A program made the position numbers and the translations under genes. Positions 1-54,437 of a stretch of DNA of 54,437 nucleotides are shown here, piece by piece; the stretch's first letter is position 1, and the number at the start of each line of letters is the position of its first letter. The DNA is from a virus: the IMG/VR virus record IMGVR_UViG_3300034102_000374, positions 1 to 54,437 of that record, one strand, 5' to 3'. The notes beneath the pieces are model-generated. The model saw only the letters and a list, made by a program, of their open reading frames with translations. It had not been told where the DNA came from and made no database searches.

Positions 1-182
1 TAACAATTCTTGCTGACGGTACAGATGTATCAGTTAGTGAGTATGGCACTATCGACAATGATGGGAATATTGGCACCATTAATGTCTCTCGCACTGGAAA
101 TACCGTGGCTATTACAGTCACTCCAGATTCTGCGATCAAGCCAGTCACTGTACGTTACGCACGTATGGGACTTAAGGCATAA
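1..182 (+). CDS. Virion fibre-like protein, C-terminal fragment (5' end outside window)
   Basis: The frame whose codons start at position 3 is open from the window edge to a TAA at 180-182, giving about 59 residues that end in RYARMGLKA. The fragment is predicted to be beta-rich. It aligns by eye with the end of the next gene: both have an SEYG/TEYG motif followed by a G-rich strand pattern and a final V-T-V strand. I infer that the two share a C-terminal beta domain of the kind seen in phage tail and fibre proteins. The gene sits 18 bases before the next start and is probably co-transcribed with it. The exact product cannot be named from the fragment. Confidence 0.6.
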   Translation, partial: TILADGTDVSVSEYGTIDNDGNIGTINVSRTGNTVAITVTPDSAIKPVTVRYARMGLKA

Positions 183-200
183 TAAAAGGAGATATAAAAA

Positions 201-1724
201 ATGGCAACAGTAAATAAAGATTTTAAAATTAAGAGTGGTTTAATCGTTGAAGGTACAACAGCGACAGTTAACGGTTTTGACGTTCTTACAAAGAAGACAG
301 CAGATCAAAATTATATTATTGATCTTATTGGTGGTACAGCAACATCTGCTAACACTGCAAACACAGTTGTAAAGCGTGATGCTAATGGAGATTTTGCTGC
401 TGGTGATATTACAGCAGACTTGATTGGTAACGTAACTGGAACAGTTTCAAGCCTTTCAAACCACGACACTGCAGACCTTGCAGAAGGAACAAACCTTTAC
501 TTCACAAACCAAAGAGCACTTGATGCAACAGCAGCAGCATATGAGGCAGCAGGATCATCATCTGCAGCAGCAGGCGCAGTTGCAGGAGATCTTACAGATC
601 ACGAAAATGCTACAGAAGCACACGGTGCAACTGGTGCGGTAGTTGGAACAACTAATACACAAACATTAACAAACAAGACTATTGGAGATACACTTAACTT
701 CACTGGCGCAGGAGCAATGACAATCAATTCTGATTCTCATATCGTTCTTACTCCAGCAGCAGGTTCTTCTGTTAAGTGGGGTGCAGATATTCTTGCAACT
801 CAGGCTTATGCAGATCAAAAGGTTGCAGATCTAGTAGATTCAGCACCAGAACTTCTTGATACACTTAATGAGTTGGCTGCAGCAATTGGAGACAATCCAA
901 ACTATGCAGCAGACCTTGCTACATCAGTAGGAACAAAGGTTTCAAAGGCTGGCGACACAATGACTGGTGCTTTGACACTATCAGGTGCACCAACTTCAGC
1001 AAATCATGCAGCAACAAAAGATTATGTAGATACAGCAGCATCAACAGCACAGGGTAATGCAGAAGATTATGCAGATGGACTTGCAGGAAACTATGAGCCA
1101 GCAGGAGCAATCACTACAGCAATTGATGCACTTGACACAGATGACATTGAAGAAGGTGCTACAAACCAGTACTTCACAGATGCTCGTGCAAAGGCTTCAG
1201 CAGGAGATCTTCTTGCAGGAGCAACAAAGGAAAATGTTCAAATAAGTTACATTGGTGGAGTTCTAAGCATCTCTGCAGAAAACGGTGTAGCAGACTCTGA
1301 CACTGATGACCTTGTAGAAGGTACAACAAACAAGTACTTCACAGATGCTCGTGCAGTAGATGCTCTTGAAGCAGTTGTTCCAAACTTCACAGCAGTTGAG
1401 TTAAACTCAGTTGCTAAGCAGGTTGCAGCAACACTCTCAGCACCTACAGCAGGAATTCAAGTAGCCCACGCTTTTGCTAAGGCTGACTACCGTTCAGCAG
1501 AATACCTTGTAAAGGTTGCCTACGGAACACACACTGAAATCTCAAAGGTCCTCTTGACACTTGATTCTTCAGACAACATTGCAATTACTGAATACGGAAT
1601 TGTCGGAACAAATGGCTCAGCGTCATCAGTTTCAGCAGGTATTTCAGGATCAAACGTACAACTTCAGGTTACAACCGTTAACAATAACTCAACAGTTACT
1701 GTTGTCGGAACACTTGTTGCGTAA
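201..1724 (+). CDS. Tail-fibre-like virion protein with YFT-x-x-RA repeats
   Basis: This 507-residue protein starts at an ATG with a good Shine-Dalgarno (AAGGAG, 187-192). It carries three copies of a short motif of the form EG-x-x-N-x-YFT-x-x-RA (near residues 94, 313 and 377), a TLTNKTIGDTLNFTG block, and an LDTLNELAAAIGDNPNYA helix near residue 216. It also has an NHAATKDYVD motif before a coiled region. These modules are common in phage tail fibres and short tail proteins. The C-terminal 60 residues match the truncated gene before it, and the N-terminus (M-A-T-V-N-K-DF) matches the next gene. The likely role is a virion surface fibre contacting the host. The exact receptor function is unknown. 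Confidence 0.75.
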   Translation: MATVNKDFKIKSGLIVEGTTATVNGFDVLTKKTADQNYIIDLIGGTATSANTANTVVKRDANGDFAAGDITADLIGNVTGTVSSLSNHDTADLAEGTNLYFTNQRALDATAAAYEAAGSSSAAAGAVAGDLTDHENATEAHGATGAVVGTTNTQTLTNKTIGDTLNFTGAGAMTINSDSHIVLTPAAGSSVKWGADILATQAYADQKVADLVDSAPELLDTLNELAAAIGDNPNYAADLATSVGTKVSKAGDTMTGALTLSGAPTSANHAATKDYVDTAASTAQGNAEDYADGLAGNYEPAGAITTAIDALDTDDIEEGATNQYFTDARAKASAGDLLAGATKENVQISYIGGVLSISAENGVADSDTDDLVEGTTNKYFTDARAVDALEAVVPNFTAVELNSVAKQVAATLSAPTAGIQVAHAFAKADYRSAEYLVKVAYGTHTEISKVLLTLDSSDNIAITEYGIVGTNGSASSVSAGISGSNVQLQVTTVNNNSTVTVVGTLVA

Positions 1725-1759
1725 TAAAAAATAAAAATAGTTGGAAGAAGGAGTAGTAA

Positions 1760-2215
1760 ATGACAACAGTCGACAAAGACTTCAGAGTCAAGAATGGGTT
1801 AGTCGTTGCAAACGGCGGTACATTCGGAGATGCAGTAACAGTAGGGGAACCAACCCTTGCCTCACATGCAGCAACTAAGGAGTATGTTGATTCTTTGTCA
1901 GGATCTATGCAAGTAGGAACAACTCCTCCTTCTTCACCAACTAATGGAACACAGTGGCTAGACACTCTAACAAATAGAGTTAATTTTTATTACAGTGGTA
2001 ACTGGTATACCCAGGCAACTATTGACGATACAAATAATCTTCCACAGCACATTCACGATACCGCAATTGATGGAACTGGTTTTATAGTATCCCAGTTCTA
2101 TGAAGGTGGATCATTCAATAGCCCATTGGGTGTAGGTTTGGATGCTGGAGGCCCAAGTTCAACAACTTGGACTGTAGTATTCGATGGCGGTAGTGTAGTA
2201 GATAACTTCAACTAA
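1760..2215 (+). CDS. Short fibre-like virion protein, paralogue of the preceding gene's N-terminus
   Basis: This is a 151-residue protein with Shine-Dalgarno GAAGGAG before the ATG. Its first 15 residues (MTTVDKDFRVKNGLV) resemble the start of the preceding 507-residue protein (MATVNKDFKIKSGLI). It also has the SHAATKEYVD motif. The middle contains a TNGTQWLDTLTNR/YYSGNW stretch typical of small beta-rich tail-fibre domains, and the C-terminus is Gly/Ser-rich. It is probably a virion decoration or fibre subunit that uses the same attachment domain as its neighbour. No catalytic motif is visible. Confidence 0.65.
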   Translation: MTTVDKDFRVKNGLVVANGGTFGDAVTVGEPTLASHAATKEYVDSLSGSMQVGTTPPSSPTNGTQWLDTLTNRVNFYYSGNWYTQATIDDTNNLPQHIHDTAIDGTGFIVSQFYEGGSFNSPLGVGLDAGGPSSTTWTVVFDGGSVVDNFN

Positions 2216-2225
2216 AAACAGGGGT

Positions 2226-2264
2226 TATAATAAGATAAGTAAATGGGCAGCCCCCATTAAGGAG
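2226..2264 (+). promoter_or_regulatory. Possible -10 element and 5' UTR hairpin before the third fibre gene
   Basis: TATAAT lies at 2226-2231, though without the TG extension found elsewhere in this window. A 6-bp hairpin follows (AATGGG 2242-2247 pairing with CCCATT 2253-2258), ending at the Shine-Dalgarno AAGGAG (2259-2264). The hairpin could tune access to the ribosome site. The promoter call is tentative. Confidence 0.4.
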
Positions 2265-2274
2265 AAATAAAAAT

Positions 2275-3792
2275 ATGGCAACAAGAATGCAACAGCGCAG
2301 AGGAACTGCAGCGCAATGGACGGCTGCGAACCCAATTCTAGCAGCAGGTGAGATCGGATTTGAAACCGACACAAGTAAGTTTAAGATGGGTAACGGCTCT
2401 TCAGCCTGGTCTGCCCTGACATATTTTGCTAATGCAGCAGAACTAGCAGCCATTGTTGATGCTGCTCCAGAGACCCTAAATACCCTTAATGAATTAGCAG
2501 CAGCACTAAATGATGATCCAAATTTCTTTGCAAATATTGCAGACAGTATTGCAGACAATATTGATTTACACAATGTTACAACAGGAGTTCACGGAATTGC
2601 TAACACAGCACTACTTGCAACTCTAACAAATGTCTCTACTGCACAAACAGCAGCAGAAGGTTTTGCAACAACAGCAATTACAACTCATAATACTGACACA
2701 ACGGACGTTCATGGTATTGCTGATACAGCAGCACTTGCAACAACCGCAAACGTAACAACGGCTATTGGCAATGCAGTGACAGGACACTCTTCAGATACCA
2801 CAGAAGTTCACGGAATATCAAATACAGCAAACTTAGTGTATGCTACAGATCTTTCAACCCATGCTTCAGATACTACCTCAATTCACGGTATTGAAAACAC
2901 AGCAGACCTTGCTACAAAGACTTATGCAGACACAGCAGTGTCAACACATGCTGCTCTTACACTAGAGGTTCACGGTATTGCAAATACTGCACTTCTAGCA
3001 ACACAAGATTATGTTGATACAGCAATTGGAACAGCAGCAGTAGATCAGTCAGCACTTGCTGGTGTAGGTCTTGACTGGAACGGAACAACATCCCAATACG
3101 ATATTGACTCAACAGTAGCAACAACAACATACGTAGGAACTGAGATTGGTACACACAACTCAGATACTACATCTGTTCATGGTATTGCAGATACATCGCT
3201 TCTAGCACTCAAGTCAGAAGTTAACGCAATAACAAAAACTTCACTAGGACTTGAAAATGTTGATAATACAGCAGATGCATCAAAGCCAGTATCTACAGCA
3301 CAGGCTTCAGCAATCGCCACAGCCAAGTCAGAAGCAATCTCAGATGCTACATCACAGGTAAACGCTCTTCTAGCAGGTGCCCCAGCAGCCCTTAACACAC
3401 TTGATGAACTTGCTGCAGCACTTGGAGATGACGCAAACTTTGCTTCATCAGTAACAACTAGCCTTGGATTAAAGGTAGATTCTTTAACCCCAATTTCACA
3501 AAAGACAGCATCATACACACTTTCATCACTAACTGAAAGAGACGATCTAATTGAAATGGGTTCAGCCTCAGCACTAACTCTTACAATTCCACCAGCATCA
3601 GCAGTTGACTATCCAATTGGAACTTCAATTGATATTCTTCAAACTGGAGCAGGACAGGTTACAATTGCAGCAGGTGCAGGAGTAACAGTTAATGCAACAC
3701 CTGGCTTGAAACTTCGTACAACTTGGTCATCTTGTACTCTCTTTAAGAGAGCAGCAAATACTTGGGTTGTCTACGGCGACTTGACAGCGTAA
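2275..3792 (+). CDS. Tail-fibre protein with VHGI repeats
   Basis: This 505-residue protein starts MATRMQQRRGTAAQW. With the GEIGFETDTSKFKMGNG stretch that follows (about residues 26-42), this is the N-terminal domain found on many phage tail fibres and tropism determinants. Six copies of a VHGI-A-[ND]-T-A-x-L-x-T motif (one with IHGI) are spread over residues 105-310 and alternate with helical segments. The LNTLNELAAALNDDPNFF module occurs near residue 66 and again, as LNTLDELAAALGDDANFA, near residue 371. The module also occurs in the 507-residue fibre gene upstream. The C-terminal 90 residues are beta-rich. It is probably a trimeric fibre that recognises the host surface. Confidence 0.8.
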   Translation: MATRMQQRRGTAAQWTAANPILAAGEIGFETDTSKFKMGNGSSAWSALTYFANAAELAAIVDAAPETLNTLNELAAALNDDPNFFANIADSIADNIDLHNVTTGVHGIANTALLATLTNVSTAQTAAEGFATTAITTHNTDTTDVHGIADTAALATTANVTTAIGNAVTGHSSDTTEVHGISNTANLVYATDLSTHASDTTSIHGIENTADLATKTYADTAVSTHAALTLEVHGIANTALLATQDYVDTAIGTAAVDQSALAGVGLDWNGTTSQYDIDSTVATTTYVGTEIGTHNSDTTSVHGIADTSLLALKSEVNAITKTSLGLENVDNTADASKPVSTAQASAIATAKSEAISDATSQVNALLAGAPAALNTLDELAAALGDDANFASSVTTSLGLKVDSLTPISQKTASYTLSSLTERDDLIEMGSASALTLTIPPASAVDYPIGTSIDILQTGAGQVTIAAGAGVTVNATPGLKLRTTWSSCTLFKRAANTWVVYGDLTA

Positions 3793-3824
3793 TACAAAAT
3801 TCAATAAGAAATTAGGAGATACAA

Positions 3825-4814
3825 ATGGCAGCAGGTAAAAAGATAGGTAAGAAGTCCCAAGCGTCAAATGACTTTTTGGAGCCATTAGCACCAACAGGTG
3901 TTACTGGAACAAACATTGGAACAGATCGTCCATTTAATAATGGAGCAGTCTCTGTAGCGTTTTCTTTACCTGCACTTTCACCTGCTGCTACCTCTTTTAC
4001 AGTAACAGCAAGCACAGGACAAACAGCGACTGGAGCATCTTCTCCTATTACTGTAACTGGAATTGCTTCTTCAGCAACCCCAACATTTACAGTAACAGCA
4101 ACTAATGCTGCAGGAACTTCAGCAGCGTCTTCTGCCTCTGCTGCAGTGACTGTAACAACAGTACCAGCAACACCATCTGCCCCAACAGCAACAGCAGGAG
4201 TAGATGCTGACTCAGTAACTTGGACAGCCCCAGCAAATGGAGGAAGTGCAATTACTTCTTATGTTTGGGCAGCATCAGATGGAAAGACTAACTCAACAGC
4301 AGCAACATCTGTATCAGTTGGCCAAGAAGCAAATACAGCACAGACTTATACCGTCAGAGCAATAAATGCTAACGGAACATCTGCAACATCTCCTGCTTCT
4401 ACTAGCGTAACTACTATTGCTCCGTTCTTCCCGTTCTTCCCATTCTTCCCGCCATTTTTCCCACCATTCTTCCCACCGTTCTTCCCATTCTTCCCACCAT
4501 TCTTCCCGTTTTTCCCACCATTCTTCCCGTTCTTCCCACCATTCTTCCCACCTTACTTCCCATTCTTCCCACCTTACTTCCCATTCTTCCCACCTTACTT
4601 CCCTTACTTCCCATTCTTCCCACCTTACTTCCCATTCTTCCCACCTTACTTCCCTTACTTCCCATTCTTCCCACCTTACTTCCCATTCTTCCCACCATTC
4701 TTCCCGTTCTTCCCATATTTCCCACCAGCACCACCAACAGGAGGATGTACTAATTGCTACAAGGCATGCTGGTCTTGCAGTTGCCCATCATGTTGTGGTT
4801 CTTGTGCCTACTAA
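3825..4814 (+). CDS. FN3-domain virion protein with Pro/Phe/Tyr rod and Cys-rich tip
   Basis: This 329-residue protein has three clear zones. Residues about 20-197 form two fibronectin-III-like domains (the second has the VTWTAPANGGSAITSYVW pattern). Residues 200-301 are built of 29 units of P(P)FF or P(P)YF, with 42 prolines and 58 aromatic residues in 100 positions; tyrosine occurs only as the first aromatic of a unit. The last 25 residues carry eight cysteines and end CGSCAY. It follows the fibre genes and has a Shine-Dalgarno (TTAGGAGA), so a virion surface role is likely. No named family was recognised. The aromatic-proline rod suggests an extended stiff or aggregating segment, and the Cys-rich end suggests a metal site or disulphide cap. 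Both ideas are inference. Confidence 0.75.
   Translation: MAAGKKIGKKSQASNDFLEPLAPTGVTGTNIGTDRPFNNGAVSVAFSLPALSPAATSFTVTASTGQTATGASSPITVTGIASSATPTFTVTATNAAGTSAASSASAAVTVTTVPATPSAPTATAGVDADSVTWTAPANGGSAITSYVWAASDGKTNSTAATSVSVGQEANTAQTYTVRAINANGTSATSPASTSVTTIAPFFPFFPFFPPFFPPFFPPFFPFFPPFFPFFPPFFPFFPPFFPPYFPFFPPYFPFFPPYFPYFPFFPPYFPFFPPYFPYFPFFPPYFPFFPPFFPFFPYFPPAPPTGGCTNCYKACWSCSCPSCCGSCAY
4422..4727 (+). repeat. In-gene tandem repeat encoding P(P)[FY]F units
   Basis: The tract is 306 bases of near-repeats of CCATTCTTC, CCACCATTCTTC and CCACCTTACTTC. It stays strongly biased to C/T on the + strand. Two other frames also stay open through it (a Ser/His-rich frame on + and an Arg/Gly/Met-rich frame on -) purely because of the repeat. 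The higher-order pattern PPYF-PFF recurs in the second half, which suggests expansion by slippage or unequal recombination. The length may vary between relatives. Confidence 0.9.
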
Positions 4815-4820
4815 TTACTA

Positions 4821-4842
4821 TGCTATACTATAATAAAGGAGA
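4821..4842 (+). promoter_or_regulatory. Extended -10 promoter and ribosome site before the 150-residue gene
   Basis: TGCTATACT at 4821-4829 fits the TGnTATAMT extended -10 used throughout the window. An overlapping TATAAT lies at 4829-4834. A Shine-Dalgarno AAAGGAG (4836-4842) follows at a normal distance from the ATG at 4849, so this transcript would carry a short leader. Confidence 0.5.
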
Positions 4843-4848
4843 AAAACT

Positions 4849-5301
4849 ATGTATGTTGTATTAACAAAAAATAGCAATAACACTTGGGATGCTATTTCCG
4901 ATATAACTCTTGACGAGGGTACAATTTCTAAAAATGTACTAGAAGATGCTTTTGCGAGCAATCTTCCAATTATCGGAATGGACATAACCAACTATGGACC
5001 AACAGTATTTAAAAATTCTGTATTCGATGGCGATTCTTTTTCTGGGGGAATAACTCCACCACTATCATCACCAGAAATGCCAGAAGATTTTTTTACAGTA
5101 AATAAAAGATATGCATTTTTGTGTGACAACAAAGCCGTACTTTTTATTACAGTCCCAATTGGTAGTCCAAACTCTGACATGTTTGCAGCAGCCTTTGCTG
5201 GAGAAACAATACTCATTAAGACTGAAACTGGACCAAGGGTAAAAGTTGGAAAAACTTTTAATTGGGACGGTACTGAACTAACACTTGTTGTACCAGAATA
5301 A
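4849..5301 (+). CDS. Hypothetical protein at the end of the fibre cluster
   Basis: This is a 150-residue protein with no family recognised. It is moderately acidic with alternating hydrophobic strands, including a Pro/Ser/Glu-rich loop (TPPLSSPEMPEDFF, about residues 69-82). The C-terminal half (RVKVGKTFNWDGTELTLV) looks beta-rich. It lacks a signal peptide and membrane segments. It is preceded by its own promoter-like element and closed by a strong hairpin terminator, so it ends the fibre transcription unit. A small virion or accessory protein is the simplest reading. Confidence 0.6.
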   Translation: MYVVLTKNSNNTWDAISDITLDEGTISKNVLEDAFASNLPIIGMDITNYGPTVFKNSVFDGDSFSGGITPPLSSPEMPEDFFTVNKRYAFLCDNKAVLFITVPIGSPNSDMFAAAFAGETILIKTETGPRVKVGKTFNWDGTELTLVVPE

Positions 5302-5321
5302 ACAATATTTATATTAACAAG

Positions 5322-5351
5322 ATATATAGACTTTAGGGTCTATATATTTTT
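5322..5351 (+). terminator. Rho-independent-type terminator closing the fibre unit
   Basis: A perfect 10-bp stem (ATATATAGAC 5322-5331, GTCTATATAT 5338-5347) has a 6-base loop and is followed by TTTT. It lies 20 bases after the stop of the 150-residue gene. The stem is AT-rich, so efficiency may be moderate. Confidence 0.8.
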
Positions 5352-5363
5352 GTTTTATCATAG

Positions 5364-5372
5364 TGGTATAAT
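5364..5372 (+). promoter_or_regulatory. Extended -10 promoter for the oxygenase island
   Basis: TGGTATAAT is a perfect TGnTATAAT element, 12 bases after the terminator. No good -35 is seen, as is usual for extended -10 promoters. Transcription would start near 5379, giving a leader of about 20 bases with AAAAGGAAAG before the ATG at 5399. It probably drives the genes from here to about 8723. Confidence 0.7.
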
Positions 5373-5398
5373 AGTTGTACTAGAGAAAAGGAAAGTCT

Positions 5399-6109
5399 AT
5401 GGAAATATATGACGAAAATTCAAATCATTGGTTTACAAAAGATAGATCAGAGACTGCATCAAACAGGGTTCCTGCAAGAAAATTAGACAACACTGTAAGT
5501 GTTGAAAACCTAGGTTTAGGGTTACATGTATACCATGATACATTTTCTTTAGATGACGCAAACAGATACATCAATACGCTTGAGTCAAACCTTTCAAGAG
5601 GTGGCAAATATAAGTGGTCAGAAGCACAAGTAACGAACTCTACAACACCGATTAAAAAGGCTAGAGATGCTGTAGACTTTAAATACAAGCAAGAAAACTT
5701 GGGGCCAAGAGATAAAACAAACTCTGAACTTATAGATTTGCATGAAGAGATTTATCAAAAACTTAAGTACTGCATAGATGACTATGCAAAGTATTGGGGA
5801 ATAAACGTTGTATATTATGAAGCCTTTAATTTTGTAAAGTATGAGGGTGCTGGAACTCATTTTAATATTCACGCTGATCATGGCCCTGCTTATAACTGTA
5901 CTGTTTCTGCTGTTATTTATATAAATGACGACTATGAAGGTGGGGACTTAAAGTTTCCAAGACTTGACAACTTAGTCTATAAACCAAGAGTTGGAGACAT
6001 AGCAGTCTTTCCATCAAACTATATTTATGAACATGCATCACTTCCTATGGAGTCTGGTACAAAATACTGTGTTGTCATTATGACAGACATCAATGAACTG
6101 AGTCACTAA
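5399..6109 (+). CDS. 2OG-Fe(II) oxygenase 1, prolyl-4-hydroxylase-like
   Basis: This 236-residue protein has the full prolyl-4-hydroxylase-type signature. The HxD pair is H158/D160 (in NIHADHG), the distal histidine is H212 (in YEHASLP), and K222, ten residues on, is the expected 2-oxoglutarate C5-carboxylate ligand. The core strand motif YINDDYEGGDLKFP lies between them. The double-stranded beta-helix occupies roughly residues 140-235. Enzymes of this fold couple 2-oxoglutarate decarboxylation to hydroxylation of a substrate such as proline. It is the first of seven such genes in tandem and overlaps the next gene by one base (TAATG). The substrate is unknown. Confidence 0.9.
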   Translation: MEIYDENSNHWFTKDRSETASNRVPARKLDNTVSVENLGLGLHVYHDTFSLDDANRYINTLESNLSRGGKYKWSEAQVTNSTTPIKKARDAVDFKYKQENLGPRDKTNSELIDLHEEIYQKLKYCIDDYAKYWGINVVYYEAFNFVKYEGAGTHFNIHADHGPAYNCTVSAVIYINDDYEGGDLKFPRLDNLVYKPRVGDIAVFPSNYIYEHASLPMESGTKYCVVIMTDINELSH

Positions 6110-6888
6110 TGAATAGTGAAAAGTCTAAATTAGCAATATTTAGATCATTCAGGCCCTGGATAAACAAAGATAGCAAACACGTTCCAGTACCAACACAAAA
6201 AGAAATGCCAGATTGGTATAAAGATGCAGACAGATTTGCTAAAATGCCAAACGGAGAATACTATAAAGCACCAAAAGAAGTTTGTCCATTTCCCAAAGAA
6301 GGAACAACAGACGACTATGGAAAGATACCTACATGGAAGGCGTGTCCTGCAATTATGGATGCGTTTGCAACTGGTTATGTATTTAAAACGCCGTGTGATC
6401 TAAAATTTGCCAAAAATTCTCAGGGAATAATTAATGTAACAATAGATGACCCTAAGTATAAAGACTTTTGTACTCAAAGACCACCAATGCCACAGTTTGA
6501 GCATCCTAAAGGATACTATCAGTACCACTTTGCTTGGAGTTCTCCCTGGGGTCTAGAGTTGCCAGAAGGATATAGTGCATTGTTTATGACACCAATGAAC
6601 AGGTTTGACCTTCCCTTTATGAACACAACTGGAGTCGTAGATTCTGACAAGGTTCACCTTCTTGGAAGTTTCCCATTTTTTATTACAGAAGGCTGGGAAG
6701 GAACGCTTCCTGCTGGAACACCTTATATTCAGGTACTTCCGTTTAAAAGAGAAAATTGGGAGCATGAAATAGAGATTTTAGATCAGTCTTCTATATATGG
6801 TAAAATGGTAGATAACGCAAATTTTTATCGTCAGCCTGATGGCGGGGTATATAAAAATAAAGTTTGGTCAAGAAGAGAATATAGATAA
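6109..6888 (+). CDS. DUF6065-like protein A of the oxygenase island
   Basis: This is a 259-residue protein without a catalytic motif that I can name. The order of its features is a basic N-terminus with many Pro/Trp, KACPAIMDAFATGYVF (about residues 77-92) followed by DLKF, a central GLELPEGYSALFMTPMNRF, and GTPYIQVLPFKRENW near the C-terminus. The same sequence of motifs, with changed residues, occurs in the gene at 7555, so the two are distant paralogues. The C-terminal GTP..Q..PFKRE pattern recalls the DUF6065 family; that match is from memory and moderate. Its position between oxygenases, translationally coupled to the first, suggests a shared pathway. Confidence 0.6.
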   Translation: MNSEKSKLAIFRSFRPWINKDSKHVPVPTQKEMPDWYKDADRFAKMPNGEYYKAPKEVCPFPKEGTTDDYGKIPTWKACPAIMDAFATGYVFKTPCDLKFAKNSQGIINVTIDDPKYKDFCTQRPPMPQFEHPKGYYQYHFAWSSPWGLELPEGYSALFMTPMNRFDLPFMNTTGVVDSDKVHLLGSFPFFITEGWEGTLPAGTPYIQVLPFKRENWEHEIEILDQSSIYGKMVDNANFYRQPDGGVYKNKVWSRREYR

Positions 6889-6898
6889 GGGATATATT

Positions 6899-7555
6899 AT
6901 GCAAACATGGACAGATAGACAAGACCTTGGCAATGGAATCTTTTGCTACAAGGGCGTAATCAAAAAAGAAATTGATGTTATTAATAGACTAGAGTCTAAC
7001 TTAAAGCCTGTGGGAGATACTACAGGATATGCTTGGCTACCAGCATATGTTGGATACAAGCAACTAATGCCAGACTATAGAGATTGCAATGATTTTAAGT
7101 TTAAGAAAACAGACATCGAATATGATAAAAGTCCAACAAGCCTTAAACTTCAGGAACTTTGGCAAGATGTCTATGATGCACAGGCTCCTGCAGTTGAAGA
7201 TTATTGCAAGATCCACAACATTCATGAACTAAAGTACTGGGAAGCGTTTAACTTTATTAAGTATGGACCAGGCCAGCACTTCCAAGAGCACCACGACCAT
7301 GGCTTCTCCTACAACTGCACAGTGTCTCTTGTTGCTTATGTAAATGATGATTACGATGGTGGAGAACTAAACTTTAGACTTCAGAATTTGACTGTTAAGC
7401 CAGAGGCTGGAGATCTCTTTATATTCCCTTCAACCTTTATGTATCCTCATCGTGCAATGCCAGTACACTCAGGTACAAAATATTCTATTGTTACAATGCT
7501 TGACTACAATAAGAAGTTTCACACTCCAGAAATGTATGTTGCGGACAAAGACTAG
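6899..7555 (+). CDS. 2OG-Fe(II) oxygenase 2, prolyl-4-hydroxylase-like
   Basis: This is a 218-residue protein from the ATG at 6899. An in-frame ATG at 6839 would add 20 residues overlapping the upstream gene and is less likely. Metal ligands are H131/D133 (EHHDHGF) and H184 (YPHRAMP), with K194 as 2-oxoglutarate anchor. It is the closest relative of oxygenase 1 in this window: both have EAFNF-x-KY, then HF-x-x-H-x-DHG, YNCTVS, and NDDY-x-GG in register. A recent duplication with one gene inserted between is likely. It ends in TAGTG, overlapping the next gene by one base. The ribosome site is weak (AAGGG), so coupling to the upstream gene may matter. Confidence 0.88.
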   Translation: MQTWTDRQDLGNGIFCYKGVIKKEIDVINRLESNLKPVGDTTGYAWLPAYVGYKQLMPDYRDCNDFKFKKTDIEYDKSPTSLKLQELWQDVYDAQAPAVEDYCKIHNIHELKYWEAFNFIKYGPGQHFQEHHDHGFSYNCTVSLVAYVNDDYDGGELNFRLQNLTVKPEAGDLFIFPSTFMYPHRAMPVHSGTKYSIVTMLDYNKKFHTPEMYVADKD

Positions 7556-8271
7556 TGTTTAATATTTCAGTTGAAAAAACTCCAGGATGTCTTTTTGAGA
7601 TATCTCCAATGTCTATTAAAAGAGACTGGATGGATGACACTTCTGAAAACCACGCTTATAGATGTTTCCCAGTAACTCAGGCAAACGTTGTTGGATATAG
7701 TCTATCTTGCACAGAAGATATTGAGTTTGAGTGGGATGGAATAAATGATCAAACACCTGACCACGTTAAAATCTTAAGTCCAGAAAGAGCATATTCTGGG
7801 AGAGGACAATCATCTATTAGCATGGATACGGGTTTAATATTTAGAACAGATCAGGACGTTAGTATAATTGCTATTAATCCAGTCAACTATTTTAGTGATG
7901 AGTTTGAGACAATGTCTTCACTAATTAGTACATCTTTCTATGACAACCCTTTCCCTTTAGCACTTAAGGCAAAGACAGCAAATAAAAGAATAGTCATTAA
8001 AGCAGGAACTCCAGTTGCAACAATTATTCCAATATCTTTGACACAACTAAACAACACAGTTATAAAAATGGTTGACTATAAAGATGAGGACAGAAAAAGA
8101 GTAGAAGCAAACATCTCATATGGTGAAGCAGCCCAAGTTGTAAACTCTACTGGAGAATGGACTGACTGGTATAGAAATGCTGTTAACGAAAAGCAAGAGT
8201 CTCTAGGGTCTCACGAAGTAAAGACTTTAAAACTTAGTGTAGAAGATCAAACAACTCAGGGCAGACCATGA
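7555..8271 (+). CDS. DUF6065-like protein B of the oxygenase island
   Basis: This is a 238-residue protein beginning at GTG, overlapping the previous stop by one base. It shows CFPVTQANVVGYSLSC followed by DIEFEWDG (about residues 40-65), the central GLIFRTDQDVSIIAINPVN, an NPFPL stretch and AGTPVATIIPIS. This order parallels the gene at 6109. Cys-Pro, the Gly-Tyr, the D-[IL]-x-F strand, the P-[MV]-N and the GTP..x..P sites are all kept. It resembles the DUF6065 family better than its paralogue does, although I cannot run a search. No catalytic residues are known to me. It ends in an ATGA overlap with the next gene. Confidence 0.62.
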   Translation: MFNISVEKTPGCLFEISPMSIKRDWMDDTSENHAYRCFPVTQANVVGYSLSCTEDIEFEWDGINDQTPDHVKILSPERAYSGRGQSSISMDTGLIFRTDQDVSIIAINPVNYFSDEFETMSSLISTSFYDNPFPLALKAKTANKRIVIKAGTPVATIIPISLTQLNNTVIKMVDYKDEDRKRVEANISYGEAAQVVNSTGEWTDWYRNAVNEKQESLGSHEVKTLKLSVEDQTTQGRP

Positions 8272-8723
8272 ATGAATTAAATCCAACACACTCTGATATA
8301 GTTAATGACTACATCAAAAGTTCTAAAGAAGGCAAGGTTGGTCATTATATGATAACTGTTTCAAGAGATGGAGAGTCTCCTGTAAGATCTATCATATCTT
8401 TTGATAATCTAGAGCAGGCCTTAGAAGGTTATGAAATGTATCAAGATGCTGGGTTTGCAAAAAACTACCTAACAGTCTCTATGTATGAGCCATCTGGACA
8501 AATAAACACAAAGGTTTTAAAAAGAAACCACGCAGGAGATCCATCATTTGTAAGGCAAAACTATATTGATACAGTAGAAGCATTGCATTATTTGAAGGAT
8601 AAGTTAGACAAAAAAGACTATGAAGATGTCTGTATTAAGATTGTTACTTCTTTTGCAAAAGATAATTGGAGATTCAACGCAGAAAGATTCTTAAAACAAC
8701 TAGAGATAGAGAGGACATTGTAG
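8268..8723 (+). CDS. Hypothetical protein within the oxygenase island
   Basis: This is a 151-residue protein that starts in an ATGA overlap with the upstream gene. It is mixed alpha/beta, with an N-terminal strand pattern (GHYMITVSRDGESPVRS), a helix (NLEQALEGYEMYQDAGF) and a charged helical C-terminus. No family was recognised, and there are no Cys/His metal clusters or membrane segments. The N-terminal part has the look of a small ligand- or protein-binding domain. Its tight coupling to the DUF6065-like gene suggests a joint function. Confidence 0.6.
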   Translation: MNELNPTHSDIVNDYIKSSKEGKVGHYMITVSRDGESPVRSIISFDNLEQALEGYEMYQDAGFAKNYLTVSMYEPSGQINTKVLKRNHAGDPSFVRQNYIDTVEALHYLKDKLDKKDYEDVCIKIVTSFAKDNWRFNAERFLKQLEIERTL

Positions 8724-8735
8724 GGCAAAACCCTA

Positions 8736-8744
8736 TGATATAAT
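8736..8744 (+). promoter_or_regulatory. Extended -10 promoter placing the start at the ATG (leaderless)
   Basis: TGATATAAT ends 6 bases before the ATG at 8751. A start site 7 bases after the -10 would be the A of the ATG, so the mRNA would be leaderless. No Shine-Dalgarno is present before 8751. It opens a second transcription unit in the oxygenase island. Confidence 0.65.
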
Positions 8745-8750
8745 TCAATT

Positions 8751-9425
8751 ATGGACAAAATGGATGCTTCTGTTGTAATTAGAAAACCGTCACTAACGCC
8801 ATCTGGCTGGTTTGGTAATGGTAAAGAGATGATTGTTGAGTTAGAAAATTTTATGACTCAAGAAGAAATAGAGTTTTTAGAGAAGGCTGCAAAGTCTTTG
8901 ACAATCTGGGATGTAACTCAAAGCCACGTTAACGAAAACGGAACAGTCGTATATGACTCTGAGTACTGGAAAGATCGAGTAGCCACTAGCCCAACTTTAG
9001 ATAAAAATGATCCAACAATCGCTCCAGTAATTGCAGGCCTGTTTCAAAGGCTTAAGCCAATCGTTGAAGAGTTCTATAAGGTAAAGGTTACCCCTACTGG
9101 TACAACTATCGTTAGATGGCTTCCAGGCCAGTTTCAGAACCCTCACGCAGACAAGGAACTGCACGAAGGCCCAGATGCTGGACTTCCAAATGATTTTCCA
9201 AACTATGATCTTTCAAGCCTATTTTATTTAAATGAGGACTATGAAGGTGGAGAGTTATACTTCCCACTACAGGGTGTACAGTTTAAACCTAAAAAGGGAG
9301 CAGCGTATTTTTTCCCAGGGGATATGAATTATGTTCACGGAGTAACAGAGATTAAGAGTGGTATTAGATACACATGTCCATTCTTCTGGGAGATAACAGA
9401 GCACACAGGAGACAGAAAGCCATGA
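8751..9425 (+). CDS. 2OG-Fe(II) oxygenase 3
   Basis: This 224-residue protein has the 2OG oxygenase ligands H132/D134 (NPHADKE), H196 (YVHGVTE) and R206, which replaces Lys as the 2-oxoglutarate anchor. A YLNEDYEGGELYFP strand pair lies between them. The insert after HAD (ELHEGPDAGLPNDFPNYD) is longer than in oxygenases 1 and 2. Translation probably starts at 8751 on a leaderless mRNA; 8760 is a second in-frame ATG three codons on. It overlaps the next gene by four bases (ATGA). Confidence 0.88.
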   Translation: MDKMDASVVIRKPSLTPSGWFGNGKEMIVELENFMTQEEIEFLEKAAKSLTIWDVTQSHVNENGTVVYDSEYWKDRVATSPTLDKNDPTIAPVIAGLFQRLKPIVEEFYKVKVTPTGTTIVRWLPGQFQNPHADKELHEGPDAGLPNDFPNYDLSSLFYLNEDYEGGELYFPLQGVQFKPKKGAAYFFPGDMNYVHGVTEIKSGIRYTCPFFWEITEHTGDRKP

Positions 9426-10282
9426 CAGAAAAACTCTTAGAGCATATTGAACTTTATCCAAAGATATTTGTATACAAGAATCTTTTTAAGGATATCAATA
9501 AGACACTTGAGATATTAAAAGACGAAAGCGAAGATGCTATTTTTAGTCCTTGGACCCAGTGGTCACACTTTGGGGAGTATCTGAATCCACTGTTTAAAAA
9601 CTACCCACACACAATGAGCATTGAAGATATGAGAAAGATAGAAACAAGAACAGAAAAAGAAGAAGCACAAAAACTTGCAATACTAGAAGTATTTGAAAAC
9701 TTTCATTTAGCAACCCAGGACTATATCCTTAAAAACAATGTCGATTTTGATAAAGACAAAGTATTGGTAAACCGTGAAGGAGAGTCCTTTAATCTTTGGA
9801 CAACAAATGGACCAGCAATCGCAAGATATAAAACGGATATAGAGGATTCTTTGGCAATGGCATACCACTCTGACTTTATCAGAGAACCAATTGTAAGTCC
9901 AGGATATAAGTTTGGAATTACTGCACTCACATACTTTAATGACGACTACGAAGGCGGAGAAATTGATTTTATTGTTGATGGAGAAGCCTATATGTATAAG
10001 CCAGAAGCAGGAGATTATTTAATTTTTCCATCTGGACATCCAGAAATACTCACAAAAGAAGGTCAGGTCTACCTACATGGTGTGATGCCAGCAAGGGGAG
10101 AAAAGAAATATATCTCCAGAATGTATTGGATGAAGTATGAGGTTGGCGATGACAAATGGTTTGAAAAAGAGGCTGAGTTTGGAAAGGATGTTTGGAAAGA
10201 AATGCAACCAGACATTATGCAAAAATTTAGAGATGCTCATCCTAATAAAATGAATGCTGATAAAGAAAAGAGAATAAAATGA
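9422..10282 (+). CDS. 2OG-Fe(II) oxygenase 4, longer form
   Basis: This is a 286-residue protein starting at the ATG overlapping the previous stop. An upstream in-frame ATG at 9374 would lie deep inside oxygenase 3 and is rejected. Ligands are H149/D151 (AYHSDF), H219 (YLHGVMP) and K229. It keeps FNDDYEGGEIDF. It has a longer helical N-terminal half (about 130 residues) than the other copies and a charged C-terminal tail of about 45 residues, which could define its substrate or partner. It is coupled to the next gene by a four-base overlap. Confidence 0.86.
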   Translation: MTEKLLEHIELYPKIFVYKNLFKDINKTLEILKDESEDAIFSPWTQWSHFGEYLNPLFKNYPHTMSIEDMRKIETRTEKEEAQKLAILEVFENFHLATQDYILKNNVDFDKDKVLVNREGESFNLWTTNGPAIARYKTDIEDSLAMAYHSDFIREPIVSPGYKFGITALTYFNDDYEGGEIDFIVDGEAYMYKPEAGDYLIFPSGHPEILTKEGQVYLHGVMPARGEKKYISRMYWMKYEVGDDKWFEKEAEFGKDVWKEMQPDIMQKFRDAHPNKMNADKEKRIK

Positions 10283-11025
10283 ACCTAGAAAATAAAAAGA
10301 GAATTACAAAAGACATCGTTATTTATGAAAACTTTATTGATGAAGAGACTTGTCAAAAAATGATACAGGCGTTAGATGCTCAGGCAGATAACGGAAAAAT
10401 CTCTTGGATGCCCATATCATTCTATGAGTCATATTCTTCTGTTCTTCCACAAGACAACGACCAAGAACTACTTGATGCTGGACTATCTTCAACTATTTTT
10501 TCCGACATTGAAAAGGCAATGCCAGAAGCAATCGCTTCAGTCCACGACCTTGACCCAAAGATAATTTCTAAAATTGGATACCACACACAAAAGTGGGAAC
10601 CAGGAGCATATGCAAGAATACACTCAGACAATACAGATGCTGAGGGAAATTCTGGAGCATTCACAAGAAGCCGTTATGCTGGGTTCTTATACCTTAATGA
10701 TAATTTTGAAGGCGGACTACTAAAGTTCCCAGGACAAGACATTAGTATTCAACCAAAAGTTGGAATGCTTGCTGTTTTTGACGGAGGATTTAATAATATG
10801 CACGAGGTAACTTTAATAGAAAGTGGAGTAAGATATACCATTGGATCTTTTTGGGATGACAGAGAAGAGTCTGCTTACCCTCAAGAACTAAGAGATGCCT
10901 GGGCAGAAGAAATGAAAGCAACAAGAGCCCAGCAAGAAATTGAAAGAGCAGAGTGGCAAGAACTCCTTAAAGAAGGATACAAAATAGATACTGATGGAAA
11001 CAAATACAAAGTGGAGGAAAAGTAA
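10279..11025 (+). CDS. 2OG-Fe(II) oxygenase 5
   Basis: This 248-residue protein has H115/D117 (ARIHSDN), H175 (NMHEVTL) and R185 as 2-oxoglutarate anchor, with YLNDNFEGGLLKFP between. The N-terminus reads DIVIYENFIDEETCQKMI, the usual first strand and helix of prolyl-4-hydroxylase-like enzymes. It also has a C-terminal helix rich in Glu, Arg and Gln (about residues 205-235). It is joined to oxygenase 4 by an ATGA overlap. A GGAGG near its end serves the next gene. Confidence 0.87.
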   Translation: MNLENKKRITKDIVIYENFIDEETCQKMIQALDAQADNGKISWMPISFYESYSSVLPQDNDQELLDAGLSSTIFSDIEKAMPEAIASVHDLDPKIISKIGYHTQKWEPGAYARIHSDNTDAEGNSGAFTRSRYAGFLYLNDNFEGGLLKFPGQDISIQPKVGMLAVFDGGFNNMHEVTLIESGVRYTIGSFWDDREESAYPQELRDAWAEEMKATRAQQEIERAEWQELLKEGYKIDTDGNKYKVEEK

Positions 11026-11688
11026 ATGGACATTTTTTTAAAAAAAGAGTTTGAGGATGCAGGATATAATACAGAAGTTTTTCACGATGGCGTTTTGTTT
11101 ATCAAAGATTTTTTAAAAGAAAAAGAACTTGATACTATCTTAGAGATAATCAAAACAACTCCAGAAGAAGATTGGTCTATAGAATATACAAAAAACCTTG
11201 CCAGGTTCTGTATGGAAAAATTTGGCAGAGACGATGTCGATAATCTTGTTGCTGAGGGTAAATTTGAAATAACTCAAAACTGGCAAGATAAAAATTTAGA
11301 TATTACAAAAGAAGAGATTAGCAAAACCCTTCAGGTGAGGCTTGGGAATTTAATAAAACTATCAGATCCTAGCCTAGAACTCGCTGGCTTTGGAACTCTG
11401 CAAAGAATGCAAGAAGGAGTAGAACTAAAGGCTCATACAGATCAGCATACAGACCCATCAATTAAATATGCTGCTATACTATATATCAACGATGACTATA
11501 AGGATGGGACTCTATTCTTTAAGAATAAAGAAAATTCAGACTTAAGACCAGCACCAGGAACATTGCTTCTTTTCCCAGGAAACGAAGAATATGAACATGG
11601 AGTTCGTTTTGTAGGAGAAGGACCTATTCGTTATGTTACGGTAGGGTTTATAAAAATTACAGGTTTTTACGAACATAATAAATTCTAA
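11026..11688 (+). CDS. 2OG-Fe(II) oxygenase 6, divergent
   Basis: This 220-residue protein starts directly after the previous stop, with GGAGG at 11013-11017. Ligands are H137/D139 (KAHTDQH), H191 (YEHGVRF) and R202, eleven rather than ten residues after the distal His. The strand motif that is NDDYEGGE in most copies is NDDYKDGT here, so the first Gly and the acidic residue are changed. This copy may have a different substrate pocket. The metal triad is intact, so it is probably active. Confidence 0.85.
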   Translation: MDIFLKKEFEDAGYNTEVFHDGVLFIKDFLKEKELDTILEIIKTTPEEDWSIEYTKNLARFCMEKFGRDDVDNLVAEGKFEITQNWQDKNLDITKEEISKTLQVRLGNLIKLSDPSLELAGFGTLQRMQEGVELKAHTDQHTDPSIKYAAILYINDDYKDGTLFFKNKENSDLRPAPGTLLLFPGNEEYEHGVRFVGEGPIRYVTVGFIKITGFYEHNKF

Positions 11689-11699
11689 GGAGATATAAA

Positions 11700-12326
11700 A
11701 TGGACAGAGAAATACTTGAAGAAAAGGTTTACTATTACACAAACGTAATTGAGGATCCAAAGAAACTTGTTGAGGCAATTGAAAATGACAACAAGGATGA
11801 ATGGGGAGAGTGGATGGCGTGTAGCGGACAGCACTATGTCTACGGAACAGACAAGAGTATCTCACAAGCAGATCCCTCAGATGAAAAAAATACATATATT
11901 TATTCAACACTCCAAAAGGCTTTTGACGATGTAGCAAGAGACTACGCAGCAGCCCACGGTATCACAGAAGAACCTAAACTGTTTCCAATGTATCCAATTA
12001 AGAAGTACATGGCTGGAACATTTATGGGGGCACACTTTGATCAGCAAGAGGGAGATGAAAGACTTAAGGTTTCTTTCGTAATGTACCTCAATGATGATTA
12101 TGAGGGTGGAGAGATTTCTTTTACAATTAGAGATCCAAAGGGCCCAATTCAAGGTCCAACTCCAGATTCAGATTTTGCAAATGCAGATCCTTCAGCATAT
12201 CATTTTGCAGTTAAGCCAAAGGCTGGAAGTATTATTGTATTTCCTCCATCACCACCATATCACCACACAGCACACCTAGTTAAGAGTGGTTATAAGTATA
12301 TGGTACCGCAACACTGGATTCACTAA
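11700..12326 (+). CDS. 2OG-Fe(II) oxygenase 7
   Basis: This is a 208-residue protein with a strong ribosome site (AAGGAGAT, 11688-11695). Ligands are H112/D114 (GAHFDQQ), H189 (second His of PYHHTAH) and K199. The strand motif YLNDDYEGGEISF is followed by a long Pro/Asp-rich insertion (about residues 137-160) before the second half of the barrel. It is the last of the seven copies. Having its own strong ribosome site, unlike the overlapping copies before it, suggests higher or independent translation. Confidence 0.87.
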   Translation: MDREILEEKVYYYTNVIEDPKKLVEAIENDNKDEWGEWMACSGQHYVYGTDKSISQADPSDEKNTYIYSTLQKAFDDVARDYAAAHGITEEPKLFPMYPIKKYMAGTFMGAHFDQQEGDERLKVSFVMYLNDDYEGGEISFTIRDPKGPIQGPTPDSDFANADPSAYHFAVKPKAGSIIVFPPSPPYHHTAHLVKSGYKYMVPQHWIH

Positions 12327-12375
12327 TTCTATTATTGAATTACTTTTTACATAACTCTCAACAATACATTTAGGT

Positions 12376-12408
12376 AGAGTTTTACTTTTTAGAAAACTCT
12401 GCTATACT
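12376..12408 (+). promoter_or_regulatory. Promoter with overlapping inverted repeat before the reductase gene
   Basis: TGCTATACT (12400-12408) is an extended -10, with TTTACT at 12381-12386 as a weak -35 at 16 bp spacing. A perfect 8-bp inverted repeat, AGAGTTTT (12376-12383) and AAAACTCT (12393-12400), spans the -35 and spacer. It could be an operator for a repressor, or a weak terminator of the oxygenase unit. It does not resemble the NrdR box known to me. A Shine-Dalgarno AAAGGA lies at 12428-12433. Confidence 0.6.
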
Positions 12409-12444
12409 TAAGACTATTCCGTTTTTGAAAGGACGATACACATT

Positions 12445-14478
12445 ATGTCAGATTTTTTTAGTTTTAAACTTCCAGAGGACTTCGTAGAAAAGTACAAGAA
12501 CCAAGAAAGCCCATTTGGGTTTAAGGATGCAGCAGAAAATTCACTTGGAGAAATTACTTTTATTCGTACATATTCTCGCATGAAGGAAGATGGAACTAAA
12601 GAAAGATGGCACGAGGTGTGTCGCCGTGTAATCGAGGGTATGTATTCAGTACAGAAGAATCATGCTAAAGAAAACCGTTTACCGTGGAATGATTACAAAG
12701 CACAGAAGTCTGCACAAGAAGCATTCCAAAGAATGTTTGAATTAAAATGGACACCACCAGGTCGTGGCATGTGGGCATTTGGAACCCCTATGACTATGGA
12801 GAAGAAGAACTCAGCAGCACTACAAAACTGTGCAATGGTTTCAACAAAGGACCTTGATAAGAATGATCCAGGAGCCTTGTTTGCTTGGGTAATGGATGCA
12901 TTGATGCTTGGCATTGGTGTAGGGTTTGATACAGTGGGACAGGATAAGCATTTTGCAATCTATGCCCCAACAGAACCTGAACAGGTGTTCGAAATCCCAG
13001 ACACTCGTGAGGGATGGGTAGAGTCAGTCAGACTTCTTATAAACTCTTACCTTAGAGCAAACCAAAGCATTCAGAAGTTTAACTATGATTTGATTAGACC
13101 CCTAGGAGCCCCTATAAAGGGCTTTGGAGGCGTTGCATCAGGTCCTGCACCTCTTATCAAGTTGCACGACTATATAGACCGTGTAATCGGCTCCAGAGCA
13201 GGTGAAACACTAGACTCTCGTGCTATCGTAGACCTTGTAAACCTTATTGGTACCTGTGTGGTATCAGGTAACGTAAGACGCTCAGCAACTCTTGCTTTGG
13301 GAAATGCTGGGGATGAAACATTTATGAATCTAAAGAACTCAGAGATGTTCCCAGAGCGTAACTCATTTGACCCAGAAAATCCAGGTTGGGCTTGGATGTC
13401 TAATAATTCTATTTCAGCAGAAGTAGGAACAAAGTACGAAGACTATGTAGATTTAATTACGGAAAACGGAGAACCAGGTTTTATTTGGCTTGATGTTGCT
13501 CGTAATTATGGCAGGCTAAAGGATGCGCCAGATGGAAAAGACTATCGTGTGATGGGCTTTAATCCCTGTGCGGAGCAGCCATTAGAATCATATGAATTAT
13601 GTACACTTGTAGAAGTGCACTTGAATCGTCATGAATCTAAGGAGGACTTCCTGCGTACCCTGAAGTTTGCATACCTATATGGAAAGACTGTAACACTTGT
13701 TCCAACACACTGGCCACAAACAAACGGTATCATGCAACGCAACCGTCGTATTGGTACATCACTTACTGGTATTGCATCATTTGCAGATCAAAAAGGTTTG
13801 CCAGTTGTCCGTGAATGGATGGACGAAGGGTATAACAAGATTCGTCACTACGATCATCAGTACTCTGAATGGCTATGTGTTCGTGAATCAATTCGTGTAA
13901 CAACGGTTAAGCCATCAGGATCAGTTTCAATTCTTTCTGGTGCAACTCCTGGAGTTCACTGGGGACCTGGAGGAAACTTCTTCCTTCGTGCAGTTCGATT
14001 TGGAACTACAGATCCAATGATGCACTTGTTCAAAGCAGCAGGGTACACAATTGAAGATGACGTAGTATCAGCAAACACATCAGTTGTATACTTCCCAATC
14101 AAGTCAGGTCATCCAAGATCTGAAAAGGATGTAACATTATTTGAAAAGATTGCACTTGCTGCAACTGCTCAAAAGTACTGGTCTGACAACGGTGTTTCTG
14201 TAACACTTTCATTTGACAAGGAAACAGAATCAAAGCACATTGTTCCAGCACTAAATATGTATGAGGGACAACTAAAGGCTGTTTCATTCTTGCCAATGGG
14301 AAATATGGTTTATCCTCAGCAGCCGTATACTCAAATTACGGAAGAGCAATATGAGTCATATATTGGCAAGTTAAAGCACATTGATTTTGCTGCTATCTAT
14401 GACGGTGTAGACAATCTTGAGGCTCAAGGTGAAGCATACTGCACAACAGACTATTGTGAAATTAAAATAAACAAGTAG
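12445..14478 (+). CDS. nrdJ: Class II (adenosylcobalamin-dependent) ribonucleoside-triphosphate reductase
   Basis: This 677-residue monomeric reductase converts ribonucleotides to deoxyribonucleotides using adenosylcobalamin as radical source. C375 and E377 in FNPCAEQPLE correspond to the thiyl-radical Cys and catalytic Glu. C129 (LQNCAMVS) and C386 (eleven residues after C375) are the redox pair. C666 and C671 at the end form the C-x4-C tail that re-reduces the active site. GNVRRSATLALG and the PSGSVSILSG substrate-phosphate loop are also present. All five functional cysteines are kept, so it is probably active and makes dNTPs for phage replication. It needs B12 from the host or environment. 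It is slightly shorter than the 739-residue Lactobacillus enzyme. Confidence 0.93.
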   Translation: MSDFFSFKLPEDFVEKYKNQESPFGFKDAAENSLGEITFIRTYSRMKEDGTKERWHEVCRRVIEGMYSVQKNHAKENRLPWNDYKAQKSAQEAFQRMFELKWTPPGRGMWAFGTPMTMEKKNSAALQNCAMVSTKDLDKNDPGALFAWVMDALMLGIGVGFDTVGQDKHFAIYAPTEPEQVFEIPDTREGWVESVRLLINSYLRANQSIQKFNYDLIRPLGAPIKGFGGVASGPAPLIKLHDYIDRVIGSRAGETLDSRAIVDLVNLIGTCVVSGNVRRSATLALGNAGDETFMNLKNSEMFPERNSFDPENPGWAWMSNNSISAEVGTKYEDYVDLITENGEPGFIWLDVARNYGRLKDAPDGKDYRVMGFNPCAEQPLESYELCTLVEVHLNRHESKEDFLRTLKFAYLYGKTVTLVPTHWPQTNGIMQRNRRIGTSLTGIASFADQKGLPVVREWMDEGYNKIRHYDHQYSEWLCVRESIRVTTVKPSGSVSILSGATPGVHWGPGGNFFLRAVRFGTTDPMMHLFKAAGYTIEDDVVSANTSVVYFPIKSGHPRSEKDVTLFEKIALAATAQKYWSDNGVSVTLSFDKETESKHIVPALNMYEGQLKAVSFLPMGNMVYPQQPYTQITEEQYESYIGKLKHIDFAAIYDGVDNLEAQGEAYCTTDYCEIKINK

Positions 14479-14485
14479 TCTTCTG

Positions 14486-14494
14486 TGGTAAAAT
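14486..14494 (+). promoter_or_regulatory. Extended -10 close to the ATG of the large virion protein
   Basis: TGGTAAAAT lies 9 bases before the ATG at 14504. The T-to-A change at the third position of the hexamer weakens it. The transcript would have at most a few leader bases. No Shine-Dalgarno is seen. Confidence 0.5.
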
Positions 14495-14503
14495 AGACCT
14501 ATA

Positions 14504-17500
14504 ATGTCTAATCCATCAAACCTGTATGCAGAGAAAATATATGCTGAACACCCAATGGCTTTTTGGGCTCTGGATGATAAGTCAGACTATATCAGTTTAA
14601 TTACAGATGCTCAAAGAGATATATCGGATGCAGATTATTGGAAAGAGATAGAGGGTGGCTCTGCAGTTTTATCTGATCCTGACGGTTCTTCTCCATTTCC
14701 AGAAACTCCAGAAACAACAATAACTGGAGATCTAACAGAAAATGATTTTGGGCAGATAGTCTGTATAAGCAAAGACATAGCCAATTTTACTTCATTAAAC
14801 AAAGAAATGTCAACCTTTTCAATAGGGGCATTTCTTAAGTCTTTAAGTGTTTATGTTTATAGTTTTGAGATAGGATATGAGTACTACGACACGGCTAGTT
14901 CAAGCACAATCCAAAGACTAAAAACTTATGTCTCATCTGTACAAGATAGATGGGTGTTTATTTCAGAAACGTTCGATATACCAGAAGAAAATACAACCTT
15001 TAGAATTGTTATAAAAATTAACTATATTGGACAAGGCAATAACATAAACGATTATAAGTTTTTGGTTAATGGGATTTCAGTGGGACAATGGTCAGAAGAA
15101 TTTAACTCTTCTTCTCTTGGAGTTATTGGAGATTTTATTCCAAACAATATATCTATAGAACCTACTTACGGTATTGAAGCGAATGCCTACGGGCGACAAG
15201 ATAAAAAAGGGTATTACCTAATATCAAACGAAAGTCTTATGGCAAAAAATACTGGAATCCCCTTGGTATACGGTGCCTCTGGACTTACAAAACTTTTGCC
15301 AAATTCAAACTCTTATGGAATGACATATAAAATTAATAGTATTCCTGGCTCTTATGTTTTTGCTGGGACTTCAAATCCAACAATTACAGTAACCCGTGGA
15401 TCAACCTACACATTTAATATGAATACTCCTGGGCACCCATTTGCTATACAGTCAACATCTGGAGGATATAACTCTTCCAATGAATATAAAACTGGAGTAA
15501 ATAATCCAGGAGCAGCCGTTGGAGATATCACTTGGGTTGTTCCAGAAAACTCTCCAAGCACTCTCTACTATGTTTGCAAGAACCATGAATCAATGACTGG
15601 GCAAATTAATGTTGTTGATCCAGCCCCAAAGCCATCTCTAGTTATTCCAGGGCAAGGATTTCTGGGTGCTGATGGACAATACAAAGAGTATACCTTAGAG
15701 GCATGGCTAAGAATCAATTCAGATTCAATAACAAAAAAGCGAATCATAGGACCACTAGGATCTGACGATGGTCTTTATGTAGAAGGGCCGTACTTGATTT
15801 TAAAGGTTGGAACAAACTATGGATCATACTATGTTGGTGAATGGACAAGGCCAATGCTTTCTCATATAAGGGTTGGAGAAGACAATGCTTCTTTGCTTAT
15901 AAATGGAGAAGAAGTTATTTCATTAAGATATTTAACTAGGGAGTTGTCTTTCCCAGTTAGTTTGGATTCAGATAAAAGAAACCAAGACTGGATTGGGTTT
16001 TATGCTTATGAGGATGTGTCTCCAATTGAAGTTGACTGCGTTGCCTTATACACATACAAAGTTCCGATTGTCTTGGCTAAAAAAAGATTTGTTTACGGCC
16101 AAGGGGTAGAGTTTCCAGAAGGGATTAACCAAGCCTACAGTGGTTCTTCTATATATGTTGACTATCCATTTGCAAAGTATGCAAATAACTATTCTTACCC
16201 TAGCATAGGTAATTGGTCACAAGCAACTGTAGATAATTTAAAAACAGATAGAAATCTTTTGTCTACTCCAGACTATAAGTTGCCAGAAATTGTCCTAGGG
16301 GGACTTGTCGTAGAAGGCTTAGACTCTTCACGTTTTTCTTTGGAAAATGAAGAAGATATATCATTTTCTCTTGCACCAGTTGGTTCGTATCTATACTTTG
16401 ACAGTCTAAATTTTTTAAAGGAAAAGGTAAAATCTTTTTATGGATCATTTAAGATTACATCTTTTTCAACAACAAAGCAGGTATTGTTCAGGGCCGAATC
16501 AAAAACATCACCAAACTACTTTGAAATATCTTGTACTGGACCTACCGTAGTTTATACTTTAAGTTATAATGGTACAGAGCAAACCCTATTAACCTTGTCT
16601 CAATTAGACCTAAATGAAATGTTTTCTATAGGCGTAGACATAGATACAATATCTCACTATTTTGGAGGAAGCGTTGCATCCTTCTTTGGTAATTCTAGCA
16701 GTCTTAATTTTTATATTGCAGGCAGTTCAAACCCAGAAGAAACATTTTCTGGGAAAATATATAAGACTGGATTCTGTACTTCTAGAAATCACAAAGCCAT
16801 TGCAGCATTCTTTAGTGAAAAAGGAATTGTAAGACAAAGTGATGATGTCTTTGAAGAGTATTTAAACACACCAGACGTTGACTATAACTCAACTGATGAA
16901 TATTTTGGAAACAGTCCATCAGAGTGGGACTCAGTAATTGACCCAGGACTTCCAAGTTTAGCAACAGCAAACACCCTACAGGCACACACGGCAAGTTACA
17001 CTCTGTCCCCTTTGGTAAGTTTTGGATCTTATTCTTTAGACATAGATGTTCAGGGATACTGGGAAGATTACCTTCCCCTGACATACTTTGCAAAATTTAT
17101 AACAGATAACAAGAGCAAGCCGTATTATGATTTAGACTTTATTCAGTTTAATATAAATTATCCAGCACCATCTGTGTTTGTAGAAGAAGAGCAGTTTGGT
17201 TCTTGGACATATAGAGAACTGTCTGATGTTTATAATATTCCAATTCAAAGAGACTATACTTCTTTAGATAATCAACTATTTACTGGCTACCTAGACTACA
17301 CAGACTTAAGAGATAGGGTATATAGAAATTATAAATACGACACATCAAACTCTCTTGTAAAATCTTACATAACATTTCAATATATTAAAAATGGAGCAAA
17401 CCTATCATTAGAGAACTTTATAAATACAGAGAAACCTTCAAACGACTCTTTTGTTGTTCCTGGAGAAAGTTGGAGAAACACCAAGTATGAGGTTGTAGAT

Positions 17501-18535
17501 AATATGGTAATCTACACTCCAAAAGATGTTAGCAATCTGGACCTTGCAATTGTTACCCACCTTGACTTTAATGTTAAAGGAATATTAAAAAATAATGTTG
17601 CAATTAGAACTCTAGAATATTCTTCTCAGGCGTTTAACAATACTTCACCAAACCCTATTGGCACAAGATTTGGACATTCTTTATTCCCATACAAAAAATC
17701 TGGATTCTACTACGACTATAAGACTGAGAACCCTTTTACAATTTATAAGGGCACCTCCCCATACCTTTACTTGACAAGATATTCTGGTATAGAAATAAAA
17801 GGCACTATGGACCCAACAATCAATAGAGGGCTTTCTATTTCAGTTAACAAAGAAAAATCAGACAACTTTAAAGTTATGGCTTTACAGATGGCGGTTCGAT
17901 ATGATAAAGATGCGTTCCCATACGGATCTATAGAAGTTTTTGAAATTAAAGCAAGGGATAGGCACATAAAGTTTTATCTATCTGCAATCCATCCTCAAGG
18001 ACACAGGGCAAAAATCTATGCAGTAGATGCAAATACTGGAAGACTAGAAAATGGAATTAAGTTTTACCTTAATGGAAAAGTCGTAAAAGATCCAGTTTTG
18101 ACAGTTAAAGAATGGGCATTCGTAGGAATATCCTTTCCAAAGGTATTAGACTTTAAAAACAGGGTTGGATTAATTAATCTTAACGGACCCCTGATGTTTA
18201 ACACAATATCTTATTATGAATCTAGCAACTTGCAAGAAGGCGAAGAAGAAGAGTTTAGAAGATGGTTTGGAGTTAAATACATTCTTCCAGAAAACATTGA
18301 GTGGGGATACTGGACTGATGGAGGGGGCCTTTGGGATGGGGTCCTAACGCTTTCCAAAACAAACTATTATGGCATTGATCCATCAACAATCTATAAGAGT
18401 TATACAGGAACTAATAAGATTATTATTGATAGTCAGGCATCCCTAGTAATTGACAATGCTAGATCAAGCACTGAGCACGAGTATCGTATATATTCTGGTA
18501 TTAACTCGAAACTAATAACCACTACTGCCATCTAA
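14504..18535 (+). CDS. Large multidomain virion protein with LamG-like and cupredoxin domains
   Basis: This 1343-residue protein begins with a HPMAFWALDD motif typical of phage proteins with concanavalin/LamG-like jelly rolls. Residues about 280-372 form a plastocyanin-like domain: RGSTYTFNM strand, H311 in TPGHPF, then C358, H361 and M364 in YVCKNHESMTG. These four are the classical type 1 copper ligands. A LamG-like segment follows (about residues 390-525, YTLEAWLRI ... LLINGEEV), and further beta-rich sandwich domains fill the rest, with another LamG-like stretch near residue 1170. No signal peptide is present. It is probably a virion surface or minor tail protein, although it sits upstream of the portal and away from the other tail genes. 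Copper binding is inferred from ligands only. Confidence 0.75.
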   Translation: MSNPSNLYAEKIYAEHPMAFWALDDKSDYISLITDAQRDISDADYWKEIEGGSAVLSDPDGSSPFPETPETTITGDLTENDFGQIVCISKDIANFTSLNKEMSTFSIGAFLKSLSVYVYSFEIGYEYYDTASSSTIQRLKTYVSSVQDRWVFISETFDIPEENTTFRIVIKINYIGQGNNINDYKFLVNGISVGQWSEEFNSSSLGVIGDFIPNNISIEPTYGIEANAYGRQDKKGYYLISNESLMAKNTGIPLVYGASGLTKLLPNSNSYGMTYKINSIPGSYVFAGTSNPTITVTRGSTYTFNMNTPGHPFAIQSTSGGYNSSNEYKTGVNNPGAAVGDITWVVPENSPSTLYYVCKNHESMTGQINVVDPAPKPSLVIPGQGFLGADGQYKEYTLEAWLRINSDSITKKRIIGPLGSDDGLYVEGPYLILKVGTNYGSYYVGEWTRPMLSHIRVGEDNASLLINGEEVISLRYLTRELSFPVSLDSDKRNQDWIGFYAYEDVSPIEVDCVALYTYKVPIVLAKKRFVYGQGVEFPEGINQAYSGSSIYVDYPFAKYANNYSYPSIGNWSQATVDNLKTDRNLLSTPDYKLPEIVLGGLVVEGLDSSRFSLENEEDISFSLAPVGSYLYFDSLNFLKEKVKSFYGSFKITSFSTTKQVLFRAESKTSPNYFEISCTGPTVVYTLSYNGTEQTLLTLSQLDLNEMFSIGVDIDTISHYFGGSVASFFGNSSSLNFYIAGSSNPEETFSGKIYKTGFCTSRNHKAIAAFFSEKGIVRQSDDVFEEYLNTPDVDYNSTDEYFGNSPSEWDSVIDPGLPSLATANTLQAHTASYTLSPLVSFGSYSLDIDVQGYWEDYLPLTYFAKFITDNKSKPYYDLDFIQFNINYPAPSVFVEEEQFGSWTYRELSDVYNIPIQRDYTSLDNQLFTGYLDYTDLRDRVYRNYKYDTSNSLVKSYITFQYIKNGANLSLENFINTEKPSNDSFVVPGESWRNTKYEVVDNMVIYTPKDVSNLDLAIVTHLDFNVKGILKNNVAIRTLEYSSQAFNNTSPNPIGTRFGHSLFPYKKSGFYYDYKTENPFTIYKGTSPYLYLTRYSGIEIKGTMDPTINRGLSISVNKEKSDNFKVMALQMAVRYDKDAFPYGSIEVFEIKARDRHIKFYLSAIHPQGHRAKIYAVDANTGRLENGIKFYLNGKVVKDPVLTVKEWAFVGISFPKVLDFKNRVGLINLNGPLMFNTISYYESSNLQEGEEEEFRRWFGVKYILPENIEWGYWTDGGGLWDGVLTLSKTNYYGIDPSTIYKSYTGTNKIIIDSQASLVIDNARSSTEHEYRIYSGINSKLITTTAI

Positions 18536-18537
18536 TA

Positions 18538-18554
18538 TGGTATACTTTAGTATA
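18538..18554 (+). promoter_or_regulatory. Extended -10 promoter with palindrome, leaderless start
   Basis: TGGTATACT (18538-18546) ends 7 bases before the ATG at 18554. The -10 is part of a perfect palindrome, TATACT-TT-AGTATA (18541-18554), that runs into the start codon. It would start the head-gene transcript with essentially no leader. Confidence 0.6.
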
Positions 18555-18958
18555 TGAATACTCAAGATCCACGCAAAAAGAAGAAAGCCTTGCCAAAAAT
18601 GAAGGGGCAAGTGGGTGAGTCCCGTGCAAGAATTATTGAAAAGCATTATGATTGGGGTCTATATGTTTATAAAAAGGCCAACGGCAAGTGGTTTACAGAC
18701 GGCACTGGTTCTGTTTTAAACATTGAATCAATGAAGGGCGACATTCTTCAGATTTCTAAACTAAAAGAAGCAGCAAAATATTACGGGGATGAAGGAGATG
18801 GCGAATGCATCTTCGTACCAGGATTAACAAGAATCTCAGAAGAAGAGTACTCTGAACAAAAGCAAAGATTAGCAGAAGGACTTATTCCTTCTATGAACGA
18901 CCTTGGCGCTGTGCAAGCAGCCAAAGATACTATTGCAAAATATGGAAGTGATGACTAA
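18554..18958 (+). CDS. Hypothetical protein preceding the portal gene
   Basis: This is a 134-residue protein with a basic N-terminus (DPRKKKKALPKMKG), then a mixed segment with WGLYVYKKANGKWF, and an acidic C-terminal half. No family was recognised. It overlaps the portal gene by one base (TAATG), so the two are translationally coupled. In many siphoviruses this place holds the terminase, but nothing here resembles one. A small head-assembly or DNA-binding role is conceivable. Confidence 0.65.
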   Translation: MNTQDPRKKKKALPKMKGQVGESRARIIEKHYDWGLYVYKKANGKWFTDGTGSVLNIESMKGDILQISKLKEAAKYYGDEGDGECIFVPGLTRISEEEYSEQKQRLAEGLIPSMNDLGAVQAAKDTIAKYGSDD

Positions 18959-20565
18959 TGAGTGAAGACAAAGAATTTTTTATTAGAGCAAAGACAGATG
19001 TCCCTCTTCCAGAGGACGATACATTTACAAAGCAAGATCCTTTTAATCAGTCATGGGACGTTATCAAAGATCTTCACGGGCTTGACGCAAACTTTAAAAG
19101 AAGAACTTCTCGAATAATTAAAGGAGAGGCAACCCAGGCATACATAGATAGTTCAAGAGCAGAAAGTGTTGGTATCAACGGAGCAAGATCAAAAGAAATT
19201 AACTCAGGAACAGTATTTAGAAATGCTTATGGACTATTTGATGTAATCACTCCTCCATGGAATTTATATGAACTTGCAAGTTTCTATGATACATCTTTTG
19301 CTAACCACGCTGCCATTGATGCAAAAGTAGAAAATATTGTTGGTCTTGGCTATGAGTTTAAGATTTCAAAAAGAACTATGCTTAAGTTAGAAGCATCAGA
19401 ACCAAAGACTTCTGAGAATGCAAGAAAAAGAATTGAGCGAGCAAAGATTGAAATGACTGACTGGCTTGAATCGTTAAATGATGAAGACTCTTTTACAACA
19501 ACAATGGAAAAGGTCTTTACTGACTTGCAGTCAACTGGAAATGCATATTTGGAAATTGGTAGAACTACTCGTGGAGAGATTGGATATGTTGGTCATATTC
19601 CATCTACTACAATGCGTGTTCGTAGGCTTAGAGATGGCTTTGTCCAGGTTATTGCAAACAAGGTTGTTTACTTCCGTAACTTTGGAGCAACAAACGCAAA
19701 CCCACTAGGAACAGATCCAAGACCAAATGAGATTATTCATTTTAAAGAATACTCACCCTTAAATACTTTTTATGGAGTTCCAGATATTATGTCTGCCATT
19801 GGATCTCTTCACGGAGACCAACTTGCATCACAATACAACATTGACTACTTCCAGAATAAGGCAACCCCAAGATACGTTGTAACCCTAAAGGGTGCAAAGT
19901 TATCTGCAGAAGCAGAAGATAAGATGTTTAGATTTTTACAGACAGGGCTTAAGGGACAAAATCATAGAACTCTTTATATCCCACTACCAGGAGACTCTGA
20001 CACTAACAAGGTAGAGTTTAAGATGGATCCTGTAGAGAACGGAATCCAAGAAGCATCATTTAAGGAATATAGAAAACAGAACAGAGATGACATTCTTGTT
20101 GCTCATCAAGTTCCTCTTTCTAAGATTGGTGGCTCTGACTCCTCAGCCATTGCTGCTGCGCTCTCACAGGACCGCACCTTTAAAGAGCAGGTTGCAAGAC
20201 CAGCACAGAGAAACCTTGAGAAGATGATTAATAAAATTGTAAAAGAAAAAACAGATATCCTGGAGTTTAAGTTCAATGAACTTACCCTTACAGATGAAAT
20301 TGCTCAATCACAGATTATCGAAAGACTTGTTAAGACACAGGTTATGCTTCCAAATGAAGGTCGAGAACTTCTTGGTCTTCCACAGATTGAGGGCGGTAAC
20401 GAGCCTTTCGATCCAAAGCCAGAGCAAGCAGCAAATGATAATGCGGACAGAGCAAGGGACACTGAAAGAACAAACAACCAGTCTGACGGACCAGCCACAG
20501 TAAGTGGAAGAAATCCAAAAGGCGAAGGTCGTAAAGTTGATGATGTGCCCGAAATGTCCAAATAG
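18958..20565 (+). CDS. Portal protein
   Basis: This 535-residue protein matches the HK97/PBSX-type portal pattern. It has an N-terminal clip region, then WNLYELASFYDTSFANHAAI, a long helical wing, GNAYLEIGRT, HFKEYSPLNTFYGVPDI (about residues 261-277), and the TPRYVVTLKGAKLS strand. Next come KQNRDDILVAHQVPLSKIG, which is highly typical of these portals, and a helical C-terminus with LPNEGRELLGLPQIEGG. The portal forms the dodecameric ring at one vertex through which DNA is packaged and ejected. It is followed by the protease and capsid genes in the usual order. The last 50 residues are polar and probably disordered. Confidence 0.9.
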   Translation: MSEDKEFFIRAKTDVPLPEDDTFTKQDPFNQSWDVIKDLHGLDANFKRRTSRIIKGEATQAYIDSSRAESVGINGARSKEINSGTVFRNAYGLFDVITPPWNLYELASFYDTSFANHAAIDAKVENIVGLGYEFKISKRTMLKLEASEPKTSENARKRIERAKIEMTDWLESLNDEDSFTTTMEKVFTDLQSTGNAYLEIGRTTRGEIGYVGHIPSTTMRVRRLRDGFVQVIANKVVYFRNFGATNANPLGTDPRPNEIIHFKEYSPLNTFYGVPDIMSAIGSLHGDQLASQYNIDYFQNKATPRYVVTLKGAKLSAEAEDKMFRFLQTGLKGQNHRTLYIPLPGDSDTNKVEFKMDPVENGIQEASFKEYRKQNRDDILVAHQVPLSKIGGSDSSAIAAALSQDRTFKEQVARPAQRNLEKMINKIVKEKTDILEFKFNELTLTDEIAQSQIIERLVKTQVMLPNEGRELLGLPQIEGGNEPFDPKPEQAANDNADRARDTERTNNQSDGPATVSGRNPKGEGRKVDDVPEMSK

Positions 20566-20588
20566 TGATACTTTAGCAAAAAAGGGTA

Positions 20589-20599
20589 TATAATATAAT
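20589..20599 (+). promoter_or_regulatory. Double -10 element just before the protease ATG
   Basis: Two overlapping TATAAT hexamers (20589-20594 and 20594-20599) lie 5-10 bases before the ATG at 20604. There is no Shine-Dalgarno. The first hexamer places the start close to the ATG, so this is another likely leaderless start. There is no TG extension. Confidence 0.5.
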
Positions 20600-20603
20600 A
20601 ACC

Positions 20604-21962
20604 ATGATTATCTCTAAAGCCAATTGGAATACAGATGGAGACAGCCTCCGCTTATCTATGCCACTTACTAAGGTGGACAAGGAGCGTCGAATCGTTTCTG
20701 GGTTTGCATCACTTGACAATATTGACAAGCAAGATGACATTGTAACAGCAGAAGCATCAATGGATGCATTTGCAAAGTTCCGTGGGAACATTAGAGAAAT
20801 GCACCAGCCATTAGCAGTAGGCAAGATGGTAGACTTTAAAGCAGAAAAGTATTTCGATCCAGAATCAAAGAAGTTTTATAACGGAGTATTCGTATCTGCA
20901 TATGTTTCAAAAGGTGCACAAGATACTTGGGAAAAAGTTCTAGACGGAACACTTGCTGGTTTTTCTATTGGCGGAAGAATGAATAAGTGGGACGATGCTT
21001 ATGACGAGAAGTTAGACAAATCAATCCGTGTTATTAAGCAGTATGATTTAGTTGAGTTGAGTCTTGTAGATTCCCCAGCAAATCAATTTGCAAACATCGT
21101 ATCTGTTGAAAAGGTAGATGGCGTAGATGTAATTAAGGCTGATGAAACAGTTTTAGAAAATGTATTTTATGATAAGGAAAATGGAATAGTCCTTGCATCT
21201 GAAAATGAATCAGAGTTAAGCCCAATAACTGGTGAGCAAATGGAAAACATAGGTTTCGTTGAAAAGACAGATAACGAAAAAGTAACAATGATAAAATTCT
21301 TAGTTGATAGTGCTAAAGGCATTAATACTTCTAAGATTAACAAGGAGGAAAACCTTATGGCAAAATCAACAAAAAACACAGTTGAGGAAATCGTTGAGAA
21401 ATCTGATATTGCAGTTGAAGCAACAGAGGTCGCTCCAGAGGCAGATGCGAAAGCAGATGTAGTAGAGACTCCAGCAGAAGAAGTTTCAACAGAGAAGGCT
21501 GCGAAAGCACCATCTTCTGTCGAAGAAGATGCTGAAGAAGATGCTGCGGAAACTCCAGCAGATGAAGAGGCAGAGGCTAAGAAGCCAATGGCTCCTAAGT
21601 CAGATGAAGTAGTTGCAGAAGCACCAGTTGCAGAAGCAGTTACAGAAACAAATGACGGTCTTGAAAAAGCCTTTAGCGATCTAGTAGAAGTTGTCAAATC
21701 ATTACAAACAGAGGTAGAATTTTTGAAGTCTACCAAGGTTGATATTGAAGTGGCACAAACATCATTTGAAGCAGTTGCAAAAGATATTGCATCAGCAACA
21801 AGTGTATTTAATGAATTTGGTAAGCGTGTGGAACTTGTAGAGCAAGACACTGCTTTCCGAAAGTCTGGCGATCTCGGCGAGATAGTACAGAATCAGCCTG
21901 AAACGGTTGAAAAATCCCTATGGGGCGGTAGTTTCCTCAAAACAGCCGACTTATTTAATTAA
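20604..21962 (+). CDS. Prohead protease-scaffold fusion (HK97-type serine protease)
   Basis: This is a 452-residue protein. Residues about 15-175 are an HK97-type prohead protease: RIVSGFASLDNIDKQDD, H67 (EMHQP) as catalytic His, GFSIGG, and S153 in VELSLVDSPANQ as nucleophile. Residues about 250-452 are Ala/Glu-rich and end in a coiled-coil segment (about residues 354-415), as expected of a scaffold. The protease trims scaffold and capsid termini during maturation. A strong internal Shine-Dalgarno and an in-frame ATG at 21357 predict a second product, the scaffold alone. The gene directly precedes the major capsid gene. Confidence 0.88.
   Translation: MIISKANWNTDGDSLRLSMPLTKVDKERRIVSGFASLDNIDKQDDIVTAEASMDAFAKFRGNIREMHQPLAVGKMVDFKAEKYFDPESKKFYNGVFVSAYVSKGAQDTWEKVLDGTLAGFSIGGRMNKWDDAYDEKLDKSIRVIKQYDLVELSLVDSPANQFANIVSVEKVDGVDVIKADETVLENVFYDKENGIVLASENESELSPITGEQMENIGFVEKTDNEKVTMIKFLVDSAKGINTSKINKEENLMAKSTKNTVEEIVEKSDIAVEATEVAPEADAKADVVETPAEEVSTEKAAKAPSSVEEDAEEDAAETPADEEAEAKKPMAPKSDEVVAEAPVAEAVTETNDGLEKAFSDLVEVVKSLQTEVEFLKSTKVDIEVAQTSFEAVAKDIASATSVFNEFGKRVELVEQDTAFRKSGDLGEIVQNQPETVEKSLWGGSFLKTADLFN
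21342..21348 (+). promoter_or_regulatory. Internal Shine-Dalgarno for a nested scaffold product
   Basis: AAGGAGG lies 8 bases before the in-frame ATG at 21357, inside the protease-scaffold gene. This is as good a ribosome site as any in the window, and better than that of the full-length gene, which appears leaderless. Confidence 0.7.
21357..21962 (+). CDS. Nested scaffold protein (internal in-frame start)
   Basis: This product of 201 residues would begin MAKSTKNTVEEIVEKSD and share the C-terminal part of the protease-scaffold fusion. It is acidic and Ala/Glu/Pro-rich (about residues 17-100), then forms a coiled coil (DLVEVVKSLQTEVEFLKS), the usual scaffold composition. The arrangement parallels lambda C/Nu3, where the scaffold is made from an internal start in the protease gene. 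An excess of scaffold over protease is what head assembly needs, and the strong internal ribosome site would supply it. The protein is predicted, not shown. Confidence 0.65.
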   Translation: MAKSTKNTVEEIVEKSDIAVEATEVAPEADAKADVVETPAEEVSTEKAAKAPSSVEEDAEEDAAETPADEEAEAKKPMAPKSDEVVAEAPVAEAVTETNDGLEKAFSDLVEVVKSLQTEVEFLKSTKVDIEVAQTSFEAVAKDIASATSVFNEFGKRVELVEQDTAFRKSGDLGEIVQNQPETVEKSLWGGSFLKTADLFN

Positions 21963-21997
21963 AAAAACAATAAGTAAAAATCACAGGAGGTGACAAT

Positions 21998-23146
21998 ATG
22001 TCGGAACAAAATATAGAAAAGAACCAGCCTGGAACATCAGGTCAACTTGGTGGAACAGCACCAGGTCTGTATCAGGGACAAGGTGCATTCGCATCTGGAT
22101 CTGAAGCAGGTTCAAATGTACCAGGTAATTACACCGATGGTGGCGTGTTAGGAAATATCCCAACAGCACTATCAGGAGTTACATCTGGACCAAATGCAGT
22201 TAACCCTTCAGGTGAGGCTGGATCAGGTATCCTACGCCCAGAGCAAGCACGTCGTTTTATTGACTACGTGTGGGATGCTACCATTCTCGCCCAAGATGGC
22301 CGTCGTGTTACTATGAGAGCCAATACAATGGAACTCGAAAAGGTAAACGTCGGAGAGCGTGTTATTCGTGCAGCAGCGCAAGCAGTTGGCGACTACACAA
22401 ACGCAGGTGCAACATTCTCAAAGGTTGAATTGACTACAAAGAAGATTCGTCTTGACTGGGAAGTATCTGCAGAAGCACTAGAAGATAACATCGAAGGTGC
22501 AGCACTAGAAGATCACATTGTACGCTTGATGACAAATGCTTTCGGTAATGATATCGAAGACCTTGCAATCAACGGAACAGGTGCAGGATCAGACGCATTC
22601 CTTTCAATCATGGAAGGTTTCGTAAATCGTGTTAAGACTGACGGAGACGCACACGAATCAGTTGTAACCGTAGCAGATAATGCTTGGACAACAGACGTAA
22701 TGCAGAACATCATTCTTGCAATGCCACGTAAGTATCGTGCTATCAAGTCTAACTTGAAGTTCTATGCTGGTACAGATGCATTCCAGGGAATCGTTAAGAA
22801 CAACGGTACCCTAGCAGACGCAGTTGCTGAAGCATTTGCTTCACAGGCTGGCGGAACTCCAATGAATCGTCAGGCATACCTTGACGGTGGAGCACAGACA
22901 TTCGGTGGAGCACGTACAACACGTGTTCTCGGAATTGACGTACAGGAAGTTCCATACTACCCTGCAGGATATGTCGACTTGACATTCCCACAGAACCGTG
23001 TATGGGGATTCCAGCGTGACATCACTGTAAACCGTGAATACCGTCCAAAGAAGGACACTGTAGAATATACAGTATTCGTTCGCTTTGGTATTCAATGGGA
23101 AGAGCAGGATGCAATCGCATTCGCTGACGCTGCATCAGATGCATAA
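21998..23146 (+). CDS. Major capsid protein, HK97 fold
   Basis: This is a 382-residue protein with the strongest ribosome site in the window (AGGAGGTGA, 21985-21993), which fits an abundant product. The first about 75 residues are Gly/Ser/Pro-rich and flexible, a likely protease-removed or disordered arm. ILRPEQARRFIDYVWDATIL then starts the folded part. RVIRAAAQAVGDYTNAGATFSKVELTTKKI is the E-loop/beta-hinge region, DIEDLAINGTGAG the spine-helix end, and the A-domain spans about residues 235-345 (LKFYAGTDAFQGIV). The C-terminal strands (FVRFGIQWEEQDAIAF) are typical of HK97-type capsid proteins. It assembles the icosahedral head. Confidence 0.9.
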   Translation: MSEQNIEKNQPGTSGQLGGTAPGLYQGQGAFASGSEAGSNVPGNYTDGGVLGNIPTALSGVTSGPNAVNPSGEAGSGILRPEQARRFIDYVWDATILAQDGRRVTMRANTMELEKVNVGERVIRAAAQAVGDYTNAGATFSKVELTTKKIRLDWEVSAEALEDNIEGAALEDHIVRLMTNAFGNDIEDLAINGTGAGSDAFLSIMEGFVNRVKTDGDAHESVVTVADNAWTTDVMQNIILAMPRKYRAIKSNLKFYAGTDAFQGIVKNNGTLADAVAEAFASQAGGTPMNRQAYLDGGAQTFGGARTTRVLGIDVQEVPYYPAGYVDLTFPQNRVWGFQRDITVNREYRPKKDTVEYTVFVRFGIQWEEQDAIAFADAASDA

Positions 23147-23167
23147 TCTGTAAACAGTACATTTTAG

Positions 23168-23197
23168 GGGGAGTAGGAGTTAGTTCTCCTGCTCCCC
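23168..23197 (+). terminator. Hairpin terminator after the major capsid gene
   Basis: A 12-bp stem with one G-T wobble (GGGGAGTAGGAG 23168-23179, CTCCTGCTCCCC 23186-23197) has a 6-base loop and is followed by TTATTA. It can be extended by two pairs at the base. The stem is very stable but the U tract is imperfect, so it may be a partial terminator or an mRNA 3' stabiliser for the capsid message. Confidence 0.75.
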
Positions 23198-23210
23198 TTA
23201 TTACTTATAA

Positions 23211-23219
23211 TGATATAAT
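23211..23219 (+). promoter_or_regulatory. Extended -10 promoter after the capsid terminator
   Basis: TGATATAAT is a perfect extended -10, 13 bases past the hairpin. A Shine-Dalgarno AAGGAGG (23226-23232) precedes the ATG at 23240, so transcription would begin close to or inside the ribosome site. It re-starts transcription for the connector genes. Confidence 0.65.
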
Positions 23220-23239
23220 ACTAACAAGGAGGAAATAAA

Positions 23240-23686
23240 ATGGAAAATAATAATTACAATCAGCCAGATCCAGCAATTGATGCTGCAGCAGCAGAGGCAG
23301 AACGTGCATCACTTGCAGCCCACGAAGCAGCAATAGCAGCAGCAAATTCAGCAGCAGCAAATTCAGTTGTAGAAGAAGTTCAGGCAGTTGTCGAAGCACC
23401 TGCATACCAAGCACCTGAAGAAGTTCAGGCACTTGGATCAGTAGCGGAAGGAGTCATTGGAGCAACAACAGCACCAAAGGCACCTGAAAGAAAGAAGTCG
23501 GCAAAGGCTGCAGAAGTTAAAGAGACTGTGGCACTATTTTCAACAAAGAATGTTACATGGCCAGGTGTAGGTAAAGTTTACCGTGGTTACAACATCGTTG
23601 AAAAGGATGCTGCTACACAGTGGCTTACTCGTTCTCATATAAAGCCAGCAACACCAGAAGAAGTTGCCAAGGAATTCGGTAAGTAA
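23240..23686 (+). CDS. Ala/Glu-rich head-associated protein of unknown function
   Basis: This is a 148-residue protein. Residues about 10-80 are rich in Ala, Glu and Val and look helical or disordered. A basic patch (ERKKSAKAAEVK) follows, then a compact C-terminal domain: TKNVTWPGVGKVYRGYNIV and WLTRSHIKPATPEEVAKEFG. That C-terminal domain resembles small domains of unknown function in other actinobacterial phages, usually just after the capsid gene. A head decoration, minor head or connector-associated role is plausible. It has its own promoter and a strong ribosome site. Confidence 0.6.
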   Translation: MENNNYNQPDPAIDAAAAEAERASLAAHEAAIAAANSAAANSVVEEVQAVVEAPAYQAPEEVQALGSVAEGVIGATTAPKAPERKKSAKAAEVKETVALFSTKNVTWPGVGKVYRGYNIVEKDAATQWLTRSHIKPATPEEVAKEFGK

Positions 23687-23689
23687 TTC

Positions 23690-24622
23690 ATGGAGATATT
23701 GAGGGTTCCGCCATACGATTCTATAAATGTGCAATTATATACTGTGCCATTAAACTGGCCCAGTAACAAAAGCATAAGAATTAGAATAACAGATATGGCG
23801 GACCTTTCAGTACAAACAATGTCTTATTCGGCACCAGTAACCCCAGGAAGAGTTCTAGATATTCTTCCAAATGGTTTTTCTGGGAAGTATGATAATAATT
23901 ATAGAGTAGAAATTTTTCAAGATGAATTAGATGGAATTTTGTTAAAAGAAGAATACTACGAAGTTGTAAGACCATATGTAGACCCAAACACGCTAGGAAC
24001 AACGGCATCTGAGATTGAAGAGTACAGGGTTTTAGAATTGGTAGCAAGATCTATGATAGATACTTTTGTACCAGAAGGATTTTATAACAAAAAAATAACA
24101 ATTGTTGGAAGCGGTAACGGCTCTGATTACTTTTCTTTGTGGGAAAAGATTTATAGAATTTTTAAGGTTTACGAGAACAACGAGTTGGTTTATGACAGAT
24201 CAACTCCAGAATTAAATAAATATGAATACGCCATCACAGCAGACAAGACTGCTATACAAAAATTACACACTGGAGAATTAAACAGGTATGAGTCAACAGC
24301 GCAAAAACTGCCAGTTGCAAGCGGAGATCTTGGATATTATGGCTATGAGGGAATCGCTTTCCCATCAGGACACGATTACACTTTTATAGTAGATCACGGG
24401 TACCTTAAAGTTCCAGACGATGTAGAATATGCAGCAAAACTTTTAATTGAAGATATTAAGTGCGGTAAGTTAGATTACTACAAGAGATACATTACAGCAT
24501 ACAACACAGATCAGTTTAGAATTCAGTTTGATAAGTCAATGCTTAATGGAACAGGAAACTTTTTAGTAGATAAGATACTTGAAAAATATGTTAAAAATAT
24601 TGTCAAGCCAGGGATAATTTAA
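23690..24622 (+). CDS. Head-tail connector/adaptor candidate
   Basis: This is a 310-residue protein without a recognised family name. The N-terminal half is beta-rich (INVQLYTVPLNWPSNKSIRIRI, an Ig-like look, about residues 10-90). The second half is helical, with VLELVARSMIDTFVPEGFY and a final helix near DKILEKYVKNIVKP, and YAAKLLIEDIKCGKLDYYKRYI. The latter helix pair resembles the head-completion/adaptor pattern seen after capsid genes. It overlaps the next gene by one base. The position between capsid and tail genes supports a neck role, although the exact step (adaptor versus stopper) is not determined. Confidence 0.6.
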   Translation: MEILRVPPYDSINVQLYTVPLNWPSNKSIRIRITDMADLSVQTMSYSAPVTPGRVLDILPNGFSGKYDNNYRVEIFQDELDGILLKEEYYEVVRPYVDPNTLGTTASEIEEYRVLELVARSMIDTFVPEGFYNKKITIVGSGNGSDYFSLWEKIYRIFKVYENNELVYDRSTPELNKYEYAITADKTAIQKLHTGELNRYESTAQKLPVASGDLGYYGYEGIAFPSGHDYTFIVDHGYLKVPDDVEYAAKLLIEDIKCGKLDYYKRYITAYNTDQFRIQFDKSMLNGTGNFLVDKILEKYVKNIVKPGII

Positions 24623-25068
24623 TGATATGCGAAACACCAGACTTTACATTTCCAATGCTTGCAGATGTTTATCATCCAGTCGTTGAGCAGGGAATTTACG
24701 GTAACGTAGAAAAAACCTGGATTCTTGACAGAACAATTGCCTGTTCATTTGCAGCAGCAGGCGGAGCATTTAAAGAAGAATTAACTCCCAATGTAAATAT
24801 CACGCAAGATAAGATCTTGATTGGCAGAGTAAAGACAGACATAAGAATGTCAAGTCTTGAGGCAAAGAACTCAATTACAAACGTTATAGTGACAAACATC
24901 AGAGACCAAAATGGCAGTGAGATCTACTTAGAAACCTCTGGCCCACGATCAGGGAAGTCCACCATATTTGAAATTGCAACACAGGATCCATTTGTTGGCC
25001 CGTTTGGTTCAACAGAATACTACAAACTTATTATTAAAAGATCAGAAAATCAGGCGGTAGACGTATGA
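24622..25068 (+). CDS. Head closure (stopper) protein candidate
   Basis: This is a 148-residue, beta-rich protein. It has FTFPMLADVYHPVVEQGIYGNVEKTW at the N-terminus, a central long loop, and a terminal strand (YYKLIIKRSENQA). The size, fold appearance and place after the adaptor fit a head-closure protein that plugs the portal after packaging. Assignment is by position mainly. It overlaps the next gene by four bases (ATGA). Confidence 0.5.
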   Translation: MICETPDFTFPMLADVYHPVVEQGIYGNVEKTWILDRTIACSFAAAGGAFKEELTPNVNITQDKILIGRVKTDIRMSSLEAKNSITNVIVTNIRDQNGSEIYLETSGPRSGKSTIFEIATQDPFVGPFGSTEYYKLIIKRSENQAVDV

Positions 25069-25739
25069 TTAAAGTTAAGTTTAACAATAGACAATTTAAC
25101 AGAGATATGAAAAACATCATTGATTACTCAACTGGCTTTGCTGAAGGAATCCAGAAAGGCAAGAAGGACTTCCTAAATAACTTAGGTATTGATGTATCTG
25201 AGATAGCCTCACAGTTCATTGATACAAATGCTAGAGTCTCTCCAGATACCCTACATCACGTGTACGAATGGTATCAAAACGGTAGCCCAGAAGCAAGACT
25301 ATTTGACATACAATATACAGTTAGTAACATAGGCCTTTCTTTTATATCACAGTTTAAACAATCTAACTCAGTTAAAGAAGGATCTAACGAACCCTTCCGT
25401 GATAAGGCTATCATTATGGAAATTGGAACTCCTGTCGTAATCAAGCCACGTAATGCAGAGGCTTTAAGGTTTGAAGTTGACGGACAGATAGTTTATACAA
25501 AGAAGCCAGTTGTTGTTCAAAATCCAGGAGGTAATACTCAGGGTGAGTTTGAAAAAGCATTTGATATGTTCTTTGGTAGATACTTTACTCAAGCATTTTT
25601 AAATAGTGGTAACCTTAGACAGTATTTTGAGAACCCATCAGTGTACAAGAAAAACTTAGGAAAGGGCAAGCGTGGCGGAAGATCAACTGGTATCTCTACA
25701 GGGTATCGTTGGGTCGCTAATGCTTCGGTGGCATCATAA
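25065..25739 (+). CDS. Neck/tail-completion protein candidate (HK97 gp10-like position)
   Basis: This is a 224-residue protein. The N-terminus (MIKVKFNNRQFNRDMKNIIDY) starts with a strand and a helix, as in HK97 gp10-type tail-completion proteins. The region INTNARVSPDTLHHVYEWYQNG-like (about residues 50-75) is the corresponding LxH-YxW segment of such proteins. The C-terminus is basic and Gly-rich (GKGKRGGRSTGISTGYRW). It lies between the closure and tail-terminator candidates, which matches the classical gene order. The role is inferred from place and rough pattern. Confidence 0.55.
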   Translation: MIKVKFNNRQFNRDMKNIIDYSTGFAEGIQKGKKDFLNNLGIDVSEIASQFIDTNARVSPDTLHHVYEWYQNGSPEARLFDIQYTVSNIGLSFISQFKQSNSVKEGSNEPFRDKAIIMEIGTPVVIKPRNAEALRFEVDGQIVYTKKPVVVQNPGGNTQGEFEKAFDMFFGRYFTQAFLNSGNLRQYFENPSVYKKNLGKGKRGGRSTGISTGYRWVANASVAS

Positions 25740-26272
25740 TGACAGAATCAACATCAGCATTAAATACTCCAGTATTGTGGATCAACAAATATCTTCAAGA
25801 AAAGGTTAATGAGTTGTCGGGTCTTGGAATAGTTCCCTTTTTCCCAACAGGTCCTTCCACTCTTGAGACACTACAAACACAGTTCCCAGAAGGTGGCACC
25901 ATGGCCGTTTACGATAGAATGTTTAGAATGCGTAGAGGGCCTTTTCCACATATTAAATGTGAGCAGATATTGTATTATTTTTACGCATCAGGATCAAATC
26001 CTATTATCAATATGATTCAAATACAGGAATCGGTTCTTCGTTTGATGGACCGTGGAGACGAGACTGCCGAAGACATAAATGCCTGGGCAAAAGGTAAAAC
26101 CTTTGACGGTATGACATGTAAGTTCTACTTCCACAACTTTAAGATCTATCAACTAGAAGAGGCACGAGATATAGTCGATTTTGGCACAGCCCGAACCTAT
26201 GCGGGTAACAAAATAATCATTGACTACGATTATCACCCAATGCAAGATATCATAGAGTCAGTAAACGCTTAA
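25739..26272 (+). CDS. Tail terminator candidate
   Basis: This is a 177-residue protein that starts in a TAATG overlap. It has an N-terminal helix (TPVLWINKYLQEKVNEL), a central strand pair with FPHIKCEQILYYFYASG, a helix (IIQIQESVLRLMDRGDE-like) and a C-terminal strand run (NFKIYQLEEARDIVDFGTARTYAGNKIIIDYDYH). This order matches tail terminator proteins, which cap the tail tube and join it to the head. It directly precedes the major tail protein gene, as expected. Confidence 0.6.
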   Translation: MTESTSALNTPVLWINKYLQEKVNELSGLGIVPFFPTGPSTLETLQTQFPEGGTMAVYDRMFRMRRGPFPHIKCEQILYYFYASGSNPIINMIQIQESVLRLMDRGDETAEDINAWAKGKTFDGMTCKFYFHNFKIYQLEEARDIVDFGTARTYAGNKIIIDYDYHPMQDIIESVNA

Positions 26273-26312
26273 AAAAGGGCTGTATAATTAAGGTGAGGAA
26301 ACAAGCCCTTTT
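26273..26312 (+). promoter_or_regulatory. Hairpin with a -10 element in its loop, before the major tail gene
   Basis: A 9-bp perfect inverted repeat, AAAAGGGCT (26273-26281) and AGCCCTTTT (26304-26312), encloses 22 bases that hold TATAAT (26283-26288). Read from upstream it can act as a weak terminator (ends in TTTTAAT). As DNA, the -10 gives a start near 26295 inside the loop. The major tail gene follows with GAGGTG at 26331-26336. Confidence 0.5.
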
Positions 26313-26342
26313 AATCTAAAAGAAAAAAAAGAGGTGAAATAC

Positions 26343-26984
26343 ATGGCATATACACGTGGTAGTTCAAACGATATTATCGTTGGAGCAGCAGCACTTTTCA
26401 CATATGAAAATGGCGCACTCACAGATGCAGCACTTCCAGGTTACGTAGCAGGAGAGTCTTATAAGGATACCCTTACAGAAGAAACTCCAGAGTTCCGTAA
26501 CGTTGGATACACAATGAATGGTTTGGAAATTCAATTCCAACCAGATTTTGGTGAAGTAGCAGTAGACCAGGTTCTTGACGTTGCTAAGTTGTTCAAGCAA
26601 GGCATGCAGGTAAACCTAAATACTACATTCGCAGAATCAACACTAGAAAATCTTTTGTTCGCAATTGCAGGACAAGATGGAGATCTAGGCGCAGTATCAG
26701 GAACTGGTATTGGCGCAGGATCAGCAGCACTTAACCTTTCAGCAGGAGACATCGGAGATGTCCCAGTTGAGCGTGGTTTGGTTGCAGTAGGTCCAGGAAC
26801 TGGAGACGCTTCAGCAAATGTTGAGCGTGTCTACGTTGCATACCGTGCACTTTCAATCGAGAGCGTATCAGTATCAGCAAAGCGTGACGAAGCGACAATG
26901 TTCGAAGTATCATTCCGTCTTCTTCCAAATGATAATGCATCATACGGTAAGATCGTAGATCGCACTATCCCAGCAGGCGCATAA
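26343..26984 (+). CDS. Major tail protein (tail tube)
   Basis: This is a 213-residue protein from the ATG at 26343. A GTG at 26334 lies inside the Shine-Dalgarno GAGGTG and is rejected as start. The sequence is beta-rich with Gly/Ala-rich loops (GDLGAVSGTGIGAGSAAL) and starts MAYTRGSSNDIIVGAAALF. It ends with a strand VSFRLLPNDNASYGKIVDR. Many siphovirus tube proteins have this make-up. It lies between the tail terminator and the chaperones/tape measure, as the tube gene should, and is followed at once by a strong terminator. It forms the stacked hexameric tail tube. Confidence 0.8.
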   Translation: MAYTRGSSNDIIVGAAALFTYENGALTDAALPGYVAGESYKDTLTEETPEFRNVGYTMNGLEIQFQPDFGEVAVDQVLDVAKLFKQGMQVNLNTTFAESTLENLLFAIAGQDGDLGAVSGTGIGAGSAALNLSAGDIGDVPVERGLVAVGPGTGDASANVERVYVAYRALSIESVSVSAKRDEATMFEVSFRLLPNDNASYGKIVDRTIPAGA

Positions 26985-27006
26985 TACAACTTAATATATA
27001 CAGTTT

Positions 27007-27035
27007 GGCCCAGACCCTAATAAGTCTGGGCCTTT
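27007..27035 (+). terminator. Strong terminator after the major tail gene
   Basis: A perfect 9-bp GC-rich stem (GGCCCAGAC 27007-27015, GTCTGGGCC 27024-27032) has an 8-base loop and is followed by TTTCTGTT. It lies 23 bases after the stop. It isolates the highly expressed tube gene from the downstream tail genes. Confidence 0.85.
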
Positions 27036-27036
27036 C

Positions 27037-27045
27037 TGTTATACT
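27037..27045 (+). promoter_or_regulatory. Extended -10 promoter, leaderless start for chaperone 1
   Basis: TGTTATACT overlaps the tail of the terminator and ends 6 bases before the ATG at 27052. The start site would be at the ATG itself. No Shine-Dalgarno is present. This is the clearest terminator-to-leaderless-promoter junction in the window. Confidence 0.7.
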
Positions 27046-27051
27046 ATATAT

Positions 27052-27735
27052 ATGGCAACAACTGTTTATAACACAAAAAATATTACCCTGCAAGATGGGG
27101 TAGAAATAGAGTTGTCCCCACTTAAAATAAAATATCTTAGACAATTAATGGACAACTTTGATGAAGTTAGAAATGCACAAGGAGATCTTGAAGCAATCGT
27201 GGCCCTATCAAAGTGTGCAAGAATTTGTATGAGGCAATTTAGACCAGAGATTACTCAAACCCAAGAGATGCTAGAAGAGTATGTCAGTCTACAAGACATC
27301 TATGATATTTTAGATATTACTGCTGGTATTAAGATTAATGATAAATCAGAAGAGCCAGTACAAAAACAAGCAGTTGATAGTGGATCCTCTTGGGAAGAAC
27401 TTGACCTTGCAAAGTTAGAATCTGAAGTATTTTTGCTGGGTATTTGGAAAGACTACCACGAGTTAGAAGGATCACTATCTATGCCAGAGTTAATGATAAC
27501 GCTATCTACTAGCAGAGAACTAAACTACGATGAAAAGAAGTTTCTTGCAGCAATGCAGGGAGTTGACCTAGACAAGAATGCTGGAAAAGCAAATGCCTGG
27601 GAAGAAATGAAAGCCAGAGTCTTTAGCAAAGGAAAGGCTGCCAATGCTAGAGACATCGTTGCACTACAGGGTATTAGCGCACAGAAGGCTGGATTTGGGA
27701 TTGGCATGGGATTAGACTATCAAAAAATAGACTAA
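27052..27735 (+). CDS. Tail assembly chaperone 1
   Basis: This is a 227-residue protein just before the tape measure gene. The N-terminal about 100 residues (NITLQDGVEIELSPLKIKYL ... LQDIYDILDITAGI) match the whole next gene in order and motif. The C-terminal part (WEELDLAKLESEVFLLGIW, MITLSTSRELNYDEKKFLAA) is the piece usually added to the first part in the longer chaperone of a frameshift pair. Here it is already fused in one frame. Such proteins bind the tape measure while the tube is built. Its stop is near a run of A (27721-27726), but no useful second frame follows. Confidence 0.75.
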   Translation: MATTVYNTKNITLQDGVEIELSPLKIKYLRQLMDNFDEVRNAQGDLEAIVALSKCARICMRQFRPEITQTQEMLEEYVSLQDIYDILDITAGIKINDKSEEPVQKQAVDSGSSWEELDLAKLESEVFLLGIWKDYHELEGSLSMPELMITLSTSRELNYDEKKFLAAMQGVDLDKNAGKANAWEEMKARVFSKGKAANARDIVALQGISAQKAGFGIGMGLDYQKID

Positions 27736-27750
27736 AAACAAGCCTGTTTA

Positions 27751-27759
27751 TGGTATAAT
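27751..27759 (+). promoter_or_regulatory. Extended -10 promoter for chaperone 2 and tape measure
   Basis: TGGTATAAT, with the start site near 27766, gives a leader of about 18 bases with GGAGG at 27775-27779 before the ATG at 27784. It probably also drives the long tape measure gene that follows. Confidence 0.65.
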
Positions 27760-27783
27760 TAAACAACTATAATGGAGGAAATC

Positions 27784-28107
27784 ATGGTTAAAGAAGTAGA
27801 AAGCAAGAATCAACTGTCACTTATTGACGGAACAAAGTTTGAGATTAAGCCACTAAAAATATCTCTACTTAAGCCTTTTATGGAACATTTTACAAAACTG
27901 CAAGAAGTTGCAGACGATAACAGCAAGTCAATGGATGTCTTGATTGACTGTGTTCAAATTGCATTTAAACAATACTTGCCTGCAATTGCAGACAACAGAG
28001 AGGCGATTGAGGAAAATCTAGATCTTCCTACAGTCTACAAGATCATTGATGCTGCTTCAGGAATGCAACTTTCTGACTCAACAGGTCTTCTAAACTCAAT
28101 CAAGTAA
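27784..28107 (+). CDS. Tail assembly chaperone 2, paralogue of chaperone 1
   Basis: This is a 107-residue protein. An in-frame ATG at 27772 is possible, but the GGAGG inside that extension fits the ATG at 27784 at 4-5 bases spacing. It aligns with the first half of chaperone 1: DG-x-x-x-E-[IL]-x-PLKI, a short helix, a Cys followed by helical QF/QYLP-AI, and a final [IL]-Y-x-I-[LI]-D. It ends just 13 bases before the tape measure start. It probably supplies the short chaperone form that other phages make by stopping before the frameshift. Confidence 0.7.
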   Translation: MVKEVESKNQLSLIDGTKFEIKPLKISLLKPFMEHFTKLQEVADDNSKSMDVLIDCVQIAFKQYLPAIADNREAIEENLDLPTVYKIIDAASGMQLSDSTGLLNSIK

Positions 28108-28120
28108 AGAGGTGTGCTGA

Positions 28121-31100
28121 TTGGCTGACGTAAATGCAAATATTGGTATTAATTTTGATACCAGTCAAGCCTTAGCACAATTACGTCAGTTACAGGCTGG
28201 ACTCAGCCGTTTTAATCAAACCCTAACTCAGGGTAACGTTGCAGCAATGAATGCCCAGAAGGGCCTTAATAGCCAGTTAATGCAGGCTATCAATGCTACT
28301 GGAAAATTTGTTGCAACTCAAAAAGATGTAGCATCAAGTACATCTTCTTTTACACAGGCACTTGAAAAAAATCAAATGTCAATGCGACAGTACTTTAGGT
28401 ACACCGCAGCAGCAGCCACTCAAAATACCAAGGTATTTAAAGGCATGTTTGCACAAGAGCGTGAGACATTAACACGTGCTAGTAAAGACAGAGTAAAACT
28501 ACTACAGTCTCAGTATATCCAAATGCAGTCTGCAAATGGAGATATGATCAAGACTCTTCAGGTTGTTCCAAAGCACCTAAAGATGGTCAATGGCCAATAT
28601 GCGGACTATGCAACACGTATGCAAATGGCTGCACAAAGACAGCAATTTTTAAATAAACTATTAAGCCAAGGCTCAACACAACTCCTGAATTTCGGTAAGA
28701 ATACTCAGTGGGCTGGTCGCCAGTTGATGGTTGGTTTGACTATTCCACTTACAATTCTAGGCTCAACTGCAGCAAAAACATTCATGGAAATGGAGCAGGC
28801 AATAACAAAGTTCTCCAGAGTATATGGAGACATGATGACAAACTCAGATGCAACTGACAAGGCTATTGCAGATGTTCAGAGACTTGCAAAAGAGTTTACT
28901 AAGTTTGGTATTGCAGCAAAAGATACTGTAGAAATGGCTGGAACTGCAGCAGCGATGGGTCTTACTGGAGATGCACTTAATGCTCAAATAGTTCAAGCAA
29001 CAAGGCTTGCAGTTCTTGGACAAGTTGAACAACAGCAAGCGCTTGAGACAACAATTTCTTTAACAAACGCTTTTGGAATTGCTTCTGAAGATTTAGCAAA
29101 AAAGATTAACTTTCTCAACGCAGTAGAAAACCAGACTGTTCTTTCTATTGAAGATTTAACAATTGCTATTCCAAAGGCTGGACCAGTTGTTAAACAACTA
29201 GGTGGCGACGTAGAAGATCTTGCATTCTTTATGACTGCAATGAAGGAAGGTGGAATCAACGCATCAGAAGGTGCTAACGCACTTAAGTCTGGTCTTGCTT
29301 CTATGATTAACCCTTCTAAGAAGGCTAGTGAATTTCTTGCGGGACTAGGTGTAAACCTTACTGGTATTGTTGAAGCAAACAAGGGAGACTTAAAGGGAAC
29401 TGTAGTAGGATTTGCTAGAGCACTTGACACACTAGATCCTCTTAACCGTGCAAGAGCAATCGAGCAACTATTTGGTAAGTTCCAGTTTGCACGTCTATCT
29501 ACATTATTCCAAAACGTTACAAAAGATTCTTCACAGGCTGCAAGAGCATTAGGACTTGCTGGAGCATCAGTTGAAGAGTTAGCAATCTTGTCTGAGCGAG
29601 AACTTGGCAAGGTTGAAGATATGACTGGTAACAAGTTTAAGAAGTCTATGGAAAACATTAAACTTCAACTTGTTCCAATAGGTAAAGCATTCTTAGAAGC
29701 AGTAACTCCTATAGTTAGTTTTGTTGGAAGAATCCTAGAAAAATTTAATACTTTAAGCGATGGAACTAAAAAAGTTATAACAGTTGTTATTGGAGTTGTT
29801 GGAGGACTTGCTCCAGTTCTATTGATGACATTTGGTGTTTTGATGAACTTTGTTGCAAATGGTATTAAGTTGTTTGCAAAACTTCGTGGTGGAGTTGCTC
29901 AACTTAATGGTTCAAACAATGTTCTTGGTGGAGGGTTTGAGTATCTAACTAATCAGCAGATTGAAAACCTTGCACAATCTAATGCTTTACATACATCTCA
30001 TAGCCAATTAATTTCTACATTTAATGTTGAGGCAGCATCAGTCCAAGCATTAGCAGCAGCCTACGGCGCAGCAGCAAGTCAAGCAAGAGCCCTTGCTCAA
30101 TCATCTCCAGGATTATTTAACACAGTTCCAGGACCTGCAGGAGCAGTAGCAGGACTACCTAAGAAATTTGCACAAGGAGGAGTTGTTCCAGGTACAGGAA
30201 ATAAAGACACAGTACCAGCACTACTAACTCCTGGTGAAGTTGTTATTACAAAAGATACTGCAAAGAAAAATCCAGAGTTAGTTGCTGCACTTCAAAATGA
30301 TTCTGTAAAAAGATATCACAAAGGTACTGGAGAATTTCACGAACACCCACATCCAAGAAAGCCAAAATATACAATTGTTGAACCACATACAGGTAGAGTA
30401 GCAGGTGGTGAGCAAAACACAAAGACCATGTCTGGCGGTGCTATCATGATGCCAGGAAATATACAGGGTAAGGCTGTTAAGGGATCAACAACTGCTGGAG
30501 GAGATTCTAGATTTATTGCCAAAACTCAGTTGAATGACGATGGGGAACTAATCCCAACTGGAGCAACAGAACAGTTTAAAGCAGCAACAGCAGGATCAAT
30601 GAAAACTCAGATGCAGGCCCTTGATGGCATAGCAAGGCAAACAGATGAGTCGTTTGCTACTTGGTCTGAGGCTAACAAACACTTAACCCCTCACTTTGAT
30701 GAGATGGCAAATATATTTGCAAAAGAAATACTTCCAGGAGTAACAGATGTTAGCCAAGCAGGTCAAAACGCATACCCAAAGATGGTTGCATATATAGACA
30801 ACCTAGAAAGAGATTTAAAAATTACTGCCGATGAAGCAGAAAAGATGAAGATTGCTGCACGAAGAATATTTGATGCAGATTTAGGAACACCAGAAAATCC
30901 TGGTCGAGACGCAGTTGCTATGAACCGCAAAAGAGTCGAGACTGGAATTGATGAAGATGGTAATGAAAGAATTACCGATATAAGAACAGAAAGAGTTGCA
31001 ATTCCTGGACACTCTATGTCAGAGTATTTAGATGGTAAAACAAAAGACAATACAGATAGAGAGTATGCACTAAGAGGATTAACTCCCCCAGAAGAAACAG

Positions 31101-34100
31101 ATGAAAAAGGAAGTAAACCAACATTTGCACACATAAAAAGTGGAGAGGCTGGAACAAGTTATTCTGAGCCAATTGCATCAGAAAAGGGTGGAGTAACAGA
31201 TACTGAAAGAGCAATTGTAGAAAAACTAAGAAATAGAGAAAAACTTAGTGCAGGACAAATAATAACACCTGCACCCAAAATTGAAGTAACACCAGAAGAT
31301 AAAGCCAATGCAGAAGCAGAAGGAGCAAAAGTTGGACAGGCAGCAATTGATGGTGCAAGTGGTCCAGCAGGTGCTGACAATCAGTCTCCATCTAAAAAAG
31401 GTAGAAAGATTGGTAAAGATATTGCAGATGGAATTGTTGAAGGGTTGCAAGAAGGAACTCCAGAAGTTACTGCCCAATCTTCAAGACTTGGGAATGCAGC
31501 AGTACCAACAGCAGCAGAAACACAAGCAAGAGTTGACAAGATGGATCTTGAAAACAAGGCTTTCTATGATGATATTGATACCCCAGAATTTCGTGATGAA
31601 AGACAAATACTTAAATCACAAGATAGACAAAGAAGAAAGCGTGGAGCCACAGGAACTGTAGGTGGTGGCCCAGTAACACCACCATCAGGACCTTCTTCAA
31701 CAGTTGCTTTAACAGCAAGGACTGAAGCAGCAGCAGAAGATTTAGCGGTAAGTACAGAACAGGCTGCAACAGCACAATCACAAGTTGTTCAGCAGATTCA
31801 TGATGAAAGTAAATCAAGAGTTACTATTAAGGGTAACACTATTAATATTGGTAAGGCTCGTCAAGAAGCAGATAGGCTAGATAAGGAAGCCTCTGACGCA
31901 GAAGCAGCAGCAGCAAAGGTTAGAACTGAAGCAGCAAAATGGGAAGAGGTCGCAGCCCGTGAAGGTGGCAAGAACATGCACACTGCTGAAAATGCTAAAG
32001 CCCTTAAAAAACTTGCTGATGAAGCAGAAATTAAAGCAGCAGAAGCAAGAATAAAAGCAGCAGAAGCAGAGATTGTAGCAGCCCAACTTGAGGCTGATGG
32101 TGAAGGTTCAGAACAAATAATTCAAGACCCAGTTAAAACCCCAGCCAAAGTTAAAAAAGCAGAGGAGGTTATGTCTAATGGAACCGTTGAAGCGGGAGAT
32201 GGCATGCGCCGAATTGTTGATGGTACAGATGAAACAGCAGACTCAACACTACTAGTAGCAGAACAAACAGATGAACTTGCAAATGTAACTGGAGAAGCCG
32301 TTGATGCTCAAACACAAACTGCAGGAAACCTTTTAACTGGTGCACAGATAACAGATGCTACTACAGGAAATATGAATGATGTTCTTCAGTCAACAGGTAC
32401 AACAGGTATAGCACAAGATGATATTGCAGGTTCTTCAGAAAACATTGCTGACATAAATAGAGACATTGAAGAAGACAAGCGCAAGATAAGAGAATTGGGA
32501 CGACAAGAACTTGCTGCACGAATGAAAGATCCAGGTGCAATTATTCCTGACGGAGCACAGTCAGATACTAAACGCTTTGATAGAACCGACGCTCCTAGTT
32601 ATACAGAAGCCTATGATGAAGTAATGGGTAGAGACCCAGGAACTAATGGTCCAGACGACCCAGGGCAAACTGGATATACAAGAAATAAAAAGGGACAGTT
32701 TATCTTTGACCCAGAAACAGGAGAACCAACAACTCTTACTCAAAAGCAGGTAACTAAAAAGAAACGTGGTATGCGTAAAGAAAAGGTTGGAAAGTTTTCT
32801 GGTAAAGCAGCAGGAGCATTAGGAACAGCAACTATGGTTGCAGGTATGGCAGGAGCCCCTCCACAAGTTACAGCAGCACTAGGAACAGCAGCAACAGTTG
32901 CACAGTTTGCCCCAATGATTGCGGGTACAGGACCAATAGGCCTTGCAGTAGGAGCAGTTGTAGCATTAGGCGCTGGAGCGTATATGCTTAATAAGCACTT
33001 TAATCAAATGGCTGCAAAGGCAGCACAGTTTGCAAAAGACTTATCAGCAACCAGAGATGGATTAAAATCAATAGGTGAGATGAGTGGTAGAGTTGGCGCT
33101 TCTGAAATTATGGATAAGCGTAGACAGACTAGCCAGTACGGTAAGTATGACGAATCAATTAAAATTGATACTACATTTGGTGAGAAGTTCTTAGGCACAG
33201 ATACTGGTAAAAAAGAAAAGAAACTATTCCAAGACAATGTTAAAAAATTTGGAAACGATAAAGCCATAAATGATTTATCTTTAAAACTTGCTACAGCAGT
33301 TGCTGATGGAGTTCTTGATGCCGAAGCAGCAAACAGTATTGCTGCAGAACTTGCACTACAGGTAAAGGATCAAAAAGTTGAAATGCAGGTTATTGGACAA
33401 CTAGGAGCACTACTTGGGCCAGATGGTAAAAATCTAAAAGACAACCCACTTGAAACAAGACTTCTTCTTCTAGACAATGCTAATCAAAGAGTAACAAAAA
33501 CAGAAACAGATATTTCAGAAGGAACTGGAAACACAAGAGAAAATGTTGCAACAGTCGCAGCATACAATATGAATAATATTGAAATGGCTACTATGATGGC
33601 AGATCAAATTCAAATTGAGTATGAAACTCAAAAGAAAAAACTTGAAGCAGAGTTAGCCTCTACAACTAACGCACAAAAGAAATTAGAAATCACAGGAAAG
33701 ATTGCAGCACTAGATGCTGCAAACCTAGAGAATTCAATATTAATGAATGCCCAGTTGCTTAGACAACTTGACACACAAACAAAAAGTTTTGAAAAAGTAT
33801 ATAGTGCTTCAGTATGGGGAAGCCAAGCAGCCAAAGAAGATGCCTACTTTGACGCAACAAGAACTCAACTTGAAACAACATACAAGGGAACTGACCAGGA
33901 AGAAGCATCAAAGAAATTCTTAAATACAACAGAAGAGTTTGGAGATAATGCTTTTTCTAATGGATTAGCAGATCAGAAGACAGCACAAACTTTCCAAGCA
34001 AAAATGGAAATGCTTGTTGGAAGTAAGGTATTAAGTCCAACAGAAGCAAACAATTACATAGAACTATTCTCTGGTCAACTAGACAAGTTTGATTTATTGT

Positions 34101-37100
34101 TTGACGCAAGCGTTGAAATACATGGCCCAGCAAAAACAAAAGAACTTCTTAATATGTTTGCAGGATACGAGAATAAAGCAAAAGCAACTGAACTTATTAC
34201 ACAGATCTCACTAACAAAGCAAAACCCAGCAGAGTATGATGCAATCATGGAAACACTCAAGGGAATTCAGGCTCTAGATGGAACTACAATTGATATGGAA
34301 CTTCTATTAACAACAGTTGGTCTAGAGGGAGTAGAACGACTTAAGACTCAAATGGAGGGTATTGAAAAACTAAAAGAGGCTCAAGAAAAAAATGGTGACA
34401 AGAAGATGGACCTTGAGAAGGTTAGAAAACTTGGACCTATAGAATCTGCAACTGTAGATGCATTAATAAAGAACACAAAAAGAAAGCAAGAGTTTGATAG
34501 TTTAACTTTAGACCAGCAGGCAGAATATTTGCAAAAACTTCAAACCCAGTTCGCTTATGAAGGAATGGTAAACGATACTCAAAGGGCTTTAGAAGCAGAA
34601 CAGTATGCACGTCAGATGACACTTATTGAGCAAGCCAACGGAAGGGTTGCAACAACCACTGCTGCATTTACAGCATCTGTTGCACAGTTTAAAGCATCCT
34701 ACATGGCACTTGATGCAGCATCAAGGGCTATTGTAAAGGTTAAGCCAATCACGTCAACTGGGATAGTAAGCAATCCCGCAGGCCCAGCAAAGACTCCTAC
34801 AGACAAGGGTAAGAAAGACGATCCTTACGACTTTTTACAAGATCTTGCTATGCGTATTAAGATGACAAGAGATGCATCATTTGATGCAACAAAACCGCTA
34901 AAGTCAATGATTGAAGCAATGGCAGGAGCAAAAGCCAGAAAAAATGTTTCCTCTATGTTTGAAATGTTTAAGGGTGTTCAGCAAACACTTATTGGCCTAA
35001 AGGTTCCAAAAGAATTAAGAGACTATATTGCAGGACTAGATCCAGAAGAATTTAAAGAGTTAGAAAAAGCAGGAGCATTTACATACGCCCCTAAGAAAGA
35101 TAAAAAGACGGGTAAAGTTGTTAAAGATGCAAAGGGTAACATCGTATATGACAAGTCAAGAATTGTAGGTTTGTCAGAAACTTCTAAGACAATCGTAGCA
35201 GCATATAACGAAGCCCCTCTAGAAAACTTTAATCTTGCACAAAAAGAAATTATTACAAATACTGACAATCAATTTAAAGCATTTAATAAACTAAAGGCAG
35301 AAGGCGTAGATACTGCAACTGCTCTAGAAATGTTACAAGATGAAGCCCTTGCAGCAGCACTTGCATCTGGCCAAATAAAAGGACCAGACCTAAAGAAGTT
35401 TGCTGAAGATGCAAAACTAGCAGCAGATGCAACAGCAAAGTATGCAGTTATTTCTGACCTTCTAAAAAAGAATGAAGAGATGGAGTTTAAGGCAACTGCT
35501 GTTCCAAAACTAGCAGCAGCACTTAAGCAGAGTGGTATGTCTGTTGAAAATATTCAGACAGTACTTCAAGATCCAGCACTAGCAAAGCAATTAATAAAAG
35601 ACTTAGAAGATGGCAAAATAGATTCAAAGGCCATTTCTGATTACCTAAAGAACATAAAAGATGAAAAGATTGTAGAAATTCGTGGCAAGTTTAATGCTGG
35701 AGATTTTGCGGGTGCAGCAGCACCAGGTATGGAACTTGTTAGCAAGATGTTCTCAGTTCAGGAATCACTAATTAGAACTGGTGCTAGTGCAGCGTCTAAG
35801 TCAATGGTCGCAAATATTAAAAAACTTAAAGATGTAAATGAAGATCTTCAACTTGAAATTCAAGACATTACCATTAATTCTATTAGACCAATTGAGCAGA
35901 CTATCGAAAAATTATCAAGAGAACTAGAGATAAAAGTTACTCGAGTCCTTGAGGCATATCAAGAAGAAATAAATGATCTTCAACATGTTATTAAACTTGC
36001 CTTTGAAGATCCAATAGCAGACATTAATGCAGAAAATACAATCCTGTCTAACGACATGGAAATAATGAACCATGCTGCAGAAGAAATCAATAAGAGGTAT
36101 GATGAACAGGCAGAGGCTCTGTCTAAAGTTTCAGAGATTAAGAGTCAGATTGTTGAACAAGAAAAGGAACAACTTGATTTAGCAGATGCTTTATCAAAGG
36201 GAGACATTGGTGCAGCAGCCCGTGCAGTCCAGGCTATAAGAGCAGCCCAAGCAGCCCGTAATGCAGAGAATGCTTCAAAGGCTTTAGAACTATCTCGTAA
36301 GAATAAGATTGATAATCTTAGAGGAAGAGACTCAGGGTTAAGCAAAGACGAGATCACTGAAAGACAATATCAAAATGCTCAAACAATATACGACTTAGAA
36401 AACAGAGCAGAGACAGAAGTAATTAATCCAGACGGATCAAAAGAACTACTCACAAGATTAGAAATTTTAGACAGAATAGAAGAAAAAAACAAACTAATCT
36501 ATGCCCTTGAAGAAGATCGTGAAGCAAGACAACTTGCTATACGGGCAGAAGAAGATAAAATATATGCATTCAAACAAAAAGTACAAGAAAAGCAGGACAA
36601 GATTGATAAAAACAGTTTTGATATTGCAACGGATGAACGTAAGATAGAAAAATTAGTTTCTGGTATAACAGTTCTTGGACAAACAAAGGATGCTTGGGAT
36701 GCTGTTAGTGCAAAGATTGAAGCATCTGCACTTGCTGGACAAGACTTCGATAGGCTTATGGGTACAATGCTTGCTTCAACAGACAAGATTGAAGAAGGTT
36801 GGGACAAGATATCAGATACAATGAAGAAGTATTCTGATATTACTGGAGATAAAACAAAGGGTCTTGGAACTGCAGAAATGCAAGAAGAAAGAAAGAAAAC
36901 CCATGACTTATTAAAAGAAAATGAACAAGCAGCCCTTGATGCTATTAGGGTTGGTAAGAATGCAATAGCCCAAGCCCAAGCAGAATACGATATTAAGAAA
37001 AAGGCATATGACCTAGAAGTTGAAACACTTAAAACTCAACACGCTGCAGCAATGGCAAGACAAGATTTTTATGCAGCAGAAAAAATATATCAAGCACTTG

Positions 37101-38554
37101 TTGCTAAACAAAAGATGGCACCTGCTGCACCAGTAACAGAACCAAATTCAAAAGTTGATAATGCAAATATAAACTACAACAATATTAACGATAATGCTGC
37201 ACAAGATATTTATGACGAGGCCAACGCAGAAGCAAAAGACTCTAAACAACTATATACATATAAAGGAACAGGGGGTGCTTCAGGGGGCGGAACAACTGGT
37301 GGTGGTGGAGGAAGCATCATACCAAAAACTCAAGCACAAAAGGATGCAGAAGCAAAGGCAAAGAAGGAAGCAGACGCAAAGGCTGCAGCAGATGCAGCAG
37401 CAAAAGCGGGAAAAATTACTCCTCCAATAATGCCAACACAGAAAATTGATGCACCAAGAACTTTTGTAAAAGATGCAATTTATTCAACAACTGCTCCAGC
37501 CCTGGCAACAAAGAGAGCAGCAAAGGAAACTGAATTTAATACAAAACTTAAATCTATAACTAGCAAGTATACCGCAGCATATCAATCTGGTGCTCTGATG
37601 AGTATGGGTCTTGACCCTAACATAACTGATGAAATGCATAATAAGTATGTTCAGAATGCTAAAGCATTAGTTCCATTAGCAAAAGATAAAGCAGCAATCG
37701 CAAAAGAACTTGAGGCACTTTCTAAGATAAGAAACGAATATAGAGAATACGGAACAAGTGTAAATTCCAAAGGTCAGACATCAGTTGCAGACCTAAGTAA
37801 CTCAACTGCTGCAACAAGAGCAGCATCACAAGCAAAAAGTGCTCTTCCAAAAGATGTTGTTGCAGTTCTAGAAGCACTAAGAGAACTGAATGCTTCGATA
37901 GAAGAAGATAAGTCTAAAATTAAAATAGCAAGAGATAATTACTCTAAAGTAAAAATTGATAGAGGATACACAGAGTCTCAATTTCCTATATTAACATTTG
38001 ATCCAGAAAAAATTAAAACAGATGACCCTGAGTCATACAAGAAAATTCTTCCCCTGTATACTGCATACAAGCAGATTGCAAAGGACATGGATTCTAAGTC
38101 TGATCAAGGGGCAAAAGGACGATGGTTACTAAAAAATGCTGGATATAAGGCTTCAGATTTTAATTTTTACTTTGAAAGAGGAAAGAATTACGTAACAACT
38201 CCAACTGGTGCAAATACCTATAACTCTGGTAAAGATTATCCTACCTGGAAGGGTTATGCAACTGGTGGTCTTGTTTCTTCTAAGTTTGCACAAAAGAGAT
38301 TTAGCATGGGAACTGATACAGTACCAGCCATGCTTACTCCTGGAGAATTTGTAATGAATAAGTTTGCCGTACAGTCCCACGGTATAGGAAAAATGCAGGC
38401 AATGAATAATGGCCAAGCAGCAGGCGACTCAGTGTATAATTATAGTATTAGCGTAAATGTTAAGTCTGAATCAAATCCAGATGAAATTGCAAGAACCGTC
38501 ATTGCTCAGATAAAGAGCGTTGACGCACAAAAGATGAGAGGAGTTAGAACCTAA
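28121..38554 (+). CDS. Tape measure protein, 3477 residues
   Basis: This giant protein starts at TTG with Shine-Dalgarno AGAGGTG (28108-28114); the next Met is 40 residues later. Residues about 215-520 form the TP901-type phage tail tape measure core (MEMEQAITKFSRVYGDM, AAAMGLTGDALN, AFGIASEDLAKKI, MKEGGINASEGANALKSGL). A hydrophobic stretch follows at about 553-585 and a second at 1564-1622. Two copies of a GG-x-V...DTVPA-x-LTPGE motif lie near residues 686-708 and 3381-3410. Long helical Ala/Glu/Lys-rich segments fill the rest, with a Gly-rich linker near 3050-3065. It sets tail length; at about 0.15 nm per residue a tail near 500 nm would follow. No peptidase motif was identified. Confidence 0.92.
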   Translation: MADVNANIGINFDTSQALAQLRQLQAGLSRFNQTLTQGNVAAMNAQKGLNSQLMQAINATGKFVATQKDVASSTSSFTQALEKNQMSMRQYFRYTAAAATQNTKVFKGMFAQERETLTRASKDRVKLLQSQYIQMQSANGDMIKTLQVVPKHLKMVNGQYADYATRMQMAAQRQQFLNKLLSQGSTQLLNFGKNTQWAGRQLMVGLTIPLTILGSTAAKTFMEMEQAITKFSRVYGDMMTNSDATDKAIADVQRLAKEFTKFGIAAKDTVEMAGTAAAMGLTGDALNAQIVQATRLAVLGQVEQQQALETTISLTNAFGIASEDLAKKINFLNAVENQTVLSIEDLTIAIPKAGPVVKQLGGDVEDLAFFMTAMKEGGINASEGANALKSGLASMINPSKKASEFLAGLGVNLTGIVEANKGDLKGTVVGFARALDTLDPLNRARAIEQLFGKFQFARLSTLFQNVTKDSSQAARALGLAGASVEELAILSERELGKVEDMTGNKFKKSMENIKLQLVPIGKAFLEAVTPIVSFVGRILEKFNTLSDGTKKVITVVIGVVGGLAPVLLMTFGVLMNFVANGIKLFAKLRGGVAQLNGSNNVLGGGFEYLTNQQIENLAQSNALHTSHSQLISTFNVEAASVQALAAAYGAAASQARALAQSSPGLFNTVPGPAGAVAGLPKKFAQGGVVPGTGNKDTVPALLTPGEVVITKDTAKKNPELVAALQNDSVKRYHKGTGEFHEHPHPRKPKYTIVEPHTGRVAGGEQNTKTMSGGAIMMPGNIQGKAVKGSTTAGGDSRFIAKTQLNDDGELIPTGATEQFKAATAGSMKTQMQALDGIARQTDESFATWSEANKHLTPHFDEMANIFAKEILPGVTDVSQAGQNAYPKMVAYIDNLERDLKITADEAEKMKIAARRIFDADLGTPENPGRDAVAMNRKRVETGIDEDGNERITDIRTERVAIPGHSMSEYLDGKTKDNTDREYALRGLTPPEETDEKGSKPTFAHIKSGEAGTSYSEPIASEKGGVTDTERAIVEKLRNREKLSAGQIITPAPKIEVTPEDKANAEAEGAKVGQAAIDGASGPAGADNQSPSKKGRKIGKDIADGIVEGLQEGTPEVTAQSSRLGNAAVPTAAETQARVDKMDLENKAFYDDIDTPEFRDERQILKSQDRQRRKRGATGTVGGGPVTPPSGPSSTVALTARTEAAAEDLAVSTEQAATAQSQVVQQIHDESKSRVTIKGNTINIGKARQEADRLDKEASDAEAAAAKVRTEAAKWEEVAAREGGKNMHTAENAKALKKLADEAEIKAAEARIKAAEAEIVAAQLEADGEGSEQIIQDPVKTPAKVKKAEEVMSNGTVEAGDGMRRIVDGTDETADSTLLVAEQTDELANVTGEAVDAQTQTAGNLLTGAQITDATTGNMNDVLQSTGTTGIAQDDIAGSSENIADINRDIEEDKRKIRELGRQELAARMKDPGAIIPDGAQSDTKRFDRTDAPSYTEAYDEVMGRDPGTNGPDDPGQTGYTRNKKGQFIFDPETGEPTTLTQKQVTKKKRGMRKEKVGKFSGKAAGALGTATMVAGMAGAPPQVTAALGTAATVAQFAPMIAGTGPIGLAVGAVVALGAGAYMLNKHFNQMAAKAAQFAKDLSATRDGLKSIGEMSGRVGASEIMDKRRQTSQYGKYDESIKIDTTFGEKFLGTDTGKKEKKLFQDNVKKFGNDKAINDLSLKLATAVADGVLDAEAANSIAAELALQVKDQKVEMQVIGQLGALLGPDGKNLKDNPLETRLLLLDNANQRVTKTETDISEGTGNTRENVATVAAYNMNNIEMATMMADQIQIEYETQKKKLEAELASTTNAQKKLEITGKIAALDAANLENSILMNAQLLRQLDTQTKSFEKVYSASVWGSQAAKEDAYFDATRTQLETTYKGTDQEEASKKFLNTTEEFGDNAFSNGLADQKTAQTFQAKMEMLVGSKVLSPTEANNYIELFSGQLDKFDLLFDASVEIHGPAKTKELLNMFAGYENKAKATELITQISLTKQNPAEYDAIMETLKGIQALDGTTIDMELLLTTVGLEGVERLKTQMEGIEKLKEAQEKNGDKKMDLEKVRKLGPIESATVDALIKNTKRKQEFDSLTLDQQAEYLQKLQTQFAYEGMVNDTQRALEAEQYARQMTLIEQANGRVATTTAAFTASVAQFKASYMALDAASRAIVKVKPITSTGIVSNPAGPAKTPTDKGKKDDPYDFLQDLAMRIKMTRDASFDATKPLKSMIEAMAGAKARKNVSSMFEMFKGVQQTLIGLKVPKELRDYIAGLDPEEFKELEKAGAFTYAPKKDKKTGKVVKDAKGNIVYDKSRIVGLSETSKTIVAAYNEAPLENFNLAQKEIITNTDNQFKAFNKLKAEGVDTATALEMLQDEALAAALASGQIKGPDLKKFAEDAKLAADATAKYAVISDLLKKNEEMEFKATAVPKLAAALKQSGMSVENIQTVLQDPALAKQLIKDLEDGKIDSKAISDYLKNIKDEKIVEIRGKFNAGDFAGAAAPGMELVSKMFSVQESLIRTGASAASKSMVANIKKLKDVNEDLQLEIQDITINSIRPIEQTIEKLSRELEIKVTRVLEAYQEEINDLQHVIKLAFEDPIADINAENTILSNDMEIMNHAAEEINKRYDEQAEALSKVSEIKSQIVEQEKEQLDLADALSKGDIGAAARAVQAIRAAQAARNAENASKALELSRKNKIDNLRGRDSGLSKDEITERQYQNAQTIYDLENRAETEVINPDGSKELLTRLEILDRIEEKNKLIYALEEDREARQLAIRAEEDKIYAFKQKVQEKQDKIDKNSFDIATDERKIEKLVSGITVLGQTKDAWDAVSAKIEASALAGQDFDRLMGTMLASTDKIEEGWDKISDTMKKYSDITGDKTKGLGTAEMQEERKKTHDLLKENEQAALDAIRVGKNAIAQAQAEYDIKKKAYDLEVETLKTQHAAAMARQDFYAAEKIYQALVAKQKMAPAAPVTEPNSKVDNANINYNNINDNAAQDIYDEANAEAKDSKQLYTYKGTGGASGGGTTGGGGGSIIPKTQAQKDAEAKAKKEADAKAAADAAAKAGKITPPIMPTQKIDAPRTFVKDAIYSTTAPALATKRAAKETEFNTKLKSITSKYTAAYQSGALMSMGLDPNITDEMHNKYVQNAKALVPLAKDKAAIAKELEALSKIRNEYREYGTSVNSKGQTSVADLSNSTAATRAASQAKSALPKDVVAVLEALRELNASIEEDKSKIKIARDNYSKVKIDRGYTESQFPILTFDPEKIKTDDPESYKKILPLYTAYKQIAKDMDSKSDQGAKGRWLLKNAGYKASDFNFYFERGKNYVTTPTGANTYNSGKDYPTWKGYATGGLVSSKFAQKRFSMGTDTVPAMLTPGEFVMNKFAVQSHGIGKMQAMNNGQAAGDSVYNYSISVNVKSESNPDEIARTVIAQIKSVDAQKMRGVRT

Positions 38555-39216
38555 TGGCAACTAATGCATATATGGCAGGTCGTAAGAAATATCAAAGACC
38601 CCAAGGGATCCTCTTTGCAGATAACGAAGGTATCAAGGTAGATGGTTTTCACATCCCTGAAGGAGACGAGATTGGGTCATTAGGAGCCTCTGTGGATGGC
38701 TATGGCGAGTTCATAATCCTTTCTGATAACAATAGGTCACCCATAGACTTTAAGACCACCAGAATTGAAAAACGGGAGAGAATGATAAATGGCCGTATGA
38801 GATCTTATCATACTGCAGATAAACTAACATTAACAGTATCTTGGGATATGCTGCCATCTAGAGCATTCGATACTTATGCTGGCTTTGATGCTAATGGAAA
38901 TCCAAACATGGCAATAATCCCAGAGATAAGAACAAACCCTTTAGAGTTTACTACAGACGGTGGCGCAGGTGGAGTAGAACTCCTTGACTGGTATAAAAAT
39001 CACAGTGGATCTTTTTGGGTCTATCTTGCCTATGACAAATACACGAACTTTAAAGATGTCTTTGAAACTACAAATGTAGATGAAAGGTTTGCAAATACAA
39101 ATAAGTATAATGAAGTTATTGAGATGTTCTTTACAGACTTTAGTTATTCAGTTCAAAAAAGAAGTGGGCTTAACTTTGACTTCTGGAATGTATCTTTAAC
39201 TCTGGAAGAGGCATAA
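38554..39216 (+). CDS. Distal tail protein candidate
   Basis: This is a 220-residue protein translationally coupled to the tape measure (TAATG). It is beta-rich, with GRKKYQRPQGILFADNEG at the start and a C-terminal run (YSVQKRSGLNFDFWNVSLTLEE) that ends in a strand, as in minor tail proteins next to the tape measure. The place directly after the tape measure is where siphoviruses encode the distal tail protein that joins the tube to the tip. I assign it by position and make-up. Confidence 0.6.
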   Translation: MATNAYMAGRKKYQRPQGILFADNEGIKVDGFHIPEGDEIGSLGASVDGYGEFIILSDNNRSPIDFKTTRIEKRERMINGRMRSYHTADKLTLTVSWDMLPSRAFDTYAGFDANGNPNMAIIPEIRTNPLEFTTDGGAGGVELLDWYKNHSGSFWVYLAYDKYTNFKDVFETTNVDERFANTNKYNEVIEMFFTDFSYSVQKRSGLNFDFWNVSLTLEEA

Positions 39217-42200
39217 TGTTTCAAGAGAAAGATTTATTAAAGCACATAGAGACAAGTTCTTCTATTAAAACACAGTCATTGGTTGTTGCTGAATGGAACA
39301 TGAATATTGCTACAAATATTTTAGCAGTTGGAAATTATAGATACCGCCCATATGATGCAGGATCTATCTATAGAACTATTCCAAACACATTTGTTTTAGA
39401 AAATAAAACTTCATCCCCAGCATTTTATTATGGAGCAACAGATGCAGATGTTGTTATTGATGGAGGGTTTGATAAAAACGATCTACCGTTTAACCTTATC
39501 CCCAAAAAAGAAAAGTTAAAACTTTTATACTCACTAGAGGATTGCGTAAAACCTTTTAGACCAAGATCTGGAATTAATAAGGCAGTGTTTCAGGGTGGAA
39601 AGTTTTTACATAACCCTGACATAAATATGGCAAGAAAGCCAAGATATTATATGGCAGACAAGAATGATCCATTCAAATACTGGACATCGTTTAGAACTGA
39701 GAATGGTATTGAGTACGGAACGGCTACAAAGACAATGAACGGAAGGCATATGATTGAAGATGCTGCCCCATTTGTTGTGTATAAAGATAAGGTTCCAGCA
39801 AACAGACTTGTTGTAAAGATGCAGACAAATATTGGAGACATCGATTCTGGAAGATATACAAATAAGTCAGGATCTTTTCCTGACCCGTACTTTGGAGAAC
39901 TAAATCAAACAACTCCAAATGTTTGGAAGGTTCAAGTATTAAAAAATAATAACTGGGTAGATGCAGTTTCATTTAATGATCAAGATAAAAGAAAAGATGG
40001 AACCCCAATAATTCAATCAGATGGATATGTGGAACTAGCCTACGGATTGATCTTGCCAAAAATATATTCTGAAGTATTTGTTTATCGTGGAGAACTATCC
40101 TCTTTATCTCTTAGGCCCCCAGTGGGAACAAGAGAAGGAGATGCATATCTTATTGTTGAAAACTCTGGGGATATTGGAGAATATCATATCTGGTATAAGG
40201 ATGAGTGGAAGATATTTGTTCCAAACTATGGGTGGAAGTTTGAAGAGCCAGTCGTTGATAGTTTTACTAATTTTGTTACAGAACTTACAGACCCAACAAG
40301 TTATACTGTAAGAGGAGAACTAAAGTATAAAGAGTTTGAGTACATCTCTGGTATTAGAATTGTTGTTGACAGCATGAAGAAGTTTGACGCATCCTTTGAT
40401 CTCATTGAGTTTTCCCCTAGACTTACTGCTGACTTATCAGATAGAGTAACATCCTTTTCTTTAAATAAAAGTGCCTCAGATTTAGGACAAAGTGGAATGC
40501 CAGTTGGACAACTTCTTGCATCAACTGGTAATATAACATTTTTTGATTTTGATGATGCATTTAATAAAAACAACACTCTTAGTATTATCGCAAATCAAAA
40601 TATAAAAAATATTCAAATAAAACTTTATGAAGTCTTGACAGATGCAAGACTCATAGACTATTATGTTCCTATAAAAACCATGTACTCTGACGGATTTCCA
40701 AAGGTTGATAACCAGTCAAAGGTGGTCTCTCTCGCCCTAAGAGATCTGTACTTCTATTTTGAATCTCAAACTGCACCAGAGATATTGTCAACAAACACAT
40801 CTGTTAGCGCTGCTGTATCTTTACTTTTAGACTCTATTGGATTTTCTAATTATGTATTTAAAAGAGTGGAAGGAGAATCCGAAATGGTTATTCCATACTT
40901 CTTTATTCCACCAGACAAAAGCGTTGCTCAAATATTGCAGGACCTAGCAGTTTCAACACAAACAGCAATGTTCTTTGACGAATATAATAATTTTATAATG
41001 ATGAGTAAAGATTTTATTATGCCAACTGCAGCACAAAGACCTACAGATTTAACTTTATATGGATCTTCAGATTCCGCACAGGTAGAAGTAATTAAAAATA
41101 AAGACACAAAGCCTAAACTTGCAAACATCATGGAACTGACTAGTCAAGATAGCGAAGTCTATAATGCTGGACAAATATCATACACAACAAGACATATAGA
41201 AAGAACTGTTGGAACCATTAAAGCAGCCCAGATGCTTGAACAGGAAAGAATGTATATATACAAGCCAGTACTTTTGTGGGAAGTTTCTGGGGAAGAAAGC
41301 ACAAAATCAATAAACCAAGAGGTACAGAATAACTCCACCTATGATCTTAGTGCAATCCCATTGAACTCTTATTTATCAGCCGTTGCTCCAACGGTATCTA
41401 ATGGAAGAATAATTAATAATACTATGGACCTTGGAGAAGCCATATATTATCTAGGTAGGTATAATGGTTACTTTTATGCCAACGGAGAGATTATAAAGTT
41501 TGATGCAGTTCAATATAATATTTCTGGAACTGGGGATGTGTGGATAACCTCTAAGAGTGAGTATGACACTTACTTTGCCTCTTTGCCCTTTAATGGGAAA
41601 CTGTACCCTACAGGACTTTTAAGAATCTACTCTGAACCAAACTATGAAGAGGTAGATGGTTTGTCTAAGTTAAAAAATGGAGAAGTTGCCAAACACGGAA
41701 GAGCACAGTTTGGAACCACCATCTCAGAACACAACGCTGGCCTAAACCCATACTGGTCAAACAATGACAACGTCCGTGGTGTTGAGATGGATGCTAAGTA
41801 TCTTTTTAAATTTGATCAGACAGTTCCACCAACAACAAAAAATGTTGCTGCTGGAGTTAACAACACCTTTGCCCTAAAGACAACCAGAAATGGAATTATT
41901 AAAAATTATTTTTCATCAAAATATATTTCAGAGTCTACTGTAAATAAAATGCTTTCAACTCAGAGCGGGACAACACAGTCTTCCGCTCTTGTTATGAATG
42001 GCGGAGGCTTTAAAACAACAGATACTCCTGCAAACTTCTTGTCCTATGTTTACAAGCCACTTTCAAATAATTTTAAACATTTTGGAACAAGGCTTAGAGT
42101 TATTGGAAGAATTGAAGATAACGAAAAAAATGGACAAACTCCAGTTGGACCTTCAGAACTTTATACCGTACAAGGAAAGACTGCTGATGAAAAAATTACA

Positions 42201-43508
42201 ATTGCAGGAGGCAGTGGTGGTATTGCAATCATGGTTGACCCAAAAACAAATGCTGGATACTACTTTGAAATAATTGCTTTAGATGCAACCAAGGTAAATG
42301 ATTCTGCAAGACAAAATGTCCACGATGTATTATTCTATAAATTAGAAGCAGAAACTTCAAATTTGTCAGGCCCTGCAATACCTATTACTCTTTATGAAGG
42401 TCTTGCGAACATCATTGTAGATGGCGGACAGTTCGTGGGTCAGTATAGAGTAGCAGCAGAACAAAATCCAACTGTCTACGATCTTTCTGTAGAGTACCAG
42501 GATATTGGATCAAAAAGAAAGTTTTTCTTATATCTAAACGACAATCTTATTGCTACAGTTTTTGACGATTCTCCATTAAAGGTATATAACAACCTTGCAC
42601 TTTTTGTTAGAGGATCTTCTAGAGTTATGTTTGAAAATGTTTATGCCTTAGCAAATAACTATTCTCAAAACACATCATTTCAACTAGATACTCCAGTTGC
42701 AAATGTATTTAGTAATTCTGGAATAAGTGCTCAAGATTCATTTAGAAAATACTCAATGAGTGGGGCTGTCCAGGCTGCCTATCTGACTGGCATAAGTTCT
42801 TCCCAACCTCCCAAGTTTAGTATCTACTTTGACGAGTTTGGTACCATCATGAGAGAAGCAGCATCTTTTAATTTTAGATATGATTTAGCATATCCAGCAC
42901 TGTACGCACAGTTATCTCCAACCTTTAATAAGTTAAAGTCCTATGCTGTATCTGGGTTCAGAGCCAGATCATACGGAGCAGAGTTTTTAATTTTTAATAC
43001 AACAGATACAACACTAAGTTTAGACTCAAGTAGCCAAAGTTATTTAAGAGTTCAAGGTATAGCCTTTACAAATCAGTCCACAAACAACTATAGTGTTGAT
43101 GATTACTTTTCAAAAAATAGCAATCTTTCAGACCCACAGTTTGACTCAACAGGTCTTATAACTGCTGTTAATAAAGTTACAAAAAACTATGAAGATATCA
43201 AAGCAAGCAGAATGCTTTACGGAAAAAAAGATTTTTCTTTAGATGTTCCATACGTACAATCAGCCGATGCTGCTGAAAACCTAATGTCCTGGTTAGTTAA
43301 AAAAATAACAAAGCCAAGAAAGTCAATAGGTTTAAAAATATTTGCAAACCCTATGATTCAACTAGGAGATATCGTGGAAGTAGACTATGTTGAAAAAAAT
43401 ATTAATAGGGCTGGATCTGTTGGCTCTAGGTTCGTAGTATATAATATAGAATATTCAAAATCAAAAGACGGACCAGAGATGTCTGTCTTTTTAAGTGAGG
43501 TATTGTAA
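39216..43508 (+). CDS. Large tail-tip protein (tail-associated hub candidate)
   Basis: This 1430-residue protein is coupled to the distal tail gene (TAATG). The N-terminal about 350 residues look like jelly-roll domains. A central part (about 500-640) has SVAQILQDLAVSTQTAMFFDEYNNFIMM, and the end (LKIFANPMIQLGDIVEVDYVEK ... FVVYNIEYSKSKDGPEMSVF) is the pattern of hub-type proteins: a helix-strand repeat followed by a beta barrel. Residues about 925-1180 form a lectin-like or LamG-like region (YKPLSNNFKHFGTRLRVIG ... YYFEIIALD). It probably forms the tip and contacts the cell. No lysozyme or peptidase site is evident. Confidence 0.65.
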   Translation: MFQEKDLLKHIETSSSIKTQSLVVAEWNMNIATNILAVGNYRYRPYDAGSIYRTIPNTFVLENKTSSPAFYYGATDADVVIDGGFDKNDLPFNLIPKKEKLKLLYSLEDCVKPFRPRSGINKAVFQGGKFLHNPDINMARKPRYYMADKNDPFKYWTSFRTENGIEYGTATKTMNGRHMIEDAAPFVVYKDKVPANRLVVKMQTNIGDIDSGRYTNKSGSFPDPYFGELNQTTPNVWKVQVLKNNNWVDAVSFNDQDKRKDGTPIIQSDGYVELAYGLILPKIYSEVFVYRGELSSLSLRPPVGTREGDAYLIVENSGDIGEYHIWYKDEWKIFVPNYGWKFEEPVVDSFTNFVTELTDPTSYTVRGELKYKEFEYISGIRIVVDSMKKFDASFDLIEFSPRLTADLSDRVTSFSLNKSASDLGQSGMPVGQLLASTGNITFFDFDDAFNKNNTLSIIANQNIKNIQIKLYEVLTDARLIDYYVPIKTMYSDGFPKVDNQSKVVSLALRDLYFYFESQTAPEILSTNTSVSAAVSLLLDSIGFSNYVFKRVEGESEMVIPYFFIPPDKSVAQILQDLAVSTQTAMFFDEYNNFIMMSKDFIMPTAAQRPTDLTLYGSSDSAQVEVIKNKDTKPKLANIMELTSQDSEVYNAGQISYTTRHIERTVGTIKAAQMLEQERMYIYKPVLLWEVSGEESTKSINQEVQNNSTYDLSAIPLNSYLSAVAPTVSNGRIINNTMDLGEAIYYLGRYNGYFYANGEIIKFDAVQYNISGTGDVWITSKSEYDTYFASLPFNGKLYPTGLLRIYSEPNYEEVDGLSKLKNGEVAKHGRAQFGTTISEHNAGLNPYWSNNDNVRGVEMDAKYLFKFDQTVPPTTKNVAAGVNNTFALKTTRNGIIKNYFSSKYISESTVNKMLSTQSGTTQSSALVMNGGGFKTTDTPANFLSYVYKPLSNNFKHFGTRLRVIGRIEDNEKNGQTPVGPSELYTVQGKTADEKITIAGGSGGIAIMVDPKTNAGYYFEIIALDATKVNDSARQNVHDVLFYKLEAETSNLSGPAIPITLYEGLANIIVDGGQFVGQYRVAAEQNPTVYDLSVEYQDIGSKRKFFLYLNDNLIATVFDDSPLKVYNNLALFVRGSSRVMFENVYALANNYSQNTSFQLDTPVANVFSNSGISAQDSFRKYSMSGAVQAAYLTGISSSQPPKFSIYFDEFGTIMREAASFNFRYDLAYPALYAQLSPTFNKLKSYAVSGFRARSYGAEFLIFNTTDTTLSLDSSSQSYLRVQGIAFTNQSTNNYSVDDYFSKNSNLSDPQFDSTGLITAVNKVTKNYEDIKASRMLYGKKDFSLDVPYVQSADAAENLMSWLVKKITKPRKSIGLKIFANPMIQLGDIVEVDYVEKNINRAGSVGSRFVVYNIEYSKSKDGPEMSVFLSEVL

Positions 43509-44017
43509 TGGCTACAGATGCAACTGCAAATCAAGCAACATATACCTATACCTGGACTAATGACTTTGGTAGAAGCACTCAAACCAACTCAACCAAGGTC
43601 GCCGTCCCTAATGCCGTTGATGATTTAAATGATCCAATAGCATATGAGGCTATGTTTGAGATTATATTTCAAGATATTGGTGGACAAGAACTAATTAATA
43701 TTTCCAGGGCAGATGCTATAAATGGACAAAACATTATGTATAGCATTGTTAAAAACCTAAAAAATATCATGCTTGAATATAACTCTAATAATATAATTAA
43801 ACTTGGTGGCACATCAGATGTTTTGTTTAAGAACTTTTCAATAAAACTTGAAGACAAGATTCCTAAATACGGTAATGGAAGTAACGGGTCCATAGTCTAC
43901 CTTGAGCAAGGCTCAGGCAACCTGTTAATTGATCTTGTTAACCTAGAAGACGAAGAGCAGGTAGAGATAGAGATAATCAACCAAGGGGGGTATTTTGATG
44001 ATACAATTACTAATTAG
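43508..44017 (+). CDS. Minor tail protein, hypothetical
   Basis: This is a 169-residue protein coupled to the tip gene (TAATG). The N-terminus is Thr/Asn-rich and flexible. The middle has YSIVKNLKNIMLEYNSNNI (helical) and the end is strand-rich and acidic (NLEDEEQVEIEIINQGGYF). No family was recognised. The place in the tail operon suggests a small virion component of the tip or fibre base. Confidence 0.55.
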   Translation: MATDATANQATYTYTWTNDFGRSTQTNSTKVAVPNAVDDLNDPIAYEAMFEIIFQDIGGQELINISRADAINGQNIMYSIVKNLKNIMLEYNSNNIIKLGGTSDVLFKNFSIKLEDKIPKYGNGSNGSIVYLEQGSGNLLIDLVNLEDEEQVEIEIINQGGYFDDTITN

Positions 44018-44025
44018 GAGTAAAA

Positions 44026-45171
44026 ATGATAACTAATACAGGCCAGTCAATTCTGGCAAAATACCTTGTAGGTCAGGCACCAGCCTATGCCTCATATATT
44101 GCAATTGGCTGTGGAGCCAAACCAGTATCATCTTCTTATACATTTTCAGAGGCTGAGATGACTGCTATGAGAGCAAAAGAATCTTTGGACTTTGAGATGT
44201 TTAGAATACCAGTAACATCAAGAGGATACGTTACTGAAGACGGAGTATCTAAGATTGTCTTTACTGGAGAACTTCCAACGCTAGACAGATATGATATAAC
44301 AGAGGTTGGCATTTGGTCTGCGGGATCAAACCCAAGTGCAAACTTTAACGATAGCCGATCAATCTTTTTATTTAATAAAGATGAAACTTGGAAGTATAAC
44401 AATACAGCCCTTGTTCCAATTGAAACTAGATTAGACGTTGCTGGAGACATTCAGACAACTAGCAAAGCATTTATAACAAATGCAGATAACCCAACCTTTA
44501 CAAATTCAACTAGATCAAACAGGTATGAAGGTTCTAGGTTTTTAAATAGTATTGTAGTCCTTAGAGGAGATGTTTCAGATATTGAGATAGACCCAGTTAC
44601 TGATGAACTTACGCTAGGGACTGCTCTTTCCCCTCACCTAGTATTAACAGGAGCAACTCTAGATTTTGATAAGTCATCACCAAAAGACGAGTTAAGGCTA
44701 GCCTTCTCAGTAATAAACAAAGACTCTACAAGAAATGTACAGCCTCACGATGTAAGAATTATTCTAGAGTTTGCAGAGGGAGATGTCTACAACGTTGGAG
44801 AGTACGCAAGGTTTGAAACAGTACTAAGCAGTACTGATCCAGACGTAGATTTTGAAAATCAAAGATATTTTATTTCTGTTGCAAAGTTTGAAGAATTAAA
44901 TAGGAGTTCTGGATTTACTTGGAAAAATGCAGATGTAGTTAAAGCGTATGTCACAGTAACAGAAAAGAATGAAGTCACAGAAGAGGTGTTTATTTCAGAC
45001 GAATTCTATGTTTGTCTAGATGCTTTAAGGCTAGAAAACACACAAAATCAAAATCCAATTTATGGATTAACTGGATATTCAGTTGTAAAAAGTCTAAACT
45101 CAAGGCCAGTTACAAAAATTGCAAACAGTTCAAACCACATTGAGTTTAGGTTTGGCTTGGATGTAATGTAA
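44026..45171 (+). CDS. Tail-tip/fibre-base virion protein
   Basis: This is a 381-residue protein with Shine-Dalgarno AGGAG. The N-terminus (MITNTGQSILAKYLVGQAPAY, then YIAIGCGAKP) is typical of phage baseplate-periphery and fibre-attachment proteins, with an EVGIWSAGSNPS segment near residue 93. The rest is beta-rich (DIEIDPVTDELTLGTALSP, VRIILEFAEGD). It ends in a TAATG overlap with the next gene. It is likely to link fibres to the tip. Confidence 0.65.
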   Translation: MITNTGQSILAKYLVGQAPAYASYIAIGCGAKPVSSSYTFSEAEMTAMRAKESLDFEMFRIPVTSRGYVTEDGVSKIVFTGELPTLDRYDITEVGIWSAGSNPSANFNDSRSIFLFNKDETWKYNNTALVPIETRLDVAGDIQTTSKAFITNADNPTFTNSTRSNRYEGSRFLNSIVVLRGDVSDIEIDPVTDELTLGTALSPHLVLTGATLDFDKSSPKDELRLAFSVINKDSTRNVQPHDVRIILEFAEGDVYNVGEYARFETVLSSTDPDVDFENQRYFISVAKFEELNRSSGFTWKNADVVKAYVTVTEKNEVTEEVFISDEFYVCLDALRLENTQNQNPIYGLTGYSVVKSLNSRPVTKIANSSNHIEFRFGLDVM

Positions 45172-45665
45172 TGGCACTGACCGATCTTGAGCCAGACAAA
45201 GAAATCAAAAAGGCAATAGTCTTAAAAGAAGATCTCCCATCTCTTAGTTTAAGTAGGCTAGGGTATTTTGTTAGGTATAGAGTGGTATCAAATGACAAGA
45301 ATAGATCCTCTCACTGGTCTCCATACTACTTTTTACCAAATGGGGTTATACCCAAAGTACCTTGCTCTGTTGGAGTTGCAGGAGGACAATTGAAGGTAAT
45401 TACCATGGTTTGGCAACATCCCAAGGCTTCAAGTGATCCTGGTGAGACTGAAACATCTATCTTTAAAGAATATGATGTGTACATTAAGACTAATCTAACT
45501 AATGATAAGTGGGTTCACCTTGAAACCGTACCTGCAACATCGCTTAGAATACTTGTTCCATCTGGAGTAACTTCCTTTCAGGTTGCAGTTCAGGTACCTG
45601 TCTATCCTAAGAATTATTCTGCAGATGCAGCAATCTTTACTTTAGAAACTCCGATAGTGGTATAA
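45171..45665 (+). CDS. Small virion protein with FN3-like fold
   Basis: This is a 164-residue protein. The strand order YFVRYRVVSNDKNRSSHWSP, VGVAGGQLKVITMVWQHP, YDVYIKTNLTNDKWVHLETV and FQVAVQVPVYPKNYS resembles one or two fibronectin-III-like beta sandwiches. It is coupled to the upstream gene (TAATG). Its stop codon (TAA, 45663-45665) lies inside the promoter of the next gene. A virion accessory protein of the tail tip is likely. Confidence 0.6.
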   Translation: MALTDLEPDKEIKKAIVLKEDLPSLSLSRLGYFVRYRVVSNDKNRSSHWSPYYFLPNGVIPKVPCSVGVAGGQLKVITMVWQHPKASSDPGETETSIFKEYDVYIKTNLTNDKWVHLETVPATSLRILVPSGVTSFQVAVQVPVYPKNYSADAAIFTLETPIVV

Positions 45666-45666
45666 T
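45658..45666 (+). promoter_or_regulatory. Extended -10 promoter overlapping a stop codon, leaderless start
   Basis: TGGTATAAT spans the TAA of the upstream gene and ends 6 bases before the ATG at 45673, so the start site falls on the ATG. No Shine-Dalgarno is present. Confidence 0.65.
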
Positions 45667-45672
45667 TATAGT

Positions 45673-46116
45673 ATGGCAAAAATACCCTTACCTGAGCGTG
45701 GACAACCACTAGATGTAGCATATGTTTATGAGTTAGCCCAAGCAGTCAACGAGTTATCAAAAGAGGTCTCTCCAGCAACCTATGACTATGTAACTGTTCA
45801 GACAGCAGACAACGGTCCACAAAATAGAAAGGTTACAGAGGTTAGGGTTATTGGTGCACTTGTTAAAGTTGCAAGTAGCAAGTCTGTTACCCCTGGTGAG
45901 CAAATTTCTTTTTCACATTCATTTACAGGAGAGTTTAGATTCCCCCCAATTGTTACTGCTACCCCAATAAACGTAGGACAAACTCCTGCTGGAGCAAGCG
46001 TATCTTTAATATTAAATGATCCATCTACGTCTTCTGTTACTGGGTTTGTTAAGTTTAACACATCTGGAGATGCTTCTCTTAATGTTAACTTAATTATCAT
46101 TGGTATACCAAACTAA
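45673..46116 (+). CDS. Small fibre/virion protein, hypothetical
   Basis: This is a 147-residue protein. The first 35 residues are helical (VAYVYELAQAVNELSKEV), with the rest a beta domain: FSHSFTGEFRFPPIVTATPI and a final VNLIIIGIPN. A helical N-terminus plus a compact beta head is a common design of short trimeric fibres or lectin-like tips. No family name is recognised. It closes the tail operon and may be transcribed from its own leaderless promoter. Confidence 0.6.
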   Translation: MAKIPLPERGQPLDVAYVYELAQAVNELSKEVSPATYDYVTVQTADNGPQNRKVTEVRVIGALVKVASSKSVTPGEQISFSHSFTGEFRFPPIVTATPINVGQTPAGASVSLILNDPSTSSVTGFVKFNTSGDASLNVNLIIIGIPN

Positions 46117-46307
46117 TGCTAAAATGTAAAAAATGTAAAGGCAGAATGTTTCTTGACAGACAATACAGCACAATCGGACACCTTGAGACATATTGCATGG
46201 CTTGTGGATCAAGAGATTTTTTTAATCCACCAACAAGTTCTGCGGAGGGTTTATGGCTATTAAAAAGGGAAGTATCGAGAGCGAAGGCTACAATGTCCTC
46301 CCTGTAA
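46116..46307 (+). CDS. Small zinc-ribbon protein
   Basis: This 63-residue protein has two CxxC knuckles, C4/C7 (CKKC) and C27/C30 (CMAC), 19 residues apart, a classical zinc ribbon. It is coupled to the previous gene (TAATG). The last 18 codons overlap the first 55 bases of the next gene in another frame. Proteins of this kind bind nucleic acid or RNA polymerase. At the junction of virion and replication genes a regulatory role is possible, although not shown. Confidence 0.65.
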   Translation: MLKCKKCKGRMFLDRQYSTIGHLETYCMACGSRDFFNPPTSSAEGLWLLKREVSRAKATMSSL

Positions 46308-46795
46308 TTCCAGGGAATAAAAAGGTCTGGTTTTTAAATGGAGACCTAGTTCGAGTGCACCATTTAAATAAATCTAATGGAATAATGTCTGTTTATAATA
46401 TCACAAAAGATCAAATTGAAAGTTGTTTAGTTTCTGATTTTAAAAAGAAAAGAGAACGGGCCTATACCGTTAGAGAGACTGCTGATTTAGTTAATCGTCA
46501 TAAAAAATATATGCCATCACTAATGAAACGAGGAGTCATCCCATTTCCAACGGGATCTCAAAAGGGTGGGGCCAGAGGATTCCAAGTAAGATCATATTAC
46601 TCAGAATCGCAAGTAAAAGAGATACGTGATATACTTGCTACATACCATATTGGTAGGCCAAGAAAAGACAAATTAATAACAAATGATATTACGCCTAGCA
46701 AACAAGAGTTGACACGAAGAATGGGCGATGGTATACTTACATATAGAAGAACAGAAGACGGACAGTTTGTTCCAATTTGGAGCGAGTCTATTTAA
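46253..46795 (+). CDS. HTH (MerR/excisionase-like) DNA-binding protein with AT-hook-like motif
   Basis: This 180-residue protein starts at an ATG behind GGAGGG (46244-46249). Residues about 70-98 (AYTVRETADLVNRHKKYMPSL-like) are a winged-helix DNA-binding motif of the MerR/excisionase kind, followed by RGVIPFPTG. Residues near 144-148 (GRPRK) resemble an AT-hook core, which fits an AT-rich genome. The N-terminal about 65 residues look like a small beta domain. It overlaps the zinc-ribbon gene by 55 bases. A regulator of the switch between late and replication genes is a reasonable guess. Confidence 0.65.
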   Translation: MAIKKGSIESEGYNVLPVIPGNKKVWFLNGDLVRVHHLNKSNGIMSVYNITKDQIESCLVSDFKKKRERAYTVRETADLVNRHKKYMPSLMKRGVIPFPTGSQKGGARGFQVRSYYSESQVKEIRDILATYHIGRPRKDKLITNDITPSKQELTRRMGDGILTYRRTEDGQFVPIWSESI

Positions 46796-46808
46796 CGAAG
46801 GGTATGAA

Positions 46809-47015
46809 ATGGAAAACGAAGACACAAAGGTATCTGTTACACTTGGATACACGCTTAACCTAGGAAACTTTCAATCGCTAAGGCTTGACCTTGGGGTAGT
46901 TGACACAAGACGTAATGGAGAAACTGCAGACCAGGCTTTTGAGCGAGTCTACAAGTTTGTTGAAGATAAACTGACTGATAAGATTAACGAAGCAAAGGCA
47001 GAGATTAACGAATAA
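46809..47015 (+). CDS. Small acidic protein, hypothetical
   Basis: This is a 68-residue protein from the ATG at 46809, with GAAGGG (46797-46802) as ribosome site. A longer in-frame version from 46728 would overlap the HTH gene and is not supported. It has a beta start (KVSVTLGYTLNLGNFQSLRLDLGV) and a helical end (FERVYKFVEDKLTDKINEAK). This resembles small phage proteins of unknown role near replication genes. It overlaps the next gene by one base (TAATG). Confidence 0.6.
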   Translation: MENEDTKVSVTLGYTLNLGNFQSLRLDLGVVDTRRNGETADQAFERVYKFVEDKLTDKINEAKAEINE

Positions 47016-47323
47016 TGGCTGAGCGCAAAGACCGTATGGCTTTGCTTTCAAGATACAGCAAGTATCATACCGCAAGGTACGAATCAAAGCCATCCCTTAA
47101 TCTAAATGTAGAACAGTGGGCTTCAGATGCCCTAGTTGAATCATACGGAATTTCAGGGTGTTACGATATACTTGAGTATTACTTTAAGGTTGCAGAGAAT
47201 CCATCTTGGAATTACTTTGCATATAATGCAGAAAAGATTTTACAAGCACAAAAAGATAAAAGCAGAGATGACAACGAGAGAGCAGAGCGTAGAAGAATGG
47301 CAAAGGAGTGGCTAAGTGAATAA
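47015..47323 (+). CDS. Hypothetical protein before the helicase (loader-position)
   Basis: This is a 102-residue, mainly helical protein, rich in charged residues at the C-terminus (KDKSRDDNERAERRRMAKEW). The central part (WASDALVESYGISGCYDILEYYFKVAENPSWNYFAYN) is conserved-looking but not recognised. It overlaps the helicase gene by eight bases, so both are made together. Helicase loaders often sit here, but no loader motif is visible. Confidence 0.6.
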   Translation: MAERKDRMALLSRYSKYHTARYESKPSLNLNVEQWASDALVESYGISGCYDILEYYFKVAENPSWNYFAYNAEKILQAQKDKSRDDNERAERRRMAKEWLSE

Positions 47324-48536
47324 TACAGAGTCCAAACTAATTACTGCAGTTCTTCAAGATAAGCAGATCCATATACTTCTGCAGGCAAATGTTGATAACC
47401 TTCTAAGAACTCACGGAGATATCTGGAACTTCATCAGACTCTATTTTGAAAACAATAAGTCTTTACCACCTGCAGAACTTGTAACAGAAAAGTTTAGAGA
47501 CTTTGCCCCAATAGCAAATGTAGGAGCAACCAAGCACCACCTTGAAGAGTTGCAGGGTGAGTACCTAAATGACAGCCTTAAAGATATTCTAAGATCAGCA
47601 GCAGGAAATGTTCAAAACAATCAGGGAACTATTGCTCTAAATGATTTAATTACTCAGACATCTGAGTTAAAAAAGAATACTGCAGCCATTCGTGACATTG
47701 ATGTTACGGATCTTGAATCAGCAGTAGCATACTTTGAAAACCTAAAGGTTCAGCAAGCAGCAGGTCATGTTGGAATTAAAACTAACCTACCAGGGTTTGA
47801 TAACTATCTTCCTTCTGGAATTATGCCAGGGCAGTTAGGAGTCTTTCTAGCATACCCAGGTATAGGAAAGTCTTGGATGGCTCTGTACTTCGCTGTACAG
47901 GCCTGGAAGCAGGGTAGAACACCCCTTGTAATCTCTCTTGAGATGTCAGAAACAGAAGTTCGTAATCGTGTATTTACTATTATGGGTGAAGGACTTTGGT
48001 CTCACAGAAAGTTAAGCAATGGAGATGTTGAACTAGATACTCTTAAGGCTTGGCATGCTAAGCATTTACAGGGTAAGCCAGAGTTCCATATCATTTCAAA
48101 CGATCAGGGTGGAGAGATTAACCCTTCAGTGCTTCGTGGAAAGATTGACCAGTACAAGCCAGACTTTGTAATCGTTGACTACCTTCAGTTGATGGCTCCT
48201 AATCAGAAGTCAGATAATGAAACAGTACGAATGAAGAACCTTTCAAGAGAACTTAAACTTATGGCTATTGGTGAAGAAGTCCCAATCATTGCTATCTCAT
48301 CTGCTACGCCAGACGATGTTAATGATCTTAGTGGGGTTCCTACGCTTGGTCAGACCGCTTGGTCAAGACAGATTGCTTATGATGCAGACTGGGTTATTGC
48401 TCTTGGTAGAGCATCAAATAGTGATATTATTGAATGCGCTTTTAGAAAGAACCGTAATGGGTTTATGGGAGACTTCCTTGTACAGGTTGACTTTGACAAG
48501 GGATACTACAGATATAAAGATTATGAAGATAAGTAG
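47316..48536 (+). CDS. DnaB-type replicative helicase
   Basis: This is a 406-residue protein beginning at GTG, overlapping the upstream gene by eight bases. The N-terminal about 110 residues are helical, a DnaB-like N-domain. The RecA-type ATPase core follows: Walker A at A179-YPGIG-K185-S186 (FLAYPGIGKSWM), and Walker B with D288 in VIVDYLQLM. The SLEMSETEV motif that follows Walker A in DnaB-family helicases is present. The end (ALGRASNSDIIECAFRKNRNG) is typical of the DnaB core. It unwinds DNA at the fork and works with the primase encoded next. It is shorter than the 471-residue E. coli DnaB. Confidence 0.92.
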   Translation: MNNTESKLITAVLQDKQIHILLQANVDNLLRTHGDIWNFIRLYFENNKSLPPAELVTEKFRDFAPIANVGATKHHLEELQGEYLNDSLKDILRSAAGNVQNNQGTIALNDLITQTSELKKNTAAIRDIDVTDLESAVAYFENLKVQQAAGHVGIKTNLPGFDNYLPSGIMPGQLGVFLAYPGIGKSWMALYFAVQAWKQGRTPLVISLEMSETEVRNRVFTIMGEGLWSHRKLSNGDVELDTLKAWHAKHLQGKPEFHIISNDQGGEINPSVLRGKIDQYKPDFVIVDYLQLMAPNQKSDNETVRMKNLSRELKLMAIGEEVPIIAISSATPDDVNDLSGVPTLGQTAWSRQIAYDADWVIALGRASNSDIIECAFRKNRNGFMGDFLVQVDFDKGYYRYKDYEDK

Positions 48537-48537
48537 T

Positions 48538-48543
48538 TATAAT
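48538..48543 (+). promoter_or_regulatory. Possible -10 element before the 115-residue gene
   Basis: TATAAT ends 5 bases before the ATG at 48549. There is no TG extension and no -35. If used, the mRNA would be leaderless. Confidence is low because the element overlaps the end of the helicase gene. Confidence 0.35.
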
Positions 48544-48548
48544 ATGGT

Positions 48549-48896
48549 ATGCAGCACGAGAATCTTCCTCCTACCTTCTATCACCATAGACCTATCAAAA
48601 AGTTCTATCTTGACGGGGTCATCCACGATGAGTCAGCGCTTGGTAGGCTGAAGGATGAATACATCAGGCTCCTGGATTCAGAAATGCGACTATCAGGATA
48701 TGTGCCACGGCTTGACATAACTCCAGATTTTACGCTAGACTATAACCACAAGAAAAAATATTTTGAGTTTCAACTAACAGTACACGGGACATACACGGGA
48801 AGAAGACAAAGCGAATGGATAGCAGGAATAGACGTAAGCACACCAATCTTTATACAAAAGAGCAAATCAAAAGAGTTCTCACGGGAACAGGTGTAA
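48549..48896 (+). CDS. Hypothetical protein overlapping the primase start
   Basis: This is a 115-residue protein between helicase and primase. It has a basic N-terminus (NLPPTFYHHRPIKKFYLDG), a helix (LGRLKDEYIRLLDSEMRLSGY) and a beta hairpin (YNHKKKYFEFQLTVHGTYTG). No family was recognised. Its last 82 bases overlap the primase gene in another frame. The overlap may mean coupled translation. A small partner of the primase or helicase is possible but not shown. Confidence 0.6.
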   Translation: MQHENLPPTFYHHRPIKKFYLDGVIHDESALGRLKDEYIRLLDSEMRLSGYVPRLDITPDFTLDYNHKKKYFEFQLTVHGTYTGRRQSEWIAGIDVSTPIFIQKSKSKEFSREQV

Positions 48897-49759
48897 CGAT
48901 TGAGTCTGAGGTTGACTCAGACTATATTATTTTCTGTCCATATCACAATAACAACAGGACCCCAGCAGGAGAAATAGACAAGTCAAATGGAACATTCTTC
49001 TGTTTTGCTTGTCACCACGTTACGGGATTGACAGAGTTTGTTATGCACATGTCTAATAGAACATACTTTGAGGCTGCAAGATTTATCAAAAGCAAAGAAA
49101 CAGAAACAAGCATAGAACAGGATGTAGACAGGGCCCTTTATAAAAAACCAGAGTTTACTTTGTTTGACGAGGTTGTTATCAAAAGACTACATAATGAATT
49201 ACTATCTTCTAGCAGAGCAAAAGATTATTTTAACTATAGGAAAATTACCAAAGAGTCAGCATCAAAATTTTCTTTAGGCTATTCAGAAAAACAAGATATG
49301 GTAACTGTTCCAGTACATAGTCCAGACGGATTAGCAATTGGATTTGTTGGAAGATCTATTGAGGGCAAAGAGTTTAAGAACACCCCAGGTCTGCCAAAGT
49401 CTAAAACACTGTTTAACCTTCATAGAGTTAAGACTTCTGGTAAAGTCTACATAGTTGAATCATCATTTGATGCCATTAGGCTTGACCAGTGTGGCTTTCC
49501 AGCAGTAGCAACATTGGGATCTAATGTGTCAAACATACAAATAGAATTGCTTCAGAAGTACTTTAATGATATAATTGTCATTGCGGATAACGATGAAGCA
49601 GGTGGAAATATGAAAACTAAGATAGTTGAAAAACTTGGTTCTCGTGTATCTGTAATACAATTAAATAAAGAATATAAAGATATAGGCGACATGGACGATA
49701 AGTCAATTCAAGAACTGGACTTCCAGTTTGACAAATCAATACAGTCTATGCTAAACTAA
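48815..49759 (+). CDS. DnaG-type primase
   Basis: This 314-residue protein has a CHC2-type zinc finger (C41/H44 in CPYHNNN and C63/C66 in CFACHH). Residues about 110-200 are the core region (YFNYRKITKESASKFSLGY), and a TOPRIM fold follows: E215 (VESSFDAI) and the metal-binding D258-N-D260 (ADNDEAG). It makes RNA primers for the polymerase. It is far shorter than E. coli DnaG (581 residues), lacking the C-terminal helicase-binding domain, so it may contact the helicase by another route. No helicase part is fused to it. Confidence 0.9.
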   Translation: MDSRNRRKHTNLYTKEQIKRVLTGTGVTIESEVDSDYIIFCPYHNNNRTPAGEIDKSNGTFFCFACHHVTGLTEFVMHMSNRTYFEAARFIKSKETETSIEQDVDRALYKKPEFTLFDEVVIKRLHNELLSSSRAKDYFNYRKITKESASKFSLGYSEKQDMVTVPVHSPDGLAIGFVGRSIEGKEFKNTPGLPKSKTLFNLHRVKTSGKVYIVESSFDAIRLDQCGFPAVATLGSNVSNIQIELLQKYFNDIIVIADNDEAGGNMKTKIVEKLGSRVSVIQLNKEYKDIGDMDDKSIQELDFQFDKSIQSMLN

Positions 49760-49783
49760 CATAATACAGAAAAGAGAAAACAC

Positions 49784-50437
49784 ATGGCAATACTAAGAGG
49801 AATCAAAGAAATGGGACCAGTACTAGATGGTCCAAAGGGTGGCGACGGCCCAAAGGTTAAGTGGCTAAAACTTGCTGATGGACAATCAGTAAAGATTAGA
49901 TTCTTAGAAGAACTAGATGAGGACTCAGCAAACTACAGTCCTGATCGTGGTCTAGCAATCGTTGTATCAGAACACACAAATCCAAAGGACTACAAGCGCA
50001 AGGCTGTAGATACAATGGACACAGAAGGTCGTGACTGGGCAGAAGAAATGCACCGCAAGGATCCAAAGGCTGGCTGGAGAGCACGTCTTCGTTTCTATTG
50101 CAACGTTCTAGTTGACGACGGCATTGAAGCACCATATGTTGCAATCTGGTCAATGGGTATCAGCAAGCAATCATCATTCAACACAATTCGTGAGTATGCA
50201 CTTGAAACAGGAAGCATCTCAAATGTACAGTGGAAGTTAAAGCGTAATGGTCAGGGAACTGAAACCAATTACACACTAATTCCATCTGCACCAGATAAGG
50301 AGCCATTCAACTGGGGAGACATTAAGCCTTACCCACTAGAGTCTGCACTACGCAAGGTTCCTTACGCAGAACAAGAAGCGTTCTATTTGGGCTTTGATGG
50401 CCCATCTGCCACTTCAGCAACAAACGCTGATTGGTAA
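49784..50437 (+). CDS. Candidate single-stranded DNA-binding protein
   Basis: This is a 217-residue protein. WLKLADGQSVKIRFLEEL looks like an OB-type strand pair, and RARLRFYCNVLVDDGIEAPYVAIWSMG a second. The central WKLKRNGQGTETNYTLIPS is a pattern seen in phage ssDNA-binding proteins related to T4 gp32-like or T7-like families; the match is by eye. The C-terminus is not acidic as in classical SSB, but ends NADW. It lies between primase and polymerase, which strongly favours a replication role. Confidence 0.6.
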   Translation: MAILRGIKEMGPVLDGPKGGDGPKVKWLKLADGQSVKIRFLEELDEDSANYSPDRGLAIVVSEHTNPKDYKRKAVDTMDTEGRDWAEEMHRKDPKAGWRARLRFYCNVLVDDGIEAPYVAIWSMGISKQSSFNTIREYALETGSISNVQWKLKRNGQGTETNYTLIPSAPDKEPFNWGDIKPYPLESALRKVPYAEQEAFYLGFDGPSATSATNADW

Positions 50438-50438
50438 T

Positions 50439-53400
50439 ATGAACTACGTCGGCTTACATGTCCACACCCATTTCAGTTTATTTGATGGGATTGCTACTCC
50501 AGAAGAATACGTGAACCGTGCAGTTGAGTTAGGGATGCCAGCAATTGCCATCACTGACCACGGTACTTTATCTGGGCATAGGGAACTGCACCGTATTGCA
50601 AAAGCAAAGGGCATTAAGCCAATTCTAGGTCTAGAAGGATACATGTGTGCAGACATATCTGATACACGAGATAAGTCTGAAAGAGAAGGTCAACAAGATC
50701 TTGTCTACAATCACATTATCCTTCTAGCCAAGAATCAAATTGGTTTGGAAAACCTTAACAAGATTAGTGAACTATCTTGGACAGATGGTTTCTTTAAGAA
50801 GCCAAGATTTGATTTTAGTATATTAGAAAAATATAAAGAAGGAATTATTGTTTCTTCTGCTTGCCCAAGTAGCGTTTTAGTTAAAGCACTTGAGGAAGAA
50901 GAGTTTGCTCTCGCAAAGAAATATATCTCTTGGTTCAAAGAGCGCTTTGCTGATGACTACTACATTGAGGTTATGCCTCACAATGAAGCACACATAAATA
51001 AGTATTTAATACAACTTGCGGATGAATTTGATATCAAAGTTATTGTTACACCAGACTGCCACCATGTTGATCCATCACAAAAAGAAGTTCAAGAGTTTAA
51101 GTTGCTTATGAACACACATGGTAAGTTTGTAAAAGATGCAACATATGAGAAGTCAAAGAAAAAGGGCAACATGATGGAGCGCCTTGATTATCTTTATGGC
51201 GCAGATCGTCAAATGTCATTTAATAAGTTTGATATCCATCTTCTATCTTATGAAGAGATCAAGGCAGCCATGGAAGCGCAGGGTATTGATAGACCTGACA
51301 TCTACTCAAACACAATCCTATTAGCAGAGACAGTAGGAGACTATGGAATTCAAGAAGGATTAAACCTACTACCAGTACAGTACAAGAGTCCTGACAAGGA
51401 ACTTGCAAAGGTTGCTTTGGAAGGTTTGGCAGAGCGAGGTTTGTCAGAAAACCAAGAGTACCTTGACAGACTTGAAGAAGAGTTACAGATTATTAAAGAT
51501 AAGAAGTTTGCTCCATACTTCCTTGTTGTAAGTAATATGATTAACTGGGCCAAGAAAGAAGAGATTATGGTTGGCCCAGGTCGTGGTTCATCTGCTGGCT
51601 CTCTTGTTTGCTACGCACTAAAGATTACAGACATTGACCCTATTGAACACAATCTTTTGTTCTTCCGCTTTATCAATCCAGATCGTAATGACTTTCCAGA
51701 TATCGATACAGATATTCAAGATACTCGTCGTGAAGAAGTAAAAGATTATCTTGTTAGACAGTATAGACACGTGGCATCCATCGCCACCTTCCTTGAATTT
51801 ACAGGCAAAGGAATTGTTAGAGATGTTTCACGAGTACTAAATATTCCTTTGTCAGATGTAAACAAGGTTTTAAAGACTGTTGATACTTGGGATGACTTCT
51901 GCACATCTAAATCAACACGAGAGTTTCGTGAGAAGTATCCAGAAGTAGAAGTTTATGGAGAGCAACTACGTGGTCGAATTCGTGGTACAGGTATTCACGC
52001 AGCAGGTGTTGTAACTGCAAAAGAACCAATCTTTAGGTACGCACCACTTGAAACAAGATCTTCTACTGGATCTGATGAAAGAATTCCAGTCGTTGGTGTT
52101 GATATGGAAGAGGCTGAGAGAATTGGCTTAATTAAGATTGATGCTTTGGGTCTTAAGACTTTATCTGTTCTTAAGAACACAATTGATATTATTAAAGAAC
52201 GAGATGGAAAAAAGATTGACCTTCTTAAGATTAAGATGGATGATGCCAATGTTTATCAGATGCTGTCTGATGGATATACAAAGGGTGTGTTCCAGTGTGA
52301 AGCAGCACCATACACAAACCTTCTTGTTAAGATGGGTGTTAAGAATCTAAACGAACTTGCAGCATCAAATGCTCTTGTTCGTCCAGGTGCAATGAATACT
52401 ATTGGTAAGGATTATGTTGATCGCAAACATGGTCGTCAAAACATTTCTTACACACACCAAGTATTAAAACAATTTACGGAGGACACTTATGGCTGTATTC
52501 TTTACCAGGAACAAGTTATGCAAGCATGCGTACACCTTGGCGGTATGTCCATGTCGGAAGCAGATAAAGTTAGAAAGATCATTGGCAAGAAAAAAGATGC
52601 TAAAGAGTTTGATCAGTTTAAAGAGAGGTTCGTAGAGGGTGCCTCTAAGTTTATCTCTCCAAACCTTGCTCGTGACCTATGGCATGACTTTGAGGCTCAC
52701 GCAGGGTACTCATTTAACAAGTCTCACGCAGTAGCATACTCAACACTATCCTATTGGACAGCATGGCTAAAATATTATTATCCACTTGAGTTTATGTACT
52801 CAGTGCTAAAGAATGAAAAGGATAAAGATGCGAGAACTGAATATCTTATTGAAGCAAAAAGAATGGGAATTAGCATTAAGTTACCTCACATTAACGATTC
52901 GGATATTGATTTTAAGATTGAGGGTAAAGGTATTCGGTTTGGACTCAGTGCTATCAAGTTCATATCTGACAAGATTGGTGAACGATACATATCGGCACGA
53001 CCATTCAATTCGTACAAAGAACTTGAAGAATTCACATTCACCAAGGGCAACGGAGTAAACAGTCGTGCACTCCAAGCACTTAGGGTAATTGGCGCAGCAA
53101 CATTTAATGATAATCCTAGAAATGATCAGGAGATTAAAGAGAACCTGTATGAGTACCTAAACCTTCCAGAGTTTAATATTACTATACCTTCTCACTACTA
53201 TGCATTCATTCAGGACATTGTTGACTTTGAAGAAAAAGGATCATACATTTTTATGGGTATGGTAAAATCTATTAAAAGGGGAACAGGATGGTCACGAGTT
53301 GAAATTTTGGATAAGACTGGGTCTGTGGGTATATTTGATGATGAGAATACAACTATTGAGACGGGTCGTTCTTATCTTGTCTTGTGTAATGATAACAGGA

Positions 53401-53714
53401 TTGTTTCTTTCATACCTTCTGATGAGATAAAAGAATCATCTCATGCTCTAGTAAAGTTTTTAAGTTACAAGCAGTTGCCGTACAAGGATGATGAAATGTT
53501 TGTTGTATCCTTTAAGCCAAGGATTACAAAGGCTGGAAAGAAGATGGCATCTCTTACACTTGCAGATACAAGCAGAGATCTTCATTCAATTACAGTTTTC
53601 CCAACATCTTTTGCAAAAGCATATATGCACATTGAAGAAGGAAAATCTTATAAGTTTAGTTTTGGAAAGACAAAAGACGGAACAGTCACATTGGAGGATG
53701 TACATGTCAGTTAG
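50439..53714 (+). CDS. DNA polymerase III alpha subunit (DnaE-type)
   Basis: This is a 1091-residue replicative polymerase from the ATG at 50439; the ATG at 50394 falls inside the upstream gene. The N-terminal PHP domain has H7/H9 (GLHVHTHFS), D40/H41 (ITDHG) and E66, plus HIILLA and TPDCHH farther on, so its metal site looks complete. The polymerase core has GPGRGSSAGSLV and the catalytic Asp D421, D423 (PDIDTD) and D568 (LIKIDALGLKTL). An HhH/OB-fold end is visible near residues 930-1010. It copies the phage genome. It probably needs a host or phage clamp. No separate 3'-5' exonuclease is seen nearby. Confidence 0.93.
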   Translation: MNYVGLHVHTHFSLFDGIATPEEYVNRAVELGMPAIAITDHGTLSGHRELHRIAKAKGIKPILGLEGYMCADISDTRDKSEREGQQDLVYNHIILLAKNQIGLENLNKISELSWTDGFFKKPRFDFSILEKYKEGIIVSSACPSSVLVKALEEEEFALAKKYISWFKERFADDYYIEVMPHNEAHINKYLIQLADEFDIKVIVTPDCHHVDPSQKEVQEFKLLMNTHGKFVKDATYEKSKKKGNMMERLDYLYGADRQMSFNKFDIHLLSYEEIKAAMEAQGIDRPDIYSNTILLAETVGDYGIQEGLNLLPVQYKSPDKELAKVALEGLAERGLSENQEYLDRLEEELQIIKDKKFAPYFLVVSNMINWAKKEEIMVGPGRGSSAGSLVCYALKITDIDPIEHNLLFFRFINPDRNDFPDIDTDIQDTRREEVKDYLVRQYRHVASIATFLEFTGKGIVRDVSRVLNIPLSDVNKVLKTVDTWDDFCTSKSTREFREKYPEVEVYGEQLRGRIRGTGIHAAGVVTAKEPIFRYAPLETRSSTGSDERIPVVGVDMEEAERIGLIKIDALGLKTLSVLKNTIDIIKERDGKKIDLLKIKMDDANVYQMLSDGYTKGVFQCEAAPYTNLLVKMGVKNLNELAASNALVRPGAMNTIGKDYVDRKHGRQNISYTHQVLKQFTEDTYGCILYQEQVMQACVHLGGMSMSEADKVRKIIGKKKDAKEFDQFKERFVEGASKFISPNLARDLWHDFEAHAGYSFNKSHAVAYSTLSYWTAWLKYYYPLEFMYSVLKNEKDKDARTEYLIEAKRMGISIKLPHINDSDIDFKIEGKGIRFGLSAIKFISDKIGERYISARPFNSYKELEEFTFTKGNGVNSRALQALRVIGAATFNDNPRNDQEIKENLYEYLNLPEFNITIPSHYYAFIQDIVDFEEKGSYIFMGMVKSIKRGTGWSRVEILDKTGSVGIFDDENTTIETGRSYLVLCNDNRIVSFIPSDEIKESSHALVKFLSYKQLPYKDDEMFVVSFKPRITKAGKKMASLTLADTSRDLHSITVFPTSFAKAYMHIEEGKSYKFSFGKTKDGTVTLEDVHVS

Positions 53715-54437
53715 TATAGAAGAAGCGTTAGCACAACTTGATCCTAAGTTGAGAAAAAGATTAGGTACTGGAGTAGGTGTAAACTATGAATACCAGCCTA
53801 CACCTAGTTACGGATTAAACCGTGCACTGGGAGGCGGTCTACCATATGGCAGACAAGTTCTTATCTGGGGTTCAAAGTCTTCTGCAAAGTCTTCTATGTG
53901 CCTTCAGATGATTGCTCTAGCGCAAGCAGAAGGAAAACTGTGTGCTTGGATTGATTCAGAAATGTCATACTCAGAAGACTGGGCTAGAACTTTGGGGGTA
54001 GATCCAGAAAAACTAATCTACTCACAAGCAAGAACTATTAGTGACATGGTAGATGTTGGTGTTGGCTTAATGAATGCTGGAGTTGATTTAATAGTGGTAG
54101 ACTCTATTACATCAATGCTTCCAGCAATCTATTTTGAAAAAGATACAGATGAAATGAAAGCCTTAGAAAATACAAAACAGATTGGAGCAGAATCCCGTGA
54201 CTTTAGTAACGCATGGAAAATGCTTAACTATGCAAACAATAAAGTTAAGCCAACTTTGCTTGTTCTTATTTCTCAGTCTCGTAACAATATCAATGCTATG
54301 TATACTAGCCAGCAGCCTTCTGGTGGTCAGGCTACTAAGTTTTATTCCTCATGTATTGTTAAACTCTTTTCTTCAGAGTCAGACAATCAAGCGATTAAGG
54401 GCAAGATCAAGGTAGGAGATAAATTAATTGAAGAAAA
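53704..54437 (+). CDS. RecA-like recombinase, 3' end outside window
   Basis: This frame runs open from the ATG at 53704 (Shine-Dalgarno GGAGG about 6 bases upstream, overlapping the polymerase end by 11 bases) to the window edge, giving over 240 residues. RecA-fold parts are visible: an N-terminal helix, GLNRALGGGLPYGRQV, Walker A G56-SKSS-A61-K62-S63 (WGSKSSAKSS), and Walker B in LIVVDSITSMLP. An LLVLISQSRNN segment follows, with an L2-like QPSGGQATKFYSS. The Walker A has Ala where RecA has Gly (GxxxxGK). It likely pairs and exchanges DNA during replication and repair. The C-terminal end is not in this window. Confidence 0.85.
   Translation, partial: MSVSIEEALAQLDPKLRKRLGTGVGVNYEYQPTPSYGLNRALGGGLPYGRQVLIWGSKSSAKSSMCLQMIALAQAEGKLCAWIDSEMSYSEDWARTLGVDPEKLIYSQARTISDMVDVGVGLMNAGVDLIVVDSITSMLPAIYFEKDTDEMKALENTKQIGAESRDFSNAWKMLNYANNKVKPTLLVLISQSRNNINAMYTSQQPSGGQATKFYSSCIVKLFSSESDNQAIKGKIKVGDKLIEE

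Follow-up and report, generated by a model that had tools for sequence, protein, structure and literature searches.

Can a phage virion protein carry a working type 1 copper centre? The question is raised by P0001, a probable tail-associated, lectin-like protein of 1343 amino acids encoded by an open frame at 14504..18535 of the IMG/VR virus record IMGVR_UViG_3300034102_000374, which was analysed as a single stretch of 54,437 nucleotides (the window); P0001 and all features described within it are on the plus strand. A sequence-only reading of this DNA had proposed a plastocyanin-like copper site in P0001, with complete conservation of its ligands. The explanation that we favour, and consider probable though well short of certain, is that a mobile domain of the cupredoxin type, bearing a type 1-like metal site, is lodged in a loop of a LamG domain of a tail-associated protein, where it would act as a host-contact accessory and not in electron transfer.

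All four proposed ligands are indeed present in one domain (residues ~270-376, 15311..15631) of the 1343-residue frame: H311 (15434..15436) in the motif TPGHPF, and C358 (15575..15577), H361 (15584..15586) and M364 (15593..15595) in the motif YVCKNHESMTG. The interval originally assigned to the site, 15351-15620, is one base off the gene frame and its literal translation contains stops, which matters for translation only. The ligand types are those of plastocyanin, as had been claimed, but the spacing is not, for the Cys loop has the pattern C-x2-H-x2-M of amicyanin and not C-x2-H-x4-M. A chance motif was ruled out because C-x2-H-x2-M is rare both in the window's frames and in shuffled P0001: it occurs once in the 21,261 residues of the window's open frames of at least 100 amino acids, and arose in 10 of 20,000 shuffles of P0001, or 3 of 20,000 with a histidine 35-60 residues upstream.

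The attribution of this domain to the cupredoxins is upheld by structure prediction. AlphaFold2, given 66 aligned rows of related domains (A2), modelled residues 270-376 with eight strands and a mean pLDDT of 96, and nearly all of the model's 50 Foldseek matches in the PDB at E <= 0.001 are cupredoxin proteins, at moderate similarity (TM-scores by query length of 0.47-0.65, rmsd of 4-9 angstrom). The top solved structures are led by rusticyanin and include AcoP, nitrite reductase, plastocyanin, auracyanin, laccases and amicyanin. At the sequence level, a profile built on 23 phage copies of the domain (A1) retrieved type 1 copper proteins of the same families from the PDB at E values of 7e-4 and weaker. 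These matches support a Greek-key beta-sandwich of the cupredoxin type as the predicted fold of residues ~270-376. In the model, H311 lies just ahead of strand 313-316, C358 closes the penultimate strand (353-358), and H361 and M364 are in the loop before the last strand, which is the typical cupredoxin arrangement. The His/Cys/His/Met set is thus predicted to lie at the topologically right places for a putative type 1 copper site, the first histidine by its position and joint conservation only. The model also has matches in BFVD to predicted "beta-sandwich proteins" (A0A481Z6J5, A0A481YVH3 and others) from metagenome genomes that resemble those of pithoviruses and marseilleviruses, at a TM to query of 0.73-0.83.

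Among known copper proteins, amicyanin shares the fold class and the C-x2-H-x2-M loop with the phage domain, and the two align without gaps; amicyanin itself, however, is a stand-alone electron carrier with its first histidine in a PHN motif, whereas the phage domain has HPF and is embedded in a large protein. Plastocyanin shares the fold and ligand types, but its His-Met stretch is two residues longer and appears as an insertion in alignments; this loop spacing rules it out as the closest type. C358 aligns with the ligand cysteine of both amicyanin and plastocyanin, H361 with the second ligand histidine and M364 with the axial methionine. The first histidine is the weakest point of the ligand assignment: sequence aligners set the phage HPF against FPH in plastocyanin and MPH in amicyanin, which puts the histidine two positions off. 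The first-ligand motif of rusticyanin, GHSFDI (G-H85-S-F-D-I), resembles the phage GHPFAI (G-H311-P-F-A-I), and His85 is the copper ligand of rusticyanin, although its C-to-H and H-to-M spacings are longer than those of the phage domain (VCQIPGHAATGM). Because the profile alignment with rusticyanin misplaces the first half of the domain, the case for equating the first histidines is made by motif, topology and the shared loss of the ligands. PF00127 (Copper-bind) was matched by six of the 23 phage copies with E values of at most 1 (the best 4.7e-5). The window copy had no PF00127 match in the Pfam search and matched only PF25489, below its cut-off; the Pfam At5g54830 match, below its cut-off, was left unused, and the NCBIfam search returned nothing useful.

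The A1 copies are 31-52% identical to the window copy, three close relatives excepted, and only eight of their columns are invariant; these include all four ligands, of which M364 is invariant in A2 as well. As the first DNA pattern used to collect copies includes the ligands, statistics on ligands were drawn only from a ligand-blind sample, obtained by scanning IMG/VR with a DNA pattern spanning only the DPxhxhxRGxTYxF strand region. Its 115 distinct complete domains have all four ligands in 101 cases, three in one, two in two, and one or none in 11. Once the set had been thinned until no pair reached 70% identity, 40 copies remained, of which 29 have all four ligands and none has exactly three; independent loss would leave 14.7 of 40 with all four, and none of 20,000 shuffles, which ignore shared descent, reached 29. 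The replacements in ligand-less copies differ (FGSS, ESSH, SSYM, HADI, QSSM, DGTF, YSEI and others), so that several separate losses are likely. This all-or-none pattern suggests that the metal site is kept whole or abandoned as a unit, and points to four ligands that form a working site, maintained or discarded together. The claim of complete conservation holds for the most part, and its support is stronger than had been stated, because all four ligands persist or disappear jointly; but it does not hold universally. Two of about eleven carrier lineages within the P0001 family retain the domain without the full ligand set: L389 (Y, C, N, M), in which both histidines are gone, and L385, which has Y, A, N, M.

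These exceptions invite the opposite reading, namely that the cupredoxin sandwich is a fold relic, a metal-free spacer or protein-binding decoration comparable to the Ig-like domains of phage tails, in which ligands persist by recent descent. Ligand-less copies do keep the fold and remain in tail proteins, as such a reading would have it, and the losses in L389 and L385 fall inside the P0001 family itself. Four surface-loop residues would otherwise be expected to drift singly, however, and the all-or-none pattern at low overall identity makes a relic unlikely. Metal binding by the module is, on the evidence of conservation and model, likely, and copper would be the natural metal for this ligand set.

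The setting of the domain within P0001 was examined in its relatives, found in 316 IMG/VR stretches of which the best 80 were kept. Two carbohydrate-binding types of domain are indicated by weak family matches: PF13385 (LamG) in 30 of 41 aligned members at E up to 0.1 (best 1.5e-4; the window copy, at 0.075, is below the cut-off) and CBM_4_9 in 12 of 41 (best 9e-4). A model of residues 1-560 (pLDDT 80) has carbohydrate-binding (CBM16/CBM22) and ConA-like folds among its Foldseek matches. We read the CBM-like matches as belonging to a predicted N-terminal beta-sandwich (residues ~30-215, approximately 14591..15148), and the LamG and ConA-like matches probably correspond to residues ~220-520 (approximately 15161..16063). 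The latter domain is split by an insert, and in the model the cupredoxin strands fall between those of the LamG-like domain. Alignment with orthologues places the inserted segment at residues 268-374 (15305..15625), against six residues in orthologues without the module; in the DNA, the stretch between fixed anchors measures 366 bases in carriers and 63 in non-carriers, so that the net insertion is exactly 101 codons.

Most orthologues of P0001 among the best 80 of 316 relatives lack the module, which occurs there in 16 contigs (about eleven distinct lineages); below 78% backbone identity, all full-length members of these 80 are without it. A search for a copy relocated elsewhere in 13 records of domain-less relatives, some of them fragmentary, found no match. 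The backbone tree requires two changes of presence, most simply read as a single gain, on the stem of a clade of 12 rows, and a single loss, in L387. It is also possible that L387 was emptied by recombination with an empty relative, because its empty linker is similar to the one in the sister clade that lacks the domain. L389 and L384 are 93% identical in the C-terminal part, yet the domain of L389 is nearer to that of the window, and these near-identical backbones appear to bear domains of different origin. In every pair with the window, dS is lower in the domain than in the backbone. The affinity of the L389 domain and the low domain dS suggest that the module has been exchanged among relatives. 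Median dN/dS is 0.28 in the domain versus 0.09 in the rest of the protein, consistent with purifying selection that is looser on the domain.

Beyond the relatives of P0001, the module is common in phages. With tblastn, 358 phage records match it at E up to 0.01, overwhelmingly phages of Synechococcus and Prochlorococcus, and the most common carrier is a gene annotated as gp9/gp10 "baseplate wedge tail fiber connector". PHROG_677, the corresponding cyanophage family (baseplate wedge tail fiber protein connector, gp9/gp10), has the same module as its C-terminal ~100 residues (E 1.8e-25). The match is confined to profile positions 307-410 of 412, and kinship of the whole protein with cyanophage gp9 was ruled out, since the module alone matches and the rest of P0001 is unrelated. 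The parts of P0001 that flank the module have no match in annotated phages. Other tail-fibre carriers include those of the podoviruses P-SCSP2 (Prochlorococcus) and HTVC028P (Pelagibacter). In S-SCSM1 the carrier bears the annotation of a long tail fibre subunit and the note "virion protein"; the authors who described this phage report a virion proteome by mass spectrometry (PMC9602691). Because its carrier is lectin-like and the same module occurs in annotated tail proteins elsewhere, P0001 is probably located in the virion, as had been supposed. Two further copies of the domain are found in a neighbour gene of cyanophage gp9 (L007 7330-8289, L024 3826-4749, L014 4339-5292), the first with the ligand residues and the second either without the Cys-loop ligands or ending before them.

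Bacterial and archaeal contigs (Flavobacteria, SAR86, SAR324 and others) also encode the domain, in short or longer proteins, many of which begin with lipoprotein-like signal sequences and are apparently exported; a viral origin is possible for some of the contigs. No description of a cupredoxin module in phage tail proteins was found in the open-licence literature, which is weak evidence of absence. The cupredoxin superfamily is classic, and neither the fold nor the kind of site is new; what appears to be undescribed, judging from the papers found, is the decoration of phage tail proteins by a mobile cupredoxin whose type 1-like site is conserved.

What such a site would do on a virion is a matter of speculation for all three functions that the sequence-only reading had offered (redox chemistry, stability, attachment to a copper protein of the host), and redox seems the least likely. 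A redox or electron-transfer domain borne on the virion would account for a ligand set that is that of electron-transfer cupredoxins, but P0001 has no second copper site, an unsystematic look at the window noticed no candidate partner, and it is hard to see which donor or acceptor would serve a domain set in a lectin loop; such a role is very improbable. Attachment could proceed by mimicry, if a host surface protein for exported cupredoxins or copper uptake were to recognise the copper-loaded module, a copper counterpart of the Trojan horse described for iron. The apparently exported character of the cellular copies and the housing of the module in a lectin-like host-contact protein would suit this mechanism, and metal-bearing tail fibres have already been proposed for iron (PMC11705849). 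In those fibres, of the T4 type, the metal is described as bound within the tail fibre (PMC11705849), a parallel to what is proposed here; but octahedral iron is bound at HxH sites between histidines of the fibre trimer, and this is not a cupredoxin site. Against mimicry, no host receptor is known, most orthologues evidently infect without the module, and loss of the ligands is tolerated, all of which makes it decidedly doubtful.

That the module sits in a lectin loop, is exchanged and can be dispensed with fits an accessory for host contact or display, and the role would be host contact or stability, not electron transfer. In the favoured explanation, the cupredoxin domain (residues ~270-376) would have been inserted into a surface loop of the LamG lectin-like domain of a probable tail-associated protein and exchanged among relatives of the carrier. 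In most copies, H311, C358, H361 and M364 would hold one metal ion, most likely copper, which would stiffen or shape a small domain displayed on a protein of host contact; in copies that do not need the metal, the ligands would decay together and the fold would stay. The two carrier lineages of the P0001 family without full ligands indicate that the site is dispensable. Free copper is scarce in the cytoplasm, where phage proteins fold, and this counts against the explanation. A broader proposition is that aquatic tailed phages widely employ type 1 copper centres as a working component of their adsorption apparatus, with virions that bear copper-loaded cupredoxins, related to exported host proteins, and use them in host contact; it is tentative and on balance rather unlikely.

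Were the module to bind copper, metal centres would be present on the tails of many abundant phages of aquatic habitats, above all cyanophages. Copper would then join the debate on viruses as metal ligands in water, which has so far centred on iron, and the module would be a concrete case of an exported metalloprotein domain common to phages and cells. Its natural ligand-less and domain-less relatives would be ready-made controls.

The phage itself is closest to Streptomyces phages, including Gilson (Stanwilliamsviridae), in its portal (46-48% identity) and major capsid protein (~44%), and shares with them the gene order at 12445-23146 (ribonucleotide reductase, other open frames, portal, protease, capsid). 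Because portal, capsid and gene order point to these phages, an actinobacterial host may be guessed. The Streptomyces-phage-like gene order and similarity contrast with a tail module that resembles those of cyanophages. At 5399-12326, the seven open frames of one cluster (5399, 6839, 8751, 9374, 10279, 11026 and 11700) all match the 2OG-Fe(II) oxygenase family PF13640 above the cut-off, and a protein of the DUF6065 family (PF19541, 7e-27) lies within the cluster at 7555-8271. Shortly before the cluster, at 3825-4814, is a protein with long proline-rich repeats of the FFPPFFPPYFP type and a Cys-rich end; at a guess, the oxygenases and this protein could be prolyl hydroxylases and their substrate.
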